A DNA stretch of 64,000 nt, taken from assembly GCA_947502495.1 (NCBI GenBank), contig CANNAC010000004.1:218576-282575 (forward strand). Direction: 5' to 3'. Source of the stretch: an uncultured Flavobacteriaceae bacterium. GTDB taxonomy: Bacteria > Bacteroidota > Bacteroidia > Flavobacteriales > Flavobacteriaceae. The position numbers were made by a program, and so were the translations under genes. Each line of letters opens with the position of its first letter. The stretch's first letter is position 1. This document shows positions 1-64,000 of this stretch, piece by piece. The notes beneath the pieces were generated by a model, which was not told the origin of the DNA, ran no database searches, and worked only from the letters and a program-made list of their open reading frames with translations.

Positions 1-1159
1 AATATTGCTTTACTTCATCACTATCCAGATCGTATTTCTTTTTTCTTACTTTTTCAGCATAAAAGCGATAATCCCAAGGTTCTATTGTAATGTTATCTCC
101 ATTGTCATTGGCAACAGTTTGCATATCTGCAACTTCTTCTGCAACTCTACCAATTGCAGCAGGCCAAACCGCCATCATTAAATCCATAGCGTTTTCTGGC
201 GTTTTTGCCATTCTATCTTGTAAACGCCATTCCGCATAATTATTATATCCCATTAAAGCGACACGCTCTTTACGCAGTTTTAATATTTGTGCTATAATAG
301 CGTTGTTGTCAAACTCGTCTCCGTTATCTCCTCTAGAATAATAGTTTTCCCAAACCTGCTTACGCAATGCGCGATTGGTAGCGTATGTAAGAAAAGGATC
401 CATAGAAGATCGCGTATTTGTAATCGCGTATGTACCGTCTTGTCCTTTATCTGTAGCTATTTTTGCCGCAGATTTTATAAAACCTTCCGATAAACCATCT
501 AATTGATCTTGATTTAAATAGGTTACATAATTCTCTTCATCGTGTAAAACGTTATCCGAAAACGTATTGTATAAAGAAGAAAGTTCTTTGTTAATGGCAG
601 CATAACGTTCTTTTTGAGCAGGATCTAGGTTGGCGCCATTCATCTCATACTTTTTATACGTAAGATCTACAACACGTTGCTCTTGTAATTCTAATGGTGT
701 TTCTTGCGATGCATCATAAACAGCTTTTATGCGTTGGAAAAGTTTTTCGTTTTGTGTTATTTTAGAGCTGTATTCCGATAATTTCGGCGCTAATTCGGAC
801 TGAATACTTCTAAATTCAGGCGAAGACATATTACTACTTAAAATACCATAGTAGTTAAAAACCCTATCTAATGTTTTTCCGGAAGCTTCTAAAGCAGCAA
901 TCGTATTCGTGAAGTTTGGTGCTTCTGTATTGTTAGCTATTTTATCAATGTCTGCTAAGCTTTCGGTCATACCAAATTCTATAGCTTCTTGAATGTCTGT
1001 AACTTTCATAGTATCGAAAGCAGGAACACCTTGATAAGGGCCAGTCCATTCTTGTGTTAATATATTTTCACTCATTTTTTTAGCATCTTGTTTTTCTTCT
1101 TGTTTGCAATTGGTAAACGTAATTAGAACGCAGACGCTTATTGCTTTTAGGTATCGCAT
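1..1159 (-). CDS. M3-family metallopeptidase lipoprotein (Dcp/oligopeptidase A type), partial
   Basis: Translating the minus strand from an ATG at 1159 gives an open frame of about 386 residues that runs off the left edge. The N-terminus is a lipoprotein signal (MRYLKAIS..., Cys after ITFTN). The following helical region, with segments such as NRALRKQVWENYYSR and ALMGYNNYAEWRL, is typical of peptidyl-dipeptidase Dcp and oligopeptidase A. These zinc enzymes cleave short peptides, here probably in the periplasm. The catalytic HExxH motif would lie beyond the window, so activity cannot be checked. The assignment to M3 rests on recognising the helical part; confidence in the exact subtype is moderate. 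Confidence 0.8.
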   Translation of the reverse strand, partial: MRYLKAISVCVLITFTNCKQEEKQDAKKMSENILTQEWTGPYQGVPAFDTMKVTDIQEAIEFGMTESLADIDKIANNTEAPNFTNTIAALEASGKTLDRVFNYYGILSSNMSSPEFRSIQSELAPKLSEYSSKITQNEKLFQRIKAVYDASQETPLELQEQRVVDLTYKKYEMNGANLDPAQKERYAAINKELSSLYNTFSDNVLHDEENYVTYLNQDQLDGLSEGFIKSAAKIATDKGQDGTYAITNTRSSMDPFLTYATNRALRKQVWENYYSRGDNGDEFDNNAIIAQILKLRKERVALMGYNNYAEWRLQDRMAKTPENAMDLMMAVWPAAIGRVAEEVADMQTVANDNGDNITIEPWDYRFYAEKVRKKKYDLDSDEVKQY

Positions 1160-1235
1160 AGGTGGTTGGGTTTTTGATTTATTTTTTTTTGTTTAAGGTT
1201 TTAAAGATACAGATTGCGCACTAGAAAACAGGTCA

Positions 1236-1943
1236 TTATTCCAGTATCTCTACCTTTTTTATATATACATTATGTAAAGGCCATTCGGCATTATCGGTTT
1301 CTTGTTGTGCAATCTCATCTACGACATCCATGCCGCGAATCACTTTACCAAAAATGGTATAATCGCCATCTAAATGGTAGGCGCCATCTTTTTTCTGAAC
1401 AATAAAAAACTGATACGGAGAAGCCAATTTATGCGGATTTTCAATAGCGCCACTTGGCATACTTAAAACGCCTCTGTCATGTCTGTAACCGCGTTTCGTG
1501 TCTGTTGGTAATAAATATTTACCAATTTGTTTTCGTTTGCGTTTTACTTTAGCGTCATCGGTGCTACCACCTTGAATGATAAAATTATTTACAACTCTAT
1601 AAAACTGTGTGTCATCAAAATAGCCTTGTTTGGTTAAAAAGATGAAATTGGCACGATGAAATTTCGTTTTGTCAAAAAGTAAAACGTCTATTTCGCCAAA
1701 TTGCGTGGTGATTCTTACTTTATCTTCTTTGTTATGCTTTTCGTATTCTAAAAAGAACTCCATAGCATTATCGTCTGTTAACAACGGGAATTCTCTTTCT
1801 GAGACGATTACAGAATCTTTTTCTGGTACTTCTTTTTCTTCGGAAGTATTTTGAACTACTTTTGAAGTGTTCTTTGTTTCCGTTTTTTTATCTTGACAAT
1901 TCAGAAATAGAAAAGAAATAAAACATAATAATACAAGTCGCAT
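1236..1943 (-). CDS. cyclophilin-type peptidyl-prolyl isomerase lipoprotein
   Basis: A 235-aa protein with a lipoprotein signal (MRLVLLCFISFLFLNC), a charged linker, and a cyclophilin domain from about residue 80 to the end. Landmarks are the segments FHRANFIFLTKQGYF, FYRVVNNFIIQGG and YTIFGKVIRGMDVVDEI. It should catalyse proline cis-trans isomerisation in envelope proteins. Its start codon lies only 2 bp from that of the divergent Nudix gene. Cyclophilin identity is firm; the client proteins are unknown. Confidence 0.92.
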   Translation of the reverse strand: MRLVLLCFISFLFLNCQDKKTETKNTSKVVQNTSEEKEVPEKDSVIVSEREFPLLTDDNAMEFFLEYEKHNKEDKVRITTQFGEIDVLLFDKTKFHRANFIFLTKQGYFDDTQFYRVVNNFIIQGGSTDDAKVKRKRKQIGKYLLPTDTKRGYRHDRGVLSMPSGAIENPHKLASPYQFFIVQKKDGAYHLDGDYTIFGKVIRGMDVVDEIAQQETDNAEWPLHNVYIKKVEILE

Positions 1944-1945
1944 AG

Positions 1946-2587
1946 ATGAATTTTAATCAGTTTTTAAAAGCAACATCAAAAATAAGCAATCTAGAGCTTC
2001 CGGCCGAAGCATCGCAATTTAAAATGTCGCCTCCTTTTCGGGGAGATCTTTTACAAAAGCAACAAGGCAAAATAAAAAACGCAAAACAATCTGCAGTTTT
2101 GGCACTGTTTTATCCTGATGAAGCACAAGAAACGAAGTTTGTTTTAATTTTACGAAAAACCTATAAAGGCGTACATTCTGCACAAGTTGGTTTTCCTGGA
2201 GGTAAAGTAGAAGTAGCCGATACCTCATTAAAACATACCGCGTTGCGCGAAACCGAAGAAGAAATAGGTGTGCCAATGCACAGTATTGAAACCCTTAAAG
2301 CATTAACGCAAGTATATATTCCGCCAAGTAATTTTTACGTGCAACCGTTTATTGGTTATAGTAACAGTACGCCTCATTTTATTAAGCAAGAAAGTGAAGT
2401 CGAAGCTATAATAGAAGTATCGCTCGCTCATTTTTTAGATGAGCAGCGCGTTATAACTAAAACGGTTTCAACGTCTTATAAGGTCGATGTTGCGGTTCCA
2501 GCTTTTCATCTTAATAATCATGTGGTTTGGGGAGCAACAGCGATGATGCTAAGTGAAATTAAAGACTTGTTAAAACTAGCCTTGTAA
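1946..2587 (+). CDS. Nudix hydrolase, CoA pyrophosphatase-like
   Basis: A 213-aa cytosolic protein. The Nudix box (residues ~92-116, GGKVEVAD... ALRETEEEIGV) is preceded by the LILRK...VGFPGG segment characteristic of the CoA-pyrophosphatase branch. That branch cleaves coenzyme A or acyl-CoA to phosphopantetheine and 3',5'-ADP. The N-terminus (FKMSPPFR) matches the family, supporting the start at 1946. Its start codon is separated from the divergent cyclophilin gene by two bases, so its promoter must lie inside that gene. Confidence 0.9.
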   Translation: MNFNQFLKATSKISNLELPAEASQFKMSPPFRGDLLQKQQGKIKNAKQSAVLALFYPDEAQETKFVLILRKTYKGVHSAQVGFPGGKVEVADTSLKHTALRETEEEIGVPMHSIETLKALTQVYIPPSNFYVQPFIGYSNSTPHFIKQESEVEAIIEVSLAHFLDEQRVITKTVSTSYKVDVAVPAFHLNNHVVWGATAMMLSEIKDLLKLAL

Positions 2588-2601
2588 ACGCTTAGTTTTA
2601 C

Positions 2602-2609
2602 TACATTTG
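2602..2609 (+). promoter_or_regulatory. -7 element upstream of acyltransferase gene
   Basis: TACATTTG fits the Bacteroidota -7 consensus TAnnTTTG and lies 28 bp before the start at 2638. The nearest TTG (2582-2584) is 17 bp away, shorter than the usual 19-21, so only the -7 part is convincing. Confidence 0.4.
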
Positions 2610-2637
2610 TATTCTAATTTAATAGCAAAATATACTT

Positions 2638-3450
2638 ATGGGATTATTTGATAAAAATCCTTTTGGACATAATCTTTTTATAAAAAAGTGGTTGATTCGT
2701 ATTTTAGGTGCGATTTCGCATAGACGTTTTCGTGGCTTTAATGAACTACAGATTGAAGGTTCAGAGATTATAAAAAACCTTCCGGATACTAACGTATTGT
2801 TTATTTCTAATCACCAAACCTATTTTGCAGATGTAGTTTCTATGTTTCATGTATTTAACGCTAGTTTAAGTAATAGAGACGATTCTATAAAAAATATTGG
2901 ATACCTATGGAATCCTAAATTAAACTTGTATTACGTGGCTGCAAAAGAAACGATGAGTGCAGGTTTGTTGCCTAAAATATTAGCTTATGTTGGCTCTATT
3001 AGTATCGAACGTACTTGGAGAGCAAAAGGAGAAGATGTAAACAGACAAGTTAAAATGAGTGATATCTCTAATATCAGTAAGGCATTAGATGATGGTTGGG
3101 TTATTACTTTTCCGCAAGGAACAACAACTCCTTTTAAGCCAATTAGAAAAGGAACAGCGCACATTATTAAAAGATACAAGCCAATTGTTGTACCAATAGT
3201 AATTGATGGTTTTAGACGTAGCTTTGATAAAAAAGGATTGCGTATTAAAAAGAAAAATATCATGCAGTCTTTTGAAATCAAACAACCTTTAGAAATTGAT
3301 TATGAAAACGAAAGTATTGCAAGTATTGTTGAAAAAATAGAATATGCTATAGAGCAACATCCTTCTTTTTTGAAAGTAATTCCTCAAGCAGAGCTTGCTT
3401 TACAAGAGGAACTTAATAAGAAGCGTAAATGGAAAGTGGAAGAATCTTAA
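2638..3450 (+). CDS. 1-acyl-sn-glycerol-3-phosphate acyltransferase family protein (PlsC-like)
   Basis: A 270-aa protein with the acyltransferase motif I NHQTYFAD (HX4D, residues ~58-65) and the later block FPQGTTTPF, equivalent to FPEGTRS. These residues bind and activate the glycerophosphate acceptor in phospholipid synthesis. There is no clear signal peptide, so it is probably a peripheral protein at the inner face of the cytoplasmic membrane. Its last 4 nt overlap the end of the convergent membrane-protein gene. The acceptor could also be an amino lipid such as an ornithine or glycine lipid, which Bacteroidota make; sequence alone cannot decide. Confidence 0.85.
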   Translation: MGLFDKNPFGHNLFIKKWLIRILGAISHRRFRGFNELQIEGSEIIKNLPDTNVLFISNHQTYFADVVSMFHVFNASLSNRDDSIKNIGYLWNPKLNLYYVAAKETMSAGLLPKILAYVGSISIERTWRAKGEDVNRQVKMSDISNISKALDDGWVITFPQGTTTPFKPIRKGTAHIIKRYKPIVVPIVIDGFRRSFDKKGLRIKKKNIMQSFEIKQPLEIDYENESIASIVEKIEYAIEQHPSFLKVIPQAELALQEELNKKRKWKVEES

Positions 3451-4091
3451 ATCTCTAATTTCTTTAACTCTTTATAGTTGCTATTTAAGCGCTTCAGTAA
3501 AATGCCATACACCAAGTAGTAAAACAATAATAATATCGCTACTACTACTATTAATACTAAAAGAACTCCTAGTATTAATCCTGCATAAAATTTAAAAACG
3601 TGACCATTAGCGGTTGCGTTTTCTATTAGACTCATGGTATGTTGATCATGATTCATTACATAAGGTAGCATCACTACAACGCTAATAACCATAAAAGCCA
3701 AATTAAAACCAACATACTGTTTTACGGTACGTCTCGTTTTAAGGATGTTCTCCATTAATTTACTAGCATTATCCGTACTGTTTATGGTTTTATAATTCAT
3801 ATAAAACTTATAAAAGAAATACGCCAATACCGAATAAGAAATAACAGAAAGCACGATGAATAAAGTGGTGGATTCTATATTTGCAATATTCTCGTTTTTG
3901 CCATTTGCTTTCATAAGCAAGGAAAATGCGATCCAGAAAACAAATTCTAGGATGCTTATAATGAAAATCCATTTTACAATAGAAGAAGATTTCTTCAATA
4001 TCATACGGTATATATCATTATAGGAAAGTTTAGGATAGCGTTTTGTATCTTCTTTTTTCCAGTCTTTTTTTAATAATTCTAATTCATCCAT
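3447..4091 (-). CDS. four-helix membrane protein, probable partner of the ECF sigma factor
   Basis: A 214-aa protein with a cytosolic N-terminus of about 40 charged residues (MDELELLKKDWKKED) and four hydrophobic segments at about residues 40-63, 75-98, 125-145 and 167-200. It starts 4 bp after the stop of the ECF sigma factor gene, so the two are almost certainly co-transcribed. The layout of sigma factor followed by a membrane protein suggests an anti-sigma role, but no known anti-sigma domain is recognisable. Function is inferred from context only. Confidence 0.7.
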   Translation of the reverse strand: MDELELLKKDWKKEDTKRYPKLSYNDIYRMILKKSSSIVKWIFIISILEFVFWIAFSLLMKANGKNENIANIESTTLFIVLSVISYSVLAYFFYKFYMNYKTINSTDNASKLMENILKTRRTVKQYVGFNLAFMVISVVVMLPYVMNHDQHTMSLIENATANGHVFKFYAGLILGVLLVLIVVVAILLLFYYLVYGILLKRLNSNYKELKKLEI

Positions 4092-4095
4092 AGGT

Positions 4096-4590
4096 TTACG
4101 GATTTAAAATGGTTCTTAATTTGTTTTTCACTCTGTTCATTTTCACTCTTGCATTTACTTCACTAATTCCCATTGTTTCGCTAATTTCTTTATAGTTTTT
4201 GTCTTCTAAGTATAAAAAGACAAGTGCTTTTTCAATGTCGTTTAATTGGTGTACTGCTTTGTATAATAGCTTTAATTGTTCTTCTTCGGTATCATCATAC
4301 TCATCTGCTTTAATTCTAAATTGTACCGCGTCAAAATCTTGTGTACTAACTCTACGTTTACTTTTTCTGTAAAGTGTTATGGCTGTGTTTAATCCAACAC
4401 GATACATCCATGTACTAAACTTAGCGTCTCCTCTAAATTTAGGGAAGGCACGCCAAAGCTGTATGGTTATCTCTTGAAACAAATCATTGTGCGCATCTTG
4501 ATTGTTGGTATATAACCTACAAACTTTATGTACAATGTTTTGATGCTTTTCAAGCTGTTCTACAAAACTATGTTCTAACTCTTTATTCAA
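4096..4590 (-). CDS. ECF-family RNA polymerase sigma factor
   Basis: A 164-aa sigma-70 family factor. Region 2 spans about residues 20-80 (DLFQEITIQLWRAF and FSTWMYRVGLNTAI, the core-binding and -10 recognition parts). Region 4 is at about 110-160 with a helix-turn-helix (YKEISETMGISEVNARVKM). The acidic linker between them is typical of ECF factors. It is the first gene of a two-gene unit with the membrane protein downstream. Target promoters cannot be deduced from this window. Confidence 0.92.
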   Translation of the reverse strand: MNKELEHSFVEQLEKHQNIVHKVCRLYTNNQDAHNDLFQEITIQLWRAFPKFRGDAKFSTWMYRVGLNTAITLYRKSKRRVSTQDFDAVQFRIKADEYDDTEEEQLKLLYKAVHQLNDIEKALVFLYLEDKNYKEISETMGISEVNARVKMNRVKNKLRTILNP

Positions 4591-4686
4591 ATTGGTGGTT
4601 TAGTTATTCTATAAGTAGCATTAATTCTAAAATGTTACAGTATATGTTAAGATTCTTTAAAAATAGTGTTTAAGATGGTAAATTAG

Positions 4687-4694
4687 TATCTTTG
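4687..4694 (+). promoter_or_regulatory. -7 element upstream of the NDH-2-like gene
   Basis: TATCTTTG fits TAnnTTTG and lies 27 bp before the start at 4721. No TTG is found 19-21 bp upstream, so only half of the promoter is supported. Confidence 0.45.
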
Positions 4695-4720
4695 TATTGC
4701 TAATTTTTTAGTCTTCATTT

Positions 4721-5998
4721 ATGAATATTCCTGAATCCAAAAATCCTAGAATTGTTATTGTAGGTGGTGGTTTTGCTGGTGTTAAACTGGCTAGGTCTCT
4801 AAAAAACAAAAAAGTTCAAGTTGTTTTAATCGATAAACATAATTACCATACTTTTCAGCCTTTATTATACCAAGTGTCTAGTGCGGGATTAGAACCAGAT
4901 TCTATTGCATACCCTTTACGGAAAATTATAAAGAAACATGAAAATGCTTTTTTTAGATTGGCTGAAGTAGAACAGATTTTTCCGGAAACAAAATCCATTC
5001 AAACCAATATTGGGGATTTAAGCTATGATTATTTGGTTATTGCTACTGGTACTAAGACAAATTATTTTGGTAATGCCGCTATTGAAAAATATAGTATGGC
5101 AATGAAAACGATTCCGCAGGCTTTAGATATTAGGAGCTTAATGCTTCAGAACTTAGAAAAAGCTGCTATTGCAGGATCGAATAGCGATAGAAAAGCTTTT
5201 CTAAATTTTGTAATTGTTGGCGGCGGTCCGACAGGAGTGGAGTTAGCCGGTGCCATTGCGGAGCTTAAAAATAATATCCTTCCAAGAGATTATAGAGATT
5301 TGAATCCTAGTGATATGCAAATTCATTTATTAGAAGGTAGTTCTAGAGTATTGCCGCCAATGAGTGAACATGCTTCTAAAAAAGCAACAAAATTTTTATT
5401 AGATTTAGGGGTGCAAGTGCATTGTGATACGTTTGTAAAAGGTTATGATGGCAAAACAGTACTAACGAACTCGGATCTAAAATTAGAATCGGAAACGCTT
5501 ATTTGGGCTGCCGGTGTAACGGGAAGCCCCGTTCACGGATTAAACGCAGATGTACTAGTGGAACGTGTAAATCGATATGCAGTAAATACGTATAGTCAGG
5601 TGAATGGTTATCCATCTATTTTTGCATTAGGAGATATTGCTTTAATGAAAACAGAAGCGTATCCTAATGGACACCCTCAAGTTGCGCAACCTGCAATTCA
5701 GCAAGGGGAACTTCTTTCTAAGAATATAATAAATCTAATAGAGGGGAAACCGTTAAAAGAGTTTGTCTATAAAGACAAAGGTTCTATGGCTACTATTGGT
5801 AGAAATAAAGCGGTTGTAGATTTAAGTCACTATAAGTTTGCTGGATTTTTTGCTTGGTTTGTATGGATGTTTGTACACCTAATGTCCTTAGTGGGATTTA
5901 GAAATAGAATTATCGTTTTCTTTAATTGGACGTATAATTATATTAACTTTGATAAAGCAGCTAGGTTAATCATTAGACCTTTTAAAAGATTGGATTGA
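4721..5998 (+). CDS. NAD(P)/FAD-dependent oxidoreductase, type II NADH dehydrogenase-like
   Basis: A 425-aa protein with two dinucleotide-binding folds: the FAD-binding GGGFAG near residue 15 and the NAD(P)H-binding GGGPTGVELAG near residue 167. The segments HNYHTFQPLLYQV and the C-terminal membrane-associating region around AGFFAWFVWMFVHLMSLVG are characteristic of NDH-2. This single-subunit enzyme oxidises NADH and reduces quinone without pumping protons. It appears to be a single-gene unit. Family is certain; preference for NADH and menaquinone is inferred. Confidence 0.9.
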   Translation: MNIPESKNPRIVIVGGGFAGVKLARSLKNKKVQVVLIDKHNYHTFQPLLYQVSSAGLEPDSIAYPLRKIIKKHENAFFRLAEVEQIFPETKSIQTNIGDLSYDYLVIATGTKTNYFGNAAIEKYSMAMKTIPQALDIRSLMLQNLEKAAIAGSNSDRKAFLNFVIVGGGPTGVELAGAIAELKNNILPRDYRDLNPSDMQIHLLEGSSRVLPPMSEHASKKATKFLLDLGVQVHCDTFVKGYDGKTVLTNSDLKLESETLIWAAGVTGSPVHGLNADVLVERVNRYAVNTYSQVNGYPSIFALGDIALMKTEAYPNGHPQVAQPAIQQGELLSKNIINLIEGKPLKEFVYKDKGSMATIGRNKAVVDLSHYKFAGFFAWFVWMFVHLMSLVGFRNRIIVFFNWTYNYINFDKAARLIIRPFKRLD

Positions 5999-6169
5999 TC
6001 ATTTAGAATAGGTCTTGTACGGTATTGGTAAATAGGCTTTTGGTTCTGTTGTATAGATTTAATCTATGGTTGCTTTCATGCATCAAAAACAGCACGAAAT
6101 ACAGCTAAAAAAAGTTATGGTTTTAGAAGACCAACTTCCTACGGATTCTGTTTTAGAGTACTTGTTTTA

Positions 6170-6403
6170 TTAATCTACCCATTCACCACGATGTGGTTTT
6201 AAAGTGTCTCTAAAGACAGTTTTGTCTTCTTCATTTATAATCATAAAAGCAATAGTGTGCATGTCGTTAATCGTTTCATGACCAGTTGCATCTACATTTG
6301 TGGTTTGGGTTTGTATGTATTCTTTTAAATGAATAACATGGTGTTGTGCTGTTCTTTCTGCAGCAGGACCTCTAAAATCCCAGATAAGTTTAAGTTTACG
6401 CAT
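6170..6403 (-). CDS. conserved small protein of unknown function
   Basis: A 77-aa protein read from the ATG at 6403 (MRKLKLIWDFRG). That start gives an 8-nt overlap with the end of the upstream SRPBCC gene; a start at 6430 would overlap it by 35 nt and is less likely. It contains several histidines in a short stretch (HHVIHLKEY) and a second cluster (DATGHETINDMHTIAF). No domain is recognised. Co-transcription with the SRPBCC gene is likely. Confidence 0.65.
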   Translation of the reverse strand: MRKLKLIWDFRGPAAERTAQHHVIHLKEYIQTQTTNVDATGHETINDMHTIAFMIINEEDKTVFRDTLKPHRGEWVD

Positions 6404-6851
6404 TTTGGATAGATGTTTGGTTTTTGGCAAATTTTTTAAAATCTACTAAATATTTTTCAGATTGTTTTTTAAATGCTCCGGGCATTAATAATAGCATCAT
6501 TCGATATCGAAAACTAATTGGTATAAATTCGTTTTCACTTACCCATTTGGTATCATTTTCTGCAGTTTTATAGAACATATTCCTTTGTATGTTATGCATT
6601 CCTTTGGTTTCATAACTCAAGTGGATTTCATGTGGTAAATTGGTATGCGTTATGGTTTCCATAAGTGCAATTTTACGTTTACCTATGGTGTAATTTAATA
6701 GCATTTTATTACCAATAGTTCCTGGCGTTCCAGAAACATGCTCGAAGCTTGTTAAGTCTTCTTGCCAATGTTTCATATTATCCGCATTAAAAAACTTTTT
6801 TATAAATGCTTCTAAAGGAATTTTAATAACAATCTCTGTAGTGTATTTCAT
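6396..6851 (-). CDS. SRPBCC-superfamily (START/polyketide-cyclase-like) protein
   Basis: A 151-aa protein with the helix-grip pattern of SRPBCC proteins: an N-terminal strand (MKYTTEIVIKIPLEAF), a helix with FNADNMKHWQEDL, and following beta-strands ending in a long C-terminal helix. The ATG at 6851 begins exactly at the conserved first strand; the longer reading frame to 6917 adds an unrelated leader and is rejected. Such proteins bind hydrophobic ligands; the ligand is unknown. The end overlaps the start of the small downstream protein. Confidence 0.75.
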   Translation of the reverse strand: MKYTTEIVIKIPLEAFIKKFFNADNMKHWQEDLTSFEHVSGTPGTIGNKMLLNYTIGKRKIALMETITHTNLPHEIHLSYETKGMHNIQRNMFYKTAENDTKWVSENEFIPISFRYRMMLLLMPGAFKKQSEKYLVDFKKFAKNQTSIQNA

Positions 6852-6959
6852 ATAGATGAAATGATTAATATAGCCTAAAGATAGTTTTTTTTGAAGTTTG
6901 TAAAAAATAAAAGCCATCTAAAATAGATGGCTTATACTGTTTCCTAAAAAGCACTTAAC

Positions 6960-7811
6960 TTATAAAATAGTTTTAAGTGTTTTAATGCCGCTTTGCGATT
7001 GTAGCCTAACTAAATAAAGCTGATTTGCTTTCAACTCTAAATTAAAACTTGCGTTAGAATTAAGGGATACATCACTATAGGTTTTAACTAATTGACCTGT
7101 TAAGTTATAGATGTTAATGTTAACAGACTCGTTTGATGTCCCGTGTAAATGACCTTTTATAATTTTATAATTGGTTTTTGTGGCAAATGCTTCGGTACTT
7201 AAAACAGACTCTGTAAAGGAGTATGCTAAAGTTTCGATATTAAAGGAGATATCATAATCTGCATTAGAAGGAATAGTAATATTTGCAGAATTTGGCATTG
7301 CCGTTCCTGTTAAGCCAGTGCCTCCGTAATTTGCAGACCAATTTGCATCTCTTCTAAATTTTAACTCTCCAGTGGTTAGGGCTACATCTGTAGCGGTATA
7401 GTTTATGTTATCGGTTGTAGATAAAACAAAATCTCCTGCCCAAGCATTAAAGTCTCCAATAATACTTACGTTTTGATTGGATGGCGCTACCGCAGTGAAA
7501 GAATATGCTGTAGTTACTATATCCATGCTAATATCGTAAAATCCTGCAGTTACAGGAATGTTATTGTTAGACCATGTTCCGTTAGGAAATGTATCTCCTC
7601 CCCAGGAATTTGTCCAACCATCATCTTGTCTGAATTTTAATCCCGTTGCAGGCAAATAGTAATTGCTTAAGGTGAAAATAGTGTTGTCTGTAGTAGTCAT
7701 GTTTACGTCATTTCCCCAATCATTAAAATCACCCAAAAAGCCAATATCCTGAGCATTTACAAGAAATGAAGAAAGAAATAATGTTAAAATAAAAAGTAGT
7801 TTTGCTTTCAT
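6960..7811 (-). CDS. secreted protein with two SusE/F-like carbohydrate-binding modules and a T9SS tail
   Basis: A 283-aa protein with signal peptide MKAKLLFILTLFLSSFLVNA; the frame opens further upstream but the signal places the start at 7811. Two tandem modules of about 80 residues follow, beginning FLGDFNDWGND and IIGDFNAWAGD. Each has the pattern LKFR.D.(W)...(Y/W)GG and ends (T/L)AYSF, resembling the starch-binding modules of SusE/SusF. The last ~75 residues look like a type IX secretion sorting domain (INIYNLTGQLVKTY ... LYLVRLQSQSG) but lack a clear YPNP motif. It may bind glucans at the cell surface. No susC/susD pair is adjacent. Confidence 0.75.
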   Translation of the reverse strand: MKAKLLFILTLFLSSFLVNAQDIGFLGDFNDWGNDVNMTTTDNTIFTLSNYYLPATGLKFRQDDGWTNSWGGDTFPNGTWSNNNIPVTAGFYDISMDIVTTAYSFTAVAPSNQNVSIIGDFNAWAGDFVLSTTDNINYTATDVALTTGELKFRRDANWSANYGGTGLTGTAMPNSANITIPSNADYDISFNIETLAYSFTESVLSTEAFATKTNYKIIKGHLHGTSNESVNINIYNLTGQLVKTYSDVSLNSNASFNLELKANQLYLVRLQSQSGIKTLKTIL

Positions 7812-7946
7812 GTTGTTTGTTTTTAGGTAATTATACAAATAATATTTAGGAAGTATTTTACTACAAGGTTTTCGTGTTAATAACTTTTGTGCAATCCTTG
7901 CTAATTTCAAATAAAAACAATGTTATTAATGCTTTGTTAATACAGC

Positions 7947-7976
7947 TTGCTAAATAGGTTTATATTTCTATTTTTG
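7947..7976 (+). promoter_or_regulatory. Bacteroidota promoter of the parvulin/SurA/MoxR operon
   Basis: TTG at 7947-7949 and TATTTTTG at 7969-7976 are separated by exactly 19 bp, matching TTG-N19-21-TAnnTTTG. The first gene of the operon starts at 8010, giving a leader of about 27 nt. Confidence 0.8.
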
Positions 7977-8009
7977 CAAGAACCTATATATTATATATTT
8001 ATCTAGATT

Positions 8010-9944
8010 ATGAGATTTTTTTTAACCCTTTTCTTTTTAGTATTTACTTTAAGTTTTCAAGCGCAAGACCAAAGTAGAGAAGTTCTTTTTACTGTAGATG
8101 AAGAACCTGTTTATGCTTCGGAATTTATTCGTGTTTTTAATAAAAATTTGGACTTAGTTAAAGATGAGTCACAAAAGGATGTAGATGCATATTTAGAGCT
8201 TTTTGTAAACTATAAGCTTAAATTAAAAGAAGCAAAGACATTGGGGTTTGATACCATGCCTAAATATAAAAGGGAGTTGAGCAATTATAAAAATCAACTA
8301 GCTAAAAACTATTTAACCGATACCAAAGTAACCGATGCTTTAGTCGAAGAGGCTTATTATCGTGTTTCTAACGAGGTAAATGCTAGTCATATTTTAATTA
8401 GAGTCGACGAAGATGCAAGTCCAAAAGATACTTTAGCCGTGTATAATGAATTGCTTAAACTTAGAGATCGAGTTTTAACAGAAGGATATAAAGCAGTACA
8501 AAAAGAAGTACACGATGGTAAAACGCGGTATGCAGAAGATTTAGGTTATTTTTCTGGCTTTAAAATGGTTTATCCTTTTGAGAACGTAGCGTTTAATACG
8601 GAAATCGGAGAAGTTTCATTACCATTTAGGACCCAATTTGGTTATCACATAATAAATGTTTTAGATAAACGAGAATCTAGAGGGCAAAGAGAGATTGCGC
8701 ATATTATGATTAGCTTGGAAAAGGAAGATGCCGAAAGTAGAATTCAAGATATATACAAAAAGTTACAACAAGGCGAAGACTTTGCCTCTTTAGCAAAGCA
8801 ATTTTCGGAAGATAAAAGTACTTCGACTAAAGGTGGGAAGTTAGCTCCTTTTTCTAGTGGCGAATTACGTTCTCAAGAATTTGAAGACGAAGCTTTCACC
8901 ATAGAAACGGAAGGAACCTACACCGAGCCATTTCAATCTGATTTTGGATGGCATATTATGAAGCTTATCAAAAAGATAGAAACGGCTCCTTTTGAAGAAA
9001 TGAAGTCTACGTTAGAGGCAAAAGTAAAACGAGATAGCCGATCTAAATTAATAAGCACTTCTAGAATAAATAAACTAAAACAACGTTATGTAATATCTAA
9101 TGTAGATGAGGATTTAGTATATTTTACGTCGATATTAAATGCGGATTATTATAAAAGTAAATGGAAAGCACCATTAGGTTTTCCAATGGAGAACGCTTTT
9201 GTTAAAATCGAAAACAAACAGTTTACGTATAATGATTTTGCGAACTTCTTAATTAAAAGCCAACGAAGCAAAAGTACAAAACAATTACCTTTTGCAGATA
9301 TAGTAGCAAATGCATATACTGCGTTTTTAGACGAAAATATACTTGCGTATCAAGAAGAAAATCTAGAATTTGAAAATGAAGATTTTGCAAACATTCTTGG
9401 CGAATATCGCGATGGCTTGTTATTGTTTGATTTAATGGAAAATGAAATCTGGAAAGCTGCTGCTAATGATTCGGTAGCCGTGCAATCCTTTTATGCTGCA
9501 AACAAAGAGAATTACTTTTTTAATGAACGTGTGGATGCAGTTGTTGCTTCTTCCGCAAAAAAGAAAGATATCAGTAAAGTATCTAAATTACTTAAAAAAG
9601 GGAATAGCATTGCCGAAATAAAAAACACGGTGAATACCAAAGACCAAGTGAATGTGATCTTTACTTCGGGACTTATGGATATAGAGCATCAGGCATTACC
9701 AAAAGGTTTTTCGTTTAAAAAAGGCGTATCCAAAGTGCTTAGTCATAACGATTCTTATGTGGTAGTAAAAGTGAATGAGGTGCTTCCAAAAGCATACAAG
9801 ACATTGGAAGAAGCAAAAGGGAAAGTATCCAGTGACTTTCAAGATGCAAAAGAAAAAAACTGGTTAATAGAATTAAAAAACAAGTATAGCGTTTCTATTC
9901 ATCAAGAAGTATTAGAAACCGTGAAATCTAAATTAAATAAATAA
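8010..9944 (+). CDS. periplasmic parvulin-type peptidyl-prolyl isomerase (two PpiC domains)
   Basis: A 644-aa protein with signal peptide MRFFLTLFFLVFTLSFQAQ. Two parvulin domains follow at about residues 125-220 and 230-330, each with the pattern ASHIL... / AHIMI..., LA.(Q)FSEDKST, GG.L.PF and FG(Y/W)HI. The C-terminal ~300 residues form a long helical region as in chaperone-type foldases. It should assist folding of outer-membrane and secreted proteins. It is the first gene of a tightly packed operon; the next gene begins immediately after its stop codon. Confidence 0.9.
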   Translation: MRFFLTLFFLVFTLSFQAQDQSREVLFTVDEEPVYASEFIRVFNKNLDLVKDESQKDVDAYLELFVNYKLKLKEAKTLGFDTMPKYKRELSNYKNQLAKNYLTDTKVTDALVEEAYYRVSNEVNASHILIRVDEDASPKDTLAVYNELLKLRDRVLTEGYKAVQKEVHDGKTRYAEDLGYFSGFKMVYPFENVAFNTEIGEVSLPFRTQFGYHIINVLDKRESRGQREIAHIMISLEKEDAESRIQDIYKKLQQGEDFASLAKQFSEDKSTSTKGGKLAPFSSGELRSQEFEDEAFTIETEGTYTEPFQSDFGWHIMKLIKKIETAPFEEMKSTLEAKVKRDSRSKLISTSRINKLKQRYVISNVDEDLVYFTSILNADYYKSKWKAPLGFPMENAFVKIENKQFTYNDFANFLIKSQRSKSTKQLPFADIVANAYTAFLDENILAYQEENLEFENEDFANILGEYRDGLLLFDLMENEIWKAAANDSVAVQSFYAANKENYFFNERVDAVVASSAKKKDISKVSKLLKKGNSIAEIKNTVNTKDQVNVIFTSGLMDIEHQALPKGFSFKKGVSKVLSHNDSYVVVKVNEVLPKAYKTLEEAKGKVSSDFQDAKEKNWLIELKNKYSVSIHQEVLETVKSKLNK

Positions 9945-10808
9945 TTGAAGTTTACCTCATACATATTCCTTTTCGCTACTGTATTCCTATTCTTTTCTTG
10001 TGATTTTTTCCAAGAAACAGATAATAGAACTCCTGTAGCTAGAGTCAAAGATGCTTATTTGTATCAAGAAGATATACAGGATTTAATCTCTTCAGATGCA
10101 TCTAAAGAAGACAGCATTGTTTTAATCAACAATTATATTAAAGGTTGGGCAACACAGCAATTATTGGTGCAAGGGGCAAAACTGAATTTGAACGAAACAA
10201 AACTGAATCAATATAATAGATTAGTGGAGCAATATAAAAACGATTTGTATTCTAAAGCATATTTGGAAGCATTAGTAAATAGAGATTTAGATACCGTAGT
10301 TTCCCAAGAAGAAGCAGAGAAGTATTATGCAGATAATAAAGAAGCCTTTAAATTAAACGAAGAGCTTATTATGTTTCGCTATATTAATTTGGATGATAAA
10401 ATGAAAGAAGCCGATGCCATTGAAATCGCTAAAAAGTTTAGAAGGTTTGATGCAAAGGATAAAAGGGACTTAGATTCTATGTCCATTCAGTTTAAATCCT
10501 ACTCGCTAAATGATTCTATTTGGATTAGATGGAACCAAATAGTAGGTAAAATACCTGTAATTAATACAGATAATAAAGACGAACTGTTAAAAAAATCTAA
10601 TTTTATACAACTCAAAGATTCATTAGGTTTATATTTGATGCAAATTAATGACGTACTATTGCAAAACAGTACAGCTCCTTTAGAGTATGTAAAGCCAACA
10701 ATAGACCAAATTGTTATTAATAAGAGGAAGTTAGAGAAAATAAGAGAATTAGAAAAGGATATTACTAAAGATGCAATTACAAACAAAAAATTTGAAATCT
10801 ACAAATAA
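9945..10808 (+). CDS. lipoprotein of the SurA/parvulin operon, foldase-related
   Basis: A 287-aa protein read from a TTG codon directly abutting the previous stop (0 bp gap). That start yields a clean lipoprotein signal ending FFSC at about residue 19. The rest is helical and resembles the N-terminal chaperone part of SurA/PpiD-like proteins (VNRDLDTVVSQEEAEKYYAD), but no parvulin domain is visible. It is probably an outer-membrane or inner-membrane lipoprotein working with the two flanking isomerases. The relation to SurA is by pattern only. Confidence 0.75.
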   Translation: MKFTSYIFLFATVFLFFSCDFFQETDNRTPVARVKDAYLYQEDIQDLISSDASKEDSIVLINNYIKGWATQQLLVQGAKLNLNETKLNQYNRLVEQYKNDLYSKAYLEALVNRDLDTVVSQEEAEKYYADNKEAFKLNEELIMFRYINLDDKMKEADAIEIAKKFRRFDAKDKRDLDSMSIQFKSYSLNDSIWIRWNQIVGKIPVINTDNKDELLKKSNFIQLKDSLGLYLMQINDVLLQNSTAPLEYVKPTIDQIVINKRKLEKIRELEKDITKDAITNKKFEIYK

Positions 10809-10809
10809 A

Positions 10810-12228
10810 TTGAAACACCTATTTATACTAAGTATAGCAGTATTAATTACAAATGTATTAACTGCTCAAGAGATCATAGAAGATCAAGTAAAGGAAGAAG
10901 TTGCAACAGATAGCGTAAAGGCATCTTTGTCGAATCAAGCAACAAAAATTGATGGTGTAGCTGCGGTTGTTGGAGAGCATATTATCTTAGAATCGGATAT
11001 AGACAAAACCATTTTGCAAATGAAAGCGCAAGGGGTATCTACAGATGATATTCCTAGATGTCAATTATTTGGTTCTCTTTTAGAAAACAAACTATATGCA
11101 CATCATGCAGTACAAGATAGTATTGAGGTTTCGGATGCAGAAATAAGAAGCAATGTAGATTATCAAATACAACAATTTTTGTCGCAAACAGGAGGAGATA
11201 TGCAAGAGCTTCTAGACTTTTACAAAAAAGACGATGAAAAGAGTTTTAGAGAAGAAATGTTTGAGATTAATAAAGGCAATGAACTAGCAAAGCGTATGCA
11301 AGGTAGTATTATTGATGAGGTGGAAGTTACACCAGAAGAAGTTAGAATCTTTTTTAATAAAATACCAGTAGACGAAAGACCTAGATTTGGAACAGAACTT
11401 AAAGTGTCTCAAATTGTAATAGAGCCTAAAATAGCGCCAGAAGAAACGCAAAAGGTAATCAACAGACTTAAAGAATTTAAAACAGACGTATTAGAAAACG
11501 GTGCAAGTTTCCGTTCTAAAGTGGTGTTGTATACCGATGATAAAGCATCTGTAGCAAAAGGAGGTTTATATACTTTAAATAGAGAAAAGCCATTAATGGT
11601 AAAAGAGTTTAGAGATATTGCTTTTTCATTACAAGAAGGTGAAATATCCGATCCATTTGAAACAGACTTTGGGTACCATATTATTCAATTAGAAAAAATT
11701 AGAGGACAAGAATTTGATGTTCGTCATATTCTACTTATCCCACAAGTTTCAGAATCTGCAATTACAGAAGCTAAAGATGCTTTAGAAGATGTACGCCAAA
11801 AAGTAGTAAGTGGAGAAATGACTTTTGAGGATGCTGCAAGAAAGTATAGTGATGAAAAAGAAACGAAAAGTGAAGGCGGATTTTTAATAAATCCAGCAAC
11901 GCAAGATTATAATTTCGAATTAACTAAAATAGATACCGAATTATATACGCTAATTCAAGACTTAAAAGAAGGGGAAGTAAGTTTAGTGCAAACAGAACAA
12001 GACAGAACTGGAAAAGTAAAATTCAAAATATTACGTGTTACAGATAGAGTAGATGAGCACGAAGCAGATTACGCACGTGATTATTTAAAAATTAAAGAAC
12101 TAGCATTAACAGAAAAACGTTTCACTGCTATCGAGAAATGGCAAGATGAAAAAATCCTAGATACCTATATCAAAATTAATGGAGCACATAGAGATTGTGA
12201 TTTTTCTAGTAACTGGTTAAAGAAATAA
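10810..12228 (+). CDS. SurA-like periplasmic chaperone/peptidyl-prolyl isomerase
   Basis: A 472-aa protein. The best start is a TTG at 10810, one base after the previous stop; it gives the signal peptide MKHLFILSIAVLITNVLTAQ. A SurA N-terminal helical region follows (IDGVAAVVGEHIILESDIDK). Two parvulin domains come next, around residues 170-290 (LKVSQIVIEP, FGYHIIQLEKIRGQ) and 290-390 (DVRHILLIPQ, YSDEKETKSEGG). It should escort beta-barrel proteins across the periplasm. The two TTG starts in this operon suggest moderated translation. Confidence 0.88.
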   Translation: MKHLFILSIAVLITNVLTAQEIIEDQVKEEVATDSVKASLSNQATKIDGVAAVVGEHIILESDIDKTILQMKAQGVSTDDIPRCQLFGSLLENKLYAHHAVQDSIEVSDAEIRSNVDYQIQQFLSQTGGDMQELLDFYKKDDEKSFREEMFEINKGNELAKRMQGSIIDEVEVTPEEVRIFFNKIPVDERPRFGTELKVSQIVIEPKIAPEETQKVINRLKEFKTDVLENGASFRSKVVLYTDDKASVAKGGLYTLNREKPLMVKEFRDIAFSLQEGEISDPFETDFGYHIIQLEKIRGQEFDVRHILLIPQVSESAITEAKDALEDVRQKVVSGEMTFEDAARKYSDEKETKSEGGFLINPATQDYNFELTKIDTELYTLIQDLKEGEVSLVQTEQDRTGKVKFKILRVTDRVDEHEADYARDYLKIKELALTEKRFTAIEKWQDEKILDTYIKINGAHRDCDFSSNWLKK

Positions 12229-12229
12229 T

Positions 12230-13183
12230 ATGTCTGACGTAGCAGCTGTAGAACAATTTGTAAAAAAATACAAAGACTTAAGACAAGAGATTGCTAAAGT
12301 CATTGTAGGACAAGATGAAGTAGTAAACCAAATCCTGATCGCTATATTTTCAGGAGGACATGCGCTTCTAATTGGTGTACCAGGTTTGGCAAAAACCCTA
12401 ATGGTAAATACAATTGCACAAACGCTAGGATTAGATTTTAAAAGAATACAGTTTACTCCAGATTTAATGCCTAGTGATATTTTAGGTAGTGAAATCCTAG
12501 ACGAAAACAGAAACTTCAAGTTTATAAAAGGACCAATATTTGCTAATATTATTTTAGCAGATGAAATCAATAGAACGCCTCCTAAAACACAAGCAGCACT
12601 TTTAGAAGCAATGCAAGAAAGAGCGGTTACTGTTTCTGGACATCATTATAAATTAAGTTTACCCTATTTTGTTTTAGCGACACAAAACCCAATTGAGCAA
12701 GAAGGAACATACCCGTTACCAGAAGCGCAGTTAGATAGATTTATGTTTGCTATACATTTAGATTATCCTTCTTTTCAAGAAGAAGTTCAAGTGGTAAAAG
12801 CTACAACATCCGATGTGAAAGCAAAAGTGAATACGTTGTTTTCTGCGGAAGAAATCATTGGTTTTCAACAACTTATTCGTCGTATTCCAGTTGCAGATAA
12901 TGTAATAGAATATGCAGTGAAAATGGTGGCTAAAACAAGACCCAATAGCGATACTGCAGCCGATTTAGTTAAAAATTATATCGATTGGGGAGCAGGACCA
13001 AGAGCTTCTCAAAACTTAATATTAGCAGCAAAAACACATGCCGTTATAAACGGTAAATTTTCTCCGGATATGGAAGACGTTCAAGCAGTAGCTACCAGTA
13101 TTCTTCGTCATCGTATTATCAAAAATTATAAAGCGGAAGCAGAAGGTATTTCCGAAGAACAAATAATTAAAAGCTTATTTTAA
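12230..13183 (+). CDS. MoxR-family AAA+ ATPase
   Basis: A 317-aa AAA+ protein with Walker A (GVPGLAKT, near residue 45), Walker B (LADEINRTPPKTQAALLEAMQE, read as ADEIN) and the LATQNPIEQEGTYPLPEAQLDRF block diagnostic of MoxR. MoxR ATPases act as chaperones that activate VWA-domain partners or assemble metal cofactors. It starts 1 bp after the SurA-like gene and ends the operon. The usual DUF58 and VWA partner genes are not present downstream here, so its target may be linked to the envelope-folding genes. Confidence 0.9.
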   Translation: MSDVAAVEQFVKKYKDLRQEIAKVIVGQDEVVNQILIAIFSGGHALLIGVPGLAKTLMVNTIAQTLGLDFKRIQFTPDLMPSDILGSEILDENRNFKFIKGPIFANIILADEINRTPPKTQAALLEAMQERAVTVSGHHYKLSLPYFVLATQNPIEQEGTYPLPEAQLDRFMFAIHLDYPSFQEEVQVVKATTSDVKAKVNTLFSAEEIIGFQQLIRRIPVADNVIEYAVKMVAKTRPNSDTAADLVKNYIDWGAGPRASQNLILAAKTHAVINGKFSPDMEDVQAVATSILRHRIIKNYKAEAEGISEEQIIKSLF

Positions 13184-13613
13184 TATATTCTTCTTACCTA
13201 GAATCACTTTTATAGTACCATATTACCTGCTTCTCTTCTAAATATTTTCCTCGTAATATTAATTTAGAACGGTTACAAATAGATTGTTTAGCAATATTTC
13301 GAACTTCATTTATTAATTTACTATTTTTCACTTCTTAAATTATCGTATTCGCAATGACGAGTCTCAAAAGAGTCGTTTTGTTGGTGTATATTTAATCATT
13401 CCAGCATATCTTTAATTATTTTTTAAACTCTTCTAAATTTTGTAATTTCGCTTGATATTTTAAAAAATCAACCTTTTATCTTTTTTACAAATGCATATTT
13501 TTTCATTAATATAATTTAAGTATTAGCGAAACCAACGAAAACGTTTGATATATAACATTTTCTCAAAATAAAATTCCATTTAAGTAAGATTGAAAAGAAT
13601 TATTCCAGTTAAT
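13184..13613 (+). other. 430-bp intergenic region between moxR-type gene and acnB
   Basis: No gene was recognised here. It is very AT-rich. Around 13350-13380 there is an imperfect inverted repeat (CTC-AAAA-GAG with flanking ACGA/TCGT) followed by TTTTG, a weak terminator candidate for the moxR operon. No complete TTG/TAnnTTTG promoter could be found for acnB by eye, although transcription must start in this stretch or read through. Confidence 0.4.
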
Positions 13614-16388
13614 ATGAACACATATAAAGATTACCTTAAAGAGATTGAAGACAGAAAAGAATTAGGTCTTCACCCTAAGCCAATTGATGGTGCTGAATTA
13701 CTTAGCGAAATTATTACTCAAATTAAAGATGTAGATAATGCGGATAGAGAAGAATCTCTAAACTTCTTTATTTATAATGTTTTACCTGGTACAACAAGTG
13801 CTGCAAGTGTTAAAGCTAAGTTTCTAAAAGAAATCATTTTAGGAGAGTCTACTGTGGAAGAGATTACTCCAACTTTTGCTTTAGAGCAATTGTCGCACAT
13901 GAAAGGTGGACCTTCAGTAAAGGTATTGTTAGATATAGCTTTAGGTAATGATGCTGGTTTGGCAAAACAGGCTGCTGAAATTTTAAAAACACAAGTTTTC
14001 CTTTACGAAGCAGATACTTCCCGTTTAGAAGAAGCATTCAAAGCAGGTAGTGAAATAGCAAAAGATATTATAGAAAGTTATGCGAAGGCAGAATTTTTCA
14101 CGAAACTTCCGGAAATAGAGGAAACAATAGACGTAGTTACTTATGTTGCTGGAGTTGGTGATATCTCTACCGATTTATTATCTCCAGGAGGAGATGCACA
14201 CTCAAGATCCGATCGTGAGTTACATGGTCAATGTATGTTCGAACATAATAAAGACATGCAAAATGAATTATTAGCTTTAAAAGAACAACATCCAGATAAG
14301 CGTGTAATGCTAATTGCAGAAAAAGGAACCATGGGAGTTGGTTCTTCTAGAATGTCTGGTGTAAACAATGTGGCTTTATGGACAGGTGTTCCTTTTAGTC
14401 CATATGTACCATTTATTAATTTTGCTCCTGTAATTGCAGGGACTAATGGTATTGCTCCAATTTTCTTAACAACAGTTGGTGTAACAGGAGGTATTGGTTT
14501 AGATCTTAAAAACTGGGTACAACAAAAAGATGCAGAAGGAAATACTATTCGTGATGCAGATGGGGAGCCAATATTAAAAGAAATGTATTCTGTAGCTACA
14601 GGTACCATTCTTACCATTAATACAAAAGAGAAAAAATTATACAACGGAGATAAAGAACTTAAAGATATTTCTGCAGCATTTACACCACAAAAAATGGAGT
14701 TTATGAAAGCAGGTGGTTCTTATGCTGTTGTTTTTGGTAAAAAATTACAAACCTTTGCTGCAAAAACCTTAGGAATTGAAGCGCCTCAAGTATATGCTAC
14801 TTCTAAAGAAGTGTCTATCGAAGGACAAGGTTTAACAGCGGTTGAAAAAATATTTAATAAAAATGCAGTAGGAACTTCAGGAGCAACTTTACATGCTGGT
14901 TCTTACGTACGTGCAGAAGTTAATATCGTAGGTTCTCAAGATACTACAGGATTAATGACTTCTCAAGAATTAGAGATGATGGCTGCTACAGTGATTTCTC
15001 CAATTGTGGATGGAGCATACCAATCTGGTTGTCATACCGCTTCGGTTTGGGATGATAAGTCTAAAGCTAACATTCCAAGATTAATGAGCTTCATGAACGA
15101 TTTTGGTTTAATTACTGGTCGTGATCCTAAAGGGAAGTACTTTCCAATGACAGACGTTATTCATAAAGTACTTAATGATATTACCGTAGGAGATTGGGAT
15201 ATCATTATTGGTGGAGATTCTCACACGCGTATGTCTAAAGGTGTTGCTTTTGGAGCAGATTCAGGAACCGTTGCCTTGGCATTAGCTACAGGTGAGGCTT
15301 CAATGCCAATTCCAGAGTCGGTTAAAGTAACTTTTAAAGGACAAATGAAATCGTATATGGATTTCCGTGATGTTGTTCACGCAACACAATCGCAAATGTT
15401 AAAACAATTTGGTGGTGAAAACGTATTCCAAGGTCGTGTGATCGAAGTACATATTGGTACTTTAACGGCCGATGAAGCATTTACTTTTACAGATTGGACT
15501 GCAGAAATGAAAGCAAAAGCATCTATTTGTATTTCTGAAGATGATACTTTGATTGAATCTTTAGAGATTGCAAAAGGTCGTATCCAAATCATGATTGAAA
15601 AAGGAATGGACAATGCGAAACAAGTACTTCAAGGTTTAGTAAATAAAGCAGAAACTAGAATTATAGAGCTTAAAACGGGTATGAAACCATCTTTAAGACC
15701 TGATGCTAACGCTAAATATCATGCAGAAGTTATTATTGATTTAGATGAAATTTCGGAACCAATGATCGCAGATCCAGATGTAAATAACGATGATGTTTCT
15801 AAACGTTACACACATGATAATATTAGACCATTATCTTTTTACGGAGGAACTAAAAAAGTAGATTTAGGTTTCGTAGGATCTTGTATGGTTCACAAAGGGG
15901 ATATGAAAATATTAGCTCAAATGTTGAAAAACGTAGAAGCGCAATATGGTAAAGTAGAATTTAAAGCACCTTTAATAGTTGCACCGCCTACTTATAATAT
16001 TGTAGATGAGTTGAAAGCCGAAGGAGATTGGGAAGTTTTAGTAAGATACTCTGGTTTCGAGTTCGATGACAATGCGCCTAAAGGAGAAGCACGTACCGGA
16101 TACGAAAACATGTTATACTTAGAGCGTCCAGGATGTAACTTATGTATGGGGAACCAAGAAAAAGCGGCACCAGGAGATACAGTAATGGCAACTTCAACTC
16201 GTTTATTCCAAGGTAGAGTTGTAAAAGATTCTGGAGAGAAAAAAGGGGAATCCTTATTGTCTTCTACACCGGTTGTAGTTTTATCTACCATTTTAGGAAG
16301 AACTCCTACTATGGCAGAATATGAAGCTGCTGTAGATGGTATTGTTTTAACAAAATTCAAGCCATCAACTAAACAATTAGTTAGATAA
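13614..16388 (+). CDS. acnB: bifunctional aconitate hydratase 2 / 2-methylisocitrate dehydratase
   Basis: A 924-aa protein of the AcnB type: N-terminal HEAT-like helical domain (to about residue 160), swivel domain, then the aconitase catalytic domains. The [4Fe-4S] ligands are visible as Cys757 (GSCMVHKGD) and Cys841/Cys844 (GCNLCMGN). It interconverts citrate and isocitrate in the TCA cycle and may act on 2-methylisocitrate. The start ATG at 13614 matches the family N-terminus MNTYKDYLKEI; an upstream in-frame TTG at 13590 is rejected. It is about 60 residues longer than E. coli AcnB (865 aa). A strong terminator follows. Confidence 0.95.
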   Translation: MNTYKDYLKEIEDRKELGLHPKPIDGAELLSEIITQIKDVDNADREESLNFFIYNVLPGTTSAASVKAKFLKEIILGESTVEEITPTFALEQLSHMKGGPSVKVLLDIALGNDAGLAKQAAEILKTQVFLYEADTSRLEEAFKAGSEIAKDIIESYAKAEFFTKLPEIEETIDVVTYVAGVGDISTDLLSPGGDAHSRSDRELHGQCMFEHNKDMQNELLALKEQHPDKRVMLIAEKGTMGVGSSRMSGVNNVALWTGVPFSPYVPFINFAPVIAGTNGIAPIFLTTVGVTGGIGLDLKNWVQQKDAEGNTIRDADGEPILKEMYSVATGTILTINTKEKKLYNGDKELKDISAAFTPQKMEFMKAGGSYAVVFGKKLQTFAAKTLGIEAPQVYATSKEVSIEGQGLTAVEKIFNKNAVGTSGATLHAGSYVRAEVNIVGSQDTTGLMTSQELEMMAATVISPIVDGAYQSGCHTASVWDDKSKANIPRLMSFMNDFGLITGRDPKGKYFPMTDVIHKVLNDITVGDWDIIIGGDSHTRMSKGVAFGADSGTVALALATGEASMPIPESVKVTFKGQMKSYMDFRDVVHATQSQMLKQFGGENVFQGRVIEVHIGTLTADEAFTFTDWTAEMKAKASICISEDDTLIESLEIAKGRIQIMIEKGMDNAKQVLQGLVNKAETRIIELKTGMKPSLRPDANAKYHAEVIIDLDEISEPMIADPDVNNDDVSKRYTHDNIRPLSFYGGTKKVDLGFVGSCMVHKGDMKILAQMLKNVEAQYGKVEFKAPLIVAPPTYNIVDELKAEGDWEVLVRYSGFEFDDNAPKGEARTGYENMLYLERPGCNLCMGNQEKAAPGDTVMATSTRLFQGRVVKDSGEKKGESLLSSTPVVVLSTILGRTPTMAEYEAAVDGIVLTKFKPSTKQLVR

Positions 16389-16413
16389 TCAACAGATTAG
16401 CTTACCATAAATC

Positions 16414-16446
16414 AAAATCCCGAGTCTTAGATTCGGGATTTTTGTT
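16414..16446 (+). terminator. rho-independent terminator of acnB
   Basis: A perfect 10-bp stem (AAAATCCCGA at 16414-16423 with TCGGGATTTT at 16433-16442), a 9-nt loop, and a following T-rich stretch, 25 bp after the acnB stop. Confidence 0.9.
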
Positions 16447-16497
16447 TTAAACGCATTTCTATTCATTCTCAAGTATCCGTTGTTGCGTCCATAATTT

Positions 16498-16645
16498 GGG
16501 CGTTACCACAAGGGTCGGGCTTTCCGCTATATCTTTTTTTAACATCATCGTAAAAAAGGAACAATAGGATAGCATCTTAAATAAACCTTTTAATACGTAT
16601 TTAGGTCCTTATAAAAAAAAAGGATGCCACTGCAATCCCTAACGC
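16498..16645 (+). repeat. dispersed intergenic repeat, copy 1
   Basis: A non-coding element bounded by GGGCGTTAC at the left and CCCTAACGC at the right, so its ends are partly inverted. Internal landmarks are GTCGGGCTTTCCGCTATATC followed by a T-run, and an A-run followed by AGGATGCCACTGCAATCC. A second copy with the same landmarks in the same order is at 63439-63605. From memory, similar elements occur in many flavobacterial genomes. It contains no ORF. Confidence 0.7.
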
Positions 16646-16718
16646 AAATAATCGAGAGTTCTAAAACCTAAGTATTCGTGTAGATTTACCATTTCATTGT
16701 CCCCTTGAGTATTATTGA

Positions 16719-16738
16719 AATGAAAATATCTTTTCATT
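16719..16738. other. perfect 8-bp hairpin in the acnB-acnA gap
   Basis: AATGAAAA and TTTTCATT form an 8-bp stem with a TATC loop. No T-run follows, so it is not an obvious terminator; it could be an operator or RNA structure. The rest of the gap (16646-16787) shows nothing recognisable. Confidence 0.35.
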
Positions 16739-16787
16739 GAAGATACCGAGCGTAGGGCATAGGGGTGTTTTTAGAAGTAAAGCATAT

Positions 16788-16819
16788 AAAAAGCCTGAAT
16801 CTTAGATTCGGGCTTTTTT
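16788..16819 (+). terminator. second terminator-like hairpin upstream of the second aconitase gene
   Basis: A 13-bp stem with one G-U pair (AAAAGCCTGAATC with GATTCGGGCTTTT) and a 3-nt loop, then T-rich sequence. Since no gene lies between it and the acnB terminator, it must end read-through or an unannotated transcript from the repeat region. Confidence 0.75.
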
Positions 16820-16981
16820 GTGTTTTAAAGTTTCCGAGTATTATAGAATATATCCTTTTAAATTTGGAGCAAGTACCGCATAGAAAAAACTTATTTTGGT
16901 ATCATTATTTATATGTTAATTCCGTTTTTAAAGTCATTCTACATTTTGTATATTAGTAGGATAAAATTAAAACAAAATACT

Positions 16982-19252
16982 ATGGCATTCGATATTGATA
17001 TGATCAAGAAGGTTTATGCACAAATGGCAGAACGCGTGGATAAAGCACGTGAAGTTGTTGGTAAGCCGTTAACACTTTCAGAAAAAATACTATATAATCA
17101 CCTTTGGGATGGAAGTCCGACCGAGGCATTCACTAGAGGAAAAGATTATGTAGACTTTGCTCCAGATCGTATTGCTTGTCAAGATGCAACGGCACAAATG
17201 GCATTATTGCAATTTATGCAAGCTGGTAAGCCACAAGTAGCAGTACCAACTACGGTACATTGTGATCACTTAATTCAAGCAAAAGACGGAGCGACAACAG
17301 ATTTAAAACACGCAAACTCGGTAAGTAGTGAAGTGTTTGATTTTCTAGCTTCTGTATCTAATAAATATGGTATCGGTTTTTGGAAACCAGGAGCAGGAAT
17401 TATTCACCAAGTAGTACTTGAAAATTATGCATTTCCAGGAGGAATGATGATTGGTACCGATTCCCATACGGTAAATGCTGGTGGATTAGGTATGGTTGCT
17501 ATTGGAGTTGGTGGAGCAGATGCTGTAGATGTGATGGCAGGAATGGCTTGGGAGCTTAAATTCCCTAAATTAATAGGTGTTAAATTAACCGGAAAACTTT
17601 CAGGTTGGACAGCACCAAAAGATGTAATATTAAAGGTTGCTGGTATCGTTTCTGCAAAAGGAGGAACGGGAGCAATTGTAGAATATTTCGGACCAGGAGC
17701 CACTTCTATGTCTTGTACAGGAAAAGGAACTATTTGTAATATGGGAGCAGAAATTGGAGCTACCACATCTACATTTGGTTATGATGACTCTATGGAACGC
17801 TATTTACGTGCTACCGATAGAGCAGATGTTGCAGATGAAGCAAATAAAGTAAGAGAATATTTAACAGGAGATGCAGAAGTGTATGCAAATCCAGAACAAT
17901 ACTTTGATCAAGTTATTGAAATTAACTTATCCGAATTAGGACCATTATTAAATGGGCCTTTTACGCCAGATTTATCTACGCCTGTTGGTAAAAAAATGGG
18001 AGAACAAGCAAAAGCTAACGATTGGCCTTTAGCTGTAGAATGGGGTTTAATCGGTTCTTGTACCAACTCTTCGTATGAAGATTTATCCAGAGCATCTTCT
18101 ATTGCACAACAAGCTTTAGATAAAGGTTTAAAAATGAAATCAGAACTTGGTATTAACCCAGGATCTGAACAAGTAAGATATACCGCAGCTCGTGATGGTA
18201 TTTTAGGAATCTTTGAAAAACTAGACGCAAAAATATTCACGAATGCTTGTGGACCATGTATCGGACAATGGGCAAGATATAGTGATCCTAAAAATGCACC
18301 AAAAAATAGTATCGTACACTCGTTTAATAGAAACTTTGCGAAACGTGCGGATGGTAATCCAAATACACACGCTTTTGTAGCTTCACCTGAAATAACGGCA
18401 GCAATCGCCATTGCAGGTAGATTAGATTTTAATCCGTTAACAGATTCTTTAATTAATGAAGAAGGGCAAGAAGTAAGGTTCGATGAGCCAACAGGATGGG
18501 AATTACCTCCAAAAGGATTTGCAGTAGAAGATGCTGGTTTTGTTGAACCAGTTGCAGATGGTAGTAAAGTAGAAGTTTCTGTTAGTCCAACTTCAGAACG
18601 TTTACAATTACTTACACCATTTGAACCATTAGGGAATACCATTAATGGCGCTAAGCTATTAATTAAAGCTTTTGGAAAATGTACCACAGATCATATTTCT
18701 ATGGCTGGACCTTGGTTACGCTTTAGAGGACATCTAGATAATATTTCTAACAACTGTTTAATTGGGGCTGTAAATGCTTTTGGAAAGAAAACAAACTTTG
18801 TTAAAAATCAATTAACTGGTGATTTTGGTGGCGTGCCAGATACTGCAAGAGCATATAAAGCGGCAGGGATAAAAACGGTTGTTGTTGGAGATCATAATTA
18901 CGGAGAAGGTTCTTCTCGTGAACATGCAGCAATGGAGCCAAGACACTTAGGTGTTGCCGCAGTTATTGTAAAATCTTTTGCACGTATTCATGAAACAAAC
19001 CTTAAAAAACAAGGGATGTTAGGATTGACATTTGCTAACGAAGCAGATTACGATTTAATTCAAGAGGATGATACATTTAACTTTACAGATTTAAATGCAT
19101 TTGCACCCGGAAAACAATTAACATTAGAAGTGGTTCATGCAGATGGAACTAAAGATATTGTGATGTTGGATCACACCTATAACCAACCACAAATTGATTG
19201 GTATAATGAAGGTTCTGCCTTGAATTTAATCAAGAAGGAAAATAACTCCTAA
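16982..19252 (+). CDS. aconitate hydratase, mitochondrial/AcnA-type
   Basis: A 756-aa aconitase closely resembling the mitochondrial type. The iron-sulfur cluster ligands are Cys360 (IGSCTNSS) and Cys423/Cys426 (NACGPC); the 63- and 3-residue spacing equals that of mitochondrial aconitase. The C-terminal swivel domain carries [15 protein letters not shown]. It catalyses citrate to isocitrate in the TCA cycle. The start ATG at 16982 gives the family N-terminus [12 protein letters not shown]; a longer frame from 16913 is rejected. It lies directly downstream of acnB, an unrelated-domain-order isozyme with the same reaction. Confidence 0.95.
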
Positions 19253-19282
19253 CATATTCGTTAAAAGAATATGAATATATTG

Positions 19283-19316
19283 AAAACTCCTAAAGAAATT
19301 TAGGAGTTTTTTTGTG
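19283..19316 (+). terminator. rho-independent terminator of the aconitase gene
   Basis: A perfect 12-bp stem (AAAACTCCTAAA at 19283-19294 with TTTAGGAGTTTT at 19299-19310), a GAAA tetraloop and a T-run. Confidence 0.92.
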
Positions 19317-19378
19317 CTTATGTGTAAGTTTTTATGACAATCCACGACCATTAATCAAATCCTTTAAATAAAATAACG

Positions 19379-20050
19379 ATGAATTCACTTTGGTTTTTTG
19401 ACGATGTAAATCTCTTTAAAGTACTATGTCCTCATAAATTTAAAACCTATAAGAAAGCGCATAGTTTTGATGCTTATAAGAAGAAGGATTATATCTATTT
19501 TGAAGAAGATTCCGCCAACAAAGTATACCTAATAGAAAAAGGAAAAGTAAAGATTGGTTACTACAATGAAGAAGGAGATGAAATAGTAAAAGCAATCTTA
19601 ACTCGAGGAGAACTGTTTGGGGAAAAAGCAATTTTAGGACAAATCACCAGAAAAGAGTTTGCACAATCGGTAGATAACCTAACTTCTATTTGTCCTATTG
19701 GTGTTGATACCATGCATGATTTAATGCGAGACAATCAAACCTTCAGTTTTAAAATATATAAGTTTATCGGATTTAAATTTCAAAAACTAGAACGAAGATT
19801 ACAATTACTTTTATTTAAAGATACTAAATCCCGTTTAAAAGAATTTTTAAATGAGTTATGTGATGAATATGGTTATAACTGTCCTAAAACAGGAGATCAT
19901 GTCATTAAACATCCATATACACAAAAGGATATTGCTTCCTTAATAGGCACTTCAAGACCGACATTAAATATCCTTTTAAATGAATTAAAAGAAGAGAAAG
20001 TGCTTGATTTCAATAGAAAAGAAATAAGAATTTATAAAAAAAGCGCTTAG
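19379..20050 (+). CDS. Crp/Fnr-family transcriptional regulator
   Basis: A 223-aa protein with an N-terminal cyclic-nucleotide-binding-like domain (residues ~25-130, KVYLIEKGKVKIGYYNEEGDE and GELFGEKAI) and a C-terminal winged helix (YTQKDIASLIGTSRPTLNILLNEL, about residues 178-215). There is no N-terminal cysteine cluster of the Fnr type, so an iron-sulfur oxygen sensor is unlikely; the ligand is unknown. A palindrome with Crp-like geometry lies immediately after its stop codon. It stands alone between terminators and the next gene. Confidence 0.92.
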   Translation: MNSLWFFDDVNLFKVLCPHKFKTYKKAHSFDAYKKKDYIYFEEDSANKVYLIEKGKVKIGYYNEEGDEIVKAILTRGELFGEKAILGQITRKEFAQSVDNLTSICPIGVDTMHDLMRDNQTFSFKIYKFIGFKFQKLERRLQLLLFKDTKSRLKEFLNELCDEYGYNCPKTGDHVIKHPYTQKDIASLIGTSRPTLNILLNELKEEKVLDFNRKEIRIYKKSA

Positions 20051-20066
20051 TGTTAGCTGGCTAACA
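20051..20066. promoter_or_regulatory. 16-bp palindrome, candidate Crp/Fnr-type operator
   Basis: TGTTAGCTGGCTAACA is a perfect inverted repeat apart from its central TG. The layout TGTTA-N6-TAACA has the same half-site length and spacing as the E. coli CRP site TGTGA-N6-TCACA. It begins right after the regulator's stop codon and lies 57 bp before the RskA-like lipoprotein gene. It has no T-run, so it is not a terminator. Operator function is inferred. Confidence 0.5.
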
Positions 20067-20087
20067 TTTAGTTATTGCTATAAGATA

Positions 20088-20095
20088 TAATTTTG
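20088..20095 (+). promoter_or_regulatory. -7 element upstream of RskA-like lipoprotein gene
   Basis: TAATTTTG fits TAnnTTTG and is 27 bp before the start at 20123. No TTG lies 19-21 bp upstream, and the palindrome at 20051-20066 occupies the -33 area, compatible with control by a bound activator. Confidence 0.5.
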
Positions 20096-20122
20096 ACCTA
20101 TAAATAATAAAATTATAAAGCA

Positions 20123-20998
20123 ATGATTAGAAAAACAATTTTAGCAGTTATGGCATTAGGGATTTTTGCCACTTCATGCAGTAGTGATGACGATAATAAC
20201 AGCACTCCTTCAACAGCAGATTTAACATTAAACCTAGCAGGTTTAGAAGCACTAGGATCCGATTTCGTTTACGAAGGATGGATTATTGTAGACGGTTCTC
20301 CGGTTTCTACAGGAACTTTTACAGACGTAACTTTTCCAAAAACATTTACAGTAGATGCGACACAATTAACAGCAGCAACAACATTTGTATTGTCTATTGA
20401 ACCAGCAGTAGATGCTGATCCTGCACCAGCAGCAACAAAAATTTTAGCTGGAGATTTTTCAGGGACTTCTGCAAATGTAAATTCTAATTTAGTAGCAGAT
20501 TTTTCTGCAGCAACAGGAACATACATTTTAGCGACTCCTACAGATACGGATGATACTAATGAAGCTAGTGGTGTTTGGTTTTTAGATAACACTTCTGGAA
20601 CAGCAGTAACAGGGTTAGACTTACCAGCACTTGCAGATGGATGGAAATATGAAGGTTGGGCGGTAATTGACGGTACACCAGTAAGTACAGGAACTTTTAC
20701 AGATGCTGCAATGGCAGATGATAACGCAGCAACATCACCATTTAAAGGAGATGCTGGAAATGGTCCAGGATATCCAGGAGAAGACTTTTTGCAAAATGCA
20801 CCAGCAGGAATGACATTTCCTACAGACTTAAAAGGAGCAACTATCGTTGTTTCTGTAGAACCTAGTCCAGATAATAGTGCAGCACCATTTACATTAAAAC
20901 CATTAGCACATGTGGTTCCTGCAGACGCAATGAACCATACAACTATTGCAATGGGAGCGGGACCTGTAGTATCTCTTTCAGGATCGGTAACTAGATAA
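20123..20998 (+). CDS. lipoprotein with two RskA C-terminal-like domains
   Basis: A 291-aa protein with a lipoprotein signal (MIRKTILAVMALGIFATSC). It contains two related domains, each with the pattern YEGW..(V)DG(S/T)PVSTGTFTD followed by a V(L/V)S(I/V)EP strand, at about residues 45-130 and 180-270. This pattern resembles the extracytoplasmic domain of RskA-type anti-sigma factors, but there is no transmembrane helix or cytosolic sigma-binding part. It is probably a free envelope lipoprotein; function unknown. The low charge and Ala/Thr-rich composition fit a secreted protein. Confidence 0.75.
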   Translation: MIRKTILAVMALGIFATSCSSDDDNNSTPSTADLTLNLAGLEALGSDFVYEGWIIVDGSPVSTGTFTDVTFPKTFTVDATQLTAATTFVLSIEPAVDADPAPAATKILAGDFSGTSANVNSNLVADFSAATGTYILATPTDTDDTNEASGVWFLDNTSGTAVTGLDLPALADGWKYEGWAVIDGTPVSTGTFTDAAMADDNAATSPFKGDAGNGPGYPGEDFLQNAPAGMTFPTDLKGATIVVSVEPSPDNSAAPFTLKPLAHVVPADAMNHTTIAMGAGPVVSLSGSVTR

Positions 20999-21080
20999 AT
21001 AATAATAGAGGTTTAATCCTTGTTTTTTGTTAGATTTGAAGCGTTGTTTACTTATAAATAACGCTTCATTTTGTTTTATT

Positions 21081-21632
21081 ATGAATACATCAAAACTTAA
21101 AAATATACTCTTTTTTGTAATCATTGTTCTTCTGATTATACCGCAAACAAGAAAACCCATACAAGTTATGCTACATAAAGGTTTTGCTTTGTTCAGTCCT
21201 TCTGTTAAAACGGAAGCGGATAGTAAGGTGGTACACTATGCTAGTTGGCAATTACGAGATATAGAAGGAAATACGGTGAATTTTAAAGATTTAAAAGGAA
21301 AGGTAGTGCTAATAAATTTCTGGGCTACTTGGTGTCCGCCTTGTATTGCAGAAATGCCTAACCTTCAGAAGTTGCATGATGCCTATAAAGATAAGGTCGT
21401 GTTTCTATTTGTTTCCAACGAAAAAAAGGAAAAAATAGATGCCTTTTTATCTAAAAACAAGTATTCGTTTAACGTGTTTAGTCCTTTAGAGAATCCTTCA
21501 GAATTTGAAGTATCCAGTATTCCTAGAACATTGCTAATAAACAAAGAAGGAAAAATTATAATAGATAAGGAAGGTGCTGCAAATTGGAATAGTGAAACCG
21601 TTAGAGAAACACTGGATAATTTACTAAAATAG
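21081..21632 (+). CDS. TlpA-like membrane-anchored thioredoxin-fold protein
   Basis: A 183-aa protein with an N-terminal membrane anchor (residues ~7-24) and a thioredoxin domain carrying the redox motif WCPPC (FWATWCPPCIAEMPNL, near residue 92) and the cis-proline segment SSIPRTLLINKEG. It is predicted to face the periplasm and to reduce or transfer disulfides, for example in cytochrome maturation or redox defence. The ATG at 21081 gives the shortest frame with an intact anchor; a longer frame from 21027 is rejected. Confidence 0.88.
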   Translation: MNTSKLKNILFFVIIVLLIIPQTRKPIQVMLHKGFALFSPSVKTEADSKVVHYASWQLRDIEGNTVNFKDLKGKVVLINFWATWCPPCIAEMPNLQKLHDAYKDKVVFLFVSNEKKEKIDAFLSKNKYSFNVFSPLENPSEFEVSSIPRTLLINKEGKIIIDKEGAANWNSETVRETLDNLLK

Positions 21633-21648
21633 AAAGGTGTAAAAATAG

Positions 21649-21680
21649 AAAAAGAGAAGCCAACTCGGACTTCCCTTTTT
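21649..21680 (+). terminator. terminator after the TlpA-like gene
   Basis: An 11-bp stem with one mismatch (AAAAAGAGAAG at 21649-21659 with CTTCCCTTTTT at 21670-21680). Flanking A and T runs let it act in both directions, also for the minus-strand genes to the right. Confidence 0.7.
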
Positions 21681-21706
21681 CAAAAAAAACGAATTAATAG
21701 CTTCTT

Positions 21707-21763
21707 TTATTTCTTAATGAAACGTTTCATGTTTTTGGCTAAAATTATTTCCATAGGCGCTAG
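21707..21763 (-). pseudogene. relic of a T9SS sorting-domain C-terminus
   Basis: Directly after, and in frame with, the stop codon of the small lipoprotein gene (21764) lie 18 codons reading LAPMEIILAKNMKRFIKK followed by TAA. The last residues match the end of the T9SS protein at 22202 (KTVKRFIKK), and the surrounding ~33 bp of DNA differ at only about two positions from that gene's 3' end at 22192-22224. This is best read as a duplicated fragment of a sorting-domain gene end. Confidence 0.55.
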
Positions 21764-22120
21764 TTATGATTGTAAATTAAGAACAATTTCCTGTTCTGTT
21801 ATCCCTCCAAAACCATCGGAAGCCACGACTAAAATGGTGTTTTCTCCAGATAAAAATAGGTTGTATTCAATGATGTACGTTAAAGTATTAAGATCTTCAA
21901 TTATCAAATCGCCATTTAAGTAAACGGCATAGATAACTTCGTGGTTATCTGGATCTACAGAGGCAGTCCAATTAATAGTTAAACCTGTGTTTGTTTCTGC
22001 TCCTTGAGTTACTGTAAAAGCACTTGGATTATTATTAATTGTTGGTTGGTTATCATCTGAATTACAGCTAAAAACCAATAGTATTAAGCTGGTTAAAAAT
22101 AATATTTTAAGAGTTTTCAT
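21764..22120 (-). CDS. small lipoprotein with a fibronectin III/cadherin-like beta-sandwich
   Basis: A 118-aa protein with a lipoprotein signal (MKTLKILFLTSLILLVFSC) and one beta-sandwich domain (SAFTVTQGAETNTGLTINW ... DPDNHEVIYAVYLNGDL ... NTILVVASDGFGG). The sequence resembles FnIII or cadherin-like repeats of surface proteins. The short length suggests it is what remains of, or a minimal version of, a larger surface protein, given the sorting-tail relic after its stop. Confidence 0.7.
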   Translation of the reverse strand: MKTLKILFLTSLILLVFSCNSDDNQPTINNNPSAFTVTQGAETNTGLTINWTASVDPDNHEVIYAVYLNGDLIIEDLNTLTYIIEYNLFLSGENTILVVASDGFGGITEQEIVLNLQS

Positions 22121-22201
22121 GATTTTTTTAAGTTAGATTGTTAAATATAAGGGAACTCTTCATTAGACTTCTCTTTATAAAGAGTTGATAAATAGCTTCT
22201 T

Positions 22202-24280
22202 TTATTTCTTAATAAAACGTTTTACCGTTTTGGAATTATCTTTAGATATTATTTTTAAAATATACATGCCTTGCAATAAGTTGGAAACATCTATCGTTTT
22301 TGTTTCCGCTTTTAAAACTTCTTTTCCTAAAATGGAATAGATGGTAACAGCTTCAATATCTTCACTAGATTTTATGTTTAAAGTTGCACGTGTCGGGTTT
22401 GGATATATTGAAATGTCATTAGTTTGCTCATAGAAATCTTGAGTATTTAAGGAGAAATTTGAACATTCTGTATTATATTGATAAAACTCTGTTATTGTAT
22501 CTTTCATTGAATTATTTAAACTAAAAGCAGGGTCATCTACAAAAACACAAGTTAACATAGGCGAACCAGCAGTTTCTATAAACAAATTATTGGCTACATT
22601 GGTGCCTGTTCTCAAATCAATATTAGTTAATATGCTTCCATTTGAATATATGTAATTGATATTTGTATTAGTTGACAAGTCTAAATTTGTTATATTATTT
22701 ACGTATTGTGCTTCAAAATATTGTAGGCTAGTATTGGTTGATAAATCAATATCTATTAAACTCGTTTCACTAATATTAAGTGTAGTTATTGAGCTTAAAC
22801 CGTTAATATTTAATGACGTTAAAGGATTATCTCTAACATGCAATCCTGTTAAAGACCTATTAGCTCTAAGATCCATAGTTGAGACATTGTTATAACTTAA
22901 ATCTAGGTTAGTGGCATTTACGAATGCTTGCAGTCCTGTAATATCTTGGATTCCGCTAGTGCTGAGATAAAGACCTACTGTATAATCTCTAGCTTCCGCT
23001 ACTTGTATTTCTGAATCTCCATTGCTGTTTATCGATGTATTATTTAATAAGCTAGTCCTTAAAGCAATATCTGGTATATTGACATTCGCTGTATTACAAT
23101 TAAGTGAAAAAATGGTATAGGCATTAATATTTGTCCAATTTGTATTACTGTAACTCACATCATCAACCTCAATACAATACAAACCGTAATTATTTAGCAC
23201 ATTAAAATTAGCAGTACTTATATTAGAATTATTACCATTTTGAATATTTAGAGTTATTAATTGATTGTTATTTGCCTCTAAACTTGTTAAAGCTGTATTG
23301 CTAGACACATCTAAATGTTCTAAATTATTATTACTAATATCTAAACCTGATATGTTTACAAATGCTTCTAAACCTTTGCTATTACCAATGTTTAGATTTG
23401 CCACATTAATTGTACCAGTATAATTTATAGCTTCTGCAGGTTGTATTTCCGAATCTGAATTAGTATTTATAGTAGCATCACTTACCAAAGCTGTTTTTAA
23501 GTTAGCGTCTGGAATATCTACTACCAAGCCATTATTATACAATGCATTTACTTCGGCAGCTGTAATTTTACGCTCAAAATAATAAATATCATCCATTACT
23601 CCGTCATATCTATTATTACCAGTTGTGCCTCCTGTTAAAGCATTATATAAATCTCCACTATTTAACATGCCAACTTCCTGAACACCATTAAAAGGGACAG
23701 TCGTTAAGACAATGTCAAGTTCTAGAACATTATCAATGTATAATTGCTTGATATATTGTTGATCAACTCCATCATTTTCCTTTCCAACAATTGCTACAAT
23801 ATGGTGCCAATTATTATCTAAAACATTACTAGATATATATTGGTTGTCTGGAAAACTACCACATGAATAACCATAAGCGCAAAAATAACCTGTCTTATAA
23901 GATATTGAATTACCATTAAGTCCTAAAATCCAACCATTTTCTTGAACATTATCGTATTGATGAAATAAAATACCGTCTGTCGTCGATTTGATCCAAAAAC
24001 TTAGGGATAATTGGTTACCAGGATAACCAGAACGGTTTGGCATTAAACCCATGTTATAATGTCCGTTATTTAAGTCGACAGCAGAATTTGAATTACCAAA
24101 ACGGTCGTCTACAAAAGTTGGAGTCCCATATCCTGTGTTTACAACTAAATCATAATTACTACTTGCTTGATTTGTTATATCGCCATTTGTAAAGGAATAA
24201 TGCTTAGTTGCATCTGATGGAAATTGCGCAAAAGCATAACTACTAATAAATAGTAGTAAAAAAAGTAATCGTGTTTTCAT
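22202..24280 (-). CDS. secreted LamG / leucine-rich-repeat protein with T9SS type A sorting tail
   Basis: A 692-aa protein with signal peptide MKTRLLFLLLFISSYAFAQ; the frame continues upstream to 24310 but the signal fixes the start at about 24280. A LamG/concanavalin-like domain covers about residues 20-235 (LSLSFWIKS, NNWHHIVAIVGKEND). Two blocks of irregular leucine-rich repeats follow (VNISGLDISNNNLEHLDVSSN, then LSYNNVSTMDLRAN). The last ~85 residues are a T9SS sorting domain (ISIYPNPTRATLNI ... GMYILKIISKD). It is exported and probably attached to the cell surface as an adhesin or glycan binder. It lies downstream of a LytTR regulator and sensor kinase on the same strand. Confidence 0.85.
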   Translation of the reverse strand: MKTRLLFLLLFISSYAFAQFPSDATKHYSFTNGDITNQASSNYDLVVNTGYGTPTFVDDRFGNSNSAVDLNNGHYNMGLMPNRSGYPGNQLSLSFWIKSTTDGILFHQYDNVQENGWILGLNGNSISYKTGYFCAYGYSCGSFPDNQYISSNVLDNNWHHIVAIVGKENDGVDQQYIKQLYIDNVLELDIVLTTVPFNGVQEVGMLNSGDLYNALTGGTTGNNRYDGVMDDIYYFERKITAAEVNALYNNGLVVDIPDANLKTALVSDATINTNSDSEIQPAEAINYTGTINVANLNIGNSKGLEAFVNISGLDISNNNLEHLDVSSNTALTSLEANNNQLITLNIQNGNNSNISTANFNVLNNYGLYCIEVDDVSYSNTNWTNINAYTIFSLNCNTANVNIPDIALRTSLLNNTSINSNGDSEIQVAEARDYTVGLYLSTSGIQDITGLQAFVNATNLDLSYNNVSTMDLRANRSLTGLHVRDNPLTSLNINGLSSITTLNISETSLIDIDLSTNTSLQYFEAQYVNNITNLDLSTNTNINYIYSNGSILTNIDLRTGTNVANNLFIETAGSPMLTCVFVDDPAFSLNNSMKDTITEFYQYNTECSNFSLNTQDFYEQTNDISIYPNPTRATLNIKSSEDIEAVTIYSILGKEVLKAETKTIDVSNLLQGMYILKIISKDNSKTVKRFIKK

Positions 24281-24410
24281 AATAAATTGGGTTTTATAAT
24301 TATGAAACAAAAATCACTAATCGTTGTAAGAAAATTTTTATTTTTTTTGTGAACGGTAAGGTTTTACTAATGAATGGGAAATAAAAATGGTTTTTAGTTT
24401 TTCAGTATAA

Positions 24411-25163
24411 TTAAAAGACTCTATTAATAATTTCCATGAAATCCTCTTTACGTTCACGAGCAATAGGAATACTTTTATTATTACTCATAATGACTTGTAA
24501 ACCATCTTTTTTGGTAATCTCATTCATGTATTTTAAATTGATAAGAAAGGAGCGATGGGGTTTATAAAACAATGGTTTATTGCTTAGTTGTTCTGTAAAG
24601 TGTTTTAACGTTTTGCAAATGAGTTCTGTTTTACCATTATGTAAATACACTTTGGTGTAGGCGCCATCTGCTTCAAAAAATAAAATATCTTCATAAGAAA
24701 CAAACCGAATACCTTTAGGTACTTCTAAAGCAATTTTATTTAATGCTAACTGCTCAAAATTACGCTCTAGATTGATTAGTTTTTCTTTTATGAAATTTTC
24801 CTCAATATTATTAGAGGCTTTAGAAACAGCAGTTTTTATTTCTTCAATATCTATTGGTTTTAAAAGGTAGTCTACAGCAGATAATTTAAATGCTTCTATG
24901 GCATAATGGCCATAAGCAGTAGTGAATATGATTTGAAAATGGATCGGCTCGTTTTTAAAAAACTCTAAAATTTGTAATCCAGAATGGTTAGGCATTTCAA
25001 TATCTAAAAATACAATATCTGGTTTTTCGGTTTTAATTATAGACACGCCATCCTTTAAGTTTTCAGCTTCAAGAATCGTTTTAACTTCTGGGCATTCTTC
25101 CTTAATTATCGTGCTTAGTATTCTTCTAGCTCGTTTTTCGTCATCTATAATTATTGCTTTCAT
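24411..25163 (-). CDS. LytTR-family response regulator
   Basis: A 250-aa protein with a receiver domain (phosphoacceptor Asp54 in FLDIEM, conserved IIDDE at the start, TTAYGHYAIEAF) and a C-terminal LytTR DNA-binding domain (residues ~145-248, ending in the LKYMNEITKKDGLQVIMSN region). It starts 10 bp after the sensor kinase gene ends, so the pair forms an operon. LytTR regulators usually bind direct repeats upstream of extracellular or surface-protein genes. Confidence 0.93.
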   Translation of the reverse strand: MKAIIIDDEKRARRILSTIIKEECPEVKTILEAENLKDGVSIIKTEKPDIVFLDIEMPNHSGLQILEFFKNEPIHFQIIFTTAYGHYAIEAFKLSAVDYLLKPIDIEEIKTAVSKASNNIEENFIKEKLINLERNFEQLALNKIALEVPKGIRFVSYEDILFFEADGAYTKVYLHNGKTELICKTLKHFTEQLSNKPLFYKPHRSFLINLKYMNEITKKDGLQVIMSNNKSIPIARERKEDFMEIINRVF

Positions 25164-25173
25164 TACTTTAAGT

Positions 25174-28089
25174 TTAAAGCGTTAATGTTATTTTAATGGT
25201 CACTTTGGTTCCTTGTACTTCCAAGTTTTTGTCTACAACATCTTCGACCGTTAAGGTTACTTTTTTATTCTGACTTCTGTTTATTAAGTCAATCCGTTTT
25301 TGGTTCGCAGAAGTAGCAAAGGGTTTGTGATTTATGGTTTGCTGATTTCTAATCCATTCCGAAGCTTTTCGACCAATACCATTATCTATAATTTCGCAGA
25401 TTAAGAAATTGGAAGTGCTACCTTTTAAAAAGTTTAATTGAATTTTTTTATCATTTACCTTATGAAGTAGTCCGTGTTTTAACGCATTCTCTACATAAGG
25501 TTGAATAAATAATGAAGGCACAAATATGTTGTCAATATCCAGATTTTCGTCTACATGAATACGAAAGGAAAGATCGTCGTCAAATCGCTCTTTTTCTAAT
25601 TCTAAGTATAAATTTAATGTCTGTATTTCTTCTTTTAAGGAAACTTCATTTTGCTGACTATGCTCTAAGTACGTTCGTATTAATTTAGAAAACTTCACTA
25701 AGTAGGCTCTGGCAAGTTTGGTTTCATTTAAAATAATATAATCTTGTATAGAATTGAGCGCATTAAAAATAAAATGCGGATTCATTTGAGAACGTAAATT
25801 CTCTAATTGGGTTAAAACAAGCTCTTTGCTAATATTCGCTTTTTCAAGCTTTACTTTTTGAGCCTTTTTTAACCGTTTTGTTTTTGTATTAAAGTAAATC
25901 CATATTAAGGAAGCAATGACTATTAGCATTAATAAATAGAATAGCCAGGTCTTGTAAAAAGGGGAGGTTATCTTTAATTGTATGCTTATTGGCTTAGAAT
26001 ATGCTGTACTGAATTTGTTTTTTGCTTTCACTCGGAATGTATATTTTCCGCCTGGTAAGGTATTTATTTTTACAAAGTTGATATTGTTCTCTAGTGTTGT
26101 CCATTGTTTATTGTAACCTTCAATGAGGTAAGCATATTCAATAAATTCTTTGGTTTGAAATCCGTTAGTATTAAATGCTATTTTTATTTCAGAATTATCT
26201 TGTTTTAGGGTGTAAGCCGATTGAAGGATGGTGTCTTTTTCGGCAATAGAAATTGTTGTGAAATACGGATTTAATACGTGTCTTTCTTTTTCGATATTAT
26301 TTATGTTAAAAGCGAATAATCCTAGATTTGACCCAAATAAAACTTGATCCTCAATAACTTTTAGGGTATTGATATTTCCAGATGTTAAGCCATCTTGTTT
26401 GGTGATGTTCTGCGTTTTCTTTGTAATGTAATTATAACTTTGTATACCTTTATCTGTAGCTACCCAAACTGTATTATTCTTAAATTGTAACCCATTAATT
26501 ATATTGGATTGCAATCCGTTTTCCATATTAAAACTAAATACTTTTTTATTGTCTTGAAAACCCAAAATGCCGTTGTTATGCGTGGCAATACAAACAAGGC
26601 CGTTGTTACTTATTGCGACTATGGAACCTAATACGGGTTTGTTTTCGTTGGAGATTTCTGTTGTGGTATTCGTATTTAAATCATGAACCCGAAACCCATC
26701 TATATAACTTATATATGCTTTATTTGTATTGGTGTCATATACCGAACTATAGCTACGTGCATCATACAAATGGGTAATAGAATCTTTAGCGCTGTTATAA
26801 ATAGAAGCTTTATAGGGTAAGCTTACTAGGTAATTATCTTTGTCAATGGCGGTAATAGATTTTGAATAAAACCGAAAAATAGATTTTTTCTTTTTTGTTT
26901 TTAAGTTGTAAATAATATTAGACTCTCTACTGGAAACTAAAAGTTCATCCGCTTGTATATTATAAGCAATATTAAAAATCTCATTAGCATTATTAATATT
27001 TAAGGCTTCTATTTTATGGGGAGATATTTTTGATATTTTTCCGTTAAGCGTGGCAACAAAAAAGTTTGAAGAATCTATTAAAGAAATATCACTAATATCG
27101 GTTTTGTTATTTTTGTAAATAGAACTAAAAACCTTTAAGCCTTGATTTGGTATTACAAAAATACCATCATTAATTGTGGTAAACCAATAATTTAGGTTGG
27201 TGTCGATTAGCATGTCTGAAACAAAATTTTCAGGATACAAATGGTCTATTTGCTCAAATGTATTATTGGTGATGTTGCCAATAAAAACACCTTTATTGGT
27301 CAGTATCCATAATTTTTCATCTAAAACATAGACATGGTTAATATTTACATCTGCAAATAAATTTGGAATTGCGATAGGAATATTTTTATTATTCTCAATC
27401 TTATTAAGTATTACCTTGTTGTTAATGGAGAGTTGTTTCTTGAAATAATATAAATCCTCCTTAAATTCAAATAATTTCCCATTAATACGTTCGGAAGCTT
27501 TAAGATACAACTGGTTGCTTAACTTCTCTTTTAATGTAAAAAACGGATCTTTTATTTTGTATAGGTAATTATCTAAACTTTCGTAGAAATAACCATTAGA
27601 AGTTTGAATATCTGTAAATGAATTTCCATGTTCTATTTGTTTTGTTGCAATTGTTTCTTGTTTGCTATCTATATTTACAATTAATCCTTCCGTTTGGTTT
27701 TTTATAATTAAGTGGTTTTTAAAAATTATAAAATCGGTAAGTGTAGATACGTTTTCAAATTCCTTAAATAATATCAGTTCATTGTTTTCTACATAAAAAA
27801 ACTGACCTACTAAATTATTACACCACAAACGTCCTTTTGCATCAAAGGTAAATCCGAATAAGGACCTTCCCTTTTTTTGTGGATTGGTAAATAACGTATA
27901 TTCACTACCATTATATCTGTAAAGACCTTTGTCTGCAGCAAGCCAAATATAACCTTGTTTGTCTTCAGCTATATCATAAAACTCAATATCTGGTAAGCCA
28001 TCTTTTTCTGTTAGGTGAATGCTAACAGATTGCTGCGCATAATTAAAATGAGTAGCGAGTAAACAAATTAGAAATAGAAACTTTCTCAA
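25174..28089 (-). CDS. hybrid-propeller sensor histidine kinase (Reg_prop, Y_Y_Y, LytS-type kinase)
   Basis: A 971-aa protein with signal peptide MRKFLFLICLLATHFNYAQ and a large periplasmic region of two-component propeller repeats (e.g. DKQGYIWLAADKGLYRYNG, KNNTVWVATDKGIQSYN). A Y_Y_Y domain follows at about residues 650-715, then one transmembrane helix (WLFYLLMLIVIASLIWIYF) and a LytS/YehU-type histidine kinase with its phosphoacceptor near residue 769 (MNPHFIFNALNS). An ATPase domain (NALKHG, DNGIGR) completes it. It senses an extracellular signal and phosphorylates the adjacent LytTR regulator. There is no fused receiver or AraC domain as in polysaccharide hybrid regulators. Confidence 0.92.
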   Translation of the reverse strand: MRKFLFLICLLATHFNYAQQSVSIHLTEKDGLPDIEFYDIAEDKQGYIWLAADKGLYRYNGSEYTLFTNPQKKGRSLFGFTFDAKGRLWCNNLVGQFFYVENNELILFKEFENVSTLTDFIIFKNHLIIKNQTEGLIVNIDSKQETIATKQIEHGNSFTDIQTSNGYFYESLDNYLYKIKDPFFTLKEKLSNQLYLKASERINGKLFEFKEDLYYFKKQLSINNKVILNKIENNKNIPIAIPNLFADVNINHVYVLDEKLWILTNKGVFIGNITNNTFEQIDHLYPENFVSDMLIDTNLNYWFTTINDGIFVIPNQGLKVFSSIYKNNKTDISDISLIDSSNFFVATLNGKISKISPHKIEALNINNANEIFNIAYNIQADELLVSSRESNIIYNLKTKKKKSIFRFYSKSITAIDKDNYLVSLPYKASIYNSAKDSITHLYDARSYSSVYDTNTNKAYISYIDGFRVHDLNTNTTTEISNENKPVLGSIVAISNNGLVCIATHNNGILGFQDNKKVFSFNMENGLQSNIINGLQFKNNTVWVATDKGIQSYNYITKKTQNITKQDGLTSGNINTLKVIEDQVLFGSNLGLFAFNINNIEKERHVLNPYFTTISIAEKDTILQSAYTLKQDNSEIKIAFNTNGFQTKEFIEYAYLIEGYNKQWTTLENNINFVKINTLPGGKYTFRVKAKNKFSTAYSKPISIQLKITSPFYKTWLFYLLMLIVIASLIWIYFNTKTKRLKKAQKVKLEKANISKELVLTQLENLRSQMNPHFIFNALNSIQDYIILNETKLARAYLVKFSKLIRTYLEHSQQNEVSLKEEIQTLNLYLELEKERFDDDLSFRIHVDENLDIDNIFVPSLFIQPYVENALKHGLLHKVNDKKIQLNFLKGSTSNFLICEIIDNGIGRKASEWIRNQQTINHKPFATSANQKRIDLINRSQNKKVTLTVEDVVDKNLEVQGTKVTIKITLTL

Positions 28090-28223
28090 AGAAATAGCAA
28101 TGTGGTTTTAGTTATATGTAAAGCTATTAAATTAGAAATAATAATGTAAGAAATCTTTGTAAAATGCGCAATTCTTCTTATGAATGGTAGAAAATAAAAG
28201 AAAGTGCTATTTCATATTAATAG

Positions 28224-28307
28224 TGCGCACGAGAAGATTCGAACTTCCACGAACTAATGTCCACCAACCCCTCAAGCTGGCGCGTCTACCAATTCCGCCA
28301 CGTGCGC
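28224..28307 (-). tRNA. tRNA-Leu (anticodon GAG)
   Basis: An 84-nt cloverleaf on the minus strand. The acceptor GCGCACG pairs with CGTGCGC followed by discriminator A. The anticodon arm CCAGC-TTGAGGG-GTTGG places GAG at positions 34-36. A long variable arm and a TTCGAAT T-loop are present. CCA is not encoded. Confidence 0.95.
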
Positions 28308-28328
28308 ATTACTATTTAATATGAAAAA

Positions 28329-28350
28329 AGTTAAGCAGTTGGGCTTAACT
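28329..28350 (-). terminator. hairpin with T-run just upstream of tRNA-Leu
   Basis: A 7-bp GTTAAGC/GCTTAAC stem with a 6-nt loop, followed on the minus strand by six T. It lies 130 bp beyond the TetR stop and only about 21 bp before the tRNA-Leu 5' end. It probably terminates the transglutaminase-TetR transcript. The same hairpin sequence follows the second tRNA-Lys gene. Confidence 0.7.
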
Positions 28351-28386
28351 CATGGAACGTATTCGAATAGAATATAGGCCAAAGGA

Positions 28387-28394
28387 CAAATATA
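28387..28394 (-). promoter_or_regulatory. -7 element between TetR gene and tRNA-Leu
   Basis: Minus-strand TATATTTG matches TAnnTTTG perfectly, but no TTG lies 19-21 bp upstream. It is the only promoter-like element seen for tRNA-Leu, and the hairpin at 28329-28350 lies between them. Confidence 0.4.
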
Positions 28395-28481
28395 AATCAT
28401 TTGAAATTTTAAAACTATTTGAAAACTAATAATTTTAGAAACTATATAGCATGTAGGGATCGGCTTTGCTGGTAGAAGATG

Positions 28482-29051
28482 TTATTTATTGAATAAGTCA
28501 ATTGTTTTTTCGAGTGCTTTGTCAAAATTATCCCAAGAATCTTGCGAGGATAAATCCGTAGTAATAAATGTTTTATTGAATTTAGATAAGAGCGTAAGAT
28601 AGACATAACCACCAATCATTAGTTGAAGCGCATGGTTAAGCGAACTATCTTTATCTGAAATGGAAAATACTTTATCTATTTGTTGATTACTAAACTTGAA
28701 TAGATCACGAGTTGCATCATTGTTTTCTAACAATTGCCAACGTAAAATCTCTTGGGTTAGTTTATTTTCACGAAGCTCTTTTGTACCTGATTTAGCAAAA
28801 TCCTTAACGCTTTCAACCGTTTCTAAATCGTTATTTTGAAGCGTTAACAGCGTTTTAAAAAAATCTCCTTTTTTTGCTAGTTGTAATAGTAGTCCTTGTA
28901 AACCTCCAAAATAACGGTAAATAAGTTCTTTAGAAACACCCGCTTTTTTAGCTATGGCATTGATCCCAACTGCTTGTGGTCCTTTTTCTTCCAAAAGGCT
29001 TAAAAAACTTTCATATATTTTTGATTCGGTCGCAGCTCTATCTTTTTTCAT
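28482..29051 (-). CDS. TetR/AcrR-family transcriptional regulator
   Basis: A 189-aa protein with an N-terminal TetR helix-turn-helix (residues ~8-50: YESFLSLLEEKGPQAVGINA, AKKAGVSKELIYRYFGG) and a helical C-terminal ligand domain. Its start overlaps the stop of the upstream transglutaminase-like gene by one base (TAATG), so the two are translationally coupled. The ligand is unknown; it probably regulates its own operon. Confidence 0.9.
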   Translation of the reverse strand: MKKDRAATESKIYESFLSLLEEKGPQAVGINAIAKKAGVSKELIYRYFGGLQGLLLQLAKKGDFFKTLLTLQNNDLETVESVKDFAKSGTKELRENKLTQEILRWQLLENNDATRDLFKFSNQQIDKVFSISDKDSSLNHALQLMIGGYVYLTLLSKFNKTFITTDLSSQDSWDNFDKALEKTIDLFNK

Positions 29052-29713
29052 TATAATTCATTTAGGTTTAAAACCATTCCCAATTCAATATTACTGGTGT
29101 GTAATGCAGGGTAAGTTTCCTTCATTAAATCAAACATATATAAAAGAGGAACGTGGTCAAAGGTTCCATAATCTTCTAAATATTCCATAAACGCCGTGTT
29201 GCCAGAATTATCGAACGATTGAAATAGAGAATCGTTGATGCCATCAAAGTCTAAAGGAGCTACATTTAATTTTTCACACAGTGTTTTATTAAAAGCCGGA
29301 GTTGCTTTCACCCATTTATCATTTAAGAATATTTCAACATAACCATGAGGAACCAATACATCGTTGCCAAATTTCTCAACAATATCTTCCACAGCAATAT
29401 GATTTTTTACTTTCGACAAACCTAAACGTGCTGGTATGTTTTTACCACGTAAAACACTTATTAAAAGGATCGCTTTATCCAAACAATGGCCCGAAGTATG
29501 TTTGCAAATTTCGGATGCTTTCCAATCTTTTTCAATTAAACTAAAACGATAGGGGTTATATAACCAAGTATCTCGTATGTAATAGTACGCGTTTAGAGTG
29601 AAATCAAAGGAAGAGATTTGTGAATCGCCATTATTGATCTTTTCTATTAAGTGCTTTATAACGTCTGAGGTATAATCAAAATTACTGTTTGCTTCTAAAA
29701 AAGTAGGTTCCAT
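29051..29713 (-). CDS. transglutaminase-like (papain-fold) protein
   Basis: A 220-aa cytosolic protein with the transglutaminase-core triad visible: Cys in SGHCLDKAILL, His in LVPHGYVEIFLNDKWVKATP and a following Asp/Asn-type position. Such proteins are usually bacterial cysteine peptidases rather than cross-linkers. No signal peptide is present. It is the first gene of a two-gene operon with the TetR regulator. Confidence 0.82.
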   Translation of the reverse strand: MEPTFLEANSNFDYTSDVIKHLIEKINNGDSQISSFDFTLNAYYYIRDTWLYNPYRFSLIEKDWKASEICKHTSGHCLDKAILLISVLRGKNIPARLGLSKVKNHIAVEDIVEKFGNDVLVPHGYVEIFLNDKWVKATPAFNKTLCEKLNVAPLDFDGINDSLFQSFDNSGNTAFMEYLEDYGTFDHVPLLYMFDLMKETYPALHTSNIELGMVLNLNEL

Positions 29714-30161
29714 AAAATTCTTAGTAATACTAGGTTAATTGTTGTCTTGTTGTGATTTGTTTCTTTTAAAACGGAAGTGTTTTTACGATTACATCTTCTT
29801 TCTTTTACCAATATAAGTTTTTTATGGCAACATGTAACCATGTGGTCACATATATTATTGTTAAGTATGTTATCAGGAAATATTAGCTTAAGAAGCTTCA
29901 AGGAAATAGGAAGGAATCCTGTAATTTGGAAGTACACCCGAGGAATAAACTCATAAAACTGGAAAGGAATACCTATATGAGAATCTAAAGGAAGGTATAC
30001 GAAATATAAATACTACTTTATTTTGTTGGAAAACAGTAATAGATTAGCCAAATACGTTTTTAGTTATTGGATGATTTGTTAACGTGTTATCTATTTACTG
30101 CGTGGCTATGGAGCTTTTTAAAGAATGTGATGGAGTAGTAATAAGATGTTCTAAAATGAAA
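29714..30161. other. intergenic region, no gene seen
   Basis: About 450 bp, with no convincing ORF and no complete promoter motif found on either strand. The minus-strand promoter of the transglutaminase operon should be here. A short minus-strand frame at 29695-29937 overlaps the transglutaminase start and has no protein-like features. Confidence 0.4.
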
Positions 30162-30193
30162 AAACCTTGACAATCATAAGATTATCAAGGTTT
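30162..30193 (-). terminator. terminator of the first tRNA-Lys
   Basis: A 14-bp stem with one mismatch (AAACCTTGACAATC with GATTATCAAGGTTT), a 4-nt loop, and a T-run on the minus strand, 25 bp after the tRNA end. Confidence 0.85.
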
Positions 30194-30218
30194 ACGTTTC
30201 GGAATGAATTCCGATTGG

Positions 30219-30291
30219 TGACCGGGCTGGGGCTCGAACCCAGGACCCTCTCCTTAAAAGGGAGATGCTCTACCAACTGAGCTACCAGGTC
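30219..30291 (-). tRNA. tRNA-Lys (anticodon TTT), copy 1
   Basis: A 73-nt cloverleaf: D-arm GCTC...GAGC, anticodon arm TCTCC-CTTTTAA-GGAGA with TTT at 34-36, and T-arm CTGGG-TTCGAGC-CCCAG. The acceptor stem GACCTGG/CCCGGTC has one mismatch (T5 opposite C68), also present in the second copy. CCA is not encoded. Confidence 0.95.
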
Positions 30292-30318
30292 ATTCTTGTT
30301 TTCGCCGTAACGAGGTTG

Positions 30319-30348
30319 CAAATATAGAAAGTTTTATTAATAAAACAA
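30319..30348 (-). promoter_or_regulatory. promoter of tRNA-Lys copy 1
   Basis: On the minus strand, TTG (30348-30346) and TATATTTG (30326-30319) are separated by 19 bp, a perfect Bacteroidota sigma-A promoter, about 28 bp upstream of the tRNA. Confidence 0.85.
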
Positions 30349-30366
30349 TACTTTTTAGGTGGTAGT

Positions 30367-30410
30367 GCGTCTACCAATTCCGAAAACATGCGGAAAATTA
30401 AAAAAGCGCA
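30367..30410 (-). pseudogene. decayed 5' half of a tRNA-Leu gene
   Basis: Sixteen bases at 30367-30382 are identical to the D-arm region of tRNA-Leu(GAG) at 28282-28297. A GCGCA remnant of its 5' end is at 30406-30410, and both loci have the same GTTAAGC hairpin upstream in the same orientation. The 3' half and anticodon are missing, so it cannot work as a tRNA. Confidence 0.65.
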
Positions 30411-30420
30411 ATACATAAAA

Positions 30421-30448
30421 AAAAAGTTAAGCACTTGCTTAACTTTTT
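30421..30448 (-). terminator. terminator of the second tRNA-Lys
   Basis: A 12-bp stem (AAAAAGTTAAGC with GCTTAACTTTTT) with an ACTT loop and a T-run on the minus strand, starting 3 bp after the tRNA end. Confidence 0.85.
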
Positions 30449-30451
30449 TAG

Positions 30452-30524
30452 TGACCGGGCTGGGGCTCGAACCCAGGACCCTCTCCTTAAAAGGGAGATG
30501 CTCTACCAACTGAGCTACCAGGTC
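30452..30524 (-). tRNA. tRNA-Lys (anticodon TTT), copy 2
   Basis: Identical over all 73 nt to the copy at 30219-30291, including the T5/C68 acceptor mismatch. The upstream promoter regions are also alike, so the unit was duplicated in tandem. Confidence 0.95.
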
Positions 30525-30550
30525 ATTTTTGGCTCGCTGTAACGAGGGTG

Positions 30551-30580
30551 CAAATATAGAAGGTTTTATTAATAAAACAA
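30551..30580 (-). promoter_or_regulatory. promoter of tRNA-Lys copy 2
   Basis: On the minus strand, TTG (30580-30578) and TATATTTG (30558-30551) are 19 bp apart. The surrounding sequence is nearly the same as the copy 1 promoter. Confidence 0.85.
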
Positions 30581-30666
30581 TGCTTTTAATTAATTTTTTT
30601 TATTTTTTTTTTGTTTTTTTGCCAAGCAATTATGTATGTTTTTAATAATCAATTTATAACGTCGAA

Positions 30667-31185
30667 ATGATAATAGTTTTACTTGGGTATATGGCATCTG
30701 GAAAATCCTATTTTGGGAAGAAAATAGCAGATATTTTAGAATATGAGTTTGTAGATTTAGATGAATTTATAGAAAAAGAAGAAAATACAACCATTAAAGA
30801 ACTGTTTTCAAGCAAAGGAGAAATCTATTTCAGAAAAAAAGAACATGATTATTTGAAAAAACTAGTTTCTACTAAAACAAAAACGGTAATTAGTTTGGGA
30901 GGAGGAACACCTTGTTATGGAAATAATATGGACTTGCTTTTAAATAATGCTAAGGTTCAAACATTTTACTTACAAGTTACAATTCCAAATTTGGTAGAAA
31001 GAGTGCTAAGTGAAACAGATAAAAGACCGTTAATTTCTCATCTTAAAACAAAAGAAGAATTAATGGAGTTTATTGGTAAGCACCTTTTCGAAAGACTTGG
31101 ATATTATTCGCAAGCAGAACATACTGTGGACGCCAATAAAAATGAAAAGGAAGTTTTAGAATCTATTATTAAACAATTACTTTAA
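30667..31185 (+). CDS. aroK: shikimate kinase
   Basis: A 172-aa P-loop kinase with Walker A GYMASGKS (residues 7-14), the shikimate-binding DLDEFIEKEE segment, GEIYFRKKE and the GGG motif (SLGGGTPCY, near residue 80). It phosphorylates shikimate in aromatic amino acid synthesis. Length and motif order are standard. Its 3' end overlaps the convergent phosphoribosyltransferase gene by 9 nt. Confidence 0.95.
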   Translation: MIIVLLGYMASGKSYFGKKIADILEYEFVDLDEFIEKEENTTIKELFSSKGEIYFRKKEHDYLKKLVSTKTKTVISLGGGTPCYGNNMDLLLNNAKVQTFYLQVTIPNLVERVLSETDKRPLISHLKTKEELMEFIGKHLFERLGYYSQAEHTVDANKNEKEVLESIIKQLL

Positions 31186-31680
31186 AAAAGCTTCAAAATT
31201 GTTTCCTTCTAAAACAACATCAATATGTTCGTGTAATGAAGTAGAAAGTGAAATCCCCTTAAAATCGGCTTTTACTGGGTACTTTTTGTGGTTTCTATTT
31301 ACCAATACCGCAGTTTTAAATTGTTTTAATGGTACATCCAAAAAATGTTTAACGCCATATACTAAAGTAGTGCCGCTATTTAGTACATCATCTATTAAGA
31401 TAACAGATTTATTTGTGTAATCTGTTGCAGGAATGGAAGTGGTGATTTTGTTTAATGGATTTTTTTTATCTATAATTACTTTACATAAAACAGGTTTGAT
31501 TGTCGATATTTTAGATAATGTAGATTTTAATTTCTTTGCTAAAATATAACCATTACTATCTATTCCTGCCAAAACAACTTCCTCTTCATTAACATTGCTT
31601 TCATAAATTTGATAAGCAATTCTTTTAATTTTATGATTAATTTCTTCGTGCGTTAGAATGCTGTTTTTTTTGCTAACCAT
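31177..31680 (-). CDS. phosphoribosyltransferase, PyrR/Hpt-like
   Basis: A 167-aa type I PRTase with the PRPP-binding loop VILIDDVLNSGTTL (near residue 95). The domain order resembles PyrR and hypoxanthine PRTases; substrate cannot be decided. The ATG at 31680 (MVSKKNSILT) is chosen over one seven codons upstream because it leaves a normal N-terminal helix. Confidence 0.85.
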   Translation of the reverse strand: MVSKKNSILTHEEINHKIKRIAYQIYESNVNEEEVVLAGIDSNGYILAKKLKSTLSKISTIKPVLCKVIIDKKNPLNKITTSIPATDYTNKSVILIDDVLNSGTTLVYGVKHFLDVPLKQFKTAVLVNRNHKKYPVKADFKGISLSTSLHEHIDVVLEGNNFEAFLK

Positions 31681-31698
31681 TATATAGAGTTGTTTTTT

Positions 31699-31706
31699 CA
31701 AAGATA
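31699..31706 (-). promoter_or_regulatory. -7 element of the phosphoribosyltransferase gene
   Basis: Minus-strand TATCTTTG matches TAnnTTTG and is 18 bp before the chosen start, implying a very short leader. No -33 TTG was found. Confidence 0.4.
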
Positions 31707-31732
31707 AATGAGATTATTTAAATGTAATAATT

Positions 31733-32107
31733 TTAATCTTCATTTTCTTCATTATAATCTTCAATATCTCTTCTGTCCTTTTTAGTAGGTCTTCCAGTTC
31801 CTCGCTTTCTATAGTACTCTTTAGAATATTTTAAAAGTTCTTGGGCTTCAAAAGCTTCTTTAGGTGTTATATCTGTTCGGTAAATGTCTACCAATTTTGC
31901 GCCAACTCTATTTGGAGGTATATCATTAACTTTTAATTTGTAGTTGATTTGGTTTTTGCGTACTTCAACAATATCCGTAGCATAAACATCTCTACTTGGT
32001 TTTGCGGCATCACCATTAATTTTAATGTGCCCTTTTTTACAAGCTGTTGTTGCTATATTTCTTGTTTTGAAATACCTTACACACCACAAAAATTTATCTA
32101 TTCGCAT
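31733..32107 (-). CDS. S4-domain RNA-binding protein (Hsp15/HslR-like)
   Basis: A 124-aa basic protein with an N-terminal S4 fold (MRIDKFLWCVRYFKTRN, KKGHIKINGDAAKPSRDVY) and a charged C-terminal tail (KRGTGRPTKKDRRDIEDY). Hsp15 binds free 50S subunits carrying stalled nascent chains. Length and motif order fit the family. It has a separate start 53 bp upstream of the PRTase and is likely transcribed in the same direction with it. Confidence 0.88.
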   Translation of the reverse strand: MRIDKFLWCVRYFKTRNIATTACKKGHIKINGDAAKPSRDVYATDIVEVRKNQINYKLKVNDIPPNRVGAKLVDIYRTDITPKEAFEAQELLKYSKEYYRKRGTGRPTKKDRRDIEDYNEENED

Positions 32108-32274
32108 TCCATTTATTATAAAAAACTACGTTAATGTTCTTGTGCAAAATTAGTTTAAAATTGTATCTTGCAGGCAAAAAAAAAAGTAATATTGAAACAA
32201 CCTTATTTTTTTGTTTTCCAATAAACAAATAAAAGAGGTTTTGCATTTGCAACAAGAAAAATAAAAAGCACAAA

Positions 32275-33351
32275 ATGAAATTAAGAAAATTTGCATTAAT
32301 TGTATTCTCATTAATAATTGTAATAGCATCTTGTACTCCAGATGACGATGGTACAACTACAGTGCCTGCAAGAGATAAAACGGAGGTTTATGCTGAAGAT
32401 TTATTAGAAATTGAAACGTTTTTAGAAACGCATTTTTATAATTATGACGGCCCTAATGGTTTTGATTTTACAAATCCATATAGTCCAGGAAATGATAATT
32501 TTAAAATTGTTTTTACTGCGCTATCCGAAGATACTAGTAAAACGCCTATAATGGATAGACCAGAACTTAAGTTTAAAATGGTTGAAGATCCTTCTGAAGA
32601 AGGTTTGTTTTACAAAATGTATTATTTACAAGTTAGACAAGGTTTAGGAGATGAAGTACACTTTATTGATGAAGCATTTGTTACTTATGAAGGAAGTACT
32701 ACAGAAGGACTTGTATTTGATGATGCTATAAATATTACAAATTTTGAACTAACAAGCGTATTAAACGGTGGTGTTGTTACCGGTTTTAAAGAAGCTTTGA
32801 TCGAGTTTAAAACTGCTACTAGTTTTGATCCTGTAGGAGATGGAACAGATGCATATCATAATCATGGTATTGGTGCAGCTTTTTTACCTTCAGGACTAGC
32901 ATATTTTAACCAAGTGTTAGAGGATGTAACTAGTTATACGCCGCTTATCTTTAAGTTTGACGTATATGATCGTGTTTTACTAGATCATGATAGTGATGGA
33001 ATTCCTTCATTTTTGGAAGATTTAAATGGGGATATGGATGTTTTAGATGACGATACTAATGACGATACTGCTCCTAACTTTTTTGATGGTGATGATGATG
33101 GTGATGGTATTAATACCATAGATGAGATCGAGTCGAAATCGTATACTTTAGATGATGCAGGTATGCCATTTACACTAAGAGAAGACGCACAATTCTTCTT
33201 TGATAATAGTGCGCAAATAGCGAGTGATGAAGTGCTTATTGATATCAATTACAGTAACAGTAATGCAACATTTACTTTAATAACTTTTAGAGCGCTAGAT
33301 TCTAATGGTAATGGTACTCCAGATTATTTAGATGAAACATATCCAGAATAA
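32275..33351 (+). CDS. FKBP-type peptidyl-prolyl isomerase lipoprotein with a calcium-binding Asp-rich segment
   Basis: A 358-aa protein with lipoprotein signal (MKLRKFALIVFSLIIVIASC). An FKBP-like domain covers roughly residues 110-235 (EAFVTYEGSTTEGLVFDD, VVTGFKEALIEFKTAT, HNHGIGAAFLPSGLAYF). It is followed by an Asp-rich stretch of thrombospondin type 3-like repeats (DHDSDGIPSFLEDLNGDMD, DGDDDGDGINTIDE, DSNGNGTPDYLDE) that should bind calcium. It is an envelope foldase or surface protein. FKBP catalytic residues are only partly conserved, so activity is uncertain. Confidence 0.8.
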   Translation: MKLRKFALIVFSLIIVIASCTPDDDGTTTVPARDKTEVYAEDLLEIETFLETHFYNYDGPNGFDFTNPYSPGNDNFKIVFTALSEDTSKTPIMDRPELKFKMVEDPSEEGLFYKMYYLQVRQGLGDEVHFIDEAFVTYEGSTTEGLVFDDAINITNFELTSVLNGGVVTGFKEALIEFKTATSFDPVGDGTDAYHNHGIGAAFLPSGLAYFNQVLEDVTSYTPLIFKFDVYDRVLLDHDSDGIPSFLEDLNGDMDVLDDDTNDDTAPNFFDGDDDGDGINTIDEIESKSYTLDDAGMPFTLREDAQFFFDNSAQIASDEVLIDINYSNSNATFTLITFRALDSNGNGTPDYLDETYPE

Positions 33352-33373
33352 GAAAGCCTAAAATACTTTAAAT

Positions 33374-33410
33374 AAAAAAGCCACTTTTCCCAAAGAAAAG
33401 TGGCTTTTTT
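33374..33410. terminator. bidirectional terminator between convergent genes
   Basis: A perfect 16-bp stem (33374-33389 with 33395-33410) with a 5-nt loop, A-run on one side and T-run on the other. It can end both the FKBP lipoprotein gene (+) and the beta-barrel gene (-). Confidence 0.92.
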
Positions 33411-33426
33411 AGGTTCTATATTCTGG

Positions 33427-34011
33427 TTATAATAAGATAGAAAGACTTAGTATTAGTTGGTCTGGTCTAGTATCAATTTTATCAATACCTAGACCATTAT
33501 TACTAATAAAAGTGGCTTCGTTTTCGCTGAATCCTCTTTCGTATCTTAAATCTATTCCTATCGTATTAAAGCTTACTCCAAAACCAAAATTAAGACCTAC
33601 CGTAAAATCATTCTCCACTTTACTAATGGCAATGCCATCATATTCCGTATCCAAAATGTATTGTAATGACGGTCCGGCAAAAGCATTAAAGAACTTTAAA
33701 AACTTAACGCCAACTAATAGAGGTGCATCTAATTTTTGCATAGTAAATGCTTCACTATCATAATCACTTTTTGTTCTGGTATATACTACTTCTGGTTTAA
33801 AAAAGATTTTATCCCCAACTTTACCAAAAGCACCAATATGGAAACCAACATTTCTTTCTGGGTTTTCATAGGTGTTACTTGCAGATTCAAAATATTTCCC
33901 ATTTGCATTGTAGTTTACACCTGCTTTAATACCAAATCCAGTTCCTTGTTGTGCGCTCGAATTAAGGATAAAGGCAAAAAGCAAAAGACTTGTAATGAAT
34001 ACATTTTTCAT
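33427..34011 (-). CDS. outer-membrane beta-barrel protein (PorT/OmpW-like)
   Basis: A 194-aa protein with signal peptide MKNVFITSLLLFAFILNSSAQ and an eight-stranded barrel pattern (GFGIKAGVNYNANG, IGAFGKVGDKIFFKPEVVYT, VGLNFGFGVSFNTIGIDLRYE) ending in the hydrophobic strand LILSLSILL. It should sit in the outer membrane. The start at 34011 is fixed by the signal peptide; a longer frame to 34074 is rejected. Cargo or function is unknown. Confidence 0.85.
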   Translation of the reverse strand: MKNVFITSLLLFAFILNSSAQQGTGFGIKAGVNYNANGKYFESASNTYENPERNVGFHIGAFGKVGDKIFFKPEVVYTRTKSDYDSEAFTMQKLDAPLLVGVKFLKFFNAFAGPSLQYILDTEYDGIAISKVENDFTVGLNFGFGVSFNTIGIDLRYERGFSENEATFISNNGLGIDKIDTRPDQLILSLSILL

Positions 34012-34170
34012 AATAATTCGTTTTATGGATTTCTTATTTAAACGAAGATACAAAGTAATTATTTTCTTTCCCAAAAGTTATATCTCTTTAATATGGTGTA
34101 AATAGAGAATCAAATGTAATAGAAAGTGTAATTTTATTAAATGTTTAAGATGGTATCTTGTTTAGTTAAT

Positions 34171-34178
34171 TATATTTG
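34171..34178 (+). promoter_or_regulatory. -7 element of tgt
   Basis: TATATTTG matches TAnnTTTG and lies 20 bp before the tgt start; no TTG was found 19-21 bp upstream. Confidence 0.5.
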
Positions 34179-34198
34179 CCACTTCATAATATACGAGG

Positions 34199-35329
34199 AT
34201 GAAATTTGAAGTAAAAGGAATAGATGCACAAAGTAGTGCAAGAGCAGGAGTAATGACAACAGATCACGGAGTAATAGAAACTCCAATATTCATGCCTGTT
34301 GGTACAGTCGCTTCTGTAAAAGGAGTGCATCAGCGGGAGTTAAAAAACGATATTAATCCAGATATTATTTTAGGGAATACCTACCATTTGTTTTTAAGAC
34401 CTAAAACAACCATTTTAGAAAAAGCAGGAGGATTACATAAGTTCATGAACTGGGATAGAAATATCTTAACAGATTCTGGTGGTTATCAAGTATATTCCCT
34501 TTCCGCAAATAGAAAAATTAAAGAAGAAGGTGTTAAATTTAAATCGCATGTAGATGGAAGTATGCACATGTTTACTCCAGAAAATGTAATGGAAATTCAA
34601 CGAAGTATTGGGGCAGATATCATCATGGCTTTTGATGAATGTACACCTTATCCTTGTGATTATAATTATGCCAAACGTTCTATGCACATGACGCATCGTT
34701 GGTTGAATAGATGTATAAATCATTTAGAAAAAACACCTTTAAAATATGACTACGGACAAACATTCTTTCCGATAGTTCAAGGAAGTACCTATAAAGATTT
34801 ACGTCGTCAATCTGCCGAATATATTGCAAATGCAGGAGCAGAAGGAAATGCCATTGGTGGACTTTCTGTTGGAGAACCAGCAGATGAAATGTATGCCATG
34901 ACAGAAGTGGTTACAGAAATCCTTCCAGAAGACAAACCTCGTTATTTAATGGGCGTTGGTACACCTATTAATATCCTTGAAAATATTGCCTTAGGTATTG
35001 ATATGTTTGATTGTGTAATGCCAACACGTAACGCAAGAAACGGTATGTTGTTTACAGCACACGGAACAATGAATATGAAAAACGCCAAATGGAAAGATGA
35101 TTTTTCTCCAATTGACGAAATGGCAATTACTTTTGTAGATACCGAATATAGCAAAGCGTATTTAAAACATTTGTTTAATGTGAACGAATTATTAGGAAAA
35201 CAAATTGCAACTATTCATAATTTAGGATTTTACATGTGGTTGGTTCGCGAAGCTAGAAAACATATATTAGCAGGAGATTTTAGAACTTGGAAAGATATGA
35301 TGGTAAAACAAATGGATAAACGTCTATAA
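34199..35329 (+). CDS. tgt: queuine tRNA-ribosyltransferase (tRNA-guanine transglycosylase)
   Basis: A 376-aa protein with the family motifs TDSGGYQVYSL (catalytic region near residue 90), GADIIMAFDEC, the nucleophile region GVGTPINILENI and DCVMPTRNARNG. It exchanges guanine-34 for preQ1 in tRNAs for Asp, Asn, His and Tyr. The Cys zinc-binding cluster typical of many bacterial Tgt proteins is not evident near the C-terminus (the HNLGFYMWLVREARKHILAGD end is present). It is followed 47 bp later by the LptF/G-like gene. Confidence 0.95.
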   Translation: MKFEVKGIDAQSSARAGVMTTDHGVIETPIFMPVGTVASVKGVHQRELKNDINPDIILGNTYHLFLRPKTTILEKAGGLHKFMNWDRNILTDSGGYQVYSLSANRKIKEEGVKFKSHVDGSMHMFTPENVMEIQRSIGADIIMAFDECTPYPCDYNYAKRSMHMTHRWLNRCINHLEKTPLKYDYGQTFFPIVQGSTYKDLRRQSAEYIANAGAEGNAIGGLSVGEPADEMYAMTEVVTEILPEDKPRYLMGVGTPINILENIALGIDMFDCVMPTRNARNGMLFTAHGTMNMKNAKWKDDFSPIDEMAITFVDTEYSKAYLKHLFNVNELLGKQIATIHNLGFYMWLVREARKHILAGDFRTWKDMMVKQMDKRL

Positions 35330-35376
35330 CAACTTTAAATACTTAAAACCCTTTCTTTTAGAGAGGTTGAGAGAGA

Positions 35377-36453
35377 ATGAAAATACTTGATTGGTACATA
35401 TTAAAACGCTATTTGTCTACATTTTTCATGATGTTGCTACTCTTTATTCCTATTGGAATAACAGTACATCTTGCCGAAAAAATAGGTAAAATTCTTGAAA
35501 ATGACGTGCCACTAGGCGAAGTCCTACTTTACTTTGTAGACTTTACCGTTTATTTTGCACATTTACTTTTTCCTTTGTTTTTGTTTTTATCGGTGATCTT
35601 TTTTACTTCCAAGCTTGCCAATAATACAGAAATAGTTGCTTTTTTAAGTTCCGGAGTTTCCTTTACTAGATTTTTAAGACCGTATTTAATAGGTGCCTCC
35701 ATAGTGGCAGTCTTTGCTTTAATCTTAGGGTTATATCTAGCGCCAGAAGCAAGTAAAGGTTTTAATGATTTCGATTTTAAATACTTTAAAAAAGGGAAAA
35801 GTGCCGCCGATACCAAAAATGTGTTTCGGCAGATTAATGATAACGATTATATCTATGTAAGTAGTTTTAATATAAAAGAAAAATTGGGGCATAACTTCAC
35901 TTTAGAGCATTTTGAAGACGATAAAATGATCTATAAAATAGAAGCGCAAAACATTCGTTATATCGAAAATGACTCCACGTATAGAATGATTAAATATGTA
36001 AAAAGAACTATTGGAGAACATGATGATATCTTAGTAAAAGAAAGAAGGAAAGATACCTTGTTTTCTTTTGATTTAGAAGATTTAACTCCCGTGGAATACA
36101 TCGCAGAAACACTTACCTATGGCGATTTAACAAAGTTTATTGCCAAAGAAGAAAAAAGAGGATCCTCTAATATTGGTCGCTATAAATTAGTACAATATAG
36201 AAAATGGAGTTTACCAGTTTCCGTATTTATATTAACCATTATAGCAGTGGCTGTATCTTCGATAAAACGTCGTGGCGGAATGGGAGTAAACCTAGCATTT
36301 GGTATTTGTATTGCAATGGTTTTTGTGTTTTTCGATAAAATATTTGGAGTGATGGCAGCTCAATCCGACTTTTCGCCAATATTAGCGGTATGGTTTCCTA
36401 ATATTCTATTTGGTATTTTAGCTACATACTTATTATACAATGCTAAACGATAA
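35377..36453 (+). CDS. LptF/LptG-family permease of the LPS export system
   Basis: A 358-aa protein of the YjgP/YjgQ family: three N-terminal membrane helices (from residue ~13), a periplasmic beta-jellyroll domain (residues ~130-265) and three C-terminal helices. It forms the inner-membrane part of the Lpt bridge that extracts lipopolysaccharide. The order tgt then lptF/G is common in Bacteroidota. The 3' end overlaps the EamA gene by 14 nt. Confidence 0.9.
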   Translation: MKILDWYILKRYLSTFFMMLLLFIPIGITVHLAEKIGKILENDVPLGEVLLYFVDFTVYFAHLLFPLFLFLSVIFFTSKLANNTEIVAFLSSGVSFTRFLRPYLIGASIVAVFALILGLYLAPEASKGFNDFDFKYFKKGKSAADTKNVFRQINDNDYIYVSSFNIKEKLGHNFTLEHFEDDKMIYKIEAQNIRYIENDSTYRMIKYVKRTIGEHDDILVKERRKDTLFSFDLEDLTPVEYIAETLTYGDLTKFIAKEEKRGSSNIGRYKLVQYRKWSLPVSVFILTIIAVAVSSIKRRGGMGVNLAFGICIAMVFVFFDKIFGVMAAQSDFSPILAVWFPNILFGILATYLLYNAKR

Positions 36454-37342
36454 GCTAAAAAATTACCTGCATTTACATGTACTTGTCTTTATTGCTGGAT
36501 TTACAGCAATACTTGGTGAGTTAATTACTGTGGCTGCCGTACCATTAGTTTGGTTTAGAATGCTAATGGCAACTATATTGGTAGGTATTTACGTTGCAGT
36601 CTCTAAAACGAAGATTAAACTTTCCTTAAGTGCAATTGCAAAATTATCTTTTGCAGGTGTTATTATAGCTTTACATTGGATTACTTTTTTCGGAGCAATT
36701 GATGCTTCCAATATTTCTATAACATTAGCCATGTTCTCCACAGGTGCTTTTTTTGCAGCACTTATTGAACCGTTAATTTATAAACGAAAAGTTATTTGGT
36801 ACGAAATAGTATTCGGACTCATTGTGATTTTAGGAGTGTTTATTATCACGCAAAGCGAAATGAAATACCTTACCGGAATTATTTTAGGTATCACTTCTGC
36901 TTTCTTTTCCTCCTTATTTGCAGTACTAAACGGAAAGTTTTTAGAAAAATATTCTGCAACAAGTATTTCGTTTTACGAGTTTATAAGTGGAGTAGCCTTT
37001 ATAACCATATTCCTTTTAGTTTTTTATGATGGTTTTTCCGTGGCGTTTTTTCAATTGCCAGCATCCGATTATATATACCTATTCATACTGGCATCTATTT
37101 GTACGGCCTATGCATTTATCGCTTCGGTGTATGTAATGCGTTATATAAGTCCGTATACGGTTGTACTTACTTATAATTTAGAACCTATTTATGGTATTAT
37201 TTTAGCAATCTTACTTTTTCCTGAAAAAGAAAAAATGACAACAAACTTTTATTATGGCGCCTCTTTAATTCTTGGTGTAGTGCTACTTAACGGCATTTTG
37301 AAAAATAGGAAAGCTTTAAAAGCAAAGAAGATAAAAGAGTAA
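36440..37342 (+). CDS. DMT-superfamily (EamA) transporter
   Basis: A 300-aa protein with about ten hydrophobic helices arranged as two EamA repeats (WITFFGAIDASNISITLAMF in the first; YVMRYISPYTVVLTYNLEP in the second). It is an inner-membrane exporter or importer of small metabolites; the substrate is not predictable. It overlaps the preceding gene by 14 nt, so it is translated from the same message. Confidence 0.9.
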   Translation: MLNDKLKNYLHLHVLVFIAGFTAILGELITVAAVPLVWFRMLMATILVGIYVAVSKTKIKLSLSAIAKLSFAGVIIALHWITFFGAIDASNISITLAMFSTGAFFAALIEPLIYKRKVIWYEIVFGLIVILGVFIITQSEMKYLTGIILGITSAFFSSLFAVLNGKFLEKYSATSISFYEFISGVAFITIFLLVFYDGFSVAFFQLPASDYIYLFILASICTAYAFIASVYVMRYISPYTVVLTYNLEPIYGIILAILLFPEKEKMTTNFYYGASLILGVVLLNGILKNRKALKAKKIKE

Positions 37343-37355
37343 ACAAAAAAATACG

Positions 37356-37363
37356 TAATTTTG
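37356..37363 (+). promoter_or_regulatory. -7 element of accA
   Basis: TAATTTTG matches TAnnTTTG and is followed by CAC, as is usual in this family. It is 33 bp before the accA start. No -33 TTG was found. Confidence 0.5.
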
Positions 37364-37396
37364 CACACTAACTATTAATTAAACTTAAATTCAAAA

Positions 37397-38350
37397 ATGG
37401 AATATTTAGAATTTGAACTACCTATAAAAGAACTAGAAGATCAATTGCAAAAATGCCAAATCATTGGTACAGAAAGTGATGTAGATGTTACAGAAACTTG
37501 TAAGCAAATTGAAAAAAAGCTTTTAGAGACCAAAAAGGATATATATAAAAACCTAACACCATGGCAGCGTGTACAAATGTCACGTCACCCTAATAGACCA
37601 TATACTTTAGATTATATTAAAGCACTTTGTGGGGAATCTTTTTTAGAGCTTCATGGAGATAGAACCTTTAAAGATGATAAAGCAATGATTGGTGGCCTTG
37701 GAAAAATAGGTGACCAAAGTTTTATGTTTATTGGTCAGCAAAAAGGATACAATACAAAAACAAGACAATATAGAAACTTCGGGATGGCAAATCCAGAAGG
37801 ATACAGAAAAGCATTACGTTTAATGAAGTCTGCCGAAAAATTCGGGATTCCTGTAGTAACGTTGTTAGATACTCCTGGAGCTTATCCTGGTTTAGAAGCA
37901 GAAGAACGCGGACAAGGAGAAGCTATTGCTAGAAATATACTAGAAATGACCAGGCTAAAAGTGCCAATTATAACAGTTGTTATAGGTGAAGGTGCTTCTG
38001 GTGGTGCATTAGGTATTGGTGTTGGAGATAAAGTACTTATGCTAGAAAATACTTGGTATTCTGTTATTTCTCCAGAATCTTGTTCTTCTATTTTATGGAG
38101 AAGCTGGGAATTTAAAGAACAGGCTGCAGATGCTTTAAAACTTACGGCTACCGATATGAAAAAGCTTGGTATTGTAGACGAAATCATTAAAGAACCACTT
38201 GGTGGAGCACATCAAGATAGAGAAAAAACATTTTCTTCTGTAAGCACTGCTATTCTGAAAACTTTTGAGGCGCTTAAAAACTTATCACCAAAAGATTTAG
38301 TAAATCAACGTATGGAAAAATACACAAACATAGGAGTTTATAAAGGCTAG
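37397..38350 (+). CDS. accA: acetyl-CoA carboxylase carboxyltransferase subunit alpha
   Basis: A 317-aa protein with the biotin carboxyltransferase alpha signatures: N-terminal helices, [41 protein letters not shown] (split motif near residue 155) and [15 protein letters not shown]. With AccD it transfers the carboxyl group from biotin to acetyl-CoA in fatty acid synthesis. accD is not in the window. Confidence 0.96.
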
Positions 38351-38378
38351 TCCGTATAAAACCACCTAATAAAAAATT

Positions 38379-38405
38379 CTGAAGTCATACGCTTCAGTTT
38401 TTTTT
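38379..38405 (+). terminator. terminator of accA
   Basis: A CTGAAG/CTTCAG stem (38379-38384 with 38392-38397) with a 7-nt loop and eight T, 28 bp after the accA stop. Confidence 0.82.
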
Positions 38406-38437
38406 ATGCTTATTAACAATATTTATCACTTATTAAC

Positions 38438-38453
38438 AGTTAAAATGTTAACT
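38438..38453. promoter_or_regulatory. 16-bp palindrome upstream of dnaB
   Basis: AGTTA-N6-TAACT has the same half-site spacing as the palindrome next to the Crp/Fnr gene (TGTTA-N6-TAACA). It lies 66 bp upstream of the dnaB start. It may be an operator; in AT-rich DNA such palindromes also arise by chance. Confidence 0.3.
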
Positions 38454-38518
38454 ACCTGTGAAGATTGAACTATCTTTATAGGTACTAATATCTCAACAAT
38501 TTATTTACATTCGCTTAC

Positions 38519-40054
38519 ATGAAGCAACCAAATCAAGTAAAAGGCTATCCAGTCGATAAAAGTACATTAATCAACCTTGAACGAGGAAAAATCCCTCCGC
38601 AAGCTCTTGATTTAGAAGAGGTTGTGCTCGGAGCGATGATGATCGATAAAAAGGGTGTAGATGAAGTTATTGATATTTTAAGTCCAGATGCTTTTTACAA
38701 AGAAGGGCATCAACATATTTTTGAAGCTATTTTTCAACTGTTTGAAAACAGTGAGCCAATTGACTTATTAACCGTTTCCAGCCAATTAAAGAAGAATCAA
38801 AAGCTAGATGTCGCTGGAGGAGATTTTTATCTTATTTCACTAACACAAAAAGTGTCTTCTTCTGCACATATTGAGTTTCATGCACGTATTATTTTACAGA
38901 AATTTATTCAGCGTAGTTTAATAAAAATATCTTCAGAAATCATTGAAGATGCCTATGACGAAACACAAGATGTTTTCGATTTATTAGATAAAGCAGAATC
39001 TAAACTATACGAGGTAACGCAAGGTAATATTAAGAAATCGAGTGAAACAGCACAAGATTTAGTAATTCAAGCGAAAAAGAAAATTGAAGAAATATCCAAT
39101 CAAGAAGGATTAAGTGGTATTGCTACAGGATTTAATAAGCTGGATAAACTTACTTCTGGTTGGCAGCCATCCGATTTAATTATTGTAGCTGCTCGTCCAG
39201 GTATGGGTAAAACAGCATTAACATTATCGATGGCTAGAAATATTGCCGTAGATCAAAATGTACCAGTAGCATTCTTCTCTTTAGAGATGGCTTCCGTACA
39301 GTTAATTACTCGTCTAATTTCTAGTGAAACCGGGTTGTCTTCCGAAAAGCTAAGAACAGGAAAGTTAGAGAAACACGAATGGGAACAATTAAACGTAAAG
39401 GTGAAAGGTTTAGAAAAAGCACCTTTGTTTATTGATGATACACCGTCACTTTCTATTTTCGATTTACGTGCAAAAGCAAGACGTTTAGCATCACAACACG
39501 GTATTAAAATGATCATGATTGATTATTTGCAGTTAATGACTGGTGGACCAAGTCATGGTGGAAATCGTGAACAAGAGATCTCTATGATTTCTAGAAACTT
39601 GAAAGCATTAGCAAAAGAATTAAGTGTTCCTGTAATTGCACTATCTCAATTATCACGTGCGGTAGAAACGCGTGGAGGAAGTAAAAGACCTTTACTTTCC
39701 GATTTACGTGAATCTGGTGCAATTGAACAAGATGCAGATATTGTGAGTTTTATTTATAGACCAGAATATTATAAAATTGATGAATGGGATGATGAAGAAC
39801 GCTCGCCAACAGAAGGACAAGCCGAATTTATTATTGCAAAGCATAGAAATGGTGGACTAGAAAATATTCGTTTAAAGTTTATTGGAAACTTAGGTAAGTT
39901 CGATAACCTAGATGATTTTGATTCGCCTTTCGAGTTTCATTCTAAAATGAATGCAGCCGCGAATGATGATACGTTTATATCTGAAAATTTACCATCACCA
40001 AGTGATGCATTTGGTGCTCCAGATGATTTTGATGATAATGATGTGCCATTTTAA
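38519..40054 (+). CDS. dnaB: replicative DNA helicase DnaB
   Basis: A 511-aa protein with the N-terminal DnaB domain (DLEEVVLGAMMIDKKG, residues ~25-130) and a RecA-like helicase core: Walker A RPGMGKTAL (near residue 227), MIDYLQLM (Walker B) and the LSQLSRAVE.R motif. The C-terminal tail is acidic (DDFDDNDVPF). It unwinds DNA ahead of the replication fork. No intein insertion is present. Confidence 0.97.
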   Translation: MKQPNQVKGYPVDKSTLINLERGKIPPQALDLEEVVLGAMMIDKKGVDEVIDILSPDAFYKEGHQHIFEAIFQLFENSEPIDLLTVSSQLKKNQKLDVAGGDFYLISLTQKVSSSAHIEFHARIILQKFIQRSLIKISSEIIEDAYDETQDVFDLLDKAESKLYEVTQGNIKKSSETAQDLVIQAKKKIEEISNQEGLSGIATGFNKLDKLTSGWQPSDLIIVAARPGMGKTALTLSMARNIAVDQNVPVAFFSLEMASVQLITRLISSETGLSSEKLRTGKLEKHEWEQLNVKVKGLEKAPLFIDDTPSLSIFDLRAKARRLASQHGIKMIMIDYLQLMTGGPSHGGNREQEISMISRNLKALAKELSVPVIALSQLSRAVETRGGSKRPLLSDLRESGAIEQDADIVSFIYRPEYYKIDEWDDEERSPTEGQAEFIIAKHRNGGLENIRLKFIGNLGKFDNLDDFDSPFEFHSKMNAAANDDTFISENLPSPSDAFGAPDDFDDNDVPF

Positions 40055-40099
40055 ACAAATGTATTAGTAGCTAGATTAAATAGAAAAATAAGAACCTAC

Positions 40100-41113
40100 A
40101 TGTTAAGCGAACGCAGAACCACCAACATACTACTATTAATTATAGTGATACCCATTTTGTTTTATTTATTAAAAGTATTGTCTTTTATATTTATTCCATT
40201 GGTGTTCGCTATGTTTATTGCGTTGTTGTTTTTACCATTAATGCGTTGGTTGGGAAAACGTAGAGTTCCAAAAATAGTAAGTATAATTATCATTGTTTTA
40301 TTAATAGGGCTAGGATTAAAAATAGGAGTAGAGCTTATCAAATTATCGAGTAAACAGATTATGGCTAGTGATACTGCCTTTTTTGATAAAGCGGAAGTTA
40401 AAATAAATGATGCAGCACTTTACCTAGAAAACACTTTTGGGGTAGAGATGCAAAAAGATAAAAATATCTTATCTCAATTTATTCAAAAGGAAAACATTGG
40501 TACAACCGTTGGTTTTTTACGTCAGTTTTTAACCATGTTACTCATGACGGCATTCTTTGTAGTACTCTTATTAGCAGAATCTATTAATATGCAGGATGTT
40601 TTAAATAAAATGGTTTTAAAGAAAAAACGAACTTCTTTACTAGCATATGGTAAAATACAAAAAGAACTAAATACCTTTATAAAAGTAAAGTTTTTAGTTA
40701 GCTTTTTAACAGGTGTTGGTACCGGCTTGGCTTGCTATTTCTTTGATGTTAGTTTCCCTATTTTTTGGGGGCTTTTTGCTTTTGTCATTAATTTTGTACA
40801 AATGGTAGGTTCCTTTATTGCAGTCATTGCACTTTCCATTTTTGCGTTTATAGAATTAGATCCAACAAGTACTTTGTTTCTATTTGTAATCGCTATTACC
40901 GGAGTGCAGGTATTATTTGGTGCTATTTTAGAACCTGTTTTTATGGGAAAATCCTTCTCTATAAATATTATAACAGTTTTAGTAATGTTAATGTTTTGGG
41001 GATTCCTTTGGGGAATTCCAGGACTTATTATGGCTATTCCAATTACTGTTTTTCTTAAAATTATCTTTGAACAATTTCCTAGTACTAAAAAGATTTCGGA
41101 TTTAATTTCTTAG
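40100..41113 (+). CDS. AI-2E-family membrane transporter/permease
   Basis: A 337-aa protein with about seven hydrophobic segments and the conserved C-terminal GFLWGIPGLIMAIPI motif of the AI-2E (UPF0118) family. The family includes exporters and Na+/H+ antiporters; the AI-2 name is historic and no substrate can be assigned here. Confidence 0.9.
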   Translation: MLSERRTTNILLLIIVIPILFYLLKVLSFIFIPLVFAMFIALLFLPLMRWLGKRRVPKIVSIIIIVLLIGLGLKIGVELIKLSSKQIMASDTAFFDKAEVKINDAALYLENTFGVEMQKDKNILSQFIQKENIGTTVGFLRQFLTMLLMTAFFVVLLLAESINMQDVLNKMVLKKKRTSLLAYGKIQKELNTFIKVKFLVSFLTGVGTGLACYFFDVSFPIFWGLFAFVINFVQMVGSFIAVIALSIFAFIELDPTSTLFLFVIAITGVQVLFGAILEPVFMGKSFSINIITVLVMLMFWGFLWGIPGLIMAIPITVFLKIIFEQFPSTKKISDLIS

Positions 41114-41170
41114 ACGAATTACCACGTTTTTCATTATCTTTAATTTTCAAATTAAAAAGATAATAAGTTC

Positions 41171-42091
41171 ATGGTTCATGGTACACATAATGCTGTAGAA
41201 GACAGCAGAAATAAAGACATTCAAATTTATATTAACGGAGAATTCTTCCAAAGAGAAGACGCTAAAATTTCGGTTTTAGATAGTGGCTATCTTGTAGGAG
41301 ATGGTATCTGGGAAGCACTTCGTTTACATAAAGGTGTTCTCGTTTTTCTAAAAGATCATTTAGATAGATTATGGCAATCTGCAGCTGCTGTTGGTATGCA
41401 ATTTCCTTTTTCTAAAGAAGGATTGATTGAAGAAGTATGGAAAACCTTAAATAAAAATAATATGCAAGACCATGTGCACGTGCGTATTATGATTACTAGA
41501 GGAATTAAAAAAACACCATCGCAAGATCCTAGACTTACTATTTCAGGACCAAATGTGGTTATTTTACCAGAATACAAAAAAGCTTCTCCAGAAAGTAAAG
41601 AAAAAGGAATCACTTTATTTACAAGTACAGTCCGTCGTGGGTCTCCAGATTATTTAGATCCTAGATTAAATTGTCATAGCAAACTACACGAAGTACAAGC
41701 ACTTATTCAAGCCATTGAAGCTGGAGCAGACGAAGCGTTAATGTTAGATGTAAACGGTTTTGTTGCTACTTGTAATGCAACTAACTTTTTTATTATAAAA
41801 GATAACGAAGTATATACGTCTACCGGACAATATTGTATGAATGGTATTACTAGAGCTAAAGTTATTGAGGCTTGTAAAATAAATAATATACCATGTCACC
41901 AAAAAGACTTCTCCTTATTTGATGTATATGGTGCAGACGAAGCTTTTGTTACGGGAACTTTTGGAGGATTAACACCGGTTACCAAAATTGATGGTAGAAT
42001 AATCGGGGAGAAATCTTATGGCGATTTTACTAGAAAATTAAGCGGTTTATATAATGAATTAATTGATAAAGAAGTAGCAAATGGTAAGTAG
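41171..42091 (+). CDS. class IV aminotransferase (D-amino acid / branched-chain type)
   Basis: A 306-aa fold-type IV PLP enzyme with the lysine that carries PLP at residue 171 (NCHSKLHEVQALIQA) and the motif ADEALMLD...GFVATCNATNFF. It transfers an amino group between an amino acid and a 2-oxo acid. Its end overlaps the sulfotransferase-like gene by 11 nt. In plants, I recall, these two domains are fused in one protein (the branched-chain aminotransferase-like BCAL proteins), which suggests a joint function. Substrate unknown. Confidence 0.87.
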   Translation: MVHGTHNAVEDSRNKDIQIYINGEFFQREDAKISVLDSGYLVGDGIWEALRLHKGVLVFLKDHLDRLWQSAAAVGMQFPFSKEGLIEEVWKTLNKNNMQDHVHVRIMITRGIKKTPSQDPRLTISGPNVVILPEYKKASPESKEKGITLFTSTVRRGSPDYLDPRLNCHSKLHEVQALIQAIEAGADEALMLDVNGFVATCNATNFFIIKDNEVYTSTGQYCMNGITRAKVIEACKINNIPCHQKDFSLFDVYGADEAFVTGTFGGLTPVTKIDGRIIGEKSYGDFTRKLSGLYNELIDKEVANGK

Positions 42092-42812
42092 TAAACGCAT
42101 CTGTTTGTGGTCTGGACCAAGAAATATCTCCACAACTTTAATGTATAGCTTTGCACAAAGGGAAGACACAAAAGTAGTGGATGAACCTTTGTATGCACAT
42201 TATTTAAGAAATACAGACGCAAAAGAATATCATCCAGGAACCCAAGATATTTTAGATACTTTAGAGCAGGATGGTAATAAGGTGATAGCCGAAATGATGT
42301 CGAATGCAACAAGTCCCGTTTTCTTTTTTAAAAATATGACACATCATTTATTAGATGTGGATAGAGATTTTATGAAAGATGAAAACGTGTATCATGTCAT
42401 GCTAACACGAGATCCTCATGAAATGCTTCCGTCTTTTGATAAAGTGATAGAAAATCCCAGTTTGGAGGATGTTGGTTATGCCAAACATACCGAGCTGTTA
42501 GATTATTTCGAAGCCAATAATATAAAACCAATTGTGTTAGACTCAAAACGAGTACTATTAAATCCGAAGAACGTATTAAGCCAATTATGTGATTTTATAG
42601 GTATTCCTTTTGATGAAAATATGTTGCATTGGCAAGCAGCAGCGAGACCAGAAGATGGCGTTTGGGCAAAATATTGGTATGCAAATATTCATAAATCTAC
42701 AGGATATCTGCCCTATAAACCAAAGTCAGAAACTTTTCCAGAACATCTAGAACCGCTATTAAAAGAATGTATGCCGCATTATAATAAATTACTTAAATAC
42801 GCGATTGGTTAA
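42081..42812 (+). CDS. sulfotransferase-like P-loop protein
   Basis: A 243-aa protein that starts with the P-loop-like segment WSGPRNISTTLMYSFAQRED, the PAPS-binding position of sulfotransferases, and has the DEPLYAHYL block that follows it. The later stretch MLTRDPHEMLPS is the second PAPS-binding motif. It overlaps the aminotransferase gene. A true sulfotransferase activity is not shown by sequence; the family also contains enzymes of other or unknown function. Confidence 0.8.
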   Translation: MVSSKRICLWSGPRNISTTLMYSFAQREDTKVVDEPLYAHYLRNTDAKEYHPGTQDILDTLEQDGNKVIAEMMSNATSPVFFFKNMTHHLLDVDRDFMKDENVYHVMLTRDPHEMLPSFDKVIENPSLEDVGYAKHTELLDYFEANNIKPIVLDSKRVLLNPKNVLSQLCDFIGIPFDENMLHWQAAARPEDGVWAKYWYANIHKSTGYLPYKPKSETFPEHLEPLLKECMPHYNKLLKYAIG

Positions 42813-42864
42813 AATTGTACTAATGCTGTTTTAAACAAAGTAATTTTTAAGTATCTTTCTTGCA

Positions 42865-44121
42865 ATGAAAAAAATAATCACAGTATTTCTAATCCTTTTA
42901 TTTACACAAGCTTATGCTTCTTACATCCTCATTCCTATGGATGCAGAGACGCAAAAAAACCATTTAAAGGCCTACGGAATTACCTATTGGACTTTAGAAA
43001 AACAGCTTAAAGTAAAATGGCTACTTAATTATCGCGGTGGGGCTTTTCTTTTACCTGATAGTCAAGAAATTCAGCGGGAATGTCAAATACGAGGCGTTTC
43101 TTTCGAAATCTTATCTAACGCTAAAGCGGAAGGTATTCTCGAAGAAATTAGTAGTCCGAGTAAAAACATGGAAGCAATCGTTTTAGAAAAAGCACCAAAA
43201 ATTGCGGTGTATAGTCCGAAAGGAAAATTGCCTTGGGACGATGCAGTAACTATGGTTTTGAGTTATGCTGAAATTCCGTATGAAACCATTTATGATGAAG
43301 AAGTTTTAGGAGATGCACTTTTGTTATATGACTGGTTGCATTTACATCATGAAGATTTTACAGGGCAATACGGGAAATTTTATCGCGCATATAAAACAGC
43401 CGCTTGGTATATTGAAGAAAAAAAGGAAGCAGAAGCATTAGCGACCAAGCTTGGTTATGATAAAGTTTCACAAGAAAAATTAGCCGTTTCCTTAAAAATA
43501 AGAGACTACGTCATTGGTGGCGGATTCATGTTTGCCATGTGTAGCGCAACAGATAGTTTTGATATAGCACTTTCTGCGCAAGGATTAGATATTTGCGAAC
43601 CTATGTTTGATGGCGATGGTAGTGACGCCAATTATCAAAACAAAATTGACTTCAGTAAAACCTTTGCATTCAAGGATTATACCTTAGAGCAAAGTCCGAA
43701 TGTGTATGAGTTTTCTAGTATAGATATGACGCAAAAACGGAAAATAGCTAAAACAGTAGATTATTTTACGCTTATGGATTACTCTGCAAAATGGGATCCA
43801 ATTCCAAGTATGCTATGCCAAAATCATACGGCATTAGTGAAAGGTTTTATGGGGCAAACCACGTCTTTCACACGCGAGGAAATCAAAAGTAACGTTTTGG
43901 TGATGGGAGAAAATAAAACCAATGGTGAAGCTAAATACATTCATGGTATAAAAGGAAAAGGTTTTTTCACCTTTTATGGAGGCCATGATCCAGAAGATTA
44001 TACCCATCGCGTTGGAGATCCTAAAACCGAATTAGACTTACATCCAACTTCACCAGGTTATCGACTTATTTTAAACAATGTGTTATTTCCTGCTGCTAAA
44101 AAGAAGAAGCAGAAAACCTAG
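42865..44121 (+). CDS. exported glutamine-amidotransferase-like protein (often mislabelled asparagine synthetase B)
   Basis: A 418-aa protein with signal peptide MKKIITVFLILLFTQAYAS. No asparagine-synthetase domains are visible: there is no N-terminal Cys nucleophile of class II amidotransferases and no PP-loop. A central segment (RDYVIGGGFMFAMCSATDSF) resembles a class I amidotransferase nucleophile elbow with Cys near residue 226, and the region KGFFTFYGGHDPEDY near the end has the His expected for such a fold. It is likely a periplasmic hydrolase-fold protein. From memory this family is widespread in Bacteroidota under the AsnB label. Confidence 0.7.
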   Translation: MKKIITVFLILLFTQAYASYILIPMDAETQKNHLKAYGITYWTLEKQLKVKWLLNYRGGAFLLPDSQEIQRECQIRGVSFEILSNAKAEGILEEISSPSKNMEAIVLEKAPKIAVYSPKGKLPWDDAVTMVLSYAEIPYETIYDEEVLGDALLLYDWLHLHHEDFTGQYGKFYRAYKTAAWYIEEKKEAEALATKLGYDKVSQEKLAVSLKIRDYVIGGGFMFAMCSATDSFDIALSAQGLDICEPMFDGDGSDANYQNKIDFSKTFAFKDYTLEQSPNVYEFSSIDMTQKRKIAKTVDYFTLMDYSAKWDPIPSMLCQNHTALVKGFMGQTTSFTREEIKSNVLVMGENKTNGEAKYIHGIKGKGFFTFYGGHDPEDYTHRVGDPKTELDLHPTSPGYRLILNNVLFPAAKKKKQKT

Positions 44122-44122
44122 T

Positions 44123-45823
44123 ATGAGATATTTTTTTCTTTGTATTTCATTGCTTATGTTTCAATTGTCCTTTTCTCAAAAGGATGAAATTGTAGATTTT
44201 GGCCAAAATTTAATTAACCAAAATAAATTAGATCAAGCAATAACCTATTATGCGAAACGCATAGTAGAACCTAGTAATGAGGAACAGAAAATTCACTTGC
44301 TTTTAGGACTTGCAGAAGTTTATAAGTTAAAACTAGATTATGATACCGCTAGTGATTATTATATTAAGGCTTTTGAGAGCATTAAAAATATTAAGAATAA
44401 GCAGTTAGCGTTTTTATACCATGTAAGAATGGCAGAGTTTTTTAGGAAGAGAACAATGCTAGTCGAATCTGCAGCTCAGCTGGATAAAGCAGCACTTATT
44501 TTAAAGGGCAATAAAGTGGAAGATCTTTATTTAGCTAAATATTACAATCGGAAAGCAGCACTTTTTACAGAGTTTTATCATATACAAGATTCCACACTTT
44601 TTTATGCCAATAAATCACTGGATTTATCCAAAAAGATAAAGGACAAAGATAATGTGTTTTATTCTTTACTTGAGATTGCAGGTGTTTATGAACGTAAAAA
44701 AGAATATAAAACGGCAATACGCTATTTAGAAGAAATTATTGATTTTGCAAAAAACAATAATATGGAGCAACAGGAAGCGGATGCTTACATAAGTTATATC
44801 ATGGCTTTAGCAAGAAGCAACCAATTAGAAAAAGCATTGAAAACAGCTTTATATGCAGCTGATTTCTCTAAAAATAAAAACTTATTATACAATGAAATAA
44901 TCTTTAATGAGAATATTCAAAACTTGTATTTTAGATTGAACAATACAGAAAAGGCATACGAATATTTAAAATACAGATTAGAACTTACTACTAAGTATGA
45001 TGAAATACAAAAGGAGGAATTGCTATTAAACGTAGAAGCCCAATACAAACTAGCAGAAAAAGAAAATCAAATTACCATTAATAAGCTGGAGATTATTAAT
45101 CAAAAGAAAGAATTAGCCTCGAATAGAATAAACTTATACATTGTTCTATCCTTATTTGTATTTGCTATATCTATAGCTTTGTTAATTGCCTATTTTCTTA
45201 AAAAGACAAGAAATAATAATAAAAAACTGCAATCTTTATCTCAAGAAAACCAATTCTTATTAAGTGAAGCGAATCACCGCATTAATAATAATTTACAATT
45301 GGTAGTTATCCTAATTTCAAATCAGCTTAAAAAAACTTCCGAAGAAGAAGGGATGCAACTAAAAAACATCTTAACAAAAGTAGAAGCTATTTCTACTTTA
45401 CATAAACATTTGTATAAAAATGAAGATAAGAAGAAGGTGGATATTGGTAGTTATTTAAATGATGTAAAGGTTAGTTTTTTTGATGTCTTTCAAGAAAATG
45501 ATATTCAAACCAATTTTAAAGTCCCTTTCATTGAAATGCCAACAGATCTAGCAATGTACCTTGGGTTGTTGCTTACCGAATTATTAATAAATTCCATAAA
45601 ATATGCGTTTAACAAACAAGATAATAAAGCCATTCATTTTGAATTAAAATATACCAATGGTGTCTTGTTTTTTGATTATGCAGATAATGGAAACGATAAT
45701 TTCAATAAAACAATTAAACCTAAACTGATAGATAAAATCTGTCGTCAATTAGAAATGAATTATAAAATTAGTACAGAAAATGGATTTTCATTTTCTATCG
45801 TAAAAAAAATCAATAATGATTAA
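44123..45823 (+). CDS. TPR-containing sensor histidine kinase (HisKA_2 type)
   Basis: A 566-aa protein with signal peptide MRYFFLCISLLMFQLSFSQ, a periplasmic TPR array (residues ~20-330, e.g. TASDYYIKAFESIKNIK), a transmembrane helix around residues 345-365 (LYIVLSLFVFAISIALLIAYF) and a HisKA_2 kinase (phosphoacceptor His in LSEANHRINNNLQLV). The ATPase part includes LLLTELLINSIKYAF and DYADNGND. It begins 1 bp after the AsnB-like gene and overlaps its response regulator gene by 8 nt. It signals to the LytTR regulator downstream. Confidence 0.9.
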   Translation: MRYFFLCISLLMFQLSFSQKDEIVDFGQNLINQNKLDQAITYYAKRIVEPSNEEQKIHLLLGLAEVYKLKLDYDTASDYYIKAFESIKNIKNKQLAFLYHVRMAEFFRKRTMLVESAAQLDKAALILKGNKVEDLYLAKYYNRKAALFTEFYHIQDSTLFYANKSLDLSKKIKDKDNVFYSLLEIAGVYERKKEYKTAIRYLEEIIDFAKNNNMEQQEADAYISYIMALARSNQLEKALKTALYAADFSKNKNLLYNEIIFNENIQNLYFRLNNTEKAYEYLKYRLELTTKYDEIQKEELLLNVEAQYKLAEKENQITINKLEIINQKKELASNRINLYIVLSLFVFAISIALLIAYFLKKTRNNNKKLQSLSQENQFLLSEANHRINNNLQLVVILISNQLKKTSEEEGMQLKNILTKVEAISTLHKHLYKNEDKKKVDIGSYLNDVKVSFFDVFQENDIQTNFKVPFIEMPTDLAMYLGLLLTELLINSIKYAFNKQDNKAIHFELKYTNGVLFFDYADNGNDNFNKTIKPKLIDKICRQLEMNYKISTENGFSFSIVKKINND

Positions 45824-46484
45824 GCTACAAAAAACTAAAATTCTTATTGTAGAAGATGATGTTATTATTGCAGAATATATAGAAGAACTGCTACAAGAAG
45901 AAGACTTTTCTAATATTAAAATTGCAAATACCAAAGAAGTAGCTATAACCGAGATGGCTTCTTTTTTACCAGATATTATTTTAATGGACATTAATTTAAA
46001 AGGTGTCCATTCGGGAATAGAATTAGCGAAAGTGAAGAATAGTAACGCAACCATTATTTTTATTACAGGACAGCACGATTTGGCCTTAATGGAGGATGCT
46101 TTAAAAACAAATCCGGATGCCTATTTAACCAAACCTTTAAAAAGAGTAGATTTACTGGCTTCTATAAATTTGGCCATGTATAAAAAGCAAGCACAAATGT
46201 TTCAGTTTAAAGATGGTTATGATATTATTAGTTTAGATTTTAATGATATTAAGTACTTTATTGCCGAAGGTAACTATGTAAATATTCAAACCATTTCAAA
46301 AAAATATACCATTAGAAAATCATTAAACACCATTGCAGAAGAATTACCTTCCGAAATTTTTAAACAAACACATCGATCTTATATCGTAAACACCAAAAAA
46401 ATACAACGTGTTTCAACTAATTCGGTGTTTATAAATGGTATAGAAATTCCTCTATCGAGAACCTACGCAAAACAGTTTAAGTAG
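45816..46484 (+). CDS. LytTR-family response regulator
   Basis: A 222-aa protein with a receiver domain (acidic pocket EDD, phosphoacceptor Asp58 in LMDINLKG, TGQHD, TKPLKRVDL) and a LytTR domain (residues ~130-222: YFIAEGNYVNIQTISKKY, FKQTHRSYIVNT, ending IPLSRTYAKQFK). It overlaps the kinase gene by 8 nt. A damaged copy of its C-terminal half lies at 52041-52306, in front of the second LamG gene, together with similar downstream DNA. Confidence 0.93.
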   Translation: MIKLQKTKILIVEDDVIIAEYIEELLQEEDFSNIKIANTKEVAITEMASFLPDIILMDINLKGVHSGIELAKVKNSNATIIFITGQHDLALMEDALKTNPDAYLTKPLKRVDLLASINLAMYKKQAQMFQFKDGYDIISLDFNDIKYFIAEGNYVNIQTISKKYTIRKSLNTIAEELPSEIFKQTHRSYIVNTKKIQRVSTNSVFINGIEIPLSRTYAKQFK

Positions 46485-46579
46485 CCATTTACATACAAAA
46501 TATTGCGTTTCAACCCTTGTTATCTGTATTTTATGGAATAAAAGTTAATTTTAATCCGTGTTAAATTATTACAGTCTTA

Positions 46580-48097
46580 ATGAAACAAAAATATTTTATT
46601 CTTTCTATAATTGCTGCATTAATCTCAGCTTATGCATATACAACGCTAAATATATTTTTAGTTTGTATGTCTTGGGTGCCATTTATCTACAATATAGTAT
46701 CTCTAAAAAGTAAAAAACAAATATGCTTAAATGGTTTTCTGTTTGGTTTTATTTACGGATTATGTCTCTTTAATTGGACTCAAGTTGCTTTAAAAGATTA
46801 TTCTACTTTAAATTCTTATAGATATTTAGTTACAATTTTACTATCTGTATTTTATGGTATTATTTATACGGTTTTTGCAATAGTTTTAAGCAAATTAAAT
46901 AATGGAAAACACAAAAAAAACTATTTAATTTTTATCAATAATATTGCTGTTGCAGCTGTTTTTGTACTTATTGAATCTGTTTTGTCCCATGTATATCATG
47001 GGATTCCTTTTTTAAATTTAAGAATTGGTTTTGTACTCGGAAAAAACTTGTATTTATCGCAATTAGCATCTATTGGAGGCGTGTCAATACTTACATTTAT
47101 AATAATTATTACCAATGTATTTATAGCTAATTTTATAAAGTCTAAGCAGAAAATTAACGTAATAGTAGCCATTTTTGTACCTGTTTTTAGTATGGCAGTA
47201 GGATTTATTATGTTTTCTACTTATGAAACGCAACGTGCCAATGTAGTAAAAGTGAGCGTTGTTTCTGGAAACATTGATCCAAAAGTAAGTTGGACTGAAT
47301 CGACTGGTAATACATTGGCTTCAAATTATTTTTCAGTTTGTAAGGAAGCTACTAAAAATAATCCGGATTTTGTAGTTTGGCCAGAATCTGTTTTTCCATG
47401 GGTTTATAATGAGAATGATGATTTAATCAAGGAATTATTAAAAATTAATAACAAGCCAAATTTCAATACCATTCATGCTTTTGGTTTAAATTCAAAAATT
47501 AATAATTCAAAAGACGACATAGCAAACTCTGTTTTACTTATCAACAATAAAAACCAAAAAATTGGTACTTACTATAAAAATATTTTATTAGAATGTTTTG
47601 AAAAACCACTTTTTAATACGTTTCAAATCCCATTTGCTTATAGTGAAAAATATACATATGCAAAAGTAGGTCAACCAAAGCCATTAGATACAGATTTAGG
47701 CAAAGTAGGAATGTTAATTTGCAACGAATCTATAGAAGAAAATTTTGTTAATAAACAAGTAAAAAATGGCGCTAATTTCTTTTTTGTAGTCGCAAACGAT
47801 GGTTGGTTTAAGGACACTTACATTAGTTTACACCATTTTTATATAGCACGTATTCTTGCAGCAGAAACTAGAAAAGATTTTGCAATAAGTAGTAACTGTG
47901 GTTTAAGTGGGTTTATTAACTCTTCAGGAGAAATATTGGCAATGGAAAAATCGAACAAGCCACTAACAATATCACAAAAAATATATAAAAATAAAGAAGA
48001 AACTATATATACAAAAATGCCTTTTTTATTTAGTTCGCTCTTAATTCTAATTATTGCAACAAGTCTAATTTTAAAATTTAAATTAAAAAAATCATGA
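46580..48097 (+). CDS. apolipoprotein N-acyltransferase (Lnt) paralogue
   Basis: A 505-aa protein with six or more N-terminal membrane helices, a carbon-nitrogen hydrolase domain (residues ~225-470) and a C-terminal helix. The catalytic triad of Lnt is intact: Glu269 (VVWPESVF), Lys333 (GTYYKNILL) and Cys381 (MLICNES); spacing is close to E. coli Lnt (E267, K335, C387). Lnt acylates the N-terminal Cys of lipoproteins. The sequence is divergent (CNE instead of the common CYE) and its stop overlaps the start of a T9SS LamG gene (ATGA), so it is likely a dedicated second copy with a specialised client. Confidence 0.8.
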   Translation: MKQKYFILSIIAALISAYAYTTLNIFLVCMSWVPFIYNIVSLKSKKQICLNGFLFGFIYGLCLFNWTQVALKDYSTLNSYRYLVTILLSVFYGIIYTVFAIVLSKLNNGKHKKNYLIFINNIAVAAVFVLIESVLSHVYHGIPFLNLRIGFVLGKNLYLSQLASIGGVSILTFIIIITNVFIANFIKSKQKINVIVAIFVPVFSMAVGFIMFSTYETQRANVVKVSVVSGNIDPKVSWTESTGNTLASNYFSVCKEATKNNPDFVVWPESVFPWVYNENDDLIKELLKINNKPNFNTIHAFGLNSKINNSKDDIANSVLLINNKNQKIGTYYKNILLECFEKPLFNTFQIPFAYSEKYTYAKVGQPKPLDTDLGKVGMLICNESIEENFVNKQVKNGANFFFVVANDGWFKDTYISLHHFYIARILAAETRKDFAISSNCGLSGFINSSGEILAMEKSNKPLTISQKIYKNKEETIYTKMPFLFSSLLILIIATSLILKFKLKKS

Positions 48098-51000
48098 AAC
48101 AAAAATTATTATTATTGTTATTTCTCGCAAACAGTCTTGTGTTGTTTGCGAATCCTGAATATCAACAGAATGGCTATAGATGGCGAAATGACAATGGAAA
48201 TCAAACAACTGCAACCTGGAAAGCTGCCACTAATACACCATCTATTGTAAATTTAGTTGATGAGCAATTAAGACTAAGAATTGAAGTTAAAGAAACTTCT
48301 AATGATTATGGTTCAATCTCAACAGTTCCTTTATTTTACCGTAAAAATGGAGGTAGTTGGGTTGCTGTTTCTAATAATACTAGTACCGACTTTTATTTTG
48401 TAAACAGTACTTATGTTGAAGATGGTTTTAGTACAACCCAACAAATTTCTTCAGGTAGTTACAGCCCTGGAGTATTTAAGTCTTATAGTAGCAGTTCATC
48501 TATATATTTAAATGATCTAAGTAGAACAGAAATTGAATATTGCCTAGCACCTTCAACATTATATGACAAAACTGCTACGTATGAATTTCAAATTTCTAAT
48601 TTAGATGATTACGCTATTTATCCGACTTTAAATGCAAATCCCAGTTTTTGTGAAACTGTAAAACCTACAGTGTCTAATATAACCTATATTCTTAATCATG
48701 TAGCCTCACCATTAACCGCTACAGGTACTAACTTACTTTGGTATACAACAGCGAGTGGTGGTACAGGTACTGCAACTGCACCTACACCAACAACATCTTC
48801 TGCTGGCGCTACAAGTTATTGGGTTACACAAACATTAAATGGTTGTGAAAGTTTGCGACAACCCATAATTGTATATGTAGGTGTGCCAGCTACCCATTTA
48901 AATTTTGATGGAGCTAATGACCACGTTGTTTTATCAAACAATGTAAATAACACATTAAGTGGTGGTACAGCAATAACAATTGAATATTGGTTTAAAGGTA
49001 CTAATGTGCAAAGCGCAGTTCGTTTTCAAACACATGGTGCTTATAATGATTTTATAACAGCTGGATGGGGAAGTGGGAATCCTCTATTTTTAGTTTCTAC
49101 AGATGGATATAATACTGGAGTAGAGTTAGGAGATGAATCGGTTATTGAAGACAATACATGGCACCATGTTGCATGTGTATGGGAAAAGAATGAAATTTTT
49201 GCAACCTACCTAGATGGTGTTTTACAAAATTCTCGTGTCGCAGCTAATGTAAATCTTCCTTTGTTGCCTGAAAATAGTGGGTATCTTGGTATTTTTGGAG
49301 GAACAATAGAACCATTAAATGGAAGTTTAGACGATGTTCGTATTTGGAATGTGGCTAGAACAGTAGAACAAATTAACGGTTCCAAGGATTGTGAACTACA
49401 AGGTTCAGAAACAGGTTTAGTAGCCTATTATAAATTTAATCAAGGTTTAGATCCATTAGAAAATACTACAGAAACAACACTTACAGATGCAACTTCTAAT
49501 GGAAATAATGGAACCTTAACTAATTTTGCATTATCAGGATCAACAAGTAACTGGTTAGCAGGTTCTCCTATAGCTATGCTTCCATCTGCACCAACAGTAA
49601 CAACACCTGTGGTTTATACTCAAGGAGCTACAGCTTCGCCATTAACAGCAACAACAGGAGCTAATGGTACAGGATTATTATGGTACACAACAGCAACTGG
49701 AGGAACAGATTCTACAACAGCACCAACGCCAAGTACAGCAACAGTTGGTTCTACATCATACTGGGTTGCAAGTACTAACGCAAATGGTTGTGAAAGTGAA
49801 AGTGAACGAACAGAAATTGTGGTTACAGTAGATGCTCCACTTCCTGCTACCCATTTAAATTTTGATGGTGTGGATGATTTTATTGATTGTGGTAATATAT
49901 TGCCAGAGTCATACACAAAAGAGGCATGGATTTCTATAAATGCAATTAATAGCACAAGTAATATAATTTCAGGCTCAGATAATTTTGGACAAAATGCTTT
50001 TTGGGTACCAAATGGAGTGTTATCTGCTGGTCATAATGGTATCTGGAATGCTGTAGAAGATTCAAATGTATTATCAGTAAATACTTGGTATCATGTAGCA
50101 GTTAGTTATGATTACGCCACTCAAACCTTAAAATTATATAAAGACGGAATTTTAATAGATTCAAATACTAATGTTTCGGCTCCAATTAATGGTAATGATA
50201 TTCATATAGGATCTTTTAATGATGCAGGTAACTTATTTAATGGATCTATTGATGAAGTTCGTATTTGGAATGTCGCAAGAACAGCAGAACAAATTAATGG
50301 CTCTAAAAATTGTGAATTACAAGCTTCTCAGTTAGGATTAGTCGCTTATTATAATCTTAATCAAGGTATAGATTCAGGAAATAATACATCAGAAACTACA
50401 GCTATAGATGCAACTGGTACAAATAACGGGACATTAACTAATTTTTTATTAACAGGAGCAACATCAAACTGGTTAGCTGGTTCTCCAGTAGCAACAGGAT
50501 CAATAATGCCTTCTGAAGCAACGGTTTCAACACCAGTAGCTTATAATCAAGGAGATAATGCGTCACCATTAACAGCTACTACAGGTACAAACGGTACAGG
50601 TTTATTATGGTACACAACAGAAACTGGAAGTATAGGCTCTACAACAACGCCAACACCAGACACTTCAACTTTAGGTTCTACATCATATTGGGTATCAAGT
50701 ACAAATGCAAATGGATGTGAGAGTGAAAGGACGGAAATTATGGTGGAAGTGAATGCAATAATTCCTGCAACACATCTAAATTTTGATGGCGTTGATGATA
50801 AAGTTGTATTACCAAACGAATCGAATTTTGATTTCACAGCAACATTTTCAATAGAATGTTGGATAAAAGTGAATTCTTTTACACAAGAATGGCAAACAGT
50901 AATTTCTAAAGGAAATGAAGGACCAAGAATCCATAGATACGGATTTTCAAACTTTATTGCATTTGGTACAGGACCAGAAAATGATTTAGCCTCAACCATC

Positions 51001-51960
51001 GCAGTCAATGATGGGAATTGGCATCATATTGCTGCAACTTGTGATAATGGTGTTAAAAGTTTATATGTAGATGGAATTTTTCAAGGAACACAAACGGTTA
51101 GTACTCCAATAGTAACAAATAATGATCCAGTATTAATAGGAAGCCAATCCGACTTCTATAGTCCAGTTAGAGCATTTCATGGGGATATTGAAGAGGTACG
51201 CTTTTGGGATGTTGCAAGAACAGAATTGGAAGTTAATAATTCTAAAAATTGCGAATTATTAGGTAATGAAACCGGTTTAGTAGCCTATTATAAATTTAAT
51301 CAAGGAAATGACGCAGCTGATAATACATCGGAAACAAGTTTATTAGATGCAACTTCAAATGGAAATAATGGAACGTTAACTAATTTTGATTTAATAGGAG
51401 CAACATCAAACTGGTTCGCTGGTTCTCCAGTAACAACAGGATCAATAATTCCTTCTGCACCAACAGTTACAACACCAGTAACCTATACGGAAGGTGATAC
51501 GGCAAGTCCATTAACAGCAACAACAGGAGCTTATGGAACCGGTTTATTATGGTATGCTACAGAAACTGGAGCAACTGGCGATGTTAATGCGCCAACACCA
51601 GATACCGCAACAATTGGTGCTACAAGCTATTGGGTAGCTAGTACAAATGAAAATGGTTGTGAGAGTGAGCGTTCGGAAATTGTTGTAAATGTAGAAGAAA
51701 CATTAGGTGTTTCTAATAATATAATACTAAATACAATACGTGTATATCCTAATCCAACAAACGGAATACTTACTATTTCAAATGCTTTAGGTAATACAAT
51801 GCATGTAATTGTTTATGATATGAACGGAAGAGTATTGTATAATGAAAATTATAACAAAGAAACAAACACATTAGATGTATCTCATTTTAGTAACGGAATA
51901 TATTTATTGAAAATTAAAACAGAATTCGGAGAAATTTCGAAAAGAATTATTAAAAATTAA
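48094..51960 (+). CDS. giant surface protein with LamG and Ig-like repeats and T9SS type A tail
   Basis: A 1288-aa protein with signal peptide MKQKLLLLLFLANSLVLFAN. After an N-terminal region unlike the rest (to about residue 190) come an Ig-like repeat and then three [LamG, Ig-like] units: LamG at ~265-485, 583-800 and 888-1110. Each Ig-like repeat has the pattern SPLTAT...LLWY.T...G...TPT...GATSYWV...NGCESER. The last ~80 residues form a T9SS sorting domain (RVYPNPTNGILTIS ... GIYLLKIKTEFG). It should bind carbohydrate or matrix at the cell surface. It is translationally coupled to the Lnt paralogue. Confidence 0.88.
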   Translation: MKQKLLLLLFLANSLVLFANPEYQQNGYRWRNDNGNQTTATWKAATNTPSIVNLVDEQLRLRIEVKETSNDYGSISTVPLFYRKNGGSWVAVSNNTSTDFYFVNSTYVEDGFSTTQQISSGSYSPGVFKSYSSSSSIYLNDLSRTEIEYCLAPSTLYDKTATYEFQISNLDDYAIYPTLNANPSFCETVKPTVSNITYILNHVASPLTATGTNLLWYTTASGGTGTATAPTPTTSSAGATSYWVTQTLNGCESLRQPIIVYVGVPATHLNFDGANDHVVLSNNVNNTLSGGTAITIEYWFKGTNVQSAVRFQTHGAYNDFITAGWGSGNPLFLVSTDGYNTGVELGDESVIEDNTWHHVACVWEKNEIFATYLDGVLQNSRVAANVNLPLLPENSGYLGIFGGTIEPLNGSLDDVRIWNVARTVEQINGSKDCELQGSETGLVAYYKFNQGLDPLENTTETTLTDATSNGNNGTLTNFALSGSTSNWLAGSPIAMLPSAPTVTTPVVYTQGATASPLTATTGANGTGLLWYTTATGGTDSTTAPTPSTATVGSTSYWVASTNANGCESESERTEIVVTVDAPLPATHLNFDGVDDFIDCGNILPESYTKEAWISINAINSTSNIISGSDNFGQNAFWVPNGVLSAGHNGIWNAVEDSNVLSVNTWYHVAVSYDYATQTLKLYKDGILIDSNTNVSAPINGNDIHIGSFNDAGNLFNGSIDEVRIWNVARTAEQINGSKNCELQASQLGLVAYYNLNQGIDSGNNTSETTAIDATGTNNGTLTNFLLTGATSNWLAGSPVATGSIMPSEATVSTPVAYNQGDNASPLTATTGTNGTGLLWYTTETGSIGSTTTPTPDTSTLGSTSYWVSSTNANGCESERTEIMVEVNAIIPATHLNFDGVDDKVVLPNESNFDFTATFSIECWIKVNSFTQEWQTVISKGNEGPRIHRYGFSNFIAFGTGPENDLASTIAVNDGNWHHIAATCDNGVKSLYVDGIFQGTQTVSTPIVTNNDPVLIGSQSDFYSPVRAFHGDIEEVRFWDVARTELEVNNSKNCELLGNETGLVAYYKFNQGNDAADNTSETSLLDATSNGNNGTLTNFDLIGATSNWFAGSPVTTGSIIPSAPTVTTPVTYTEGDTASPLTATTGAYGTGLLWYATETGATGDVNAPTPDTATIGATSYWVASTNENGCESERSEIVVNVEETLGVSNNIILNTIRVYPNPTNGILTISNALGNTMHVIVYDMNGRVLYNENYNKETNTLDVSHFSNGIYLLKIKTEFGEISKRIIKN
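50302..50414 (+). repeat. 113-bp block identical to 53919-54031
   Basis: Inside the LamG/Ig region of the 1288-aa protein. By eye it is identical base for base to the second LamG gene, encoding CELQASQLGLVAYYNLNQGI and what follows. Flanking sequence is clearly less alike, as expected for gene conversion. Confidence 0.75.
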
Positions 51961-52008
51961 GTGCAACATAAATCTATATGGAGGGTCGCAGGAATGCGAC
52001 CCTTTTTT
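51412..52008 (+). repeat. 597-bp direct repeat, copy A (end of first LamG gene plus terminator)
   Basis: Aligns without gaps to 54087-54683. By eye about 12 substitutions were counted, including silent and amino-acid-changing ones. It covers the last Ig repeat, the T9SS tail and the terminator. Confidence 0.85.
51983..52008 (+). terminator. terminator of the first LamG gene
   Basis: A perfect 8-bp GGGTCGCA/TGCGACCC stem with a GGAA loop and six T, 22 bp after the stop codon. Confidence 0.92.
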
Positions 52009-52040
52009 GTGCTTAAAAAAGGGATAATAATAAATCCTAA

Positions 52041-52306
52041 ATTTAGATGTTTGGCAGGATATTTATCTGTGTAAGCATATGGTGGCAGATGGAAATTATA
52101 TCAACATTCAAAATATCACAAAGAAGTATACCCCTAGGTAATCGTTAAATACGATAGCAGCACAATTACCAATAGATATATTTAAACAAACACATCGTTC
52201 TTATCTTGTTAATATAACGAAAGTACATCGTATTAATGCAAACTCAGTATTTATAAACGGTGTAGAAATCCCTCTATCTAGAACCTACGCAAAACAATTT
52301 AAGTAG
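52041..52306 (+). pseudogene. broken copy of LytTR response regulator (C-terminal half)
   Basis: The frame ending at the TAG 52304-52306 translates as GNYINIQNITKKYTPR, then stop (TAA, 52139-52141), then SLNTIAAQLPIDIFKQTHRS and onwards to IPLSRTYAKQFK. It corresponds to the last ~80 residues of the intact regulator at 45816-46484. The receiver domain is missing, and the lost codon is TAA where the intact gene has AAA. The following ~90 bp (52307-52400) also match the DNA after the intact gene (46485-46570). Confidence 0.85.
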
Positions 52307-52409
52307 TCATTTATATACAAAATATTGCATTTCAACCCTTGTTATTTGTATTTCATAGGATAAAAAGTTAGTTTTAGCGTCCTTAATTAAACTAACAAAT
52401 TTATAATTT

Positions 52410-54635
52410 ATGAAACACATTTATTTTTCTTTTATACTGATAATCTTCAGTAGTTTTTTATCCTTTTCACAAACAGGAACACACCTTAATTTTGGTGGAG
52501 CTAATGATTATGTAGATTGTGGTAGCGAACCAAGTTTAGAGATTACTGGAAATACAATTACTTTAGAGGCTTATGTAAAATTCAATGCTTTTGGTGCTGC
52601 ACATTGGTTAGGTAATATTATTAATAAAGCATCACCAAATGCTAGTGGTTATATGTTAAGAGCTGGTGGTAATGGTGCTGTTAATTTTGTTGTTGCAAAT
52701 TTTGGGTGGTATGAATTAACTACGCCAGATAATACAATTACTCTAGATACTTGGTTTCATATTGCAGGGGTGTATAATGGTACTACCTCAAAAATTTATA
52801 TCGATGGTATTGAGGTTGCCTCCACTAATATTGCAATGGGTAATATTGGTAACTCCACTTTTAATGCAAACTTAGGGAGAGATCCTCAAGATACTGTTAG
52901 AAGATTGGATGCATCATTAGACGATGTGCGTATTTGGAATATTGCAAGAACAGCAGAACAAATTAATGTTGGTAAAAATTGTGAATTACAAGGTAACGAA
53001 ACTGGTCTAGTAGCGTATTATAAATTTAATCAAGGGATTGGTGCAGCAGATAACGCATCCGAAACAACAGTTATTGATGCAACAGGAACCAATAATGGAA
53101 CTTTAACTAATTTTGATTTAACAGGAACGACTTCTAATTGGTTAGCAGGTTCGCCAATGGAAATACTTCCTTCTGTACCAACAGTTGCAACACCAGTAAC
53201 CTATACGCAAGGAGATACTGCTTCACAATTAACAGCAACAACAGGATCTAATGGAACGGGATTAATGTGGTACACATCACAATCTGGAGGAACTGGAGAT
53301 GCAAATGCACCAATACCAGATACATCAACAGTTGGTTCTACATCATATTGGGTAGCTAGTACAAATGATAATGGTTGCGAAAGTGAAAGAACAGAAATGG
53401 TGGTGGTAGTGAATGCAATTCCTCAAGCAACACATTTAAATTTTGGAGGTGCTATAGATTATGTAAATTGTGGTAATGGTGCAAGTTTACAAATCTCAGG
53501 GTATGCTATAACTCTAGAGGCTTATATTAAATTTAATAGTTTTGCAGGAGCTGAATGGGGAGGAAATATTATTAATAAAAGCGGTACTGGTGATTATGGT
53601 TATATGTTAAGAGCTGGTGGTAACGGAGTTGTTAATTTTAATTTAGGAAATGGTGCTTGGCATGAAGTAAACTCTCCACAAAACACAATAAGTTTAAATA
53701 CTTGGTATCATATAGCAGGAGTGTACGATGGTACTACTCAAAAAATATTTGTAGATGGTATTGAAGTCGCTTCAAATAACCTTTCCATTAATTTTGTTGA
53801 AAGTGGTTTTAATTTAAATTTAGGTCGTGACCCTCAATTTACAGATAGAGGTATAGACGCGTCAATAGATGAAGTTAAAATATGGAATATTGCAAGAACA
53901 GAAGAACAAATTAATGGTTCTAAAAATTGTGAATTACAAGCTTCTCAGTTAGGATTAGTCGCTTATTATAATCTTAATCAAGGTATAGATTCAGGAAATA
54001 ATACATCAGAAACTACAGCTATAGATGCAACAGGAACTAATAATGGAACTTTAACTAATTTTGATTTAACAGGAACGACTTCTAATTGGTTCGCTGGTTC
54101 TCCAGTAACAACAGGATCAATAATTCCTTCTGCACCAACAGTTACAACACCAGTAACCTATACGGAAGGTGATACGGCAAGTCCATTAACAGCAACAACA
54201 GGTGATAATGGAACCGGTTTATTATGGTATGCTACAGAAACTGGAGCAACTGGCGATGTTAATGCGCCAACACCAGATACTGCAACAATTGGTGCTACAA
54301 GCTATTGGGTAGCTAGTACAAATGAAAATGGTTGTGAGAGTGAGCGTTCGGAAATTGTTGTAAATGTAGAAGAAACATTGGGTGTTTCTAATTATACAAT
54401 ACTAAATACAATACGTGTATATCCTAATCCAACAAACGGAATACTTATTATTTCAAATGCTTTAGGCAATACAATGCATGTAATTGTTTATGATATGAAC
54501 GGAAGAGTATTGTATAATGAAAATTATAACCAAGAAACAAACACATTAGATGTATCTCATTTTAGTAACGGAATATATTTACTGAAAATTAAAACAGAAT
54601 TCGGAGAAATTTCGAAAAGAATTATTAAAAATTAA
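52410..54635 (+). CDS. surface protein with two LamG/Ig-like units and T9SS tail
   Basis: A 741-aa protein with signal peptide MKHIYFSFILIIFSSFLSFSQ, then LamG (~20-245), Ig-like (~250-330), LamG (~335-560), Ig-like (~565-645) and a T9SS sorting domain with RVYPNPTNGILIIS. It is a shorter paralogue of the 1288-aa protein; its 3' end is nearly identical to it. It directly follows the LytTR pseudogene and probably had its own regulator copy once. Its expected location is the cell surface. Confidence 0.88.
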   Translation: MKHIYFSFILIIFSSFLSFSQTGTHLNFGGANDYVDCGSEPSLEITGNTITLEAYVKFNAFGAAHWLGNIINKASPNASGYMLRAGGNGAVNFVVANFGWYELTTPDNTITLDTWFHIAGVYNGTTSKIYIDGIEVASTNIAMGNIGNSTFNANLGRDPQDTVRRLDASLDDVRIWNIARTAEQINVGKNCELQGNETGLVAYYKFNQGIGAADNASETTVIDATGTNNGTLTNFDLTGTTSNWLAGSPMEILPSVPTVATPVTYTQGDTASQLTATTGSNGTGLMWYTSQSGGTGDANAPIPDTSTVGSTSYWVASTNDNGCESERTEMVVVVNAIPQATHLNFGGAIDYVNCGNGASLQISGYAITLEAYIKFNSFAGAEWGGNIINKSGTGDYGYMLRAGGNGVVNFNLGNGAWHEVNSPQNTISLNTWYHIAGVYDGTTQKIFVDGIEVASNNLSINFVESGFNLNLGRDPQFTDRGIDASIDEVKIWNIARTEEQINGSKNCELQASQLGLVAYYNLNQGIDSGNNTSETTAIDATGTNNGTLTNFDLTGTTSNWFAGSPVTTGSIIPSAPTVTTPVTYTEGDTASPLTATTGDNGTGLLWYATETGATGDVNAPTPDTATIGATSYWVASTNENGCESERSEIVVNVEETLGVSNYTILNTIRVYPNPTNGILIISNALGNTMHVIVYDMNGRVLYNENYNQETNTLDVSHFSNGIYLLKIKTEFGEISKRIIKN
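53919..54031 (+). repeat. 113-bp block identical to 50302-50414
   Basis: Partner of the block inside the first LamG gene; no differences seen by eye. Confidence 0.75.
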
Positions 54636-54683
54636 GTACAACATAAATCTATATGGAGGGTCGCAGGAATGCGACCCTTTTTT
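54087..54683 (+). repeat. 597-bp direct repeat, copy B (end of second LamG gene plus terminator)
   Basis: Partner of 51412-52008, no gaps, about 12 substitutions. Confidence 0.85.
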
Positions 54684-54684
54684 T
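54658..54684 (+). terminator. terminator of the second LamG gene
   Basis: The same 8-bp GGGTCGCA/TGCGACCC hairpin with GGAA loop as in the first LamG gene, followed by a T-run. Confidence 0.92.
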
Positions 54685-55008
54685 TGTTTTAAACAGTTCC
54701 ATTAATAAAGCAAGGAATACAAAAAAATAAAAGAAATAATTCATTCACATATAAATAACTGCATTTTAAAACATATTATTATAAGGTATTCTTTTATTAA
54801 TTATTTTTATTGCAATAAGCTATTATTCATTATTTGAATATTTTTAATAACAGAGAGCAAACGATTAATAGTAGGATTCGTTGTTTTATTAAAGTAATAG
54901 TAATAATTAAAGAGATTACTTTATTTAAAAAAGGTTGTAGTTTTGCAGCCTTTTTTGTTTATCTTTTTTTAGAACTTATTATTTATTACTTTTAAACAAA
55001 ACAATATC
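54685..55008 (+). other. intergenic region with two hairpins before the EF-hand gene
   Basis: No ORF was seen. An AAAGTAAT/ATTACTTT inverted repeat lies around 54890-54924. At 54933-54957 GGTTGTA pairs with TGCAGCC (with G-U pairs) and is followed by a T-run, so it looks like a terminator although no gene is upstream. The same stretch holds TAGTTTTG (54938-54945) with TTA 19 bp upstream, a possible promoter for the EF-hand gene. Which role is real cannot be told by eye. Confidence 0.4.
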
Positions 55009-55287
55009 ATGGCAACTAAAGAAATCATACTAAACAAAATTCAAATACTAATAACCAATAATTTTGAAACTCCAGAAGCAGCTTTTCATTTCTTTGATAA
55101 AGATAGTGACGGTAAACTTTCCAAAAGTGAAATCGTAAAACTACTTAAAGAAGCAGAAATTAACGGATTTATTCGTGGTTTAGTATCTTCAAAACTTATT
55201 GAAGGCTATGATAAAGATGGCGATGGCTTAATTAATTGGGAAGAATTTAAGTTCGCTATAGATGAAATAACAGACGATTCTAAATAA
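55009..55287 (+). CDS. EF-hand calcium-binding protein
   Basis: A 92-aa protein with two EF-hand loops: DKDSDGKLSKSE (near residue 26) and DKDGDGLINWEE (near residue 68), each with Asp at positions 1, 3 and 5 and Glu at 12. No signal peptide is present, so it should be cytosolic, which is unusual for bacterial EF-hand proteins. It lies 3 bp upstream of yjbQ and is probably in its operon. Target unknown. Confidence 0.85.
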   Translation: MATKEIILNKIQILITNNFETPEAAFHFFDKDSDGKLSKSEIVKLLKEAEINGFIRGLVSSKLIEGYDKDGDGLINWEEFKFAIDEITDDSK

Positions 55288-55290
55288 TAC

Positions 55291-55713
55291 ATGAAGTTTT
55301 TTCAAAAGGAAATAAAACTCAAACCTTATTCTAGAGGATTTCATATCATAACAGAGCAAATAGAATCTGTAATACCAGAAATTAGTGACATTCAAATCGG
55401 ACAATTACAGGTTTTTATTAAACATACTTCTGCAAGTGTAACCATAAACGAAAATGCAGATCCAACGGTTAGATTAGATTTTGAAAGCCATATCAATAAA
55501 ATGGTTCCAGAAAATCAGCCCTATTACAAACATACCTATGAAGGAGATGATGATATGCCTGCACATCTTAAAGCATCTTTAATGGGAACTTCGGTTCAAA
55601 TTCCAATAACAAACGGAAAATTGAATTTGGGCATTTGGCAAGGTATTTATCTTTGTGAACATAGAAATCATGCTTCCGGAAGAGATTTAGTATTAACTGC
55701 CTTCGGAAACTAA
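55291..55713 (+). CDS. yjbQ: YjbQ/UPF0047 family protein (secondary thiamine-phosphate synthase)
   Basis: A 140-aa protein with the UPF0047 signature regions VFIKHTSASVTINENADP, DDMPAHLKASLMG and GIWQGIYLCEHR. The family has weak thiamine-phosphate synthase activity in E. coli; its main role is uncertain. It follows the EF-hand gene by 3 bp and overlaps the convergent HAD gene at its 3' end by 21 nt. Confidence 0.93.
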   Translation: MKFFQKEIKLKPYSRGFHIITEQIESVIPEISDIQIGQLQVFIKHTSASVTINENADPTVRLDFESHINKMVPENQPYYKHTYEGDDDMPAHLKASLMGTSVQIPITNGKLNLGIWQGIYLCEHRNHASGRDLVLTAFGN

Positions 55714-56490
55714 TTGTTCTAAAATGCGCTCCACACCAAAATCATCATTATTTGTAGTTTGATAATTCGCAATGGCTTTAATATTTTCATGCGCATTTTC
55801 CATAGCATAACTATAACTTGCACCTTGTAACATTTCAAAATCATTATTGTAATCGCCAAACGCCATCGTTTCTGCAGGACTTATATCGTGCTTTTGTTGA
55901 AGAAAACGTAAAGCATGCCCTTTGTTAGATTGTGCTTCCGATATATCTACCCAATGATTTCCAGAAACAACAACATTATATTCTGGGGATAAATGTTTTA
56001 CAAATGGATAAATGTTTGCTTCCGAATTGGTAGCATGATAAAGCGCGATTTTAATCACTGGATCTTTAATTTCTTCTATAGAATCAATAATGGTATAGTT
56101 CGAATAGTATTCCGAAAACACTTGAATCATATCTGAAGAAGCTCTTTTTATATACGCTTGGTGTTTCGTGCAAAACATAGGAAAAGTGTTTTCTAGATTA
56201 TTTACAATAGTAAAAAGTTTAGAAAGTTTTTCATTTTCAATAGCATTAGATAAAAGTAAAGTGTCTTTTTCTAAAACTAATCCACCATTTTCGGCAACAA
56301 TAATAATGTCTTCCACAATAGCTGCTAGTTTTGTGGTAATACTATAATAAGGTCTTCCGCTAGCTGCAACAAACAAAATGTTTTGCTTTTTTAATTCATT
56401 AAAAACATCAAAAAACCTGCGGCTAACTTCATGATTGGAATTTAATAAGGTGCCATCCATATCTGTAATTACCATTTTTACTTGCGTCAT
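55693..56490 (-). CDS. Cof-type HAD-superfamily hydrolase
   Basis: A 265-aa protein with HAD motif I DMDGTLLNS (residues ~9-17), the motif II region VAASGRPYYS, Lys near NKGHALRFL and motif III/IV GDYNNDFEML. Cof-type enzymes dephosphorylate sugar or nucleotide phosphates. The substrate is unknown. Its 3' end overlaps the convergent yjbQ gene. Confidence 0.92.
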   Translation of the reverse strand: MTQVKMVITDMDGTLLNSNHEVSRRFFDVFNELKKQNILFVAASGRPYYSITTKLAAIVEDIIIVAENGGLVLEKDTLLLSNAIENEKLSKLFTIVNNLENTFPMFCTKHQAYIKRASSDMIQVFSEYYSNYTIIDSIEEIKDPVIKIALYHATNSEANIYPFVKHLSPEYNVVVSGNHWVDISEAQSNKGHALRFLQQKHDISPAETMAFGDYNNDFEMLQGASYSYAMENAHENIKAIANYQTTNNDDFGVERILEQLVSEGS

Positions 56491-56527
56491 ATATTCTCTA
56501 ATTTATTTACTCTAGTATAACAAAAAA

Positions 56528-56560
56528 AAAACCGAATCCATTAAGATTCGGTTTTATTAA
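56528..56560 (-). terminator. terminator of the amidohydrolase gene
   Basis: An 11-bp AAAACCGAATC/GATTCGGTTTT stem (56528-56538 with 56545-56555), 6-nt loop, T-run in the minus direction, just after the gene end at 56564. Confidence 0.85.
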
Positions 56561-56563
56561 TTT

Positions 56564-59500
56564 TTAATGTGTGCCTAAGTGACAGCCGCAAGCACCTCGA
56601 GTAAAACTTTCACTGTCTTCATTCCAAGGAAAACCTGCGTTGTATTTGTTGTTTTCCCAATAAAACGGCGTTCGCTTTTTCGAATAGTTTCCAATTTCAT
56701 CCATTGTTTCCGTATCGTATAAACGACCATTAATCATTGTGTAAATAATACTTTCCGAATTTCGAATATCTTCCAGCGGGTTATCATTCATTACAATTAA
56801 ATCGGCCAACTTCCCAGATTTTAAAGAACCAATATCAGCATGCATTCCTAAGTAATCTGCACCATTTATAGTTGCAGCTTTTAGCGCTTCATGATTAGTC
56901 ATACCACCTTGTTGTAACATCCATAATTCCCAATGTGCACCAAGACCTTGTAATTGTCCATGCGCGCCAAGATTTACTTTTACACCGGCATCGGCCAAAG
57001 CCTTACAAGTTTCAGAAACTAAAATATGACCGTTTTGGTACTCTTCTTCCGGAGCTATAGTACGATGTCTAGATCTAGAATCAATAATACTTCTTGGCAT
57101 AAATTTTAGTAATTTTTCGTTTTCCCAAACATTGGTATGCTGATAGAAATATACTTCACCATTTAATCCGCCATAATTTACAATCAGTGTTGGCGTATAA
57201 CCAACATTACTATTTCCCCAAAGTTCTAAAACATCCTTATAAACAGGAGCAACAGGAATATTATGTTCTACGCCAGTATGACCATCCATAACCATAGTTA
57301 TGTTATGATAAAATGTAGATCCTCCTTCGGGAACCACAAATATTCCTTCTTCACGAGCGGCTTGCAATACTTGCTGACGCTGCTCTCGTCTTGGCTGATT
57401 ATAACTTTTAACCGACAATGCGCCAAATGCTTTTGTGCGACGAATAGAAGAACGAGCATCTTCTAAATTATTGATAGTTGCCTTAAAATCACCATCTGCA
57501 CCATATAGTATAAATCCAGTAGAGTAGAGGCGTGGTCCTACTAAAGTTCCATTTTTTTGTAATTCGGAAAGCGCAAAAACAGTTTCCGAATTTGCAGAAG
57601 GATCATGTGAAGTAGTCACACCAAAAGCTAAATTTGCGTAAAATTGCCAATGTTTTTGTGTGGTTAATCCTGCTCGAAATGCGCCAATATGCGCATGTGC
57701 ATCTACCATTCCTGGCATAATGGTTTTCCCAGTAACATCATAAACTTTTGCTTCGGAAGGAATTGTGATTTCTGAAGCATTTCCAATAGCTTCAATTTTA
57801 TTATTTTTTATAATAATAGTTCCGTTTTCAATAACTTGATCGCCTTCCATAGTAATAAGTCGTGCACCTTTAAATGCAATTATTCCTTCAGGCTTATCCG
57901 TTTTTACAATCATATTAATTGTAATTCCAGTTTCTGTTAATTTGGTTTCTTCGGAAGCTTTAGCAGTATAGTAGATGTTTCCTAAAGTCCAATGTACCTT
58001 TTTACTATCCGTAGACCAATGTAAATTAATACCTGCATCTTTTGAAAGTTGCGTGATAGGAACAAATTTGGAAGTATCTGTTAAGTCTATTGCTTGACCA
58101 GATTGTGGCATTGGTGCCATATATACTTTATGTAAATGAATAAAAGCGATCCATTTTCCATCCGGACTTGGAACCAATCGATTACCACGTTCCGATTTAA
58201 TTAAAATACGTTCCTCTTTTCCGTTTAAATCAACACTTTTTAATTCTTTAGTTAGATTACCACCAAACATGGCACCTTTTTGATATATAATGCGATTATC
58301 TTCCGCATTAAAAACAGGAAAATTTCCTTCTTTGGTAATAAACTGAATATTATTTCCATGAACATCCATAACATACAAACCTGTGTTTTTTGCAAAAGTC
58401 CTTCCTTGAGCAATATTTCCAGATTGTTTTTTGAAAACAATTTGTTTTCCGTTTTTAGAATAAGCAGGAGTTCTATAGATTCCTTTTTCTTTGGTTAGCT
58501 TTATAGAATTTCCTCCGTTTGCAGAAATAGCGTGAATACTTCCAAGGTTTTCATCATTCCAGGTAACATAAGTAATGTTTTTTCCATCGGGAGAAAAGGC
58601 TGGCTCAAATTCAAAATCGGTCCCAGAAGTAAGACGTTTCGGAGTTCCGTTTGGCATCTTCATGGTCCATAAATAACCTAGCGCATTAAAAACAACAGTC
58701 TTTTCGTCTGGAGAGGTTACCAAATGACGAATCACTTTAGCGTCAAAAGTGTCTGGGGCAACAGGAGTATCTACTTCTATGGCTTTCGCTATTTTAATAG
58801 TAGCGTCTGCTTGAAAAGGAATATTTGTTACTTTCAAGGTTTTCGTATGTATACGGTTTATTTTTCCGCCAGACCAAAACACAATATCTTCATTATTTGG
58901 CATCCAACTAAAATTGGTATATACACCAAAAATTGCCCACGCTTCTTGTTGGTCTTTATTCAATGCATCATAAATTGGCCATTCTTCACCTGTTTCTAAA
59001 TCATGAATATATAATACCGTTTTGGTGCGAACACGTTTTACAAAAGCTAGTTTTTTACCATCTCTTGAAATTTGTGGCCTTGCAGCACCTCCAGGTCCAC
59101 CAGTAATTCTTTCGGTTTTACCAGTTTCCATATCGTAGGCATTTATAGCATAGATTTGTTGGTTAGGATCTTTGTTATACTGAAAAAATCCGCCAGGATA
59201 AACATCTTCACTGTAATATAAATGCTTACCATCCGAAGATAGACTAGGTTCATTAACATCCTGTTGATCATTCTTCTTTTTGGTAAGTTGCAGTCCGCTT
59301 CCACCAGATTTATGATACATCCACATTTCTCCAGCACCCAAAGATCGTCTAGAAGAAAAGTGTTTTCTGGCGATTAGATAATTTCCATCTGGAGTCCAAA
59401 CAGCATTATTCAAAAGTCGGAAACTTTCTTTAGTGACTTGCTTTGCATTACTGCCATCGATATCCATGATCCAGATATTATCGCCTCCGCCTGCATCACT

Positions 59501-59827
59501 TGTAAATGAAATTTGTTTACCGTCCGGACTAAAACGTGGTTGGATTTCAAAGGCTAAACCTTCTCTTAAAATGGTCGCTTTGCCTCCTTGAATAGGCATA
59601 ATGTATATGTCACCCAATAAATCGAATGTGATTTTTGAACCATCCGGACTTACATCTAGATTCATCCAAGTACCTTCATCTGTGGAAAGAGGAATTTCCT
59701 TAAAATCCCAATTACCTTCCGGGTTCGAAATATCCCAAGACACTTTTTCCTTTTCGTTATCTTCTTGACTAAAAGCGGTAATTGTAAAGACTAGGAACAG
59801 AATCGAAAGAATAGAAATACGGTGCAT
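56564..59827 (-). CDS. TolB-type beta-propeller / amidohydrolase fusion protein, secreted
   Basis: A 1087-aa protein with signal peptide MHRISILSILFLVFTITAFSQ. The N-terminal ~620 residues are WD40-like PD40/TolB repeats (LDVSPDGSKITFDLLGDIY, RFSPDGKQISFTSDAGG). The C-terminal part from about residue 640 is a metal-dependent amidohydrolase (PGMVDAHAHIGAF; GVKVNLGAHG; GSLKSGKLADLIVMNDNPL). It probably works in the periplasm on an imide or peptide-like substrate. The last residues read CGCHLGTH, an unusual Cys/His-rich end. The unit is a single gene with its own terminator. Confidence 0.88.
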   Translation of the reverse strand: MHRISILSILFLVFTITAFSQEDNEKEKVSWDISNPEGNWDFKEIPLSTDEGTWMNLDVSPDGSKITFDLLGDIYIMPIQGGKATILREGLAFEIQPRFSPDGKQISFTSDAGGGDNIWIMDIDGSNAKQVTKESFRLLNNAVWTPDGNYLIARKHFSSRRSLGAGEMWMYHKSGGSGLQLTKKKNDQQDVNEPSLSSDGKHLYYSEDVYPGGFFQYNKDPNQQIYAINAYDMETGKTERITGGPGGAARPQISRDGKKLAFVKRVRTKTVLYIHDLETGEEWPIYDALNKDQQEAWAIFGVYTNFSWMPNNEDIVFWSGGKINRIHTKTLKVTNIPFQADATIKIAKAIEVDTPVAPDTFDAKVIRHLVTSPDEKTVVFNALGYLWTMKMPNGTPKRLTSGTDFEFEPAFSPDGKNITYVTWNDENLGSIHAISANGGNSIKLTKEKGIYRTPAYSKNGKQIVFKKQSGNIAQGRTFAKNTGLYVMDVHGNNIQFITKEGNFPVFNAEDNRIIYQKGAMFGGNLTKELKSVDLNGKEERILIKSERGNRLVPSPDGKWIAFIHLHKVYMAPMPQSGQAIDLTDTSKFVPITQLSKDAGINLHWSTDSKKVHWTLGNIYYTAKASEETKLTETGITINMIVKTDKPEGIIAFKGARLITMEGDQVIENGTIIIKNNKIEAIGNASEITIPSEAKVYDVTGKTIMPGMVDAHAHIGAFRAGLTTQKHWQFYANLAFGVTTSHDPSANSETVFALSELQKNGTLVGPRLYSTGFILYGADGDFKATINNLEDARSSIRRTKAFGALSVKSYNQPRREQRQQVLQAAREEGIFVVPEGGSTFYHNITMVMDGHTGVEHNIPVAPVYKDVLELWGNSNVGYTPTLIVNYGGLNGEVYFYQHTNVWENEKLLKFMPRSIIDSRSRHRTIAPEEEYQNGHILVSETCKALADAGVKVNLGAHGQLQGLGAHWELWMLQQGGMTNHEALKAATINGADYLGMHADIGSLKSGKLADLIVMNDNPLEDIRNSESIIYTMINGRLYDTETMDEIGNYSKKRTPFYWENNKYNAGFPWNEDSESFTRGACGCHLGTH

Positions 59828-59903
59828 AGGATATATGTTTTATACCGAAAGATACTTATTATATTTCAAAACCTTTGTTTTTGAAGTTTTGAAAAAAAGC
59901 AAA

Positions 59904-59937
59904 AAAAAATCCGAATCAATTAAGATTCGGATTTTTT
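59904..59937 (-). terminator. terminator of the thrS-infC-rpmI-rplT operon
   Basis: A 14-bp stem (AAAAAATCCGAATC with GATTCGGATTTTTT) with a 6-nt loop, 35 bp beyond the rplT stop on the minus strand. Confidence 0.88.
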
Positions 59938-59971
59938 ATAAGCGAAATATGTTATTATTTAGGCAAATGCC

Positions 59972-60316
59972 CTATTTTACTTTATCTACAATTGCTTTAA
60001 AAGCTTCTGGGCTGTTCATTGCTAAATCAGCTAAAACCTTACGGTTTAATTCAATATTATTAGCTTTTACTTTTCCCATGAATTGTGAATAAGATAAACC
60101 ATGTTCTCTAGCTCCCGCGTTAATACGCGTGATCCATAAGGCACGAAATGTTCTCTTTTTTACTCTACGGTCTCTGTACGAATATTGCATCGCTTTGTCA
60201 ACCGCATTTTTTGCTACTGTCCAAACGTTTTTACGACGTCCAAAGTAACCTTTTGCTTGCTTAAGAACCTTTTTTCTTCTGGCTCTCTTCGCTACTGAAT
60301 TTACTGATCTTGGCAT
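59972..60316 (-). CDS. rplT: 50S ribosomal protein L20
   Basis: A 114-aa basic protein starting [20 protein letters not shown] with the typical [17 protein letters not shown] and [15 protein letters not shown]. It binds 23S rRNA early in 50S assembly and in other bacteria represses its own operon. It is the last gene of the unit, 121 bp after rpmI; a TTCACC/GGTGAA inverted repeat in that gap could be its binding structure, though this is only a guess. Confidence 0.97.
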
Positions 60317-60437
60317 AATTTAATTGTTTTTTGTAGTAGGCGATCTTATTATTTTTGATACTTTATTCACCAAAACTTACGTAAAGGTGAAGCCTAACTC
60401 CAGGGTTATTAATTTGTTTTAACCTATTAAAACGATA

Positions 60438-60635
60438 TTACTTAATACGTAACATGATTTTAACGTTTCTCTCATCTGCTTTATGTACTAAACCATCATG
60501 AGTTAATTTAAGCTTACGCTTTTTAGACTTCTTTGTTAAGATGTGACTCTTAAAGGCGTGCTTTCTTTTAATTTTACCAGTACCTGTAAGCTTAAAACGC
60601 TTTTTGGCACTAGATTTTGTTTTCATTTTAGGCAT
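60438..60635 (-). CDS. rpmI: 50S ribosomal protein L35
   Basis: A 65-aa basic protein starting [20 protein letters not shown] with the family core [19 protein letters not shown]. It is a small 50S subunit protein and lies in the conserved infC-rpmI-rplT order, 100 bp after infC. Confidence 0.97.
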
Positions 60636-60735
60636 TTTTTTCCTAGGTTTTATAATTTCGCTTATTATCTTAAAAATACGGAACTATTCCGTATTTTTTT
60701 ATTACGTGTAATCCGTAACACTTCTGTGTGTAGGA

Positions 60736-61299
60736 TTATTTATTCTTTCTTGGAGCGATAAACATAGTCATACGTTTACCTTCTAATCTTGGCATTTGTT
60801 CTACCTTCCCTAATTCTTCTAGATCTTGGGCTAATTTTAATAATAAAATTTGTCCTTGTTCTTTGAAAATTATAGAACGTCCTTTAAAGAATACAAAAGC
60901 TTTTAATTTAGCTCCTTCTTTTAAAAACTTTTCGGCATGTTTCTTCTTAAATTCATAATCATGATCATCCGTTTGGGGACCAAATCTTATTTCTTTAATA
61001 ATAACTTTTGTTGCCTTAGATTTTAAAGCTTTGTCGCGTTTCTTTTGTTCATAAAGAAACTTCTTATAGTCCATAACTTTACACACAGGTGGTATTGCTT
61101 TAGGCGAGATTTCTACAAGATCTAAACCTTGTTCGTCTGCTATTGCTAAAGCTTGCTTTGTTTTATATACACCTACTTCAATATTATCTCCTACTAACCG
61201 AATTTCTTCAGCTCTAATTTTAGAGTTAATTCTGTGTTGGTCCTCTTTTATTACTCTAGGCGAGGATGATCTTCTTCTACGTATTGCTATGACTTTTAT
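60736..61299 (-). CDS. infC: translation initiation factor IF-3, apparent AUA start
   Basis: A protein of up to 187 aa. The conserved IF-3 N-domain ([38 protein letters not shown]) continues far upstream of the first in-frame ATG/GTG, and the C-domain ([18 protein letters not shown]) is complete. Between the thrS stop, which is in frame at 61321-61323, and the conserved region there is no ATG, GTG or TTG. The possible starts are ATA at 61299, 61290 or 61282 (…KVIAIRRRR). E. coli infC starts at AUU and is controlled by IF-3 itself, so a rare start here is expected. The exact ATA is uncertain; 61290 is the main alternative. Confidence 0.88.
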
Positions 61300-61320
61300 A
61301 TTTAAGTTAAACTTATTATT

Positions 61321-63255
61321 TTAAAATTGCTTTAATGTCTTATTTACTTCTGTTGCAACAATTTCCGAGAATGCTTCTACACTAATCATGCCTAAATCTT
61401 CTCCTCCATGTTGTCTTACAGAGATTTTTCCTTCTTGCTCTTCATTTTCACCAACAATAATCATATATGGGATTTTCTTCATCTCAGCTTCCCTGATCTT
61501 TTTTCCCATCGTTTCATTTCTATTGTCAATCAATGCGCGAATTTCGTTATTTTCTAGCAAACTTAAAACATTTTTCGCGTATTTTTCATATTTCTCACTA
61601 ATTGATAACACAATTACTTGATCTGGCATCAGCCATAGTGGGAAATTACCCGCAGTATGCTCTAATAAAATTGCAATAAAACGTTCCATGCTTCCAAAAG
61701 GAGCACGATGTATCATTACCGGCCTGTGTAGCTCGTTATCACTGCCTTTGTAGCTTAATTCAAAACGTTCTGGTAAGTTATAATCTACTTGAATGGTTCC
61801 TAATTGCCACTGTCTACCAAGCGCATCTTTTACCATAAAGTCTAATTTCGGACCGTAAAAAGCTGCTTCGCCAGTTTCTATAACATAATTTAAACCTTTG
61901 TCAATTGCTGCATTTAATATTGCTGCTTCTGCTTTTTTCCAGTTTTCATCACTTCCAATATATTTTTCCGGAGTTTCAGGATCTCTTAAAGATACTTGTG
62001 CCGTAAAATTTTCAAATCCTAAAGAACCAAAAACATAAAGAACTAAATCAATAACATCTTTAAACTCTTTGTCTAATTGGTCTGGTGTACAAAAGATATG
62101 TGCATCATCTTGCGTAAAACCTCGTACGCGAGTTAAACCATGTAATTCACCACTTTGTTCGTATCTATAGACGGTACCAAATTCTGCAAAACGCTTTGGT
62201 AAATCTTTATAAGACCATTGTGCACTATTGTATATTTCACAGTGATGCGGACAATTCATTGGTTTTAATAAAAATTCTTCACCTTCTTTAGGTGTCGTTA
62301 TGGGTTGAAAACTATCTGCACCATATTTTTCATAGTGACCAGAAGTCACATATAGTTCTTTCTGACCAATATGTGGTGTGATTACCATTTCATATCCAGC
62401 CTTCTTTTGTGCCTTTTTCAAGAAATCTTCTAAACGTTCTCTTAAAGCAGCTCCTTTAGGTAACCATAATGGTAAACCTTGACCTACTTTTTGCGAAAAA
62501 GTAAAAAGTTCTAATTCTTTCCCAAGTTTTCTATGATCTCTCTTTTTTGCTTCTTCTAATAACTCTAAATATGCAGTAAGTTCTTTTTGCTTTGGGAACG
62601 AAGTACCATACACACGTGTAAGTTGTTTGTTCTTTTCATCACCTCTCCAATATGCACCCGCAACAGATAGTATTTTAACGGCTTTAATAATTCCAGTATT
62701 CGGAATGTGTCCACCGCGACATAAATCCGTAAACGTGTCATGATCACAAAAAGTAATAGTACCATCTTCTAGGTTTTCTATTAATTCTGTTTTGTACTCG
62801 TTACCTTTATATAAAGCTAAAGCTTCTGCTTTAGAAGCATCTCTCATTTTGAACTCATGTTTACCACGAGCGATCTCTATCATTTTGTTTTCAATAGACT
62901 TAAAGTCTTTTTCAGAAACAACATGTTCACCAAAATCTACATCATAATAAAATCCATTATCAATTGCAGGACCTATAGTCAGTTTTATTCCAGGGTAAAG
63001 ATTCTCTAATGCTTGTGCTAGTACGTGTGCACTAGAATGCCAGAATGCAGTTTTACCTTCATCGTTGTTCCATGTATAAAGAATCAAAGATCCATCGGTG
63101 GTTAACGGGGTCGAAGTTTCAAGAGTTGTACCGTTAAAACTAGCCGAAATAACATTTCTAGCTAAACCTTCGCTAATACTTTTAGCAACATCCATAGGAG
63201 TAGTGTTTTCTTCAAACGCTTTTATGCTCCCATCAGGCAAAGTAATCTGTATCAT
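61321..63255 (-). CDS. thrS: threonyl-tRNA synthetase
   Basis: A 644-aa class II synthetase with the N-terminal TGS domain ([17 protein letters not shown]), an editing domain with [17 protein letters not shown], and the catalytic core: [11 protein letters not shown] (zinc-binding), [14 protein letters not shown] and the C-terminal anticodon-binding domain. It charges tRNA-Thr. It is the first gene of the thrS-infC-rpmI-rplT operon, with about 17 nt leader and no T-box. Confidence 0.97.
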
Positions 63256-63278
63256 TGTGTAATATTAAATGTAAGTGA

Positions 63279-63309
63279 CAAATATAATAGTATAAAAATT
63301 CACTCACAA
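63279..63309 (-). promoter_or_regulatory. promoter of the thrS operon
   Basis: On the minus strand TTG (63309-63307) and TATATTTG (63286-63279) are 20 bp apart, a perfect Bacteroidota promoter ending 24 bp before the thrS start. Confidence 0.85.
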
Positions 63310-63438
63310 TATATATATAGGTATAAATTTAGAATTTTGAAAAACCAAGGTATTACAATGTCCTATATATAATACGAGCAATACATCCTTTTTTTACGTG
63401 ATATAATAAAGGAAGTACGTTTTGGGATATGATTTTTA

Positions 63439-63605
63439 GGGCGTTCCGTTGGTTAACTAAAGAGTGAACCAACGTCAGGCTATCCGCTATATCTTTTTGT
63501 TCCCATATTATAATAGAGTAGAGGCGTCCTATATATAAGGAGTGTTTTTAATTAAAGTATAGATGTTATTAACACCAAAAAGGATGTCGCTACTATCCTT
63601 AACGC
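63439..63605 (+). repeat. dispersed intergenic repeat, copy 2
   Basis: Begins GGGCGTT and ends CCTTAACGC with the internal landmarks GTCAGGCTATCCGCTATATC plus a T-run, and an A-run plus AGGATGTCGCTACTATCC, in the same order as the copy at 16498-16645. In this copy the left arm carries a perfect 8-bp hairpin (CGTTGGTT at 63447-63454 with AACCAACG at 63467-63474) where copy 1 has a short CCACAAGG. Confidence 0.7.
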
Positions 63606-63718
63606 GAATCCAACGAAAGAAGGGGTCTATTTCAAAAAAACTTTGCGATATAAATACCTGAAAATAAGGACGTAGAAAGGCTTAAAAAAAATAATCAAAA
63701 AAAAGATTAAAAAAGGCA

Positions 63719-63748
63719 TTGTCAGAAAGAAAAAGGTATCTATATTTG
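63719..63748 (+). promoter_or_regulatory. strong promoter P1, probably of a stable-RNA operon
   Basis: TTG (63719-63721) and TATATTTG (63741-63748) are 19 bp apart. It is followed by CACCCCGC, a GC-rich start region seen at stable-RNA promoters. No gene follows in the window. Confidence 0.8.
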
Positions 63749-63852
63749 CACCCCGCTACGGAAACAATAACATGTTAAGTAGCTGGAAAAGTTCTAAAGA
63801 AAATTATGTTTTAAAGGTTGAAAAAAGATTTTATTTTTTTTAATAAAAAACA

Positions 63853-63883
63853 TTGTGAGATTAGAAAAAGGGTTTTATATTTG
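63853..63883 (+). promoter_or_regulatory. strong promoter P2, tandem to P1
   Basis: TTG (63853-63855) and TATATTTG (63876-63883) are 20 bp apart and followed by CACCCGC. Tandem promoters with a leader of over 100 nt and no ORF suggest an rRNA operon starting beyond position 64000; no 16S sequence is visible yet. Confidence 0.8.
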
Positions 63884-64000
63884 CACCCGCTAAGAGATTA
63901 AAGCCTTAGTAAAACAAGAAAATAAGTTCATACACATATTGAATTGACAGCGTAAGATTAAAATTGGAAACGATTTCAATCAAACAAACGAGAATAAACT

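Follow-up and report, generated by a model that had tools for sequence, protein, structure and literature searches.

Organization of the locus

The window analysed here, a stretch of 64,000 nt from an uncultured member of the Flavobacteriaceae (GCA_947502495.1, contig CANNAC010000004.1), comes from a genome that is congeneric with Lacinutrix himadriensis E4-9a (contig NZ_LIQI01000031). In the comparisons and trees, the window genome is denoted G000 and L. himadriensis G004. The features of the locus all lie on the + strand. It opens with a gene for a TPR sensor histidine kinase (44123-45823; HisKA_2, PF07568, E 2e-15), which is followed by the gene for an intact LytTR response regulator (45816-46484; Response_reg, PF00072, E 5e-18; LytTR, PF04397, E 6e-22), and orthologues of the kinase adjoin the regulator in related loci as well. 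Immediately 3' of the regulator stop, a pattern search located TTTACATACAAAATATTGCGTTTCAACC, a 28-nt operator-like box (46488-46515), and a comparison of repeats across loci gave two LytTR-like half-sites with a 21-nt period (46504-46512 and 46525-46533). A predicted -7 element, TAATTTTA (46546-46553), is one base off TAnnTTTG and lies at the same distance from the box as at other loci.

Domain matches identify the next gene (46580-48097, 505 codons) as Lnt-like, with LNT_N and CN_hydrolase domains; its end overlaps the start of the first of two large surface-protein genes, LamG1, by 4 bases. LamG1 (48094-51960) encodes three LamG (PF13385) and four Ig_7 (PF19081) domains, and LamG2 (52410-54635) encodes two of each. 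Both proteins finish in a C-terminal T9SS sorting domain (Por_Secre_tail, PF18962; E 9e-16 in LamG1 and 2e-15 in LamG2), and an N-terminal signal peptide is apparent by eye in both. Between these genes, just 111 bases beyond the LamG1 stop, a distance that includes a terminator-like hairpin seen by eye (51983-52008), lies the fragment, the broken 3' end of a regulator gene, with part of the LytTR domain (52072-52306). It is followed by a second copy of the box with one mismatch to the search pattern (52310-52337), by two half-sites found with the half-site pattern and again with a 21-nt period (52326-52334 and 52347-52355), and by the predicted -7 element of LamG2, TAGTTTTA (52369-52376), whose distance from the box exceeds that at other loci by one base. 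The original prediction placed the regulator before the first LamG gene; it does lie upstream, but it does not adjoin LamG1, since the Lnt-like gene, which had been overlooked, intervenes.

The Lnt-like gene is rare. Its protein is matched by 24 others at 33% identity or more, after which there is a gap down to 25-26%. The gene was not found in the genomes of three relatives, and a search of 299 evenly drawn Flavobacteriaceae genomes at E 1e-50 recovered it from its own genome alone, with L. himadriensis not among the matches. It is also the only PF20154 match in its own genome, in a search that was positive in just 7 of 14 control genomes. Residues E269, K333 and C381, which we take to be the Lnt catalytic positions, look present.

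Kinship of the fragment and its neighbours

The fragment has the marks of a pseudogene: homology to an intact gene, truncation and an in-frame stop. Positions 52072-52371 align without gaps to 46250-46549 at 76% identity over 300 nt, so that a broken LytTR copy does precede LamG2, as had been claimed; the stop codon placed at 52139 is an in-frame TAA (52139-52141), and the homology said to continue into the spacer survives the gap-free alignment, running beyond the regulator stop codon to about 52376. (The count of four TAA codons refers to a longer stretch that begins left of the homologous piece.) When 46200-46600 was searched against the whole genome, the fragment came back as the second match (78%, query positions 64-354, E 9e-64) and no third tail copy appeared, all remaining matches having E values of at least 0.03. 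The idea of an element with many copies in the genome was rejected, as there are only two tail copies and two boxes. A 21-nt inverted match between 52039-52059 and the start of a LamG domain is at chance level, though by a rough estimate only.

In L. himadriensis the layout is the same, with the Lnt-like gene and the fragment included. The window fragment is identical to the intact tail of the L. himadriensis regulator at 223 of 232 positions (96%) and to the L. himadriensis fragment at 218 of 232, compared with 175 of 235 (75%) for the intact tail in its own genome; together with the spacer, the fragment region matches the L. himadriensis regulator end at 94.0% over 319 nt. A tree of the tails gives the same picture, (G004 intact,(G000 fragment, G004 fragment)), with supports of 1.0 and 0.988 and the intact G000 tail outside. 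Both Lacinutrix fragments have a common 5' truncation and common left flanking bases, while their stop codons differ. The shared truncation implies that the piece was already short in a common source.

This likeness can be set against the rest of the region. Among 41 genes, those of the locus included, the median identity of G000 and G004 at four-fold sites is 0.715. The Lnt-like gene, at 0.94, is the second highest, LamG1 and LamG2 stand at 0.85 and 0.86, and the regulator, at 0.49, is the lowest. Fragment and Lnt-like gene thus agree better between the two species than do most of the genes nearby, and the 94% stands against such a median although the fragment is decayed and encodes no protein that could be preserved. 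The nine genes from 34199 to 44121 range from 0.57 to 0.79 and the six genes to the right of LamG2 from 0.73 to 0.98. Because this right flank is itself fairly alike, LamG1 and LamG2 stand out less than the Lnt-like gene, which counts against the transfer of a block.

Sliding identity is about 0.9 up to the vicinity of 44965, where it falls to 0.64-0.86, and it stays low until the end of the regulator before it leaps to 0.93-0.99 across the Lnt-like gene. The divergent block (44965-46484, left edge approximate) takes in the transmembrane and catalytic part of the kinase and the regulator, and appears in all three pairwise comparisons of G000, G004 and a further relative, G001. Among Lacinutrix species, divergence is thus far greater in the kinase core and the regulator than in the sensor half of the kinase and the surrounding genes. 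The tree of the regulator N-terminal part joins G004 with G001 (ultrafast bootstrap 98), whereas that of the tail joins G001 with G006 (91), a conflict indicating recombination inside the regulator, which blurs its history. Of 38 genes compared, LamG rows excluded, 29 place G001 nearer to L. himadriensis than the window, 7 point the other way and 2 are tied. G001 has the kinase, the regulator and then one LamG gene, without the Lnt-like gene or the fragment. Taken together, these sequence comparisons suggest that a block running from the Lnt-like gene through LamG1 and the fragment to LamG2 likely moved between lineages, each of which kept its own kinase core and regulator.

The surface genes have a history of their own. 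The LamG genes and their terminators are homologous, as had been claimed: 53908-54709 is 91.3% identical to 51230-52034 over 805 nt. This likeness had been offered as evidence of the duplication, but it is more probably a later local copy, since the 3' end of LamG2 is nearest to LamG1 of its own genome (91.3%, compared with 82% to L. himadriensis LamG1 and 73% to L. himadriensis LamG2). Most likely, the 3' end and terminator of LamG2 were copied from LamG1 within the window lineage, and the reading of the two terminators as relics of the original duplication was rejected. Two patches of LamG1 (50184-50684 and 51184-51684) with identities of 0.73-0.88 to L. himadriensis, amid values of mostly 0.91-0.99, suggest domain exchange inside the LamG genes too.

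In L. himadriensis, the gap between the regulator and the Lnt-like gene still holds what is left of an older surface gene, namely its promoter and first codons. This remnant is best matched by B. saleffrena (66 of 87 identical) and also by G001 (63 of 92), in each case with none of 200 shuffles as good; W_G474 was not matched (37 of 200). W. undariae has a comparable surface-gene remnant, with the box at chance level. The L. himadriensis remnant makes it likely that the spot behind the regulator had exchanged surface genes before. Differences between the two species extend beyond the locus. LamG2 of L. himadriensis is followed by a gene for a 223-residue membrane protein that the window does not have, and by a second, shorter copy of an EF-hand gene (L039, 15612-15923; 83% to window positions 54977-55287), a gene present once in the window's list of open reading frames. 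At 21764-29713, six consecutive minus-strand open reading frames of at least 100 codons had no match in the stretches fetched from L. himadriensis and G001, and may form an inserted island.

The region behind the regulator stop

The survey of related loci comprises 24 loci. From a list of 80 loci, eight (L047-L053 and L080) were compared, L046 being the G004 contig itself; more distant loci (e.g. L054 and L055) and the 35%-identical G005 locus lie outside the set. The first gene of at least 120 codons behind the regulator is a large one with a T9SS-like C-terminus, judged by eye, in 18 of the 24 (in B. myxarmorum its start is interrupted), and the Lnt-like gene in two, the window and L. himadriensis. 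No gene of that length follows in the remaining four (G006, W_G449, W. wichelsiae and W. undariae); G006 has the kinase and the regulator without a LamG gene there. The pairing of kinase and regulator with an adjoining surface gene thus extends well beyond the genus. Tail copies occur in five of the 24 loci in all, a count that could miss copies further on, as some of the stretches stop at a contig end.

The box was searched for as a 28-mer with two R positions and up to three mismatches, and with a reversed pattern as control. It occurs at two sites only in its own genome, behind the intact regulator and behind the fragment, twice in G004, and once each in G001 and G006. None was found in G002, G003 and G005, where the best regulator match is at 35% or absent (E 1e-20), and the reversed pattern gave none in any genome searched. 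In 18 of the 24 loci it scores above every one of 300 shuffles; the window, which served as the reference, is one of these. It is weaker in F. tegetincola (3 of 300 shuffles), G237a (5) and G237b (10), and at chance level by the same 300 shuffles in G306, W. wichelsiae and W. undariae. Within the window, the two box regions agree at 29 of 32 positions, compared with 175 of 235 in the coding part, a difference that is marginal taken alone (Fisher p 0.046).

LytTR sites are described as 9-base direct repeats 12 bases apart, which makes a 21-base period (PMC6193735). When 21 of the 24 loci were pooled, leaving out three with a box score below 17, the repeat signal was 0.47 at an offset of 21, compared with 0.17-0.37 for the remaining offsets in the range 8-35. 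The loose half-site pattern occurs at 11 sites in the genome, three of them exact, of which two are in the locus. A wider regulon was considered and set aside: nine of the 11 matches lie elsewhere, just one of these is exact, and the reversed control gave five sites.

The -7 consensus of flavobacterial sigma-A promoters is given as TAnnTTTG (PMC9723704). This motif is found at one exact distance from the box in 14 of the 24 loci, and TAnnTTTR in 16, a spacing that recurs in several genera. The two predicted window promoters have TAnnTTTA instead, with a final TTTA where the consensus has TTTG. This promoter spacing is absent in W. thalassocola, W. costae and three kin, where the box lies 57-68 bases further down. 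G006 and W_G449 keep the box with no surface gene there, and the overlap of the second half-site with the predicted -33 region would also suit repression. The window fragment retains the box, the half-sites and the predicted promoter that are found behind the intact regulator, with one extra base, and for this reason the regulator may serve both genes. Judged from the sequence, the surviving regulator most likely controls both LamG genes, with the box as the candidate operator, and LamG2 is predicted to share its control with the gene that follows the intact regulator.

A second case is found in Winogradskyella. Two surface genes flank a decayed regulator tail and spacer in W. costae, in W. 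thalassocola and in a congener, G473. These fragments fall within a clade of five intact Winogradskyella tails (support 1.0; their place inside it, 0.207), and a single origin with the Lacinutrix fragments was rejected because they group with the Winogradskyella intact tails; most likely, they record a separate event. The W. costae gene behind the tail copy is of the resident type, with its N-terminus scoring 380 against Bizionia G440 and its C-terminus 444 against W_G474, whereas the gene between the regulator and the tail copy has no resident N-terminus (score 49 or less). The second gene of W. thalassocola has a resident-type C-terminus only, so that this comparison of gene ends is half-informative there, and it is uninformative for Lacinutrix. 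An order of intact regulator, newcomer, tail copy and resident is the layout expected from a single-crossover insertion in the tail. It is possible, though doubtful, that the regulator 3' end acts as a landing pad at which single crossovers stack incoming surface genes under one regulator. Equally tentative is the detail that insertions between the regulator and its resident target would leave a copy of tail, operator and promoter before the old gene.

Origin of the fragment and comparison with known systems

The mosaic itself is real, an unusual arrangement of known parts that the 24 loci show in two separate lineages. For its history, the original prediction proposed that a unit of regulator and surface-protein gene was duplicated and that the copies of kinase and receiver were then lost, which is read here as tandem duplication of kinase, regulator and LamG gene in an ancestor of the window. 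The two halves are indeed homologous in fragment, spacer, LamG genes and terminators, and L. himadriensis has the same layout. Duplication in place was not supported: the fragment resembles the regulator of L. himadriensis more than that of its own genome, tblastn with the window regulator matched no more than residues 137-222 at the fragment and thus showed no receiver remnant, there is no kinase copy among the matches listed for 43000-56000 (20 of 23 repeat families), and the likeness of the LamG 3' ends is a later local event. This history is now improbable. The outcome named beforehand as fatal to it, a fragment arriving separately from the LamG gene, was not what the relatives showed; the two came together.

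A better case can be made for a duplication in a shared ancestor, with vertical descent and later replacement of about 44965-46484 by a divergent allele in the window lineage, which would make the fragment a fossil of the replaced regulator. The strong and sharply bounded divergence of this interval in three pairwise comparisons fits well, as do the lowest regulator identity of the 41 genes and a right flank about as alike as the LamG genes. Such descent is nevertheless rather unlikely, as it would leave a decayed fragment alike at 218 of 232 positions, and the Lnt-like gene at 0.94, against a four-fold median of only 0.715, and G001, although nearer to L. himadriensis in most genes, is without the block. 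Far less probable still is that the fragment is a silent cassette that donates sequence for gene conversion of the regulator DNA-binding domain. The conflicting trees of the regulator N-terminal part and tail could be read in this way, and an intact gene with a 5'-truncated copy resembles expressed and silent pairs known elsewhere, but the stop codons of the fragments differ, the intact tail of L. himadriensis agrees better with the window fragment (0.961) than with the fragment of its own genome (0.944), and one fragment was found per locus.

The preferred explanation, to which we assign a probability of roughly 0.65, is that the fragment, the tail of a LytTR regulator gene, came in together with the surface genes and was kept for the predicted promoter behind it. 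In this family of loci, the operator-like box and the predicted promoter of the next surface gene lie directly behind the regulator stop, and so a piece that carried the promoter would bring the regulator tail along; the tail would then be free to decay, while the promoter behind the remaining stub would let the surviving regulator switch on LamG2. The donor would have been similar to L. himadriensis, the surrounding surface-protein genes moving in one block. We infer both the lateral transfer and its direction; for the direction, a divergent allele could instead have taken the place of the kinase end and regulator in the window genome, following a duplication shared by both species. If this explanation is correct, it would account for an easily overlooked type of pseudogene, a regulator stub retained because of the promoter that follows it, and would provide a simple route, at the level of sequence, by which a bacterium adds surface proteins that come connected to a sensor it already has. 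It also predicts a small regulon, with two strong sites.

A literature search by topic terms, covering the sources in part, returned no publication on a LytTR-LamG-T9SS locus. Several known systems are nonetheless similar. ComE is one LytTR regulator with a direct-repeat operator. Others are LRS (PMC6193735) and AgrA (PMC4227749), which are alike in the LytTR domain and, as far as the candidate half-sites go, in 9-base repeats with a 21-base period by the promoter. Here, however, the partner is a HisKA_2/TPR kinase, the host is a flavobacterium, and the box is behind the regulator gene and before the next surface gene; in addition, their repeat 2 is about 4-11 bases upstream of the promoter, whereas here it reaches the predicted -33 region. 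An LRS is defined as a LytTR regulator paired with an inhibitory membrane protein and is distinct from two-component systems (PMC6193735), while the regulator of this locus carries a receiver domain and its gene adjoins that of a HisKA_2 kinase. The LamG genes share their domains with other T9SS LamG/Ig_7 surface proteins, but here they stand beside a kinase-LytTR pair, with an Lnt-like gene before LamG1. PorXY-SigP likewise ties two-component control to T9SS; to our knowledge, PorX is not a LytTR regulator, and the predicted targets here are the adjoining cargo genes rather than the secretion machine. Finally, pairs of the pilE/pilS type also place a 5'-truncated copy near an intact gene, but here the truncated copy derives from a regulator, has decayed and carries a predicted promoter at its end.
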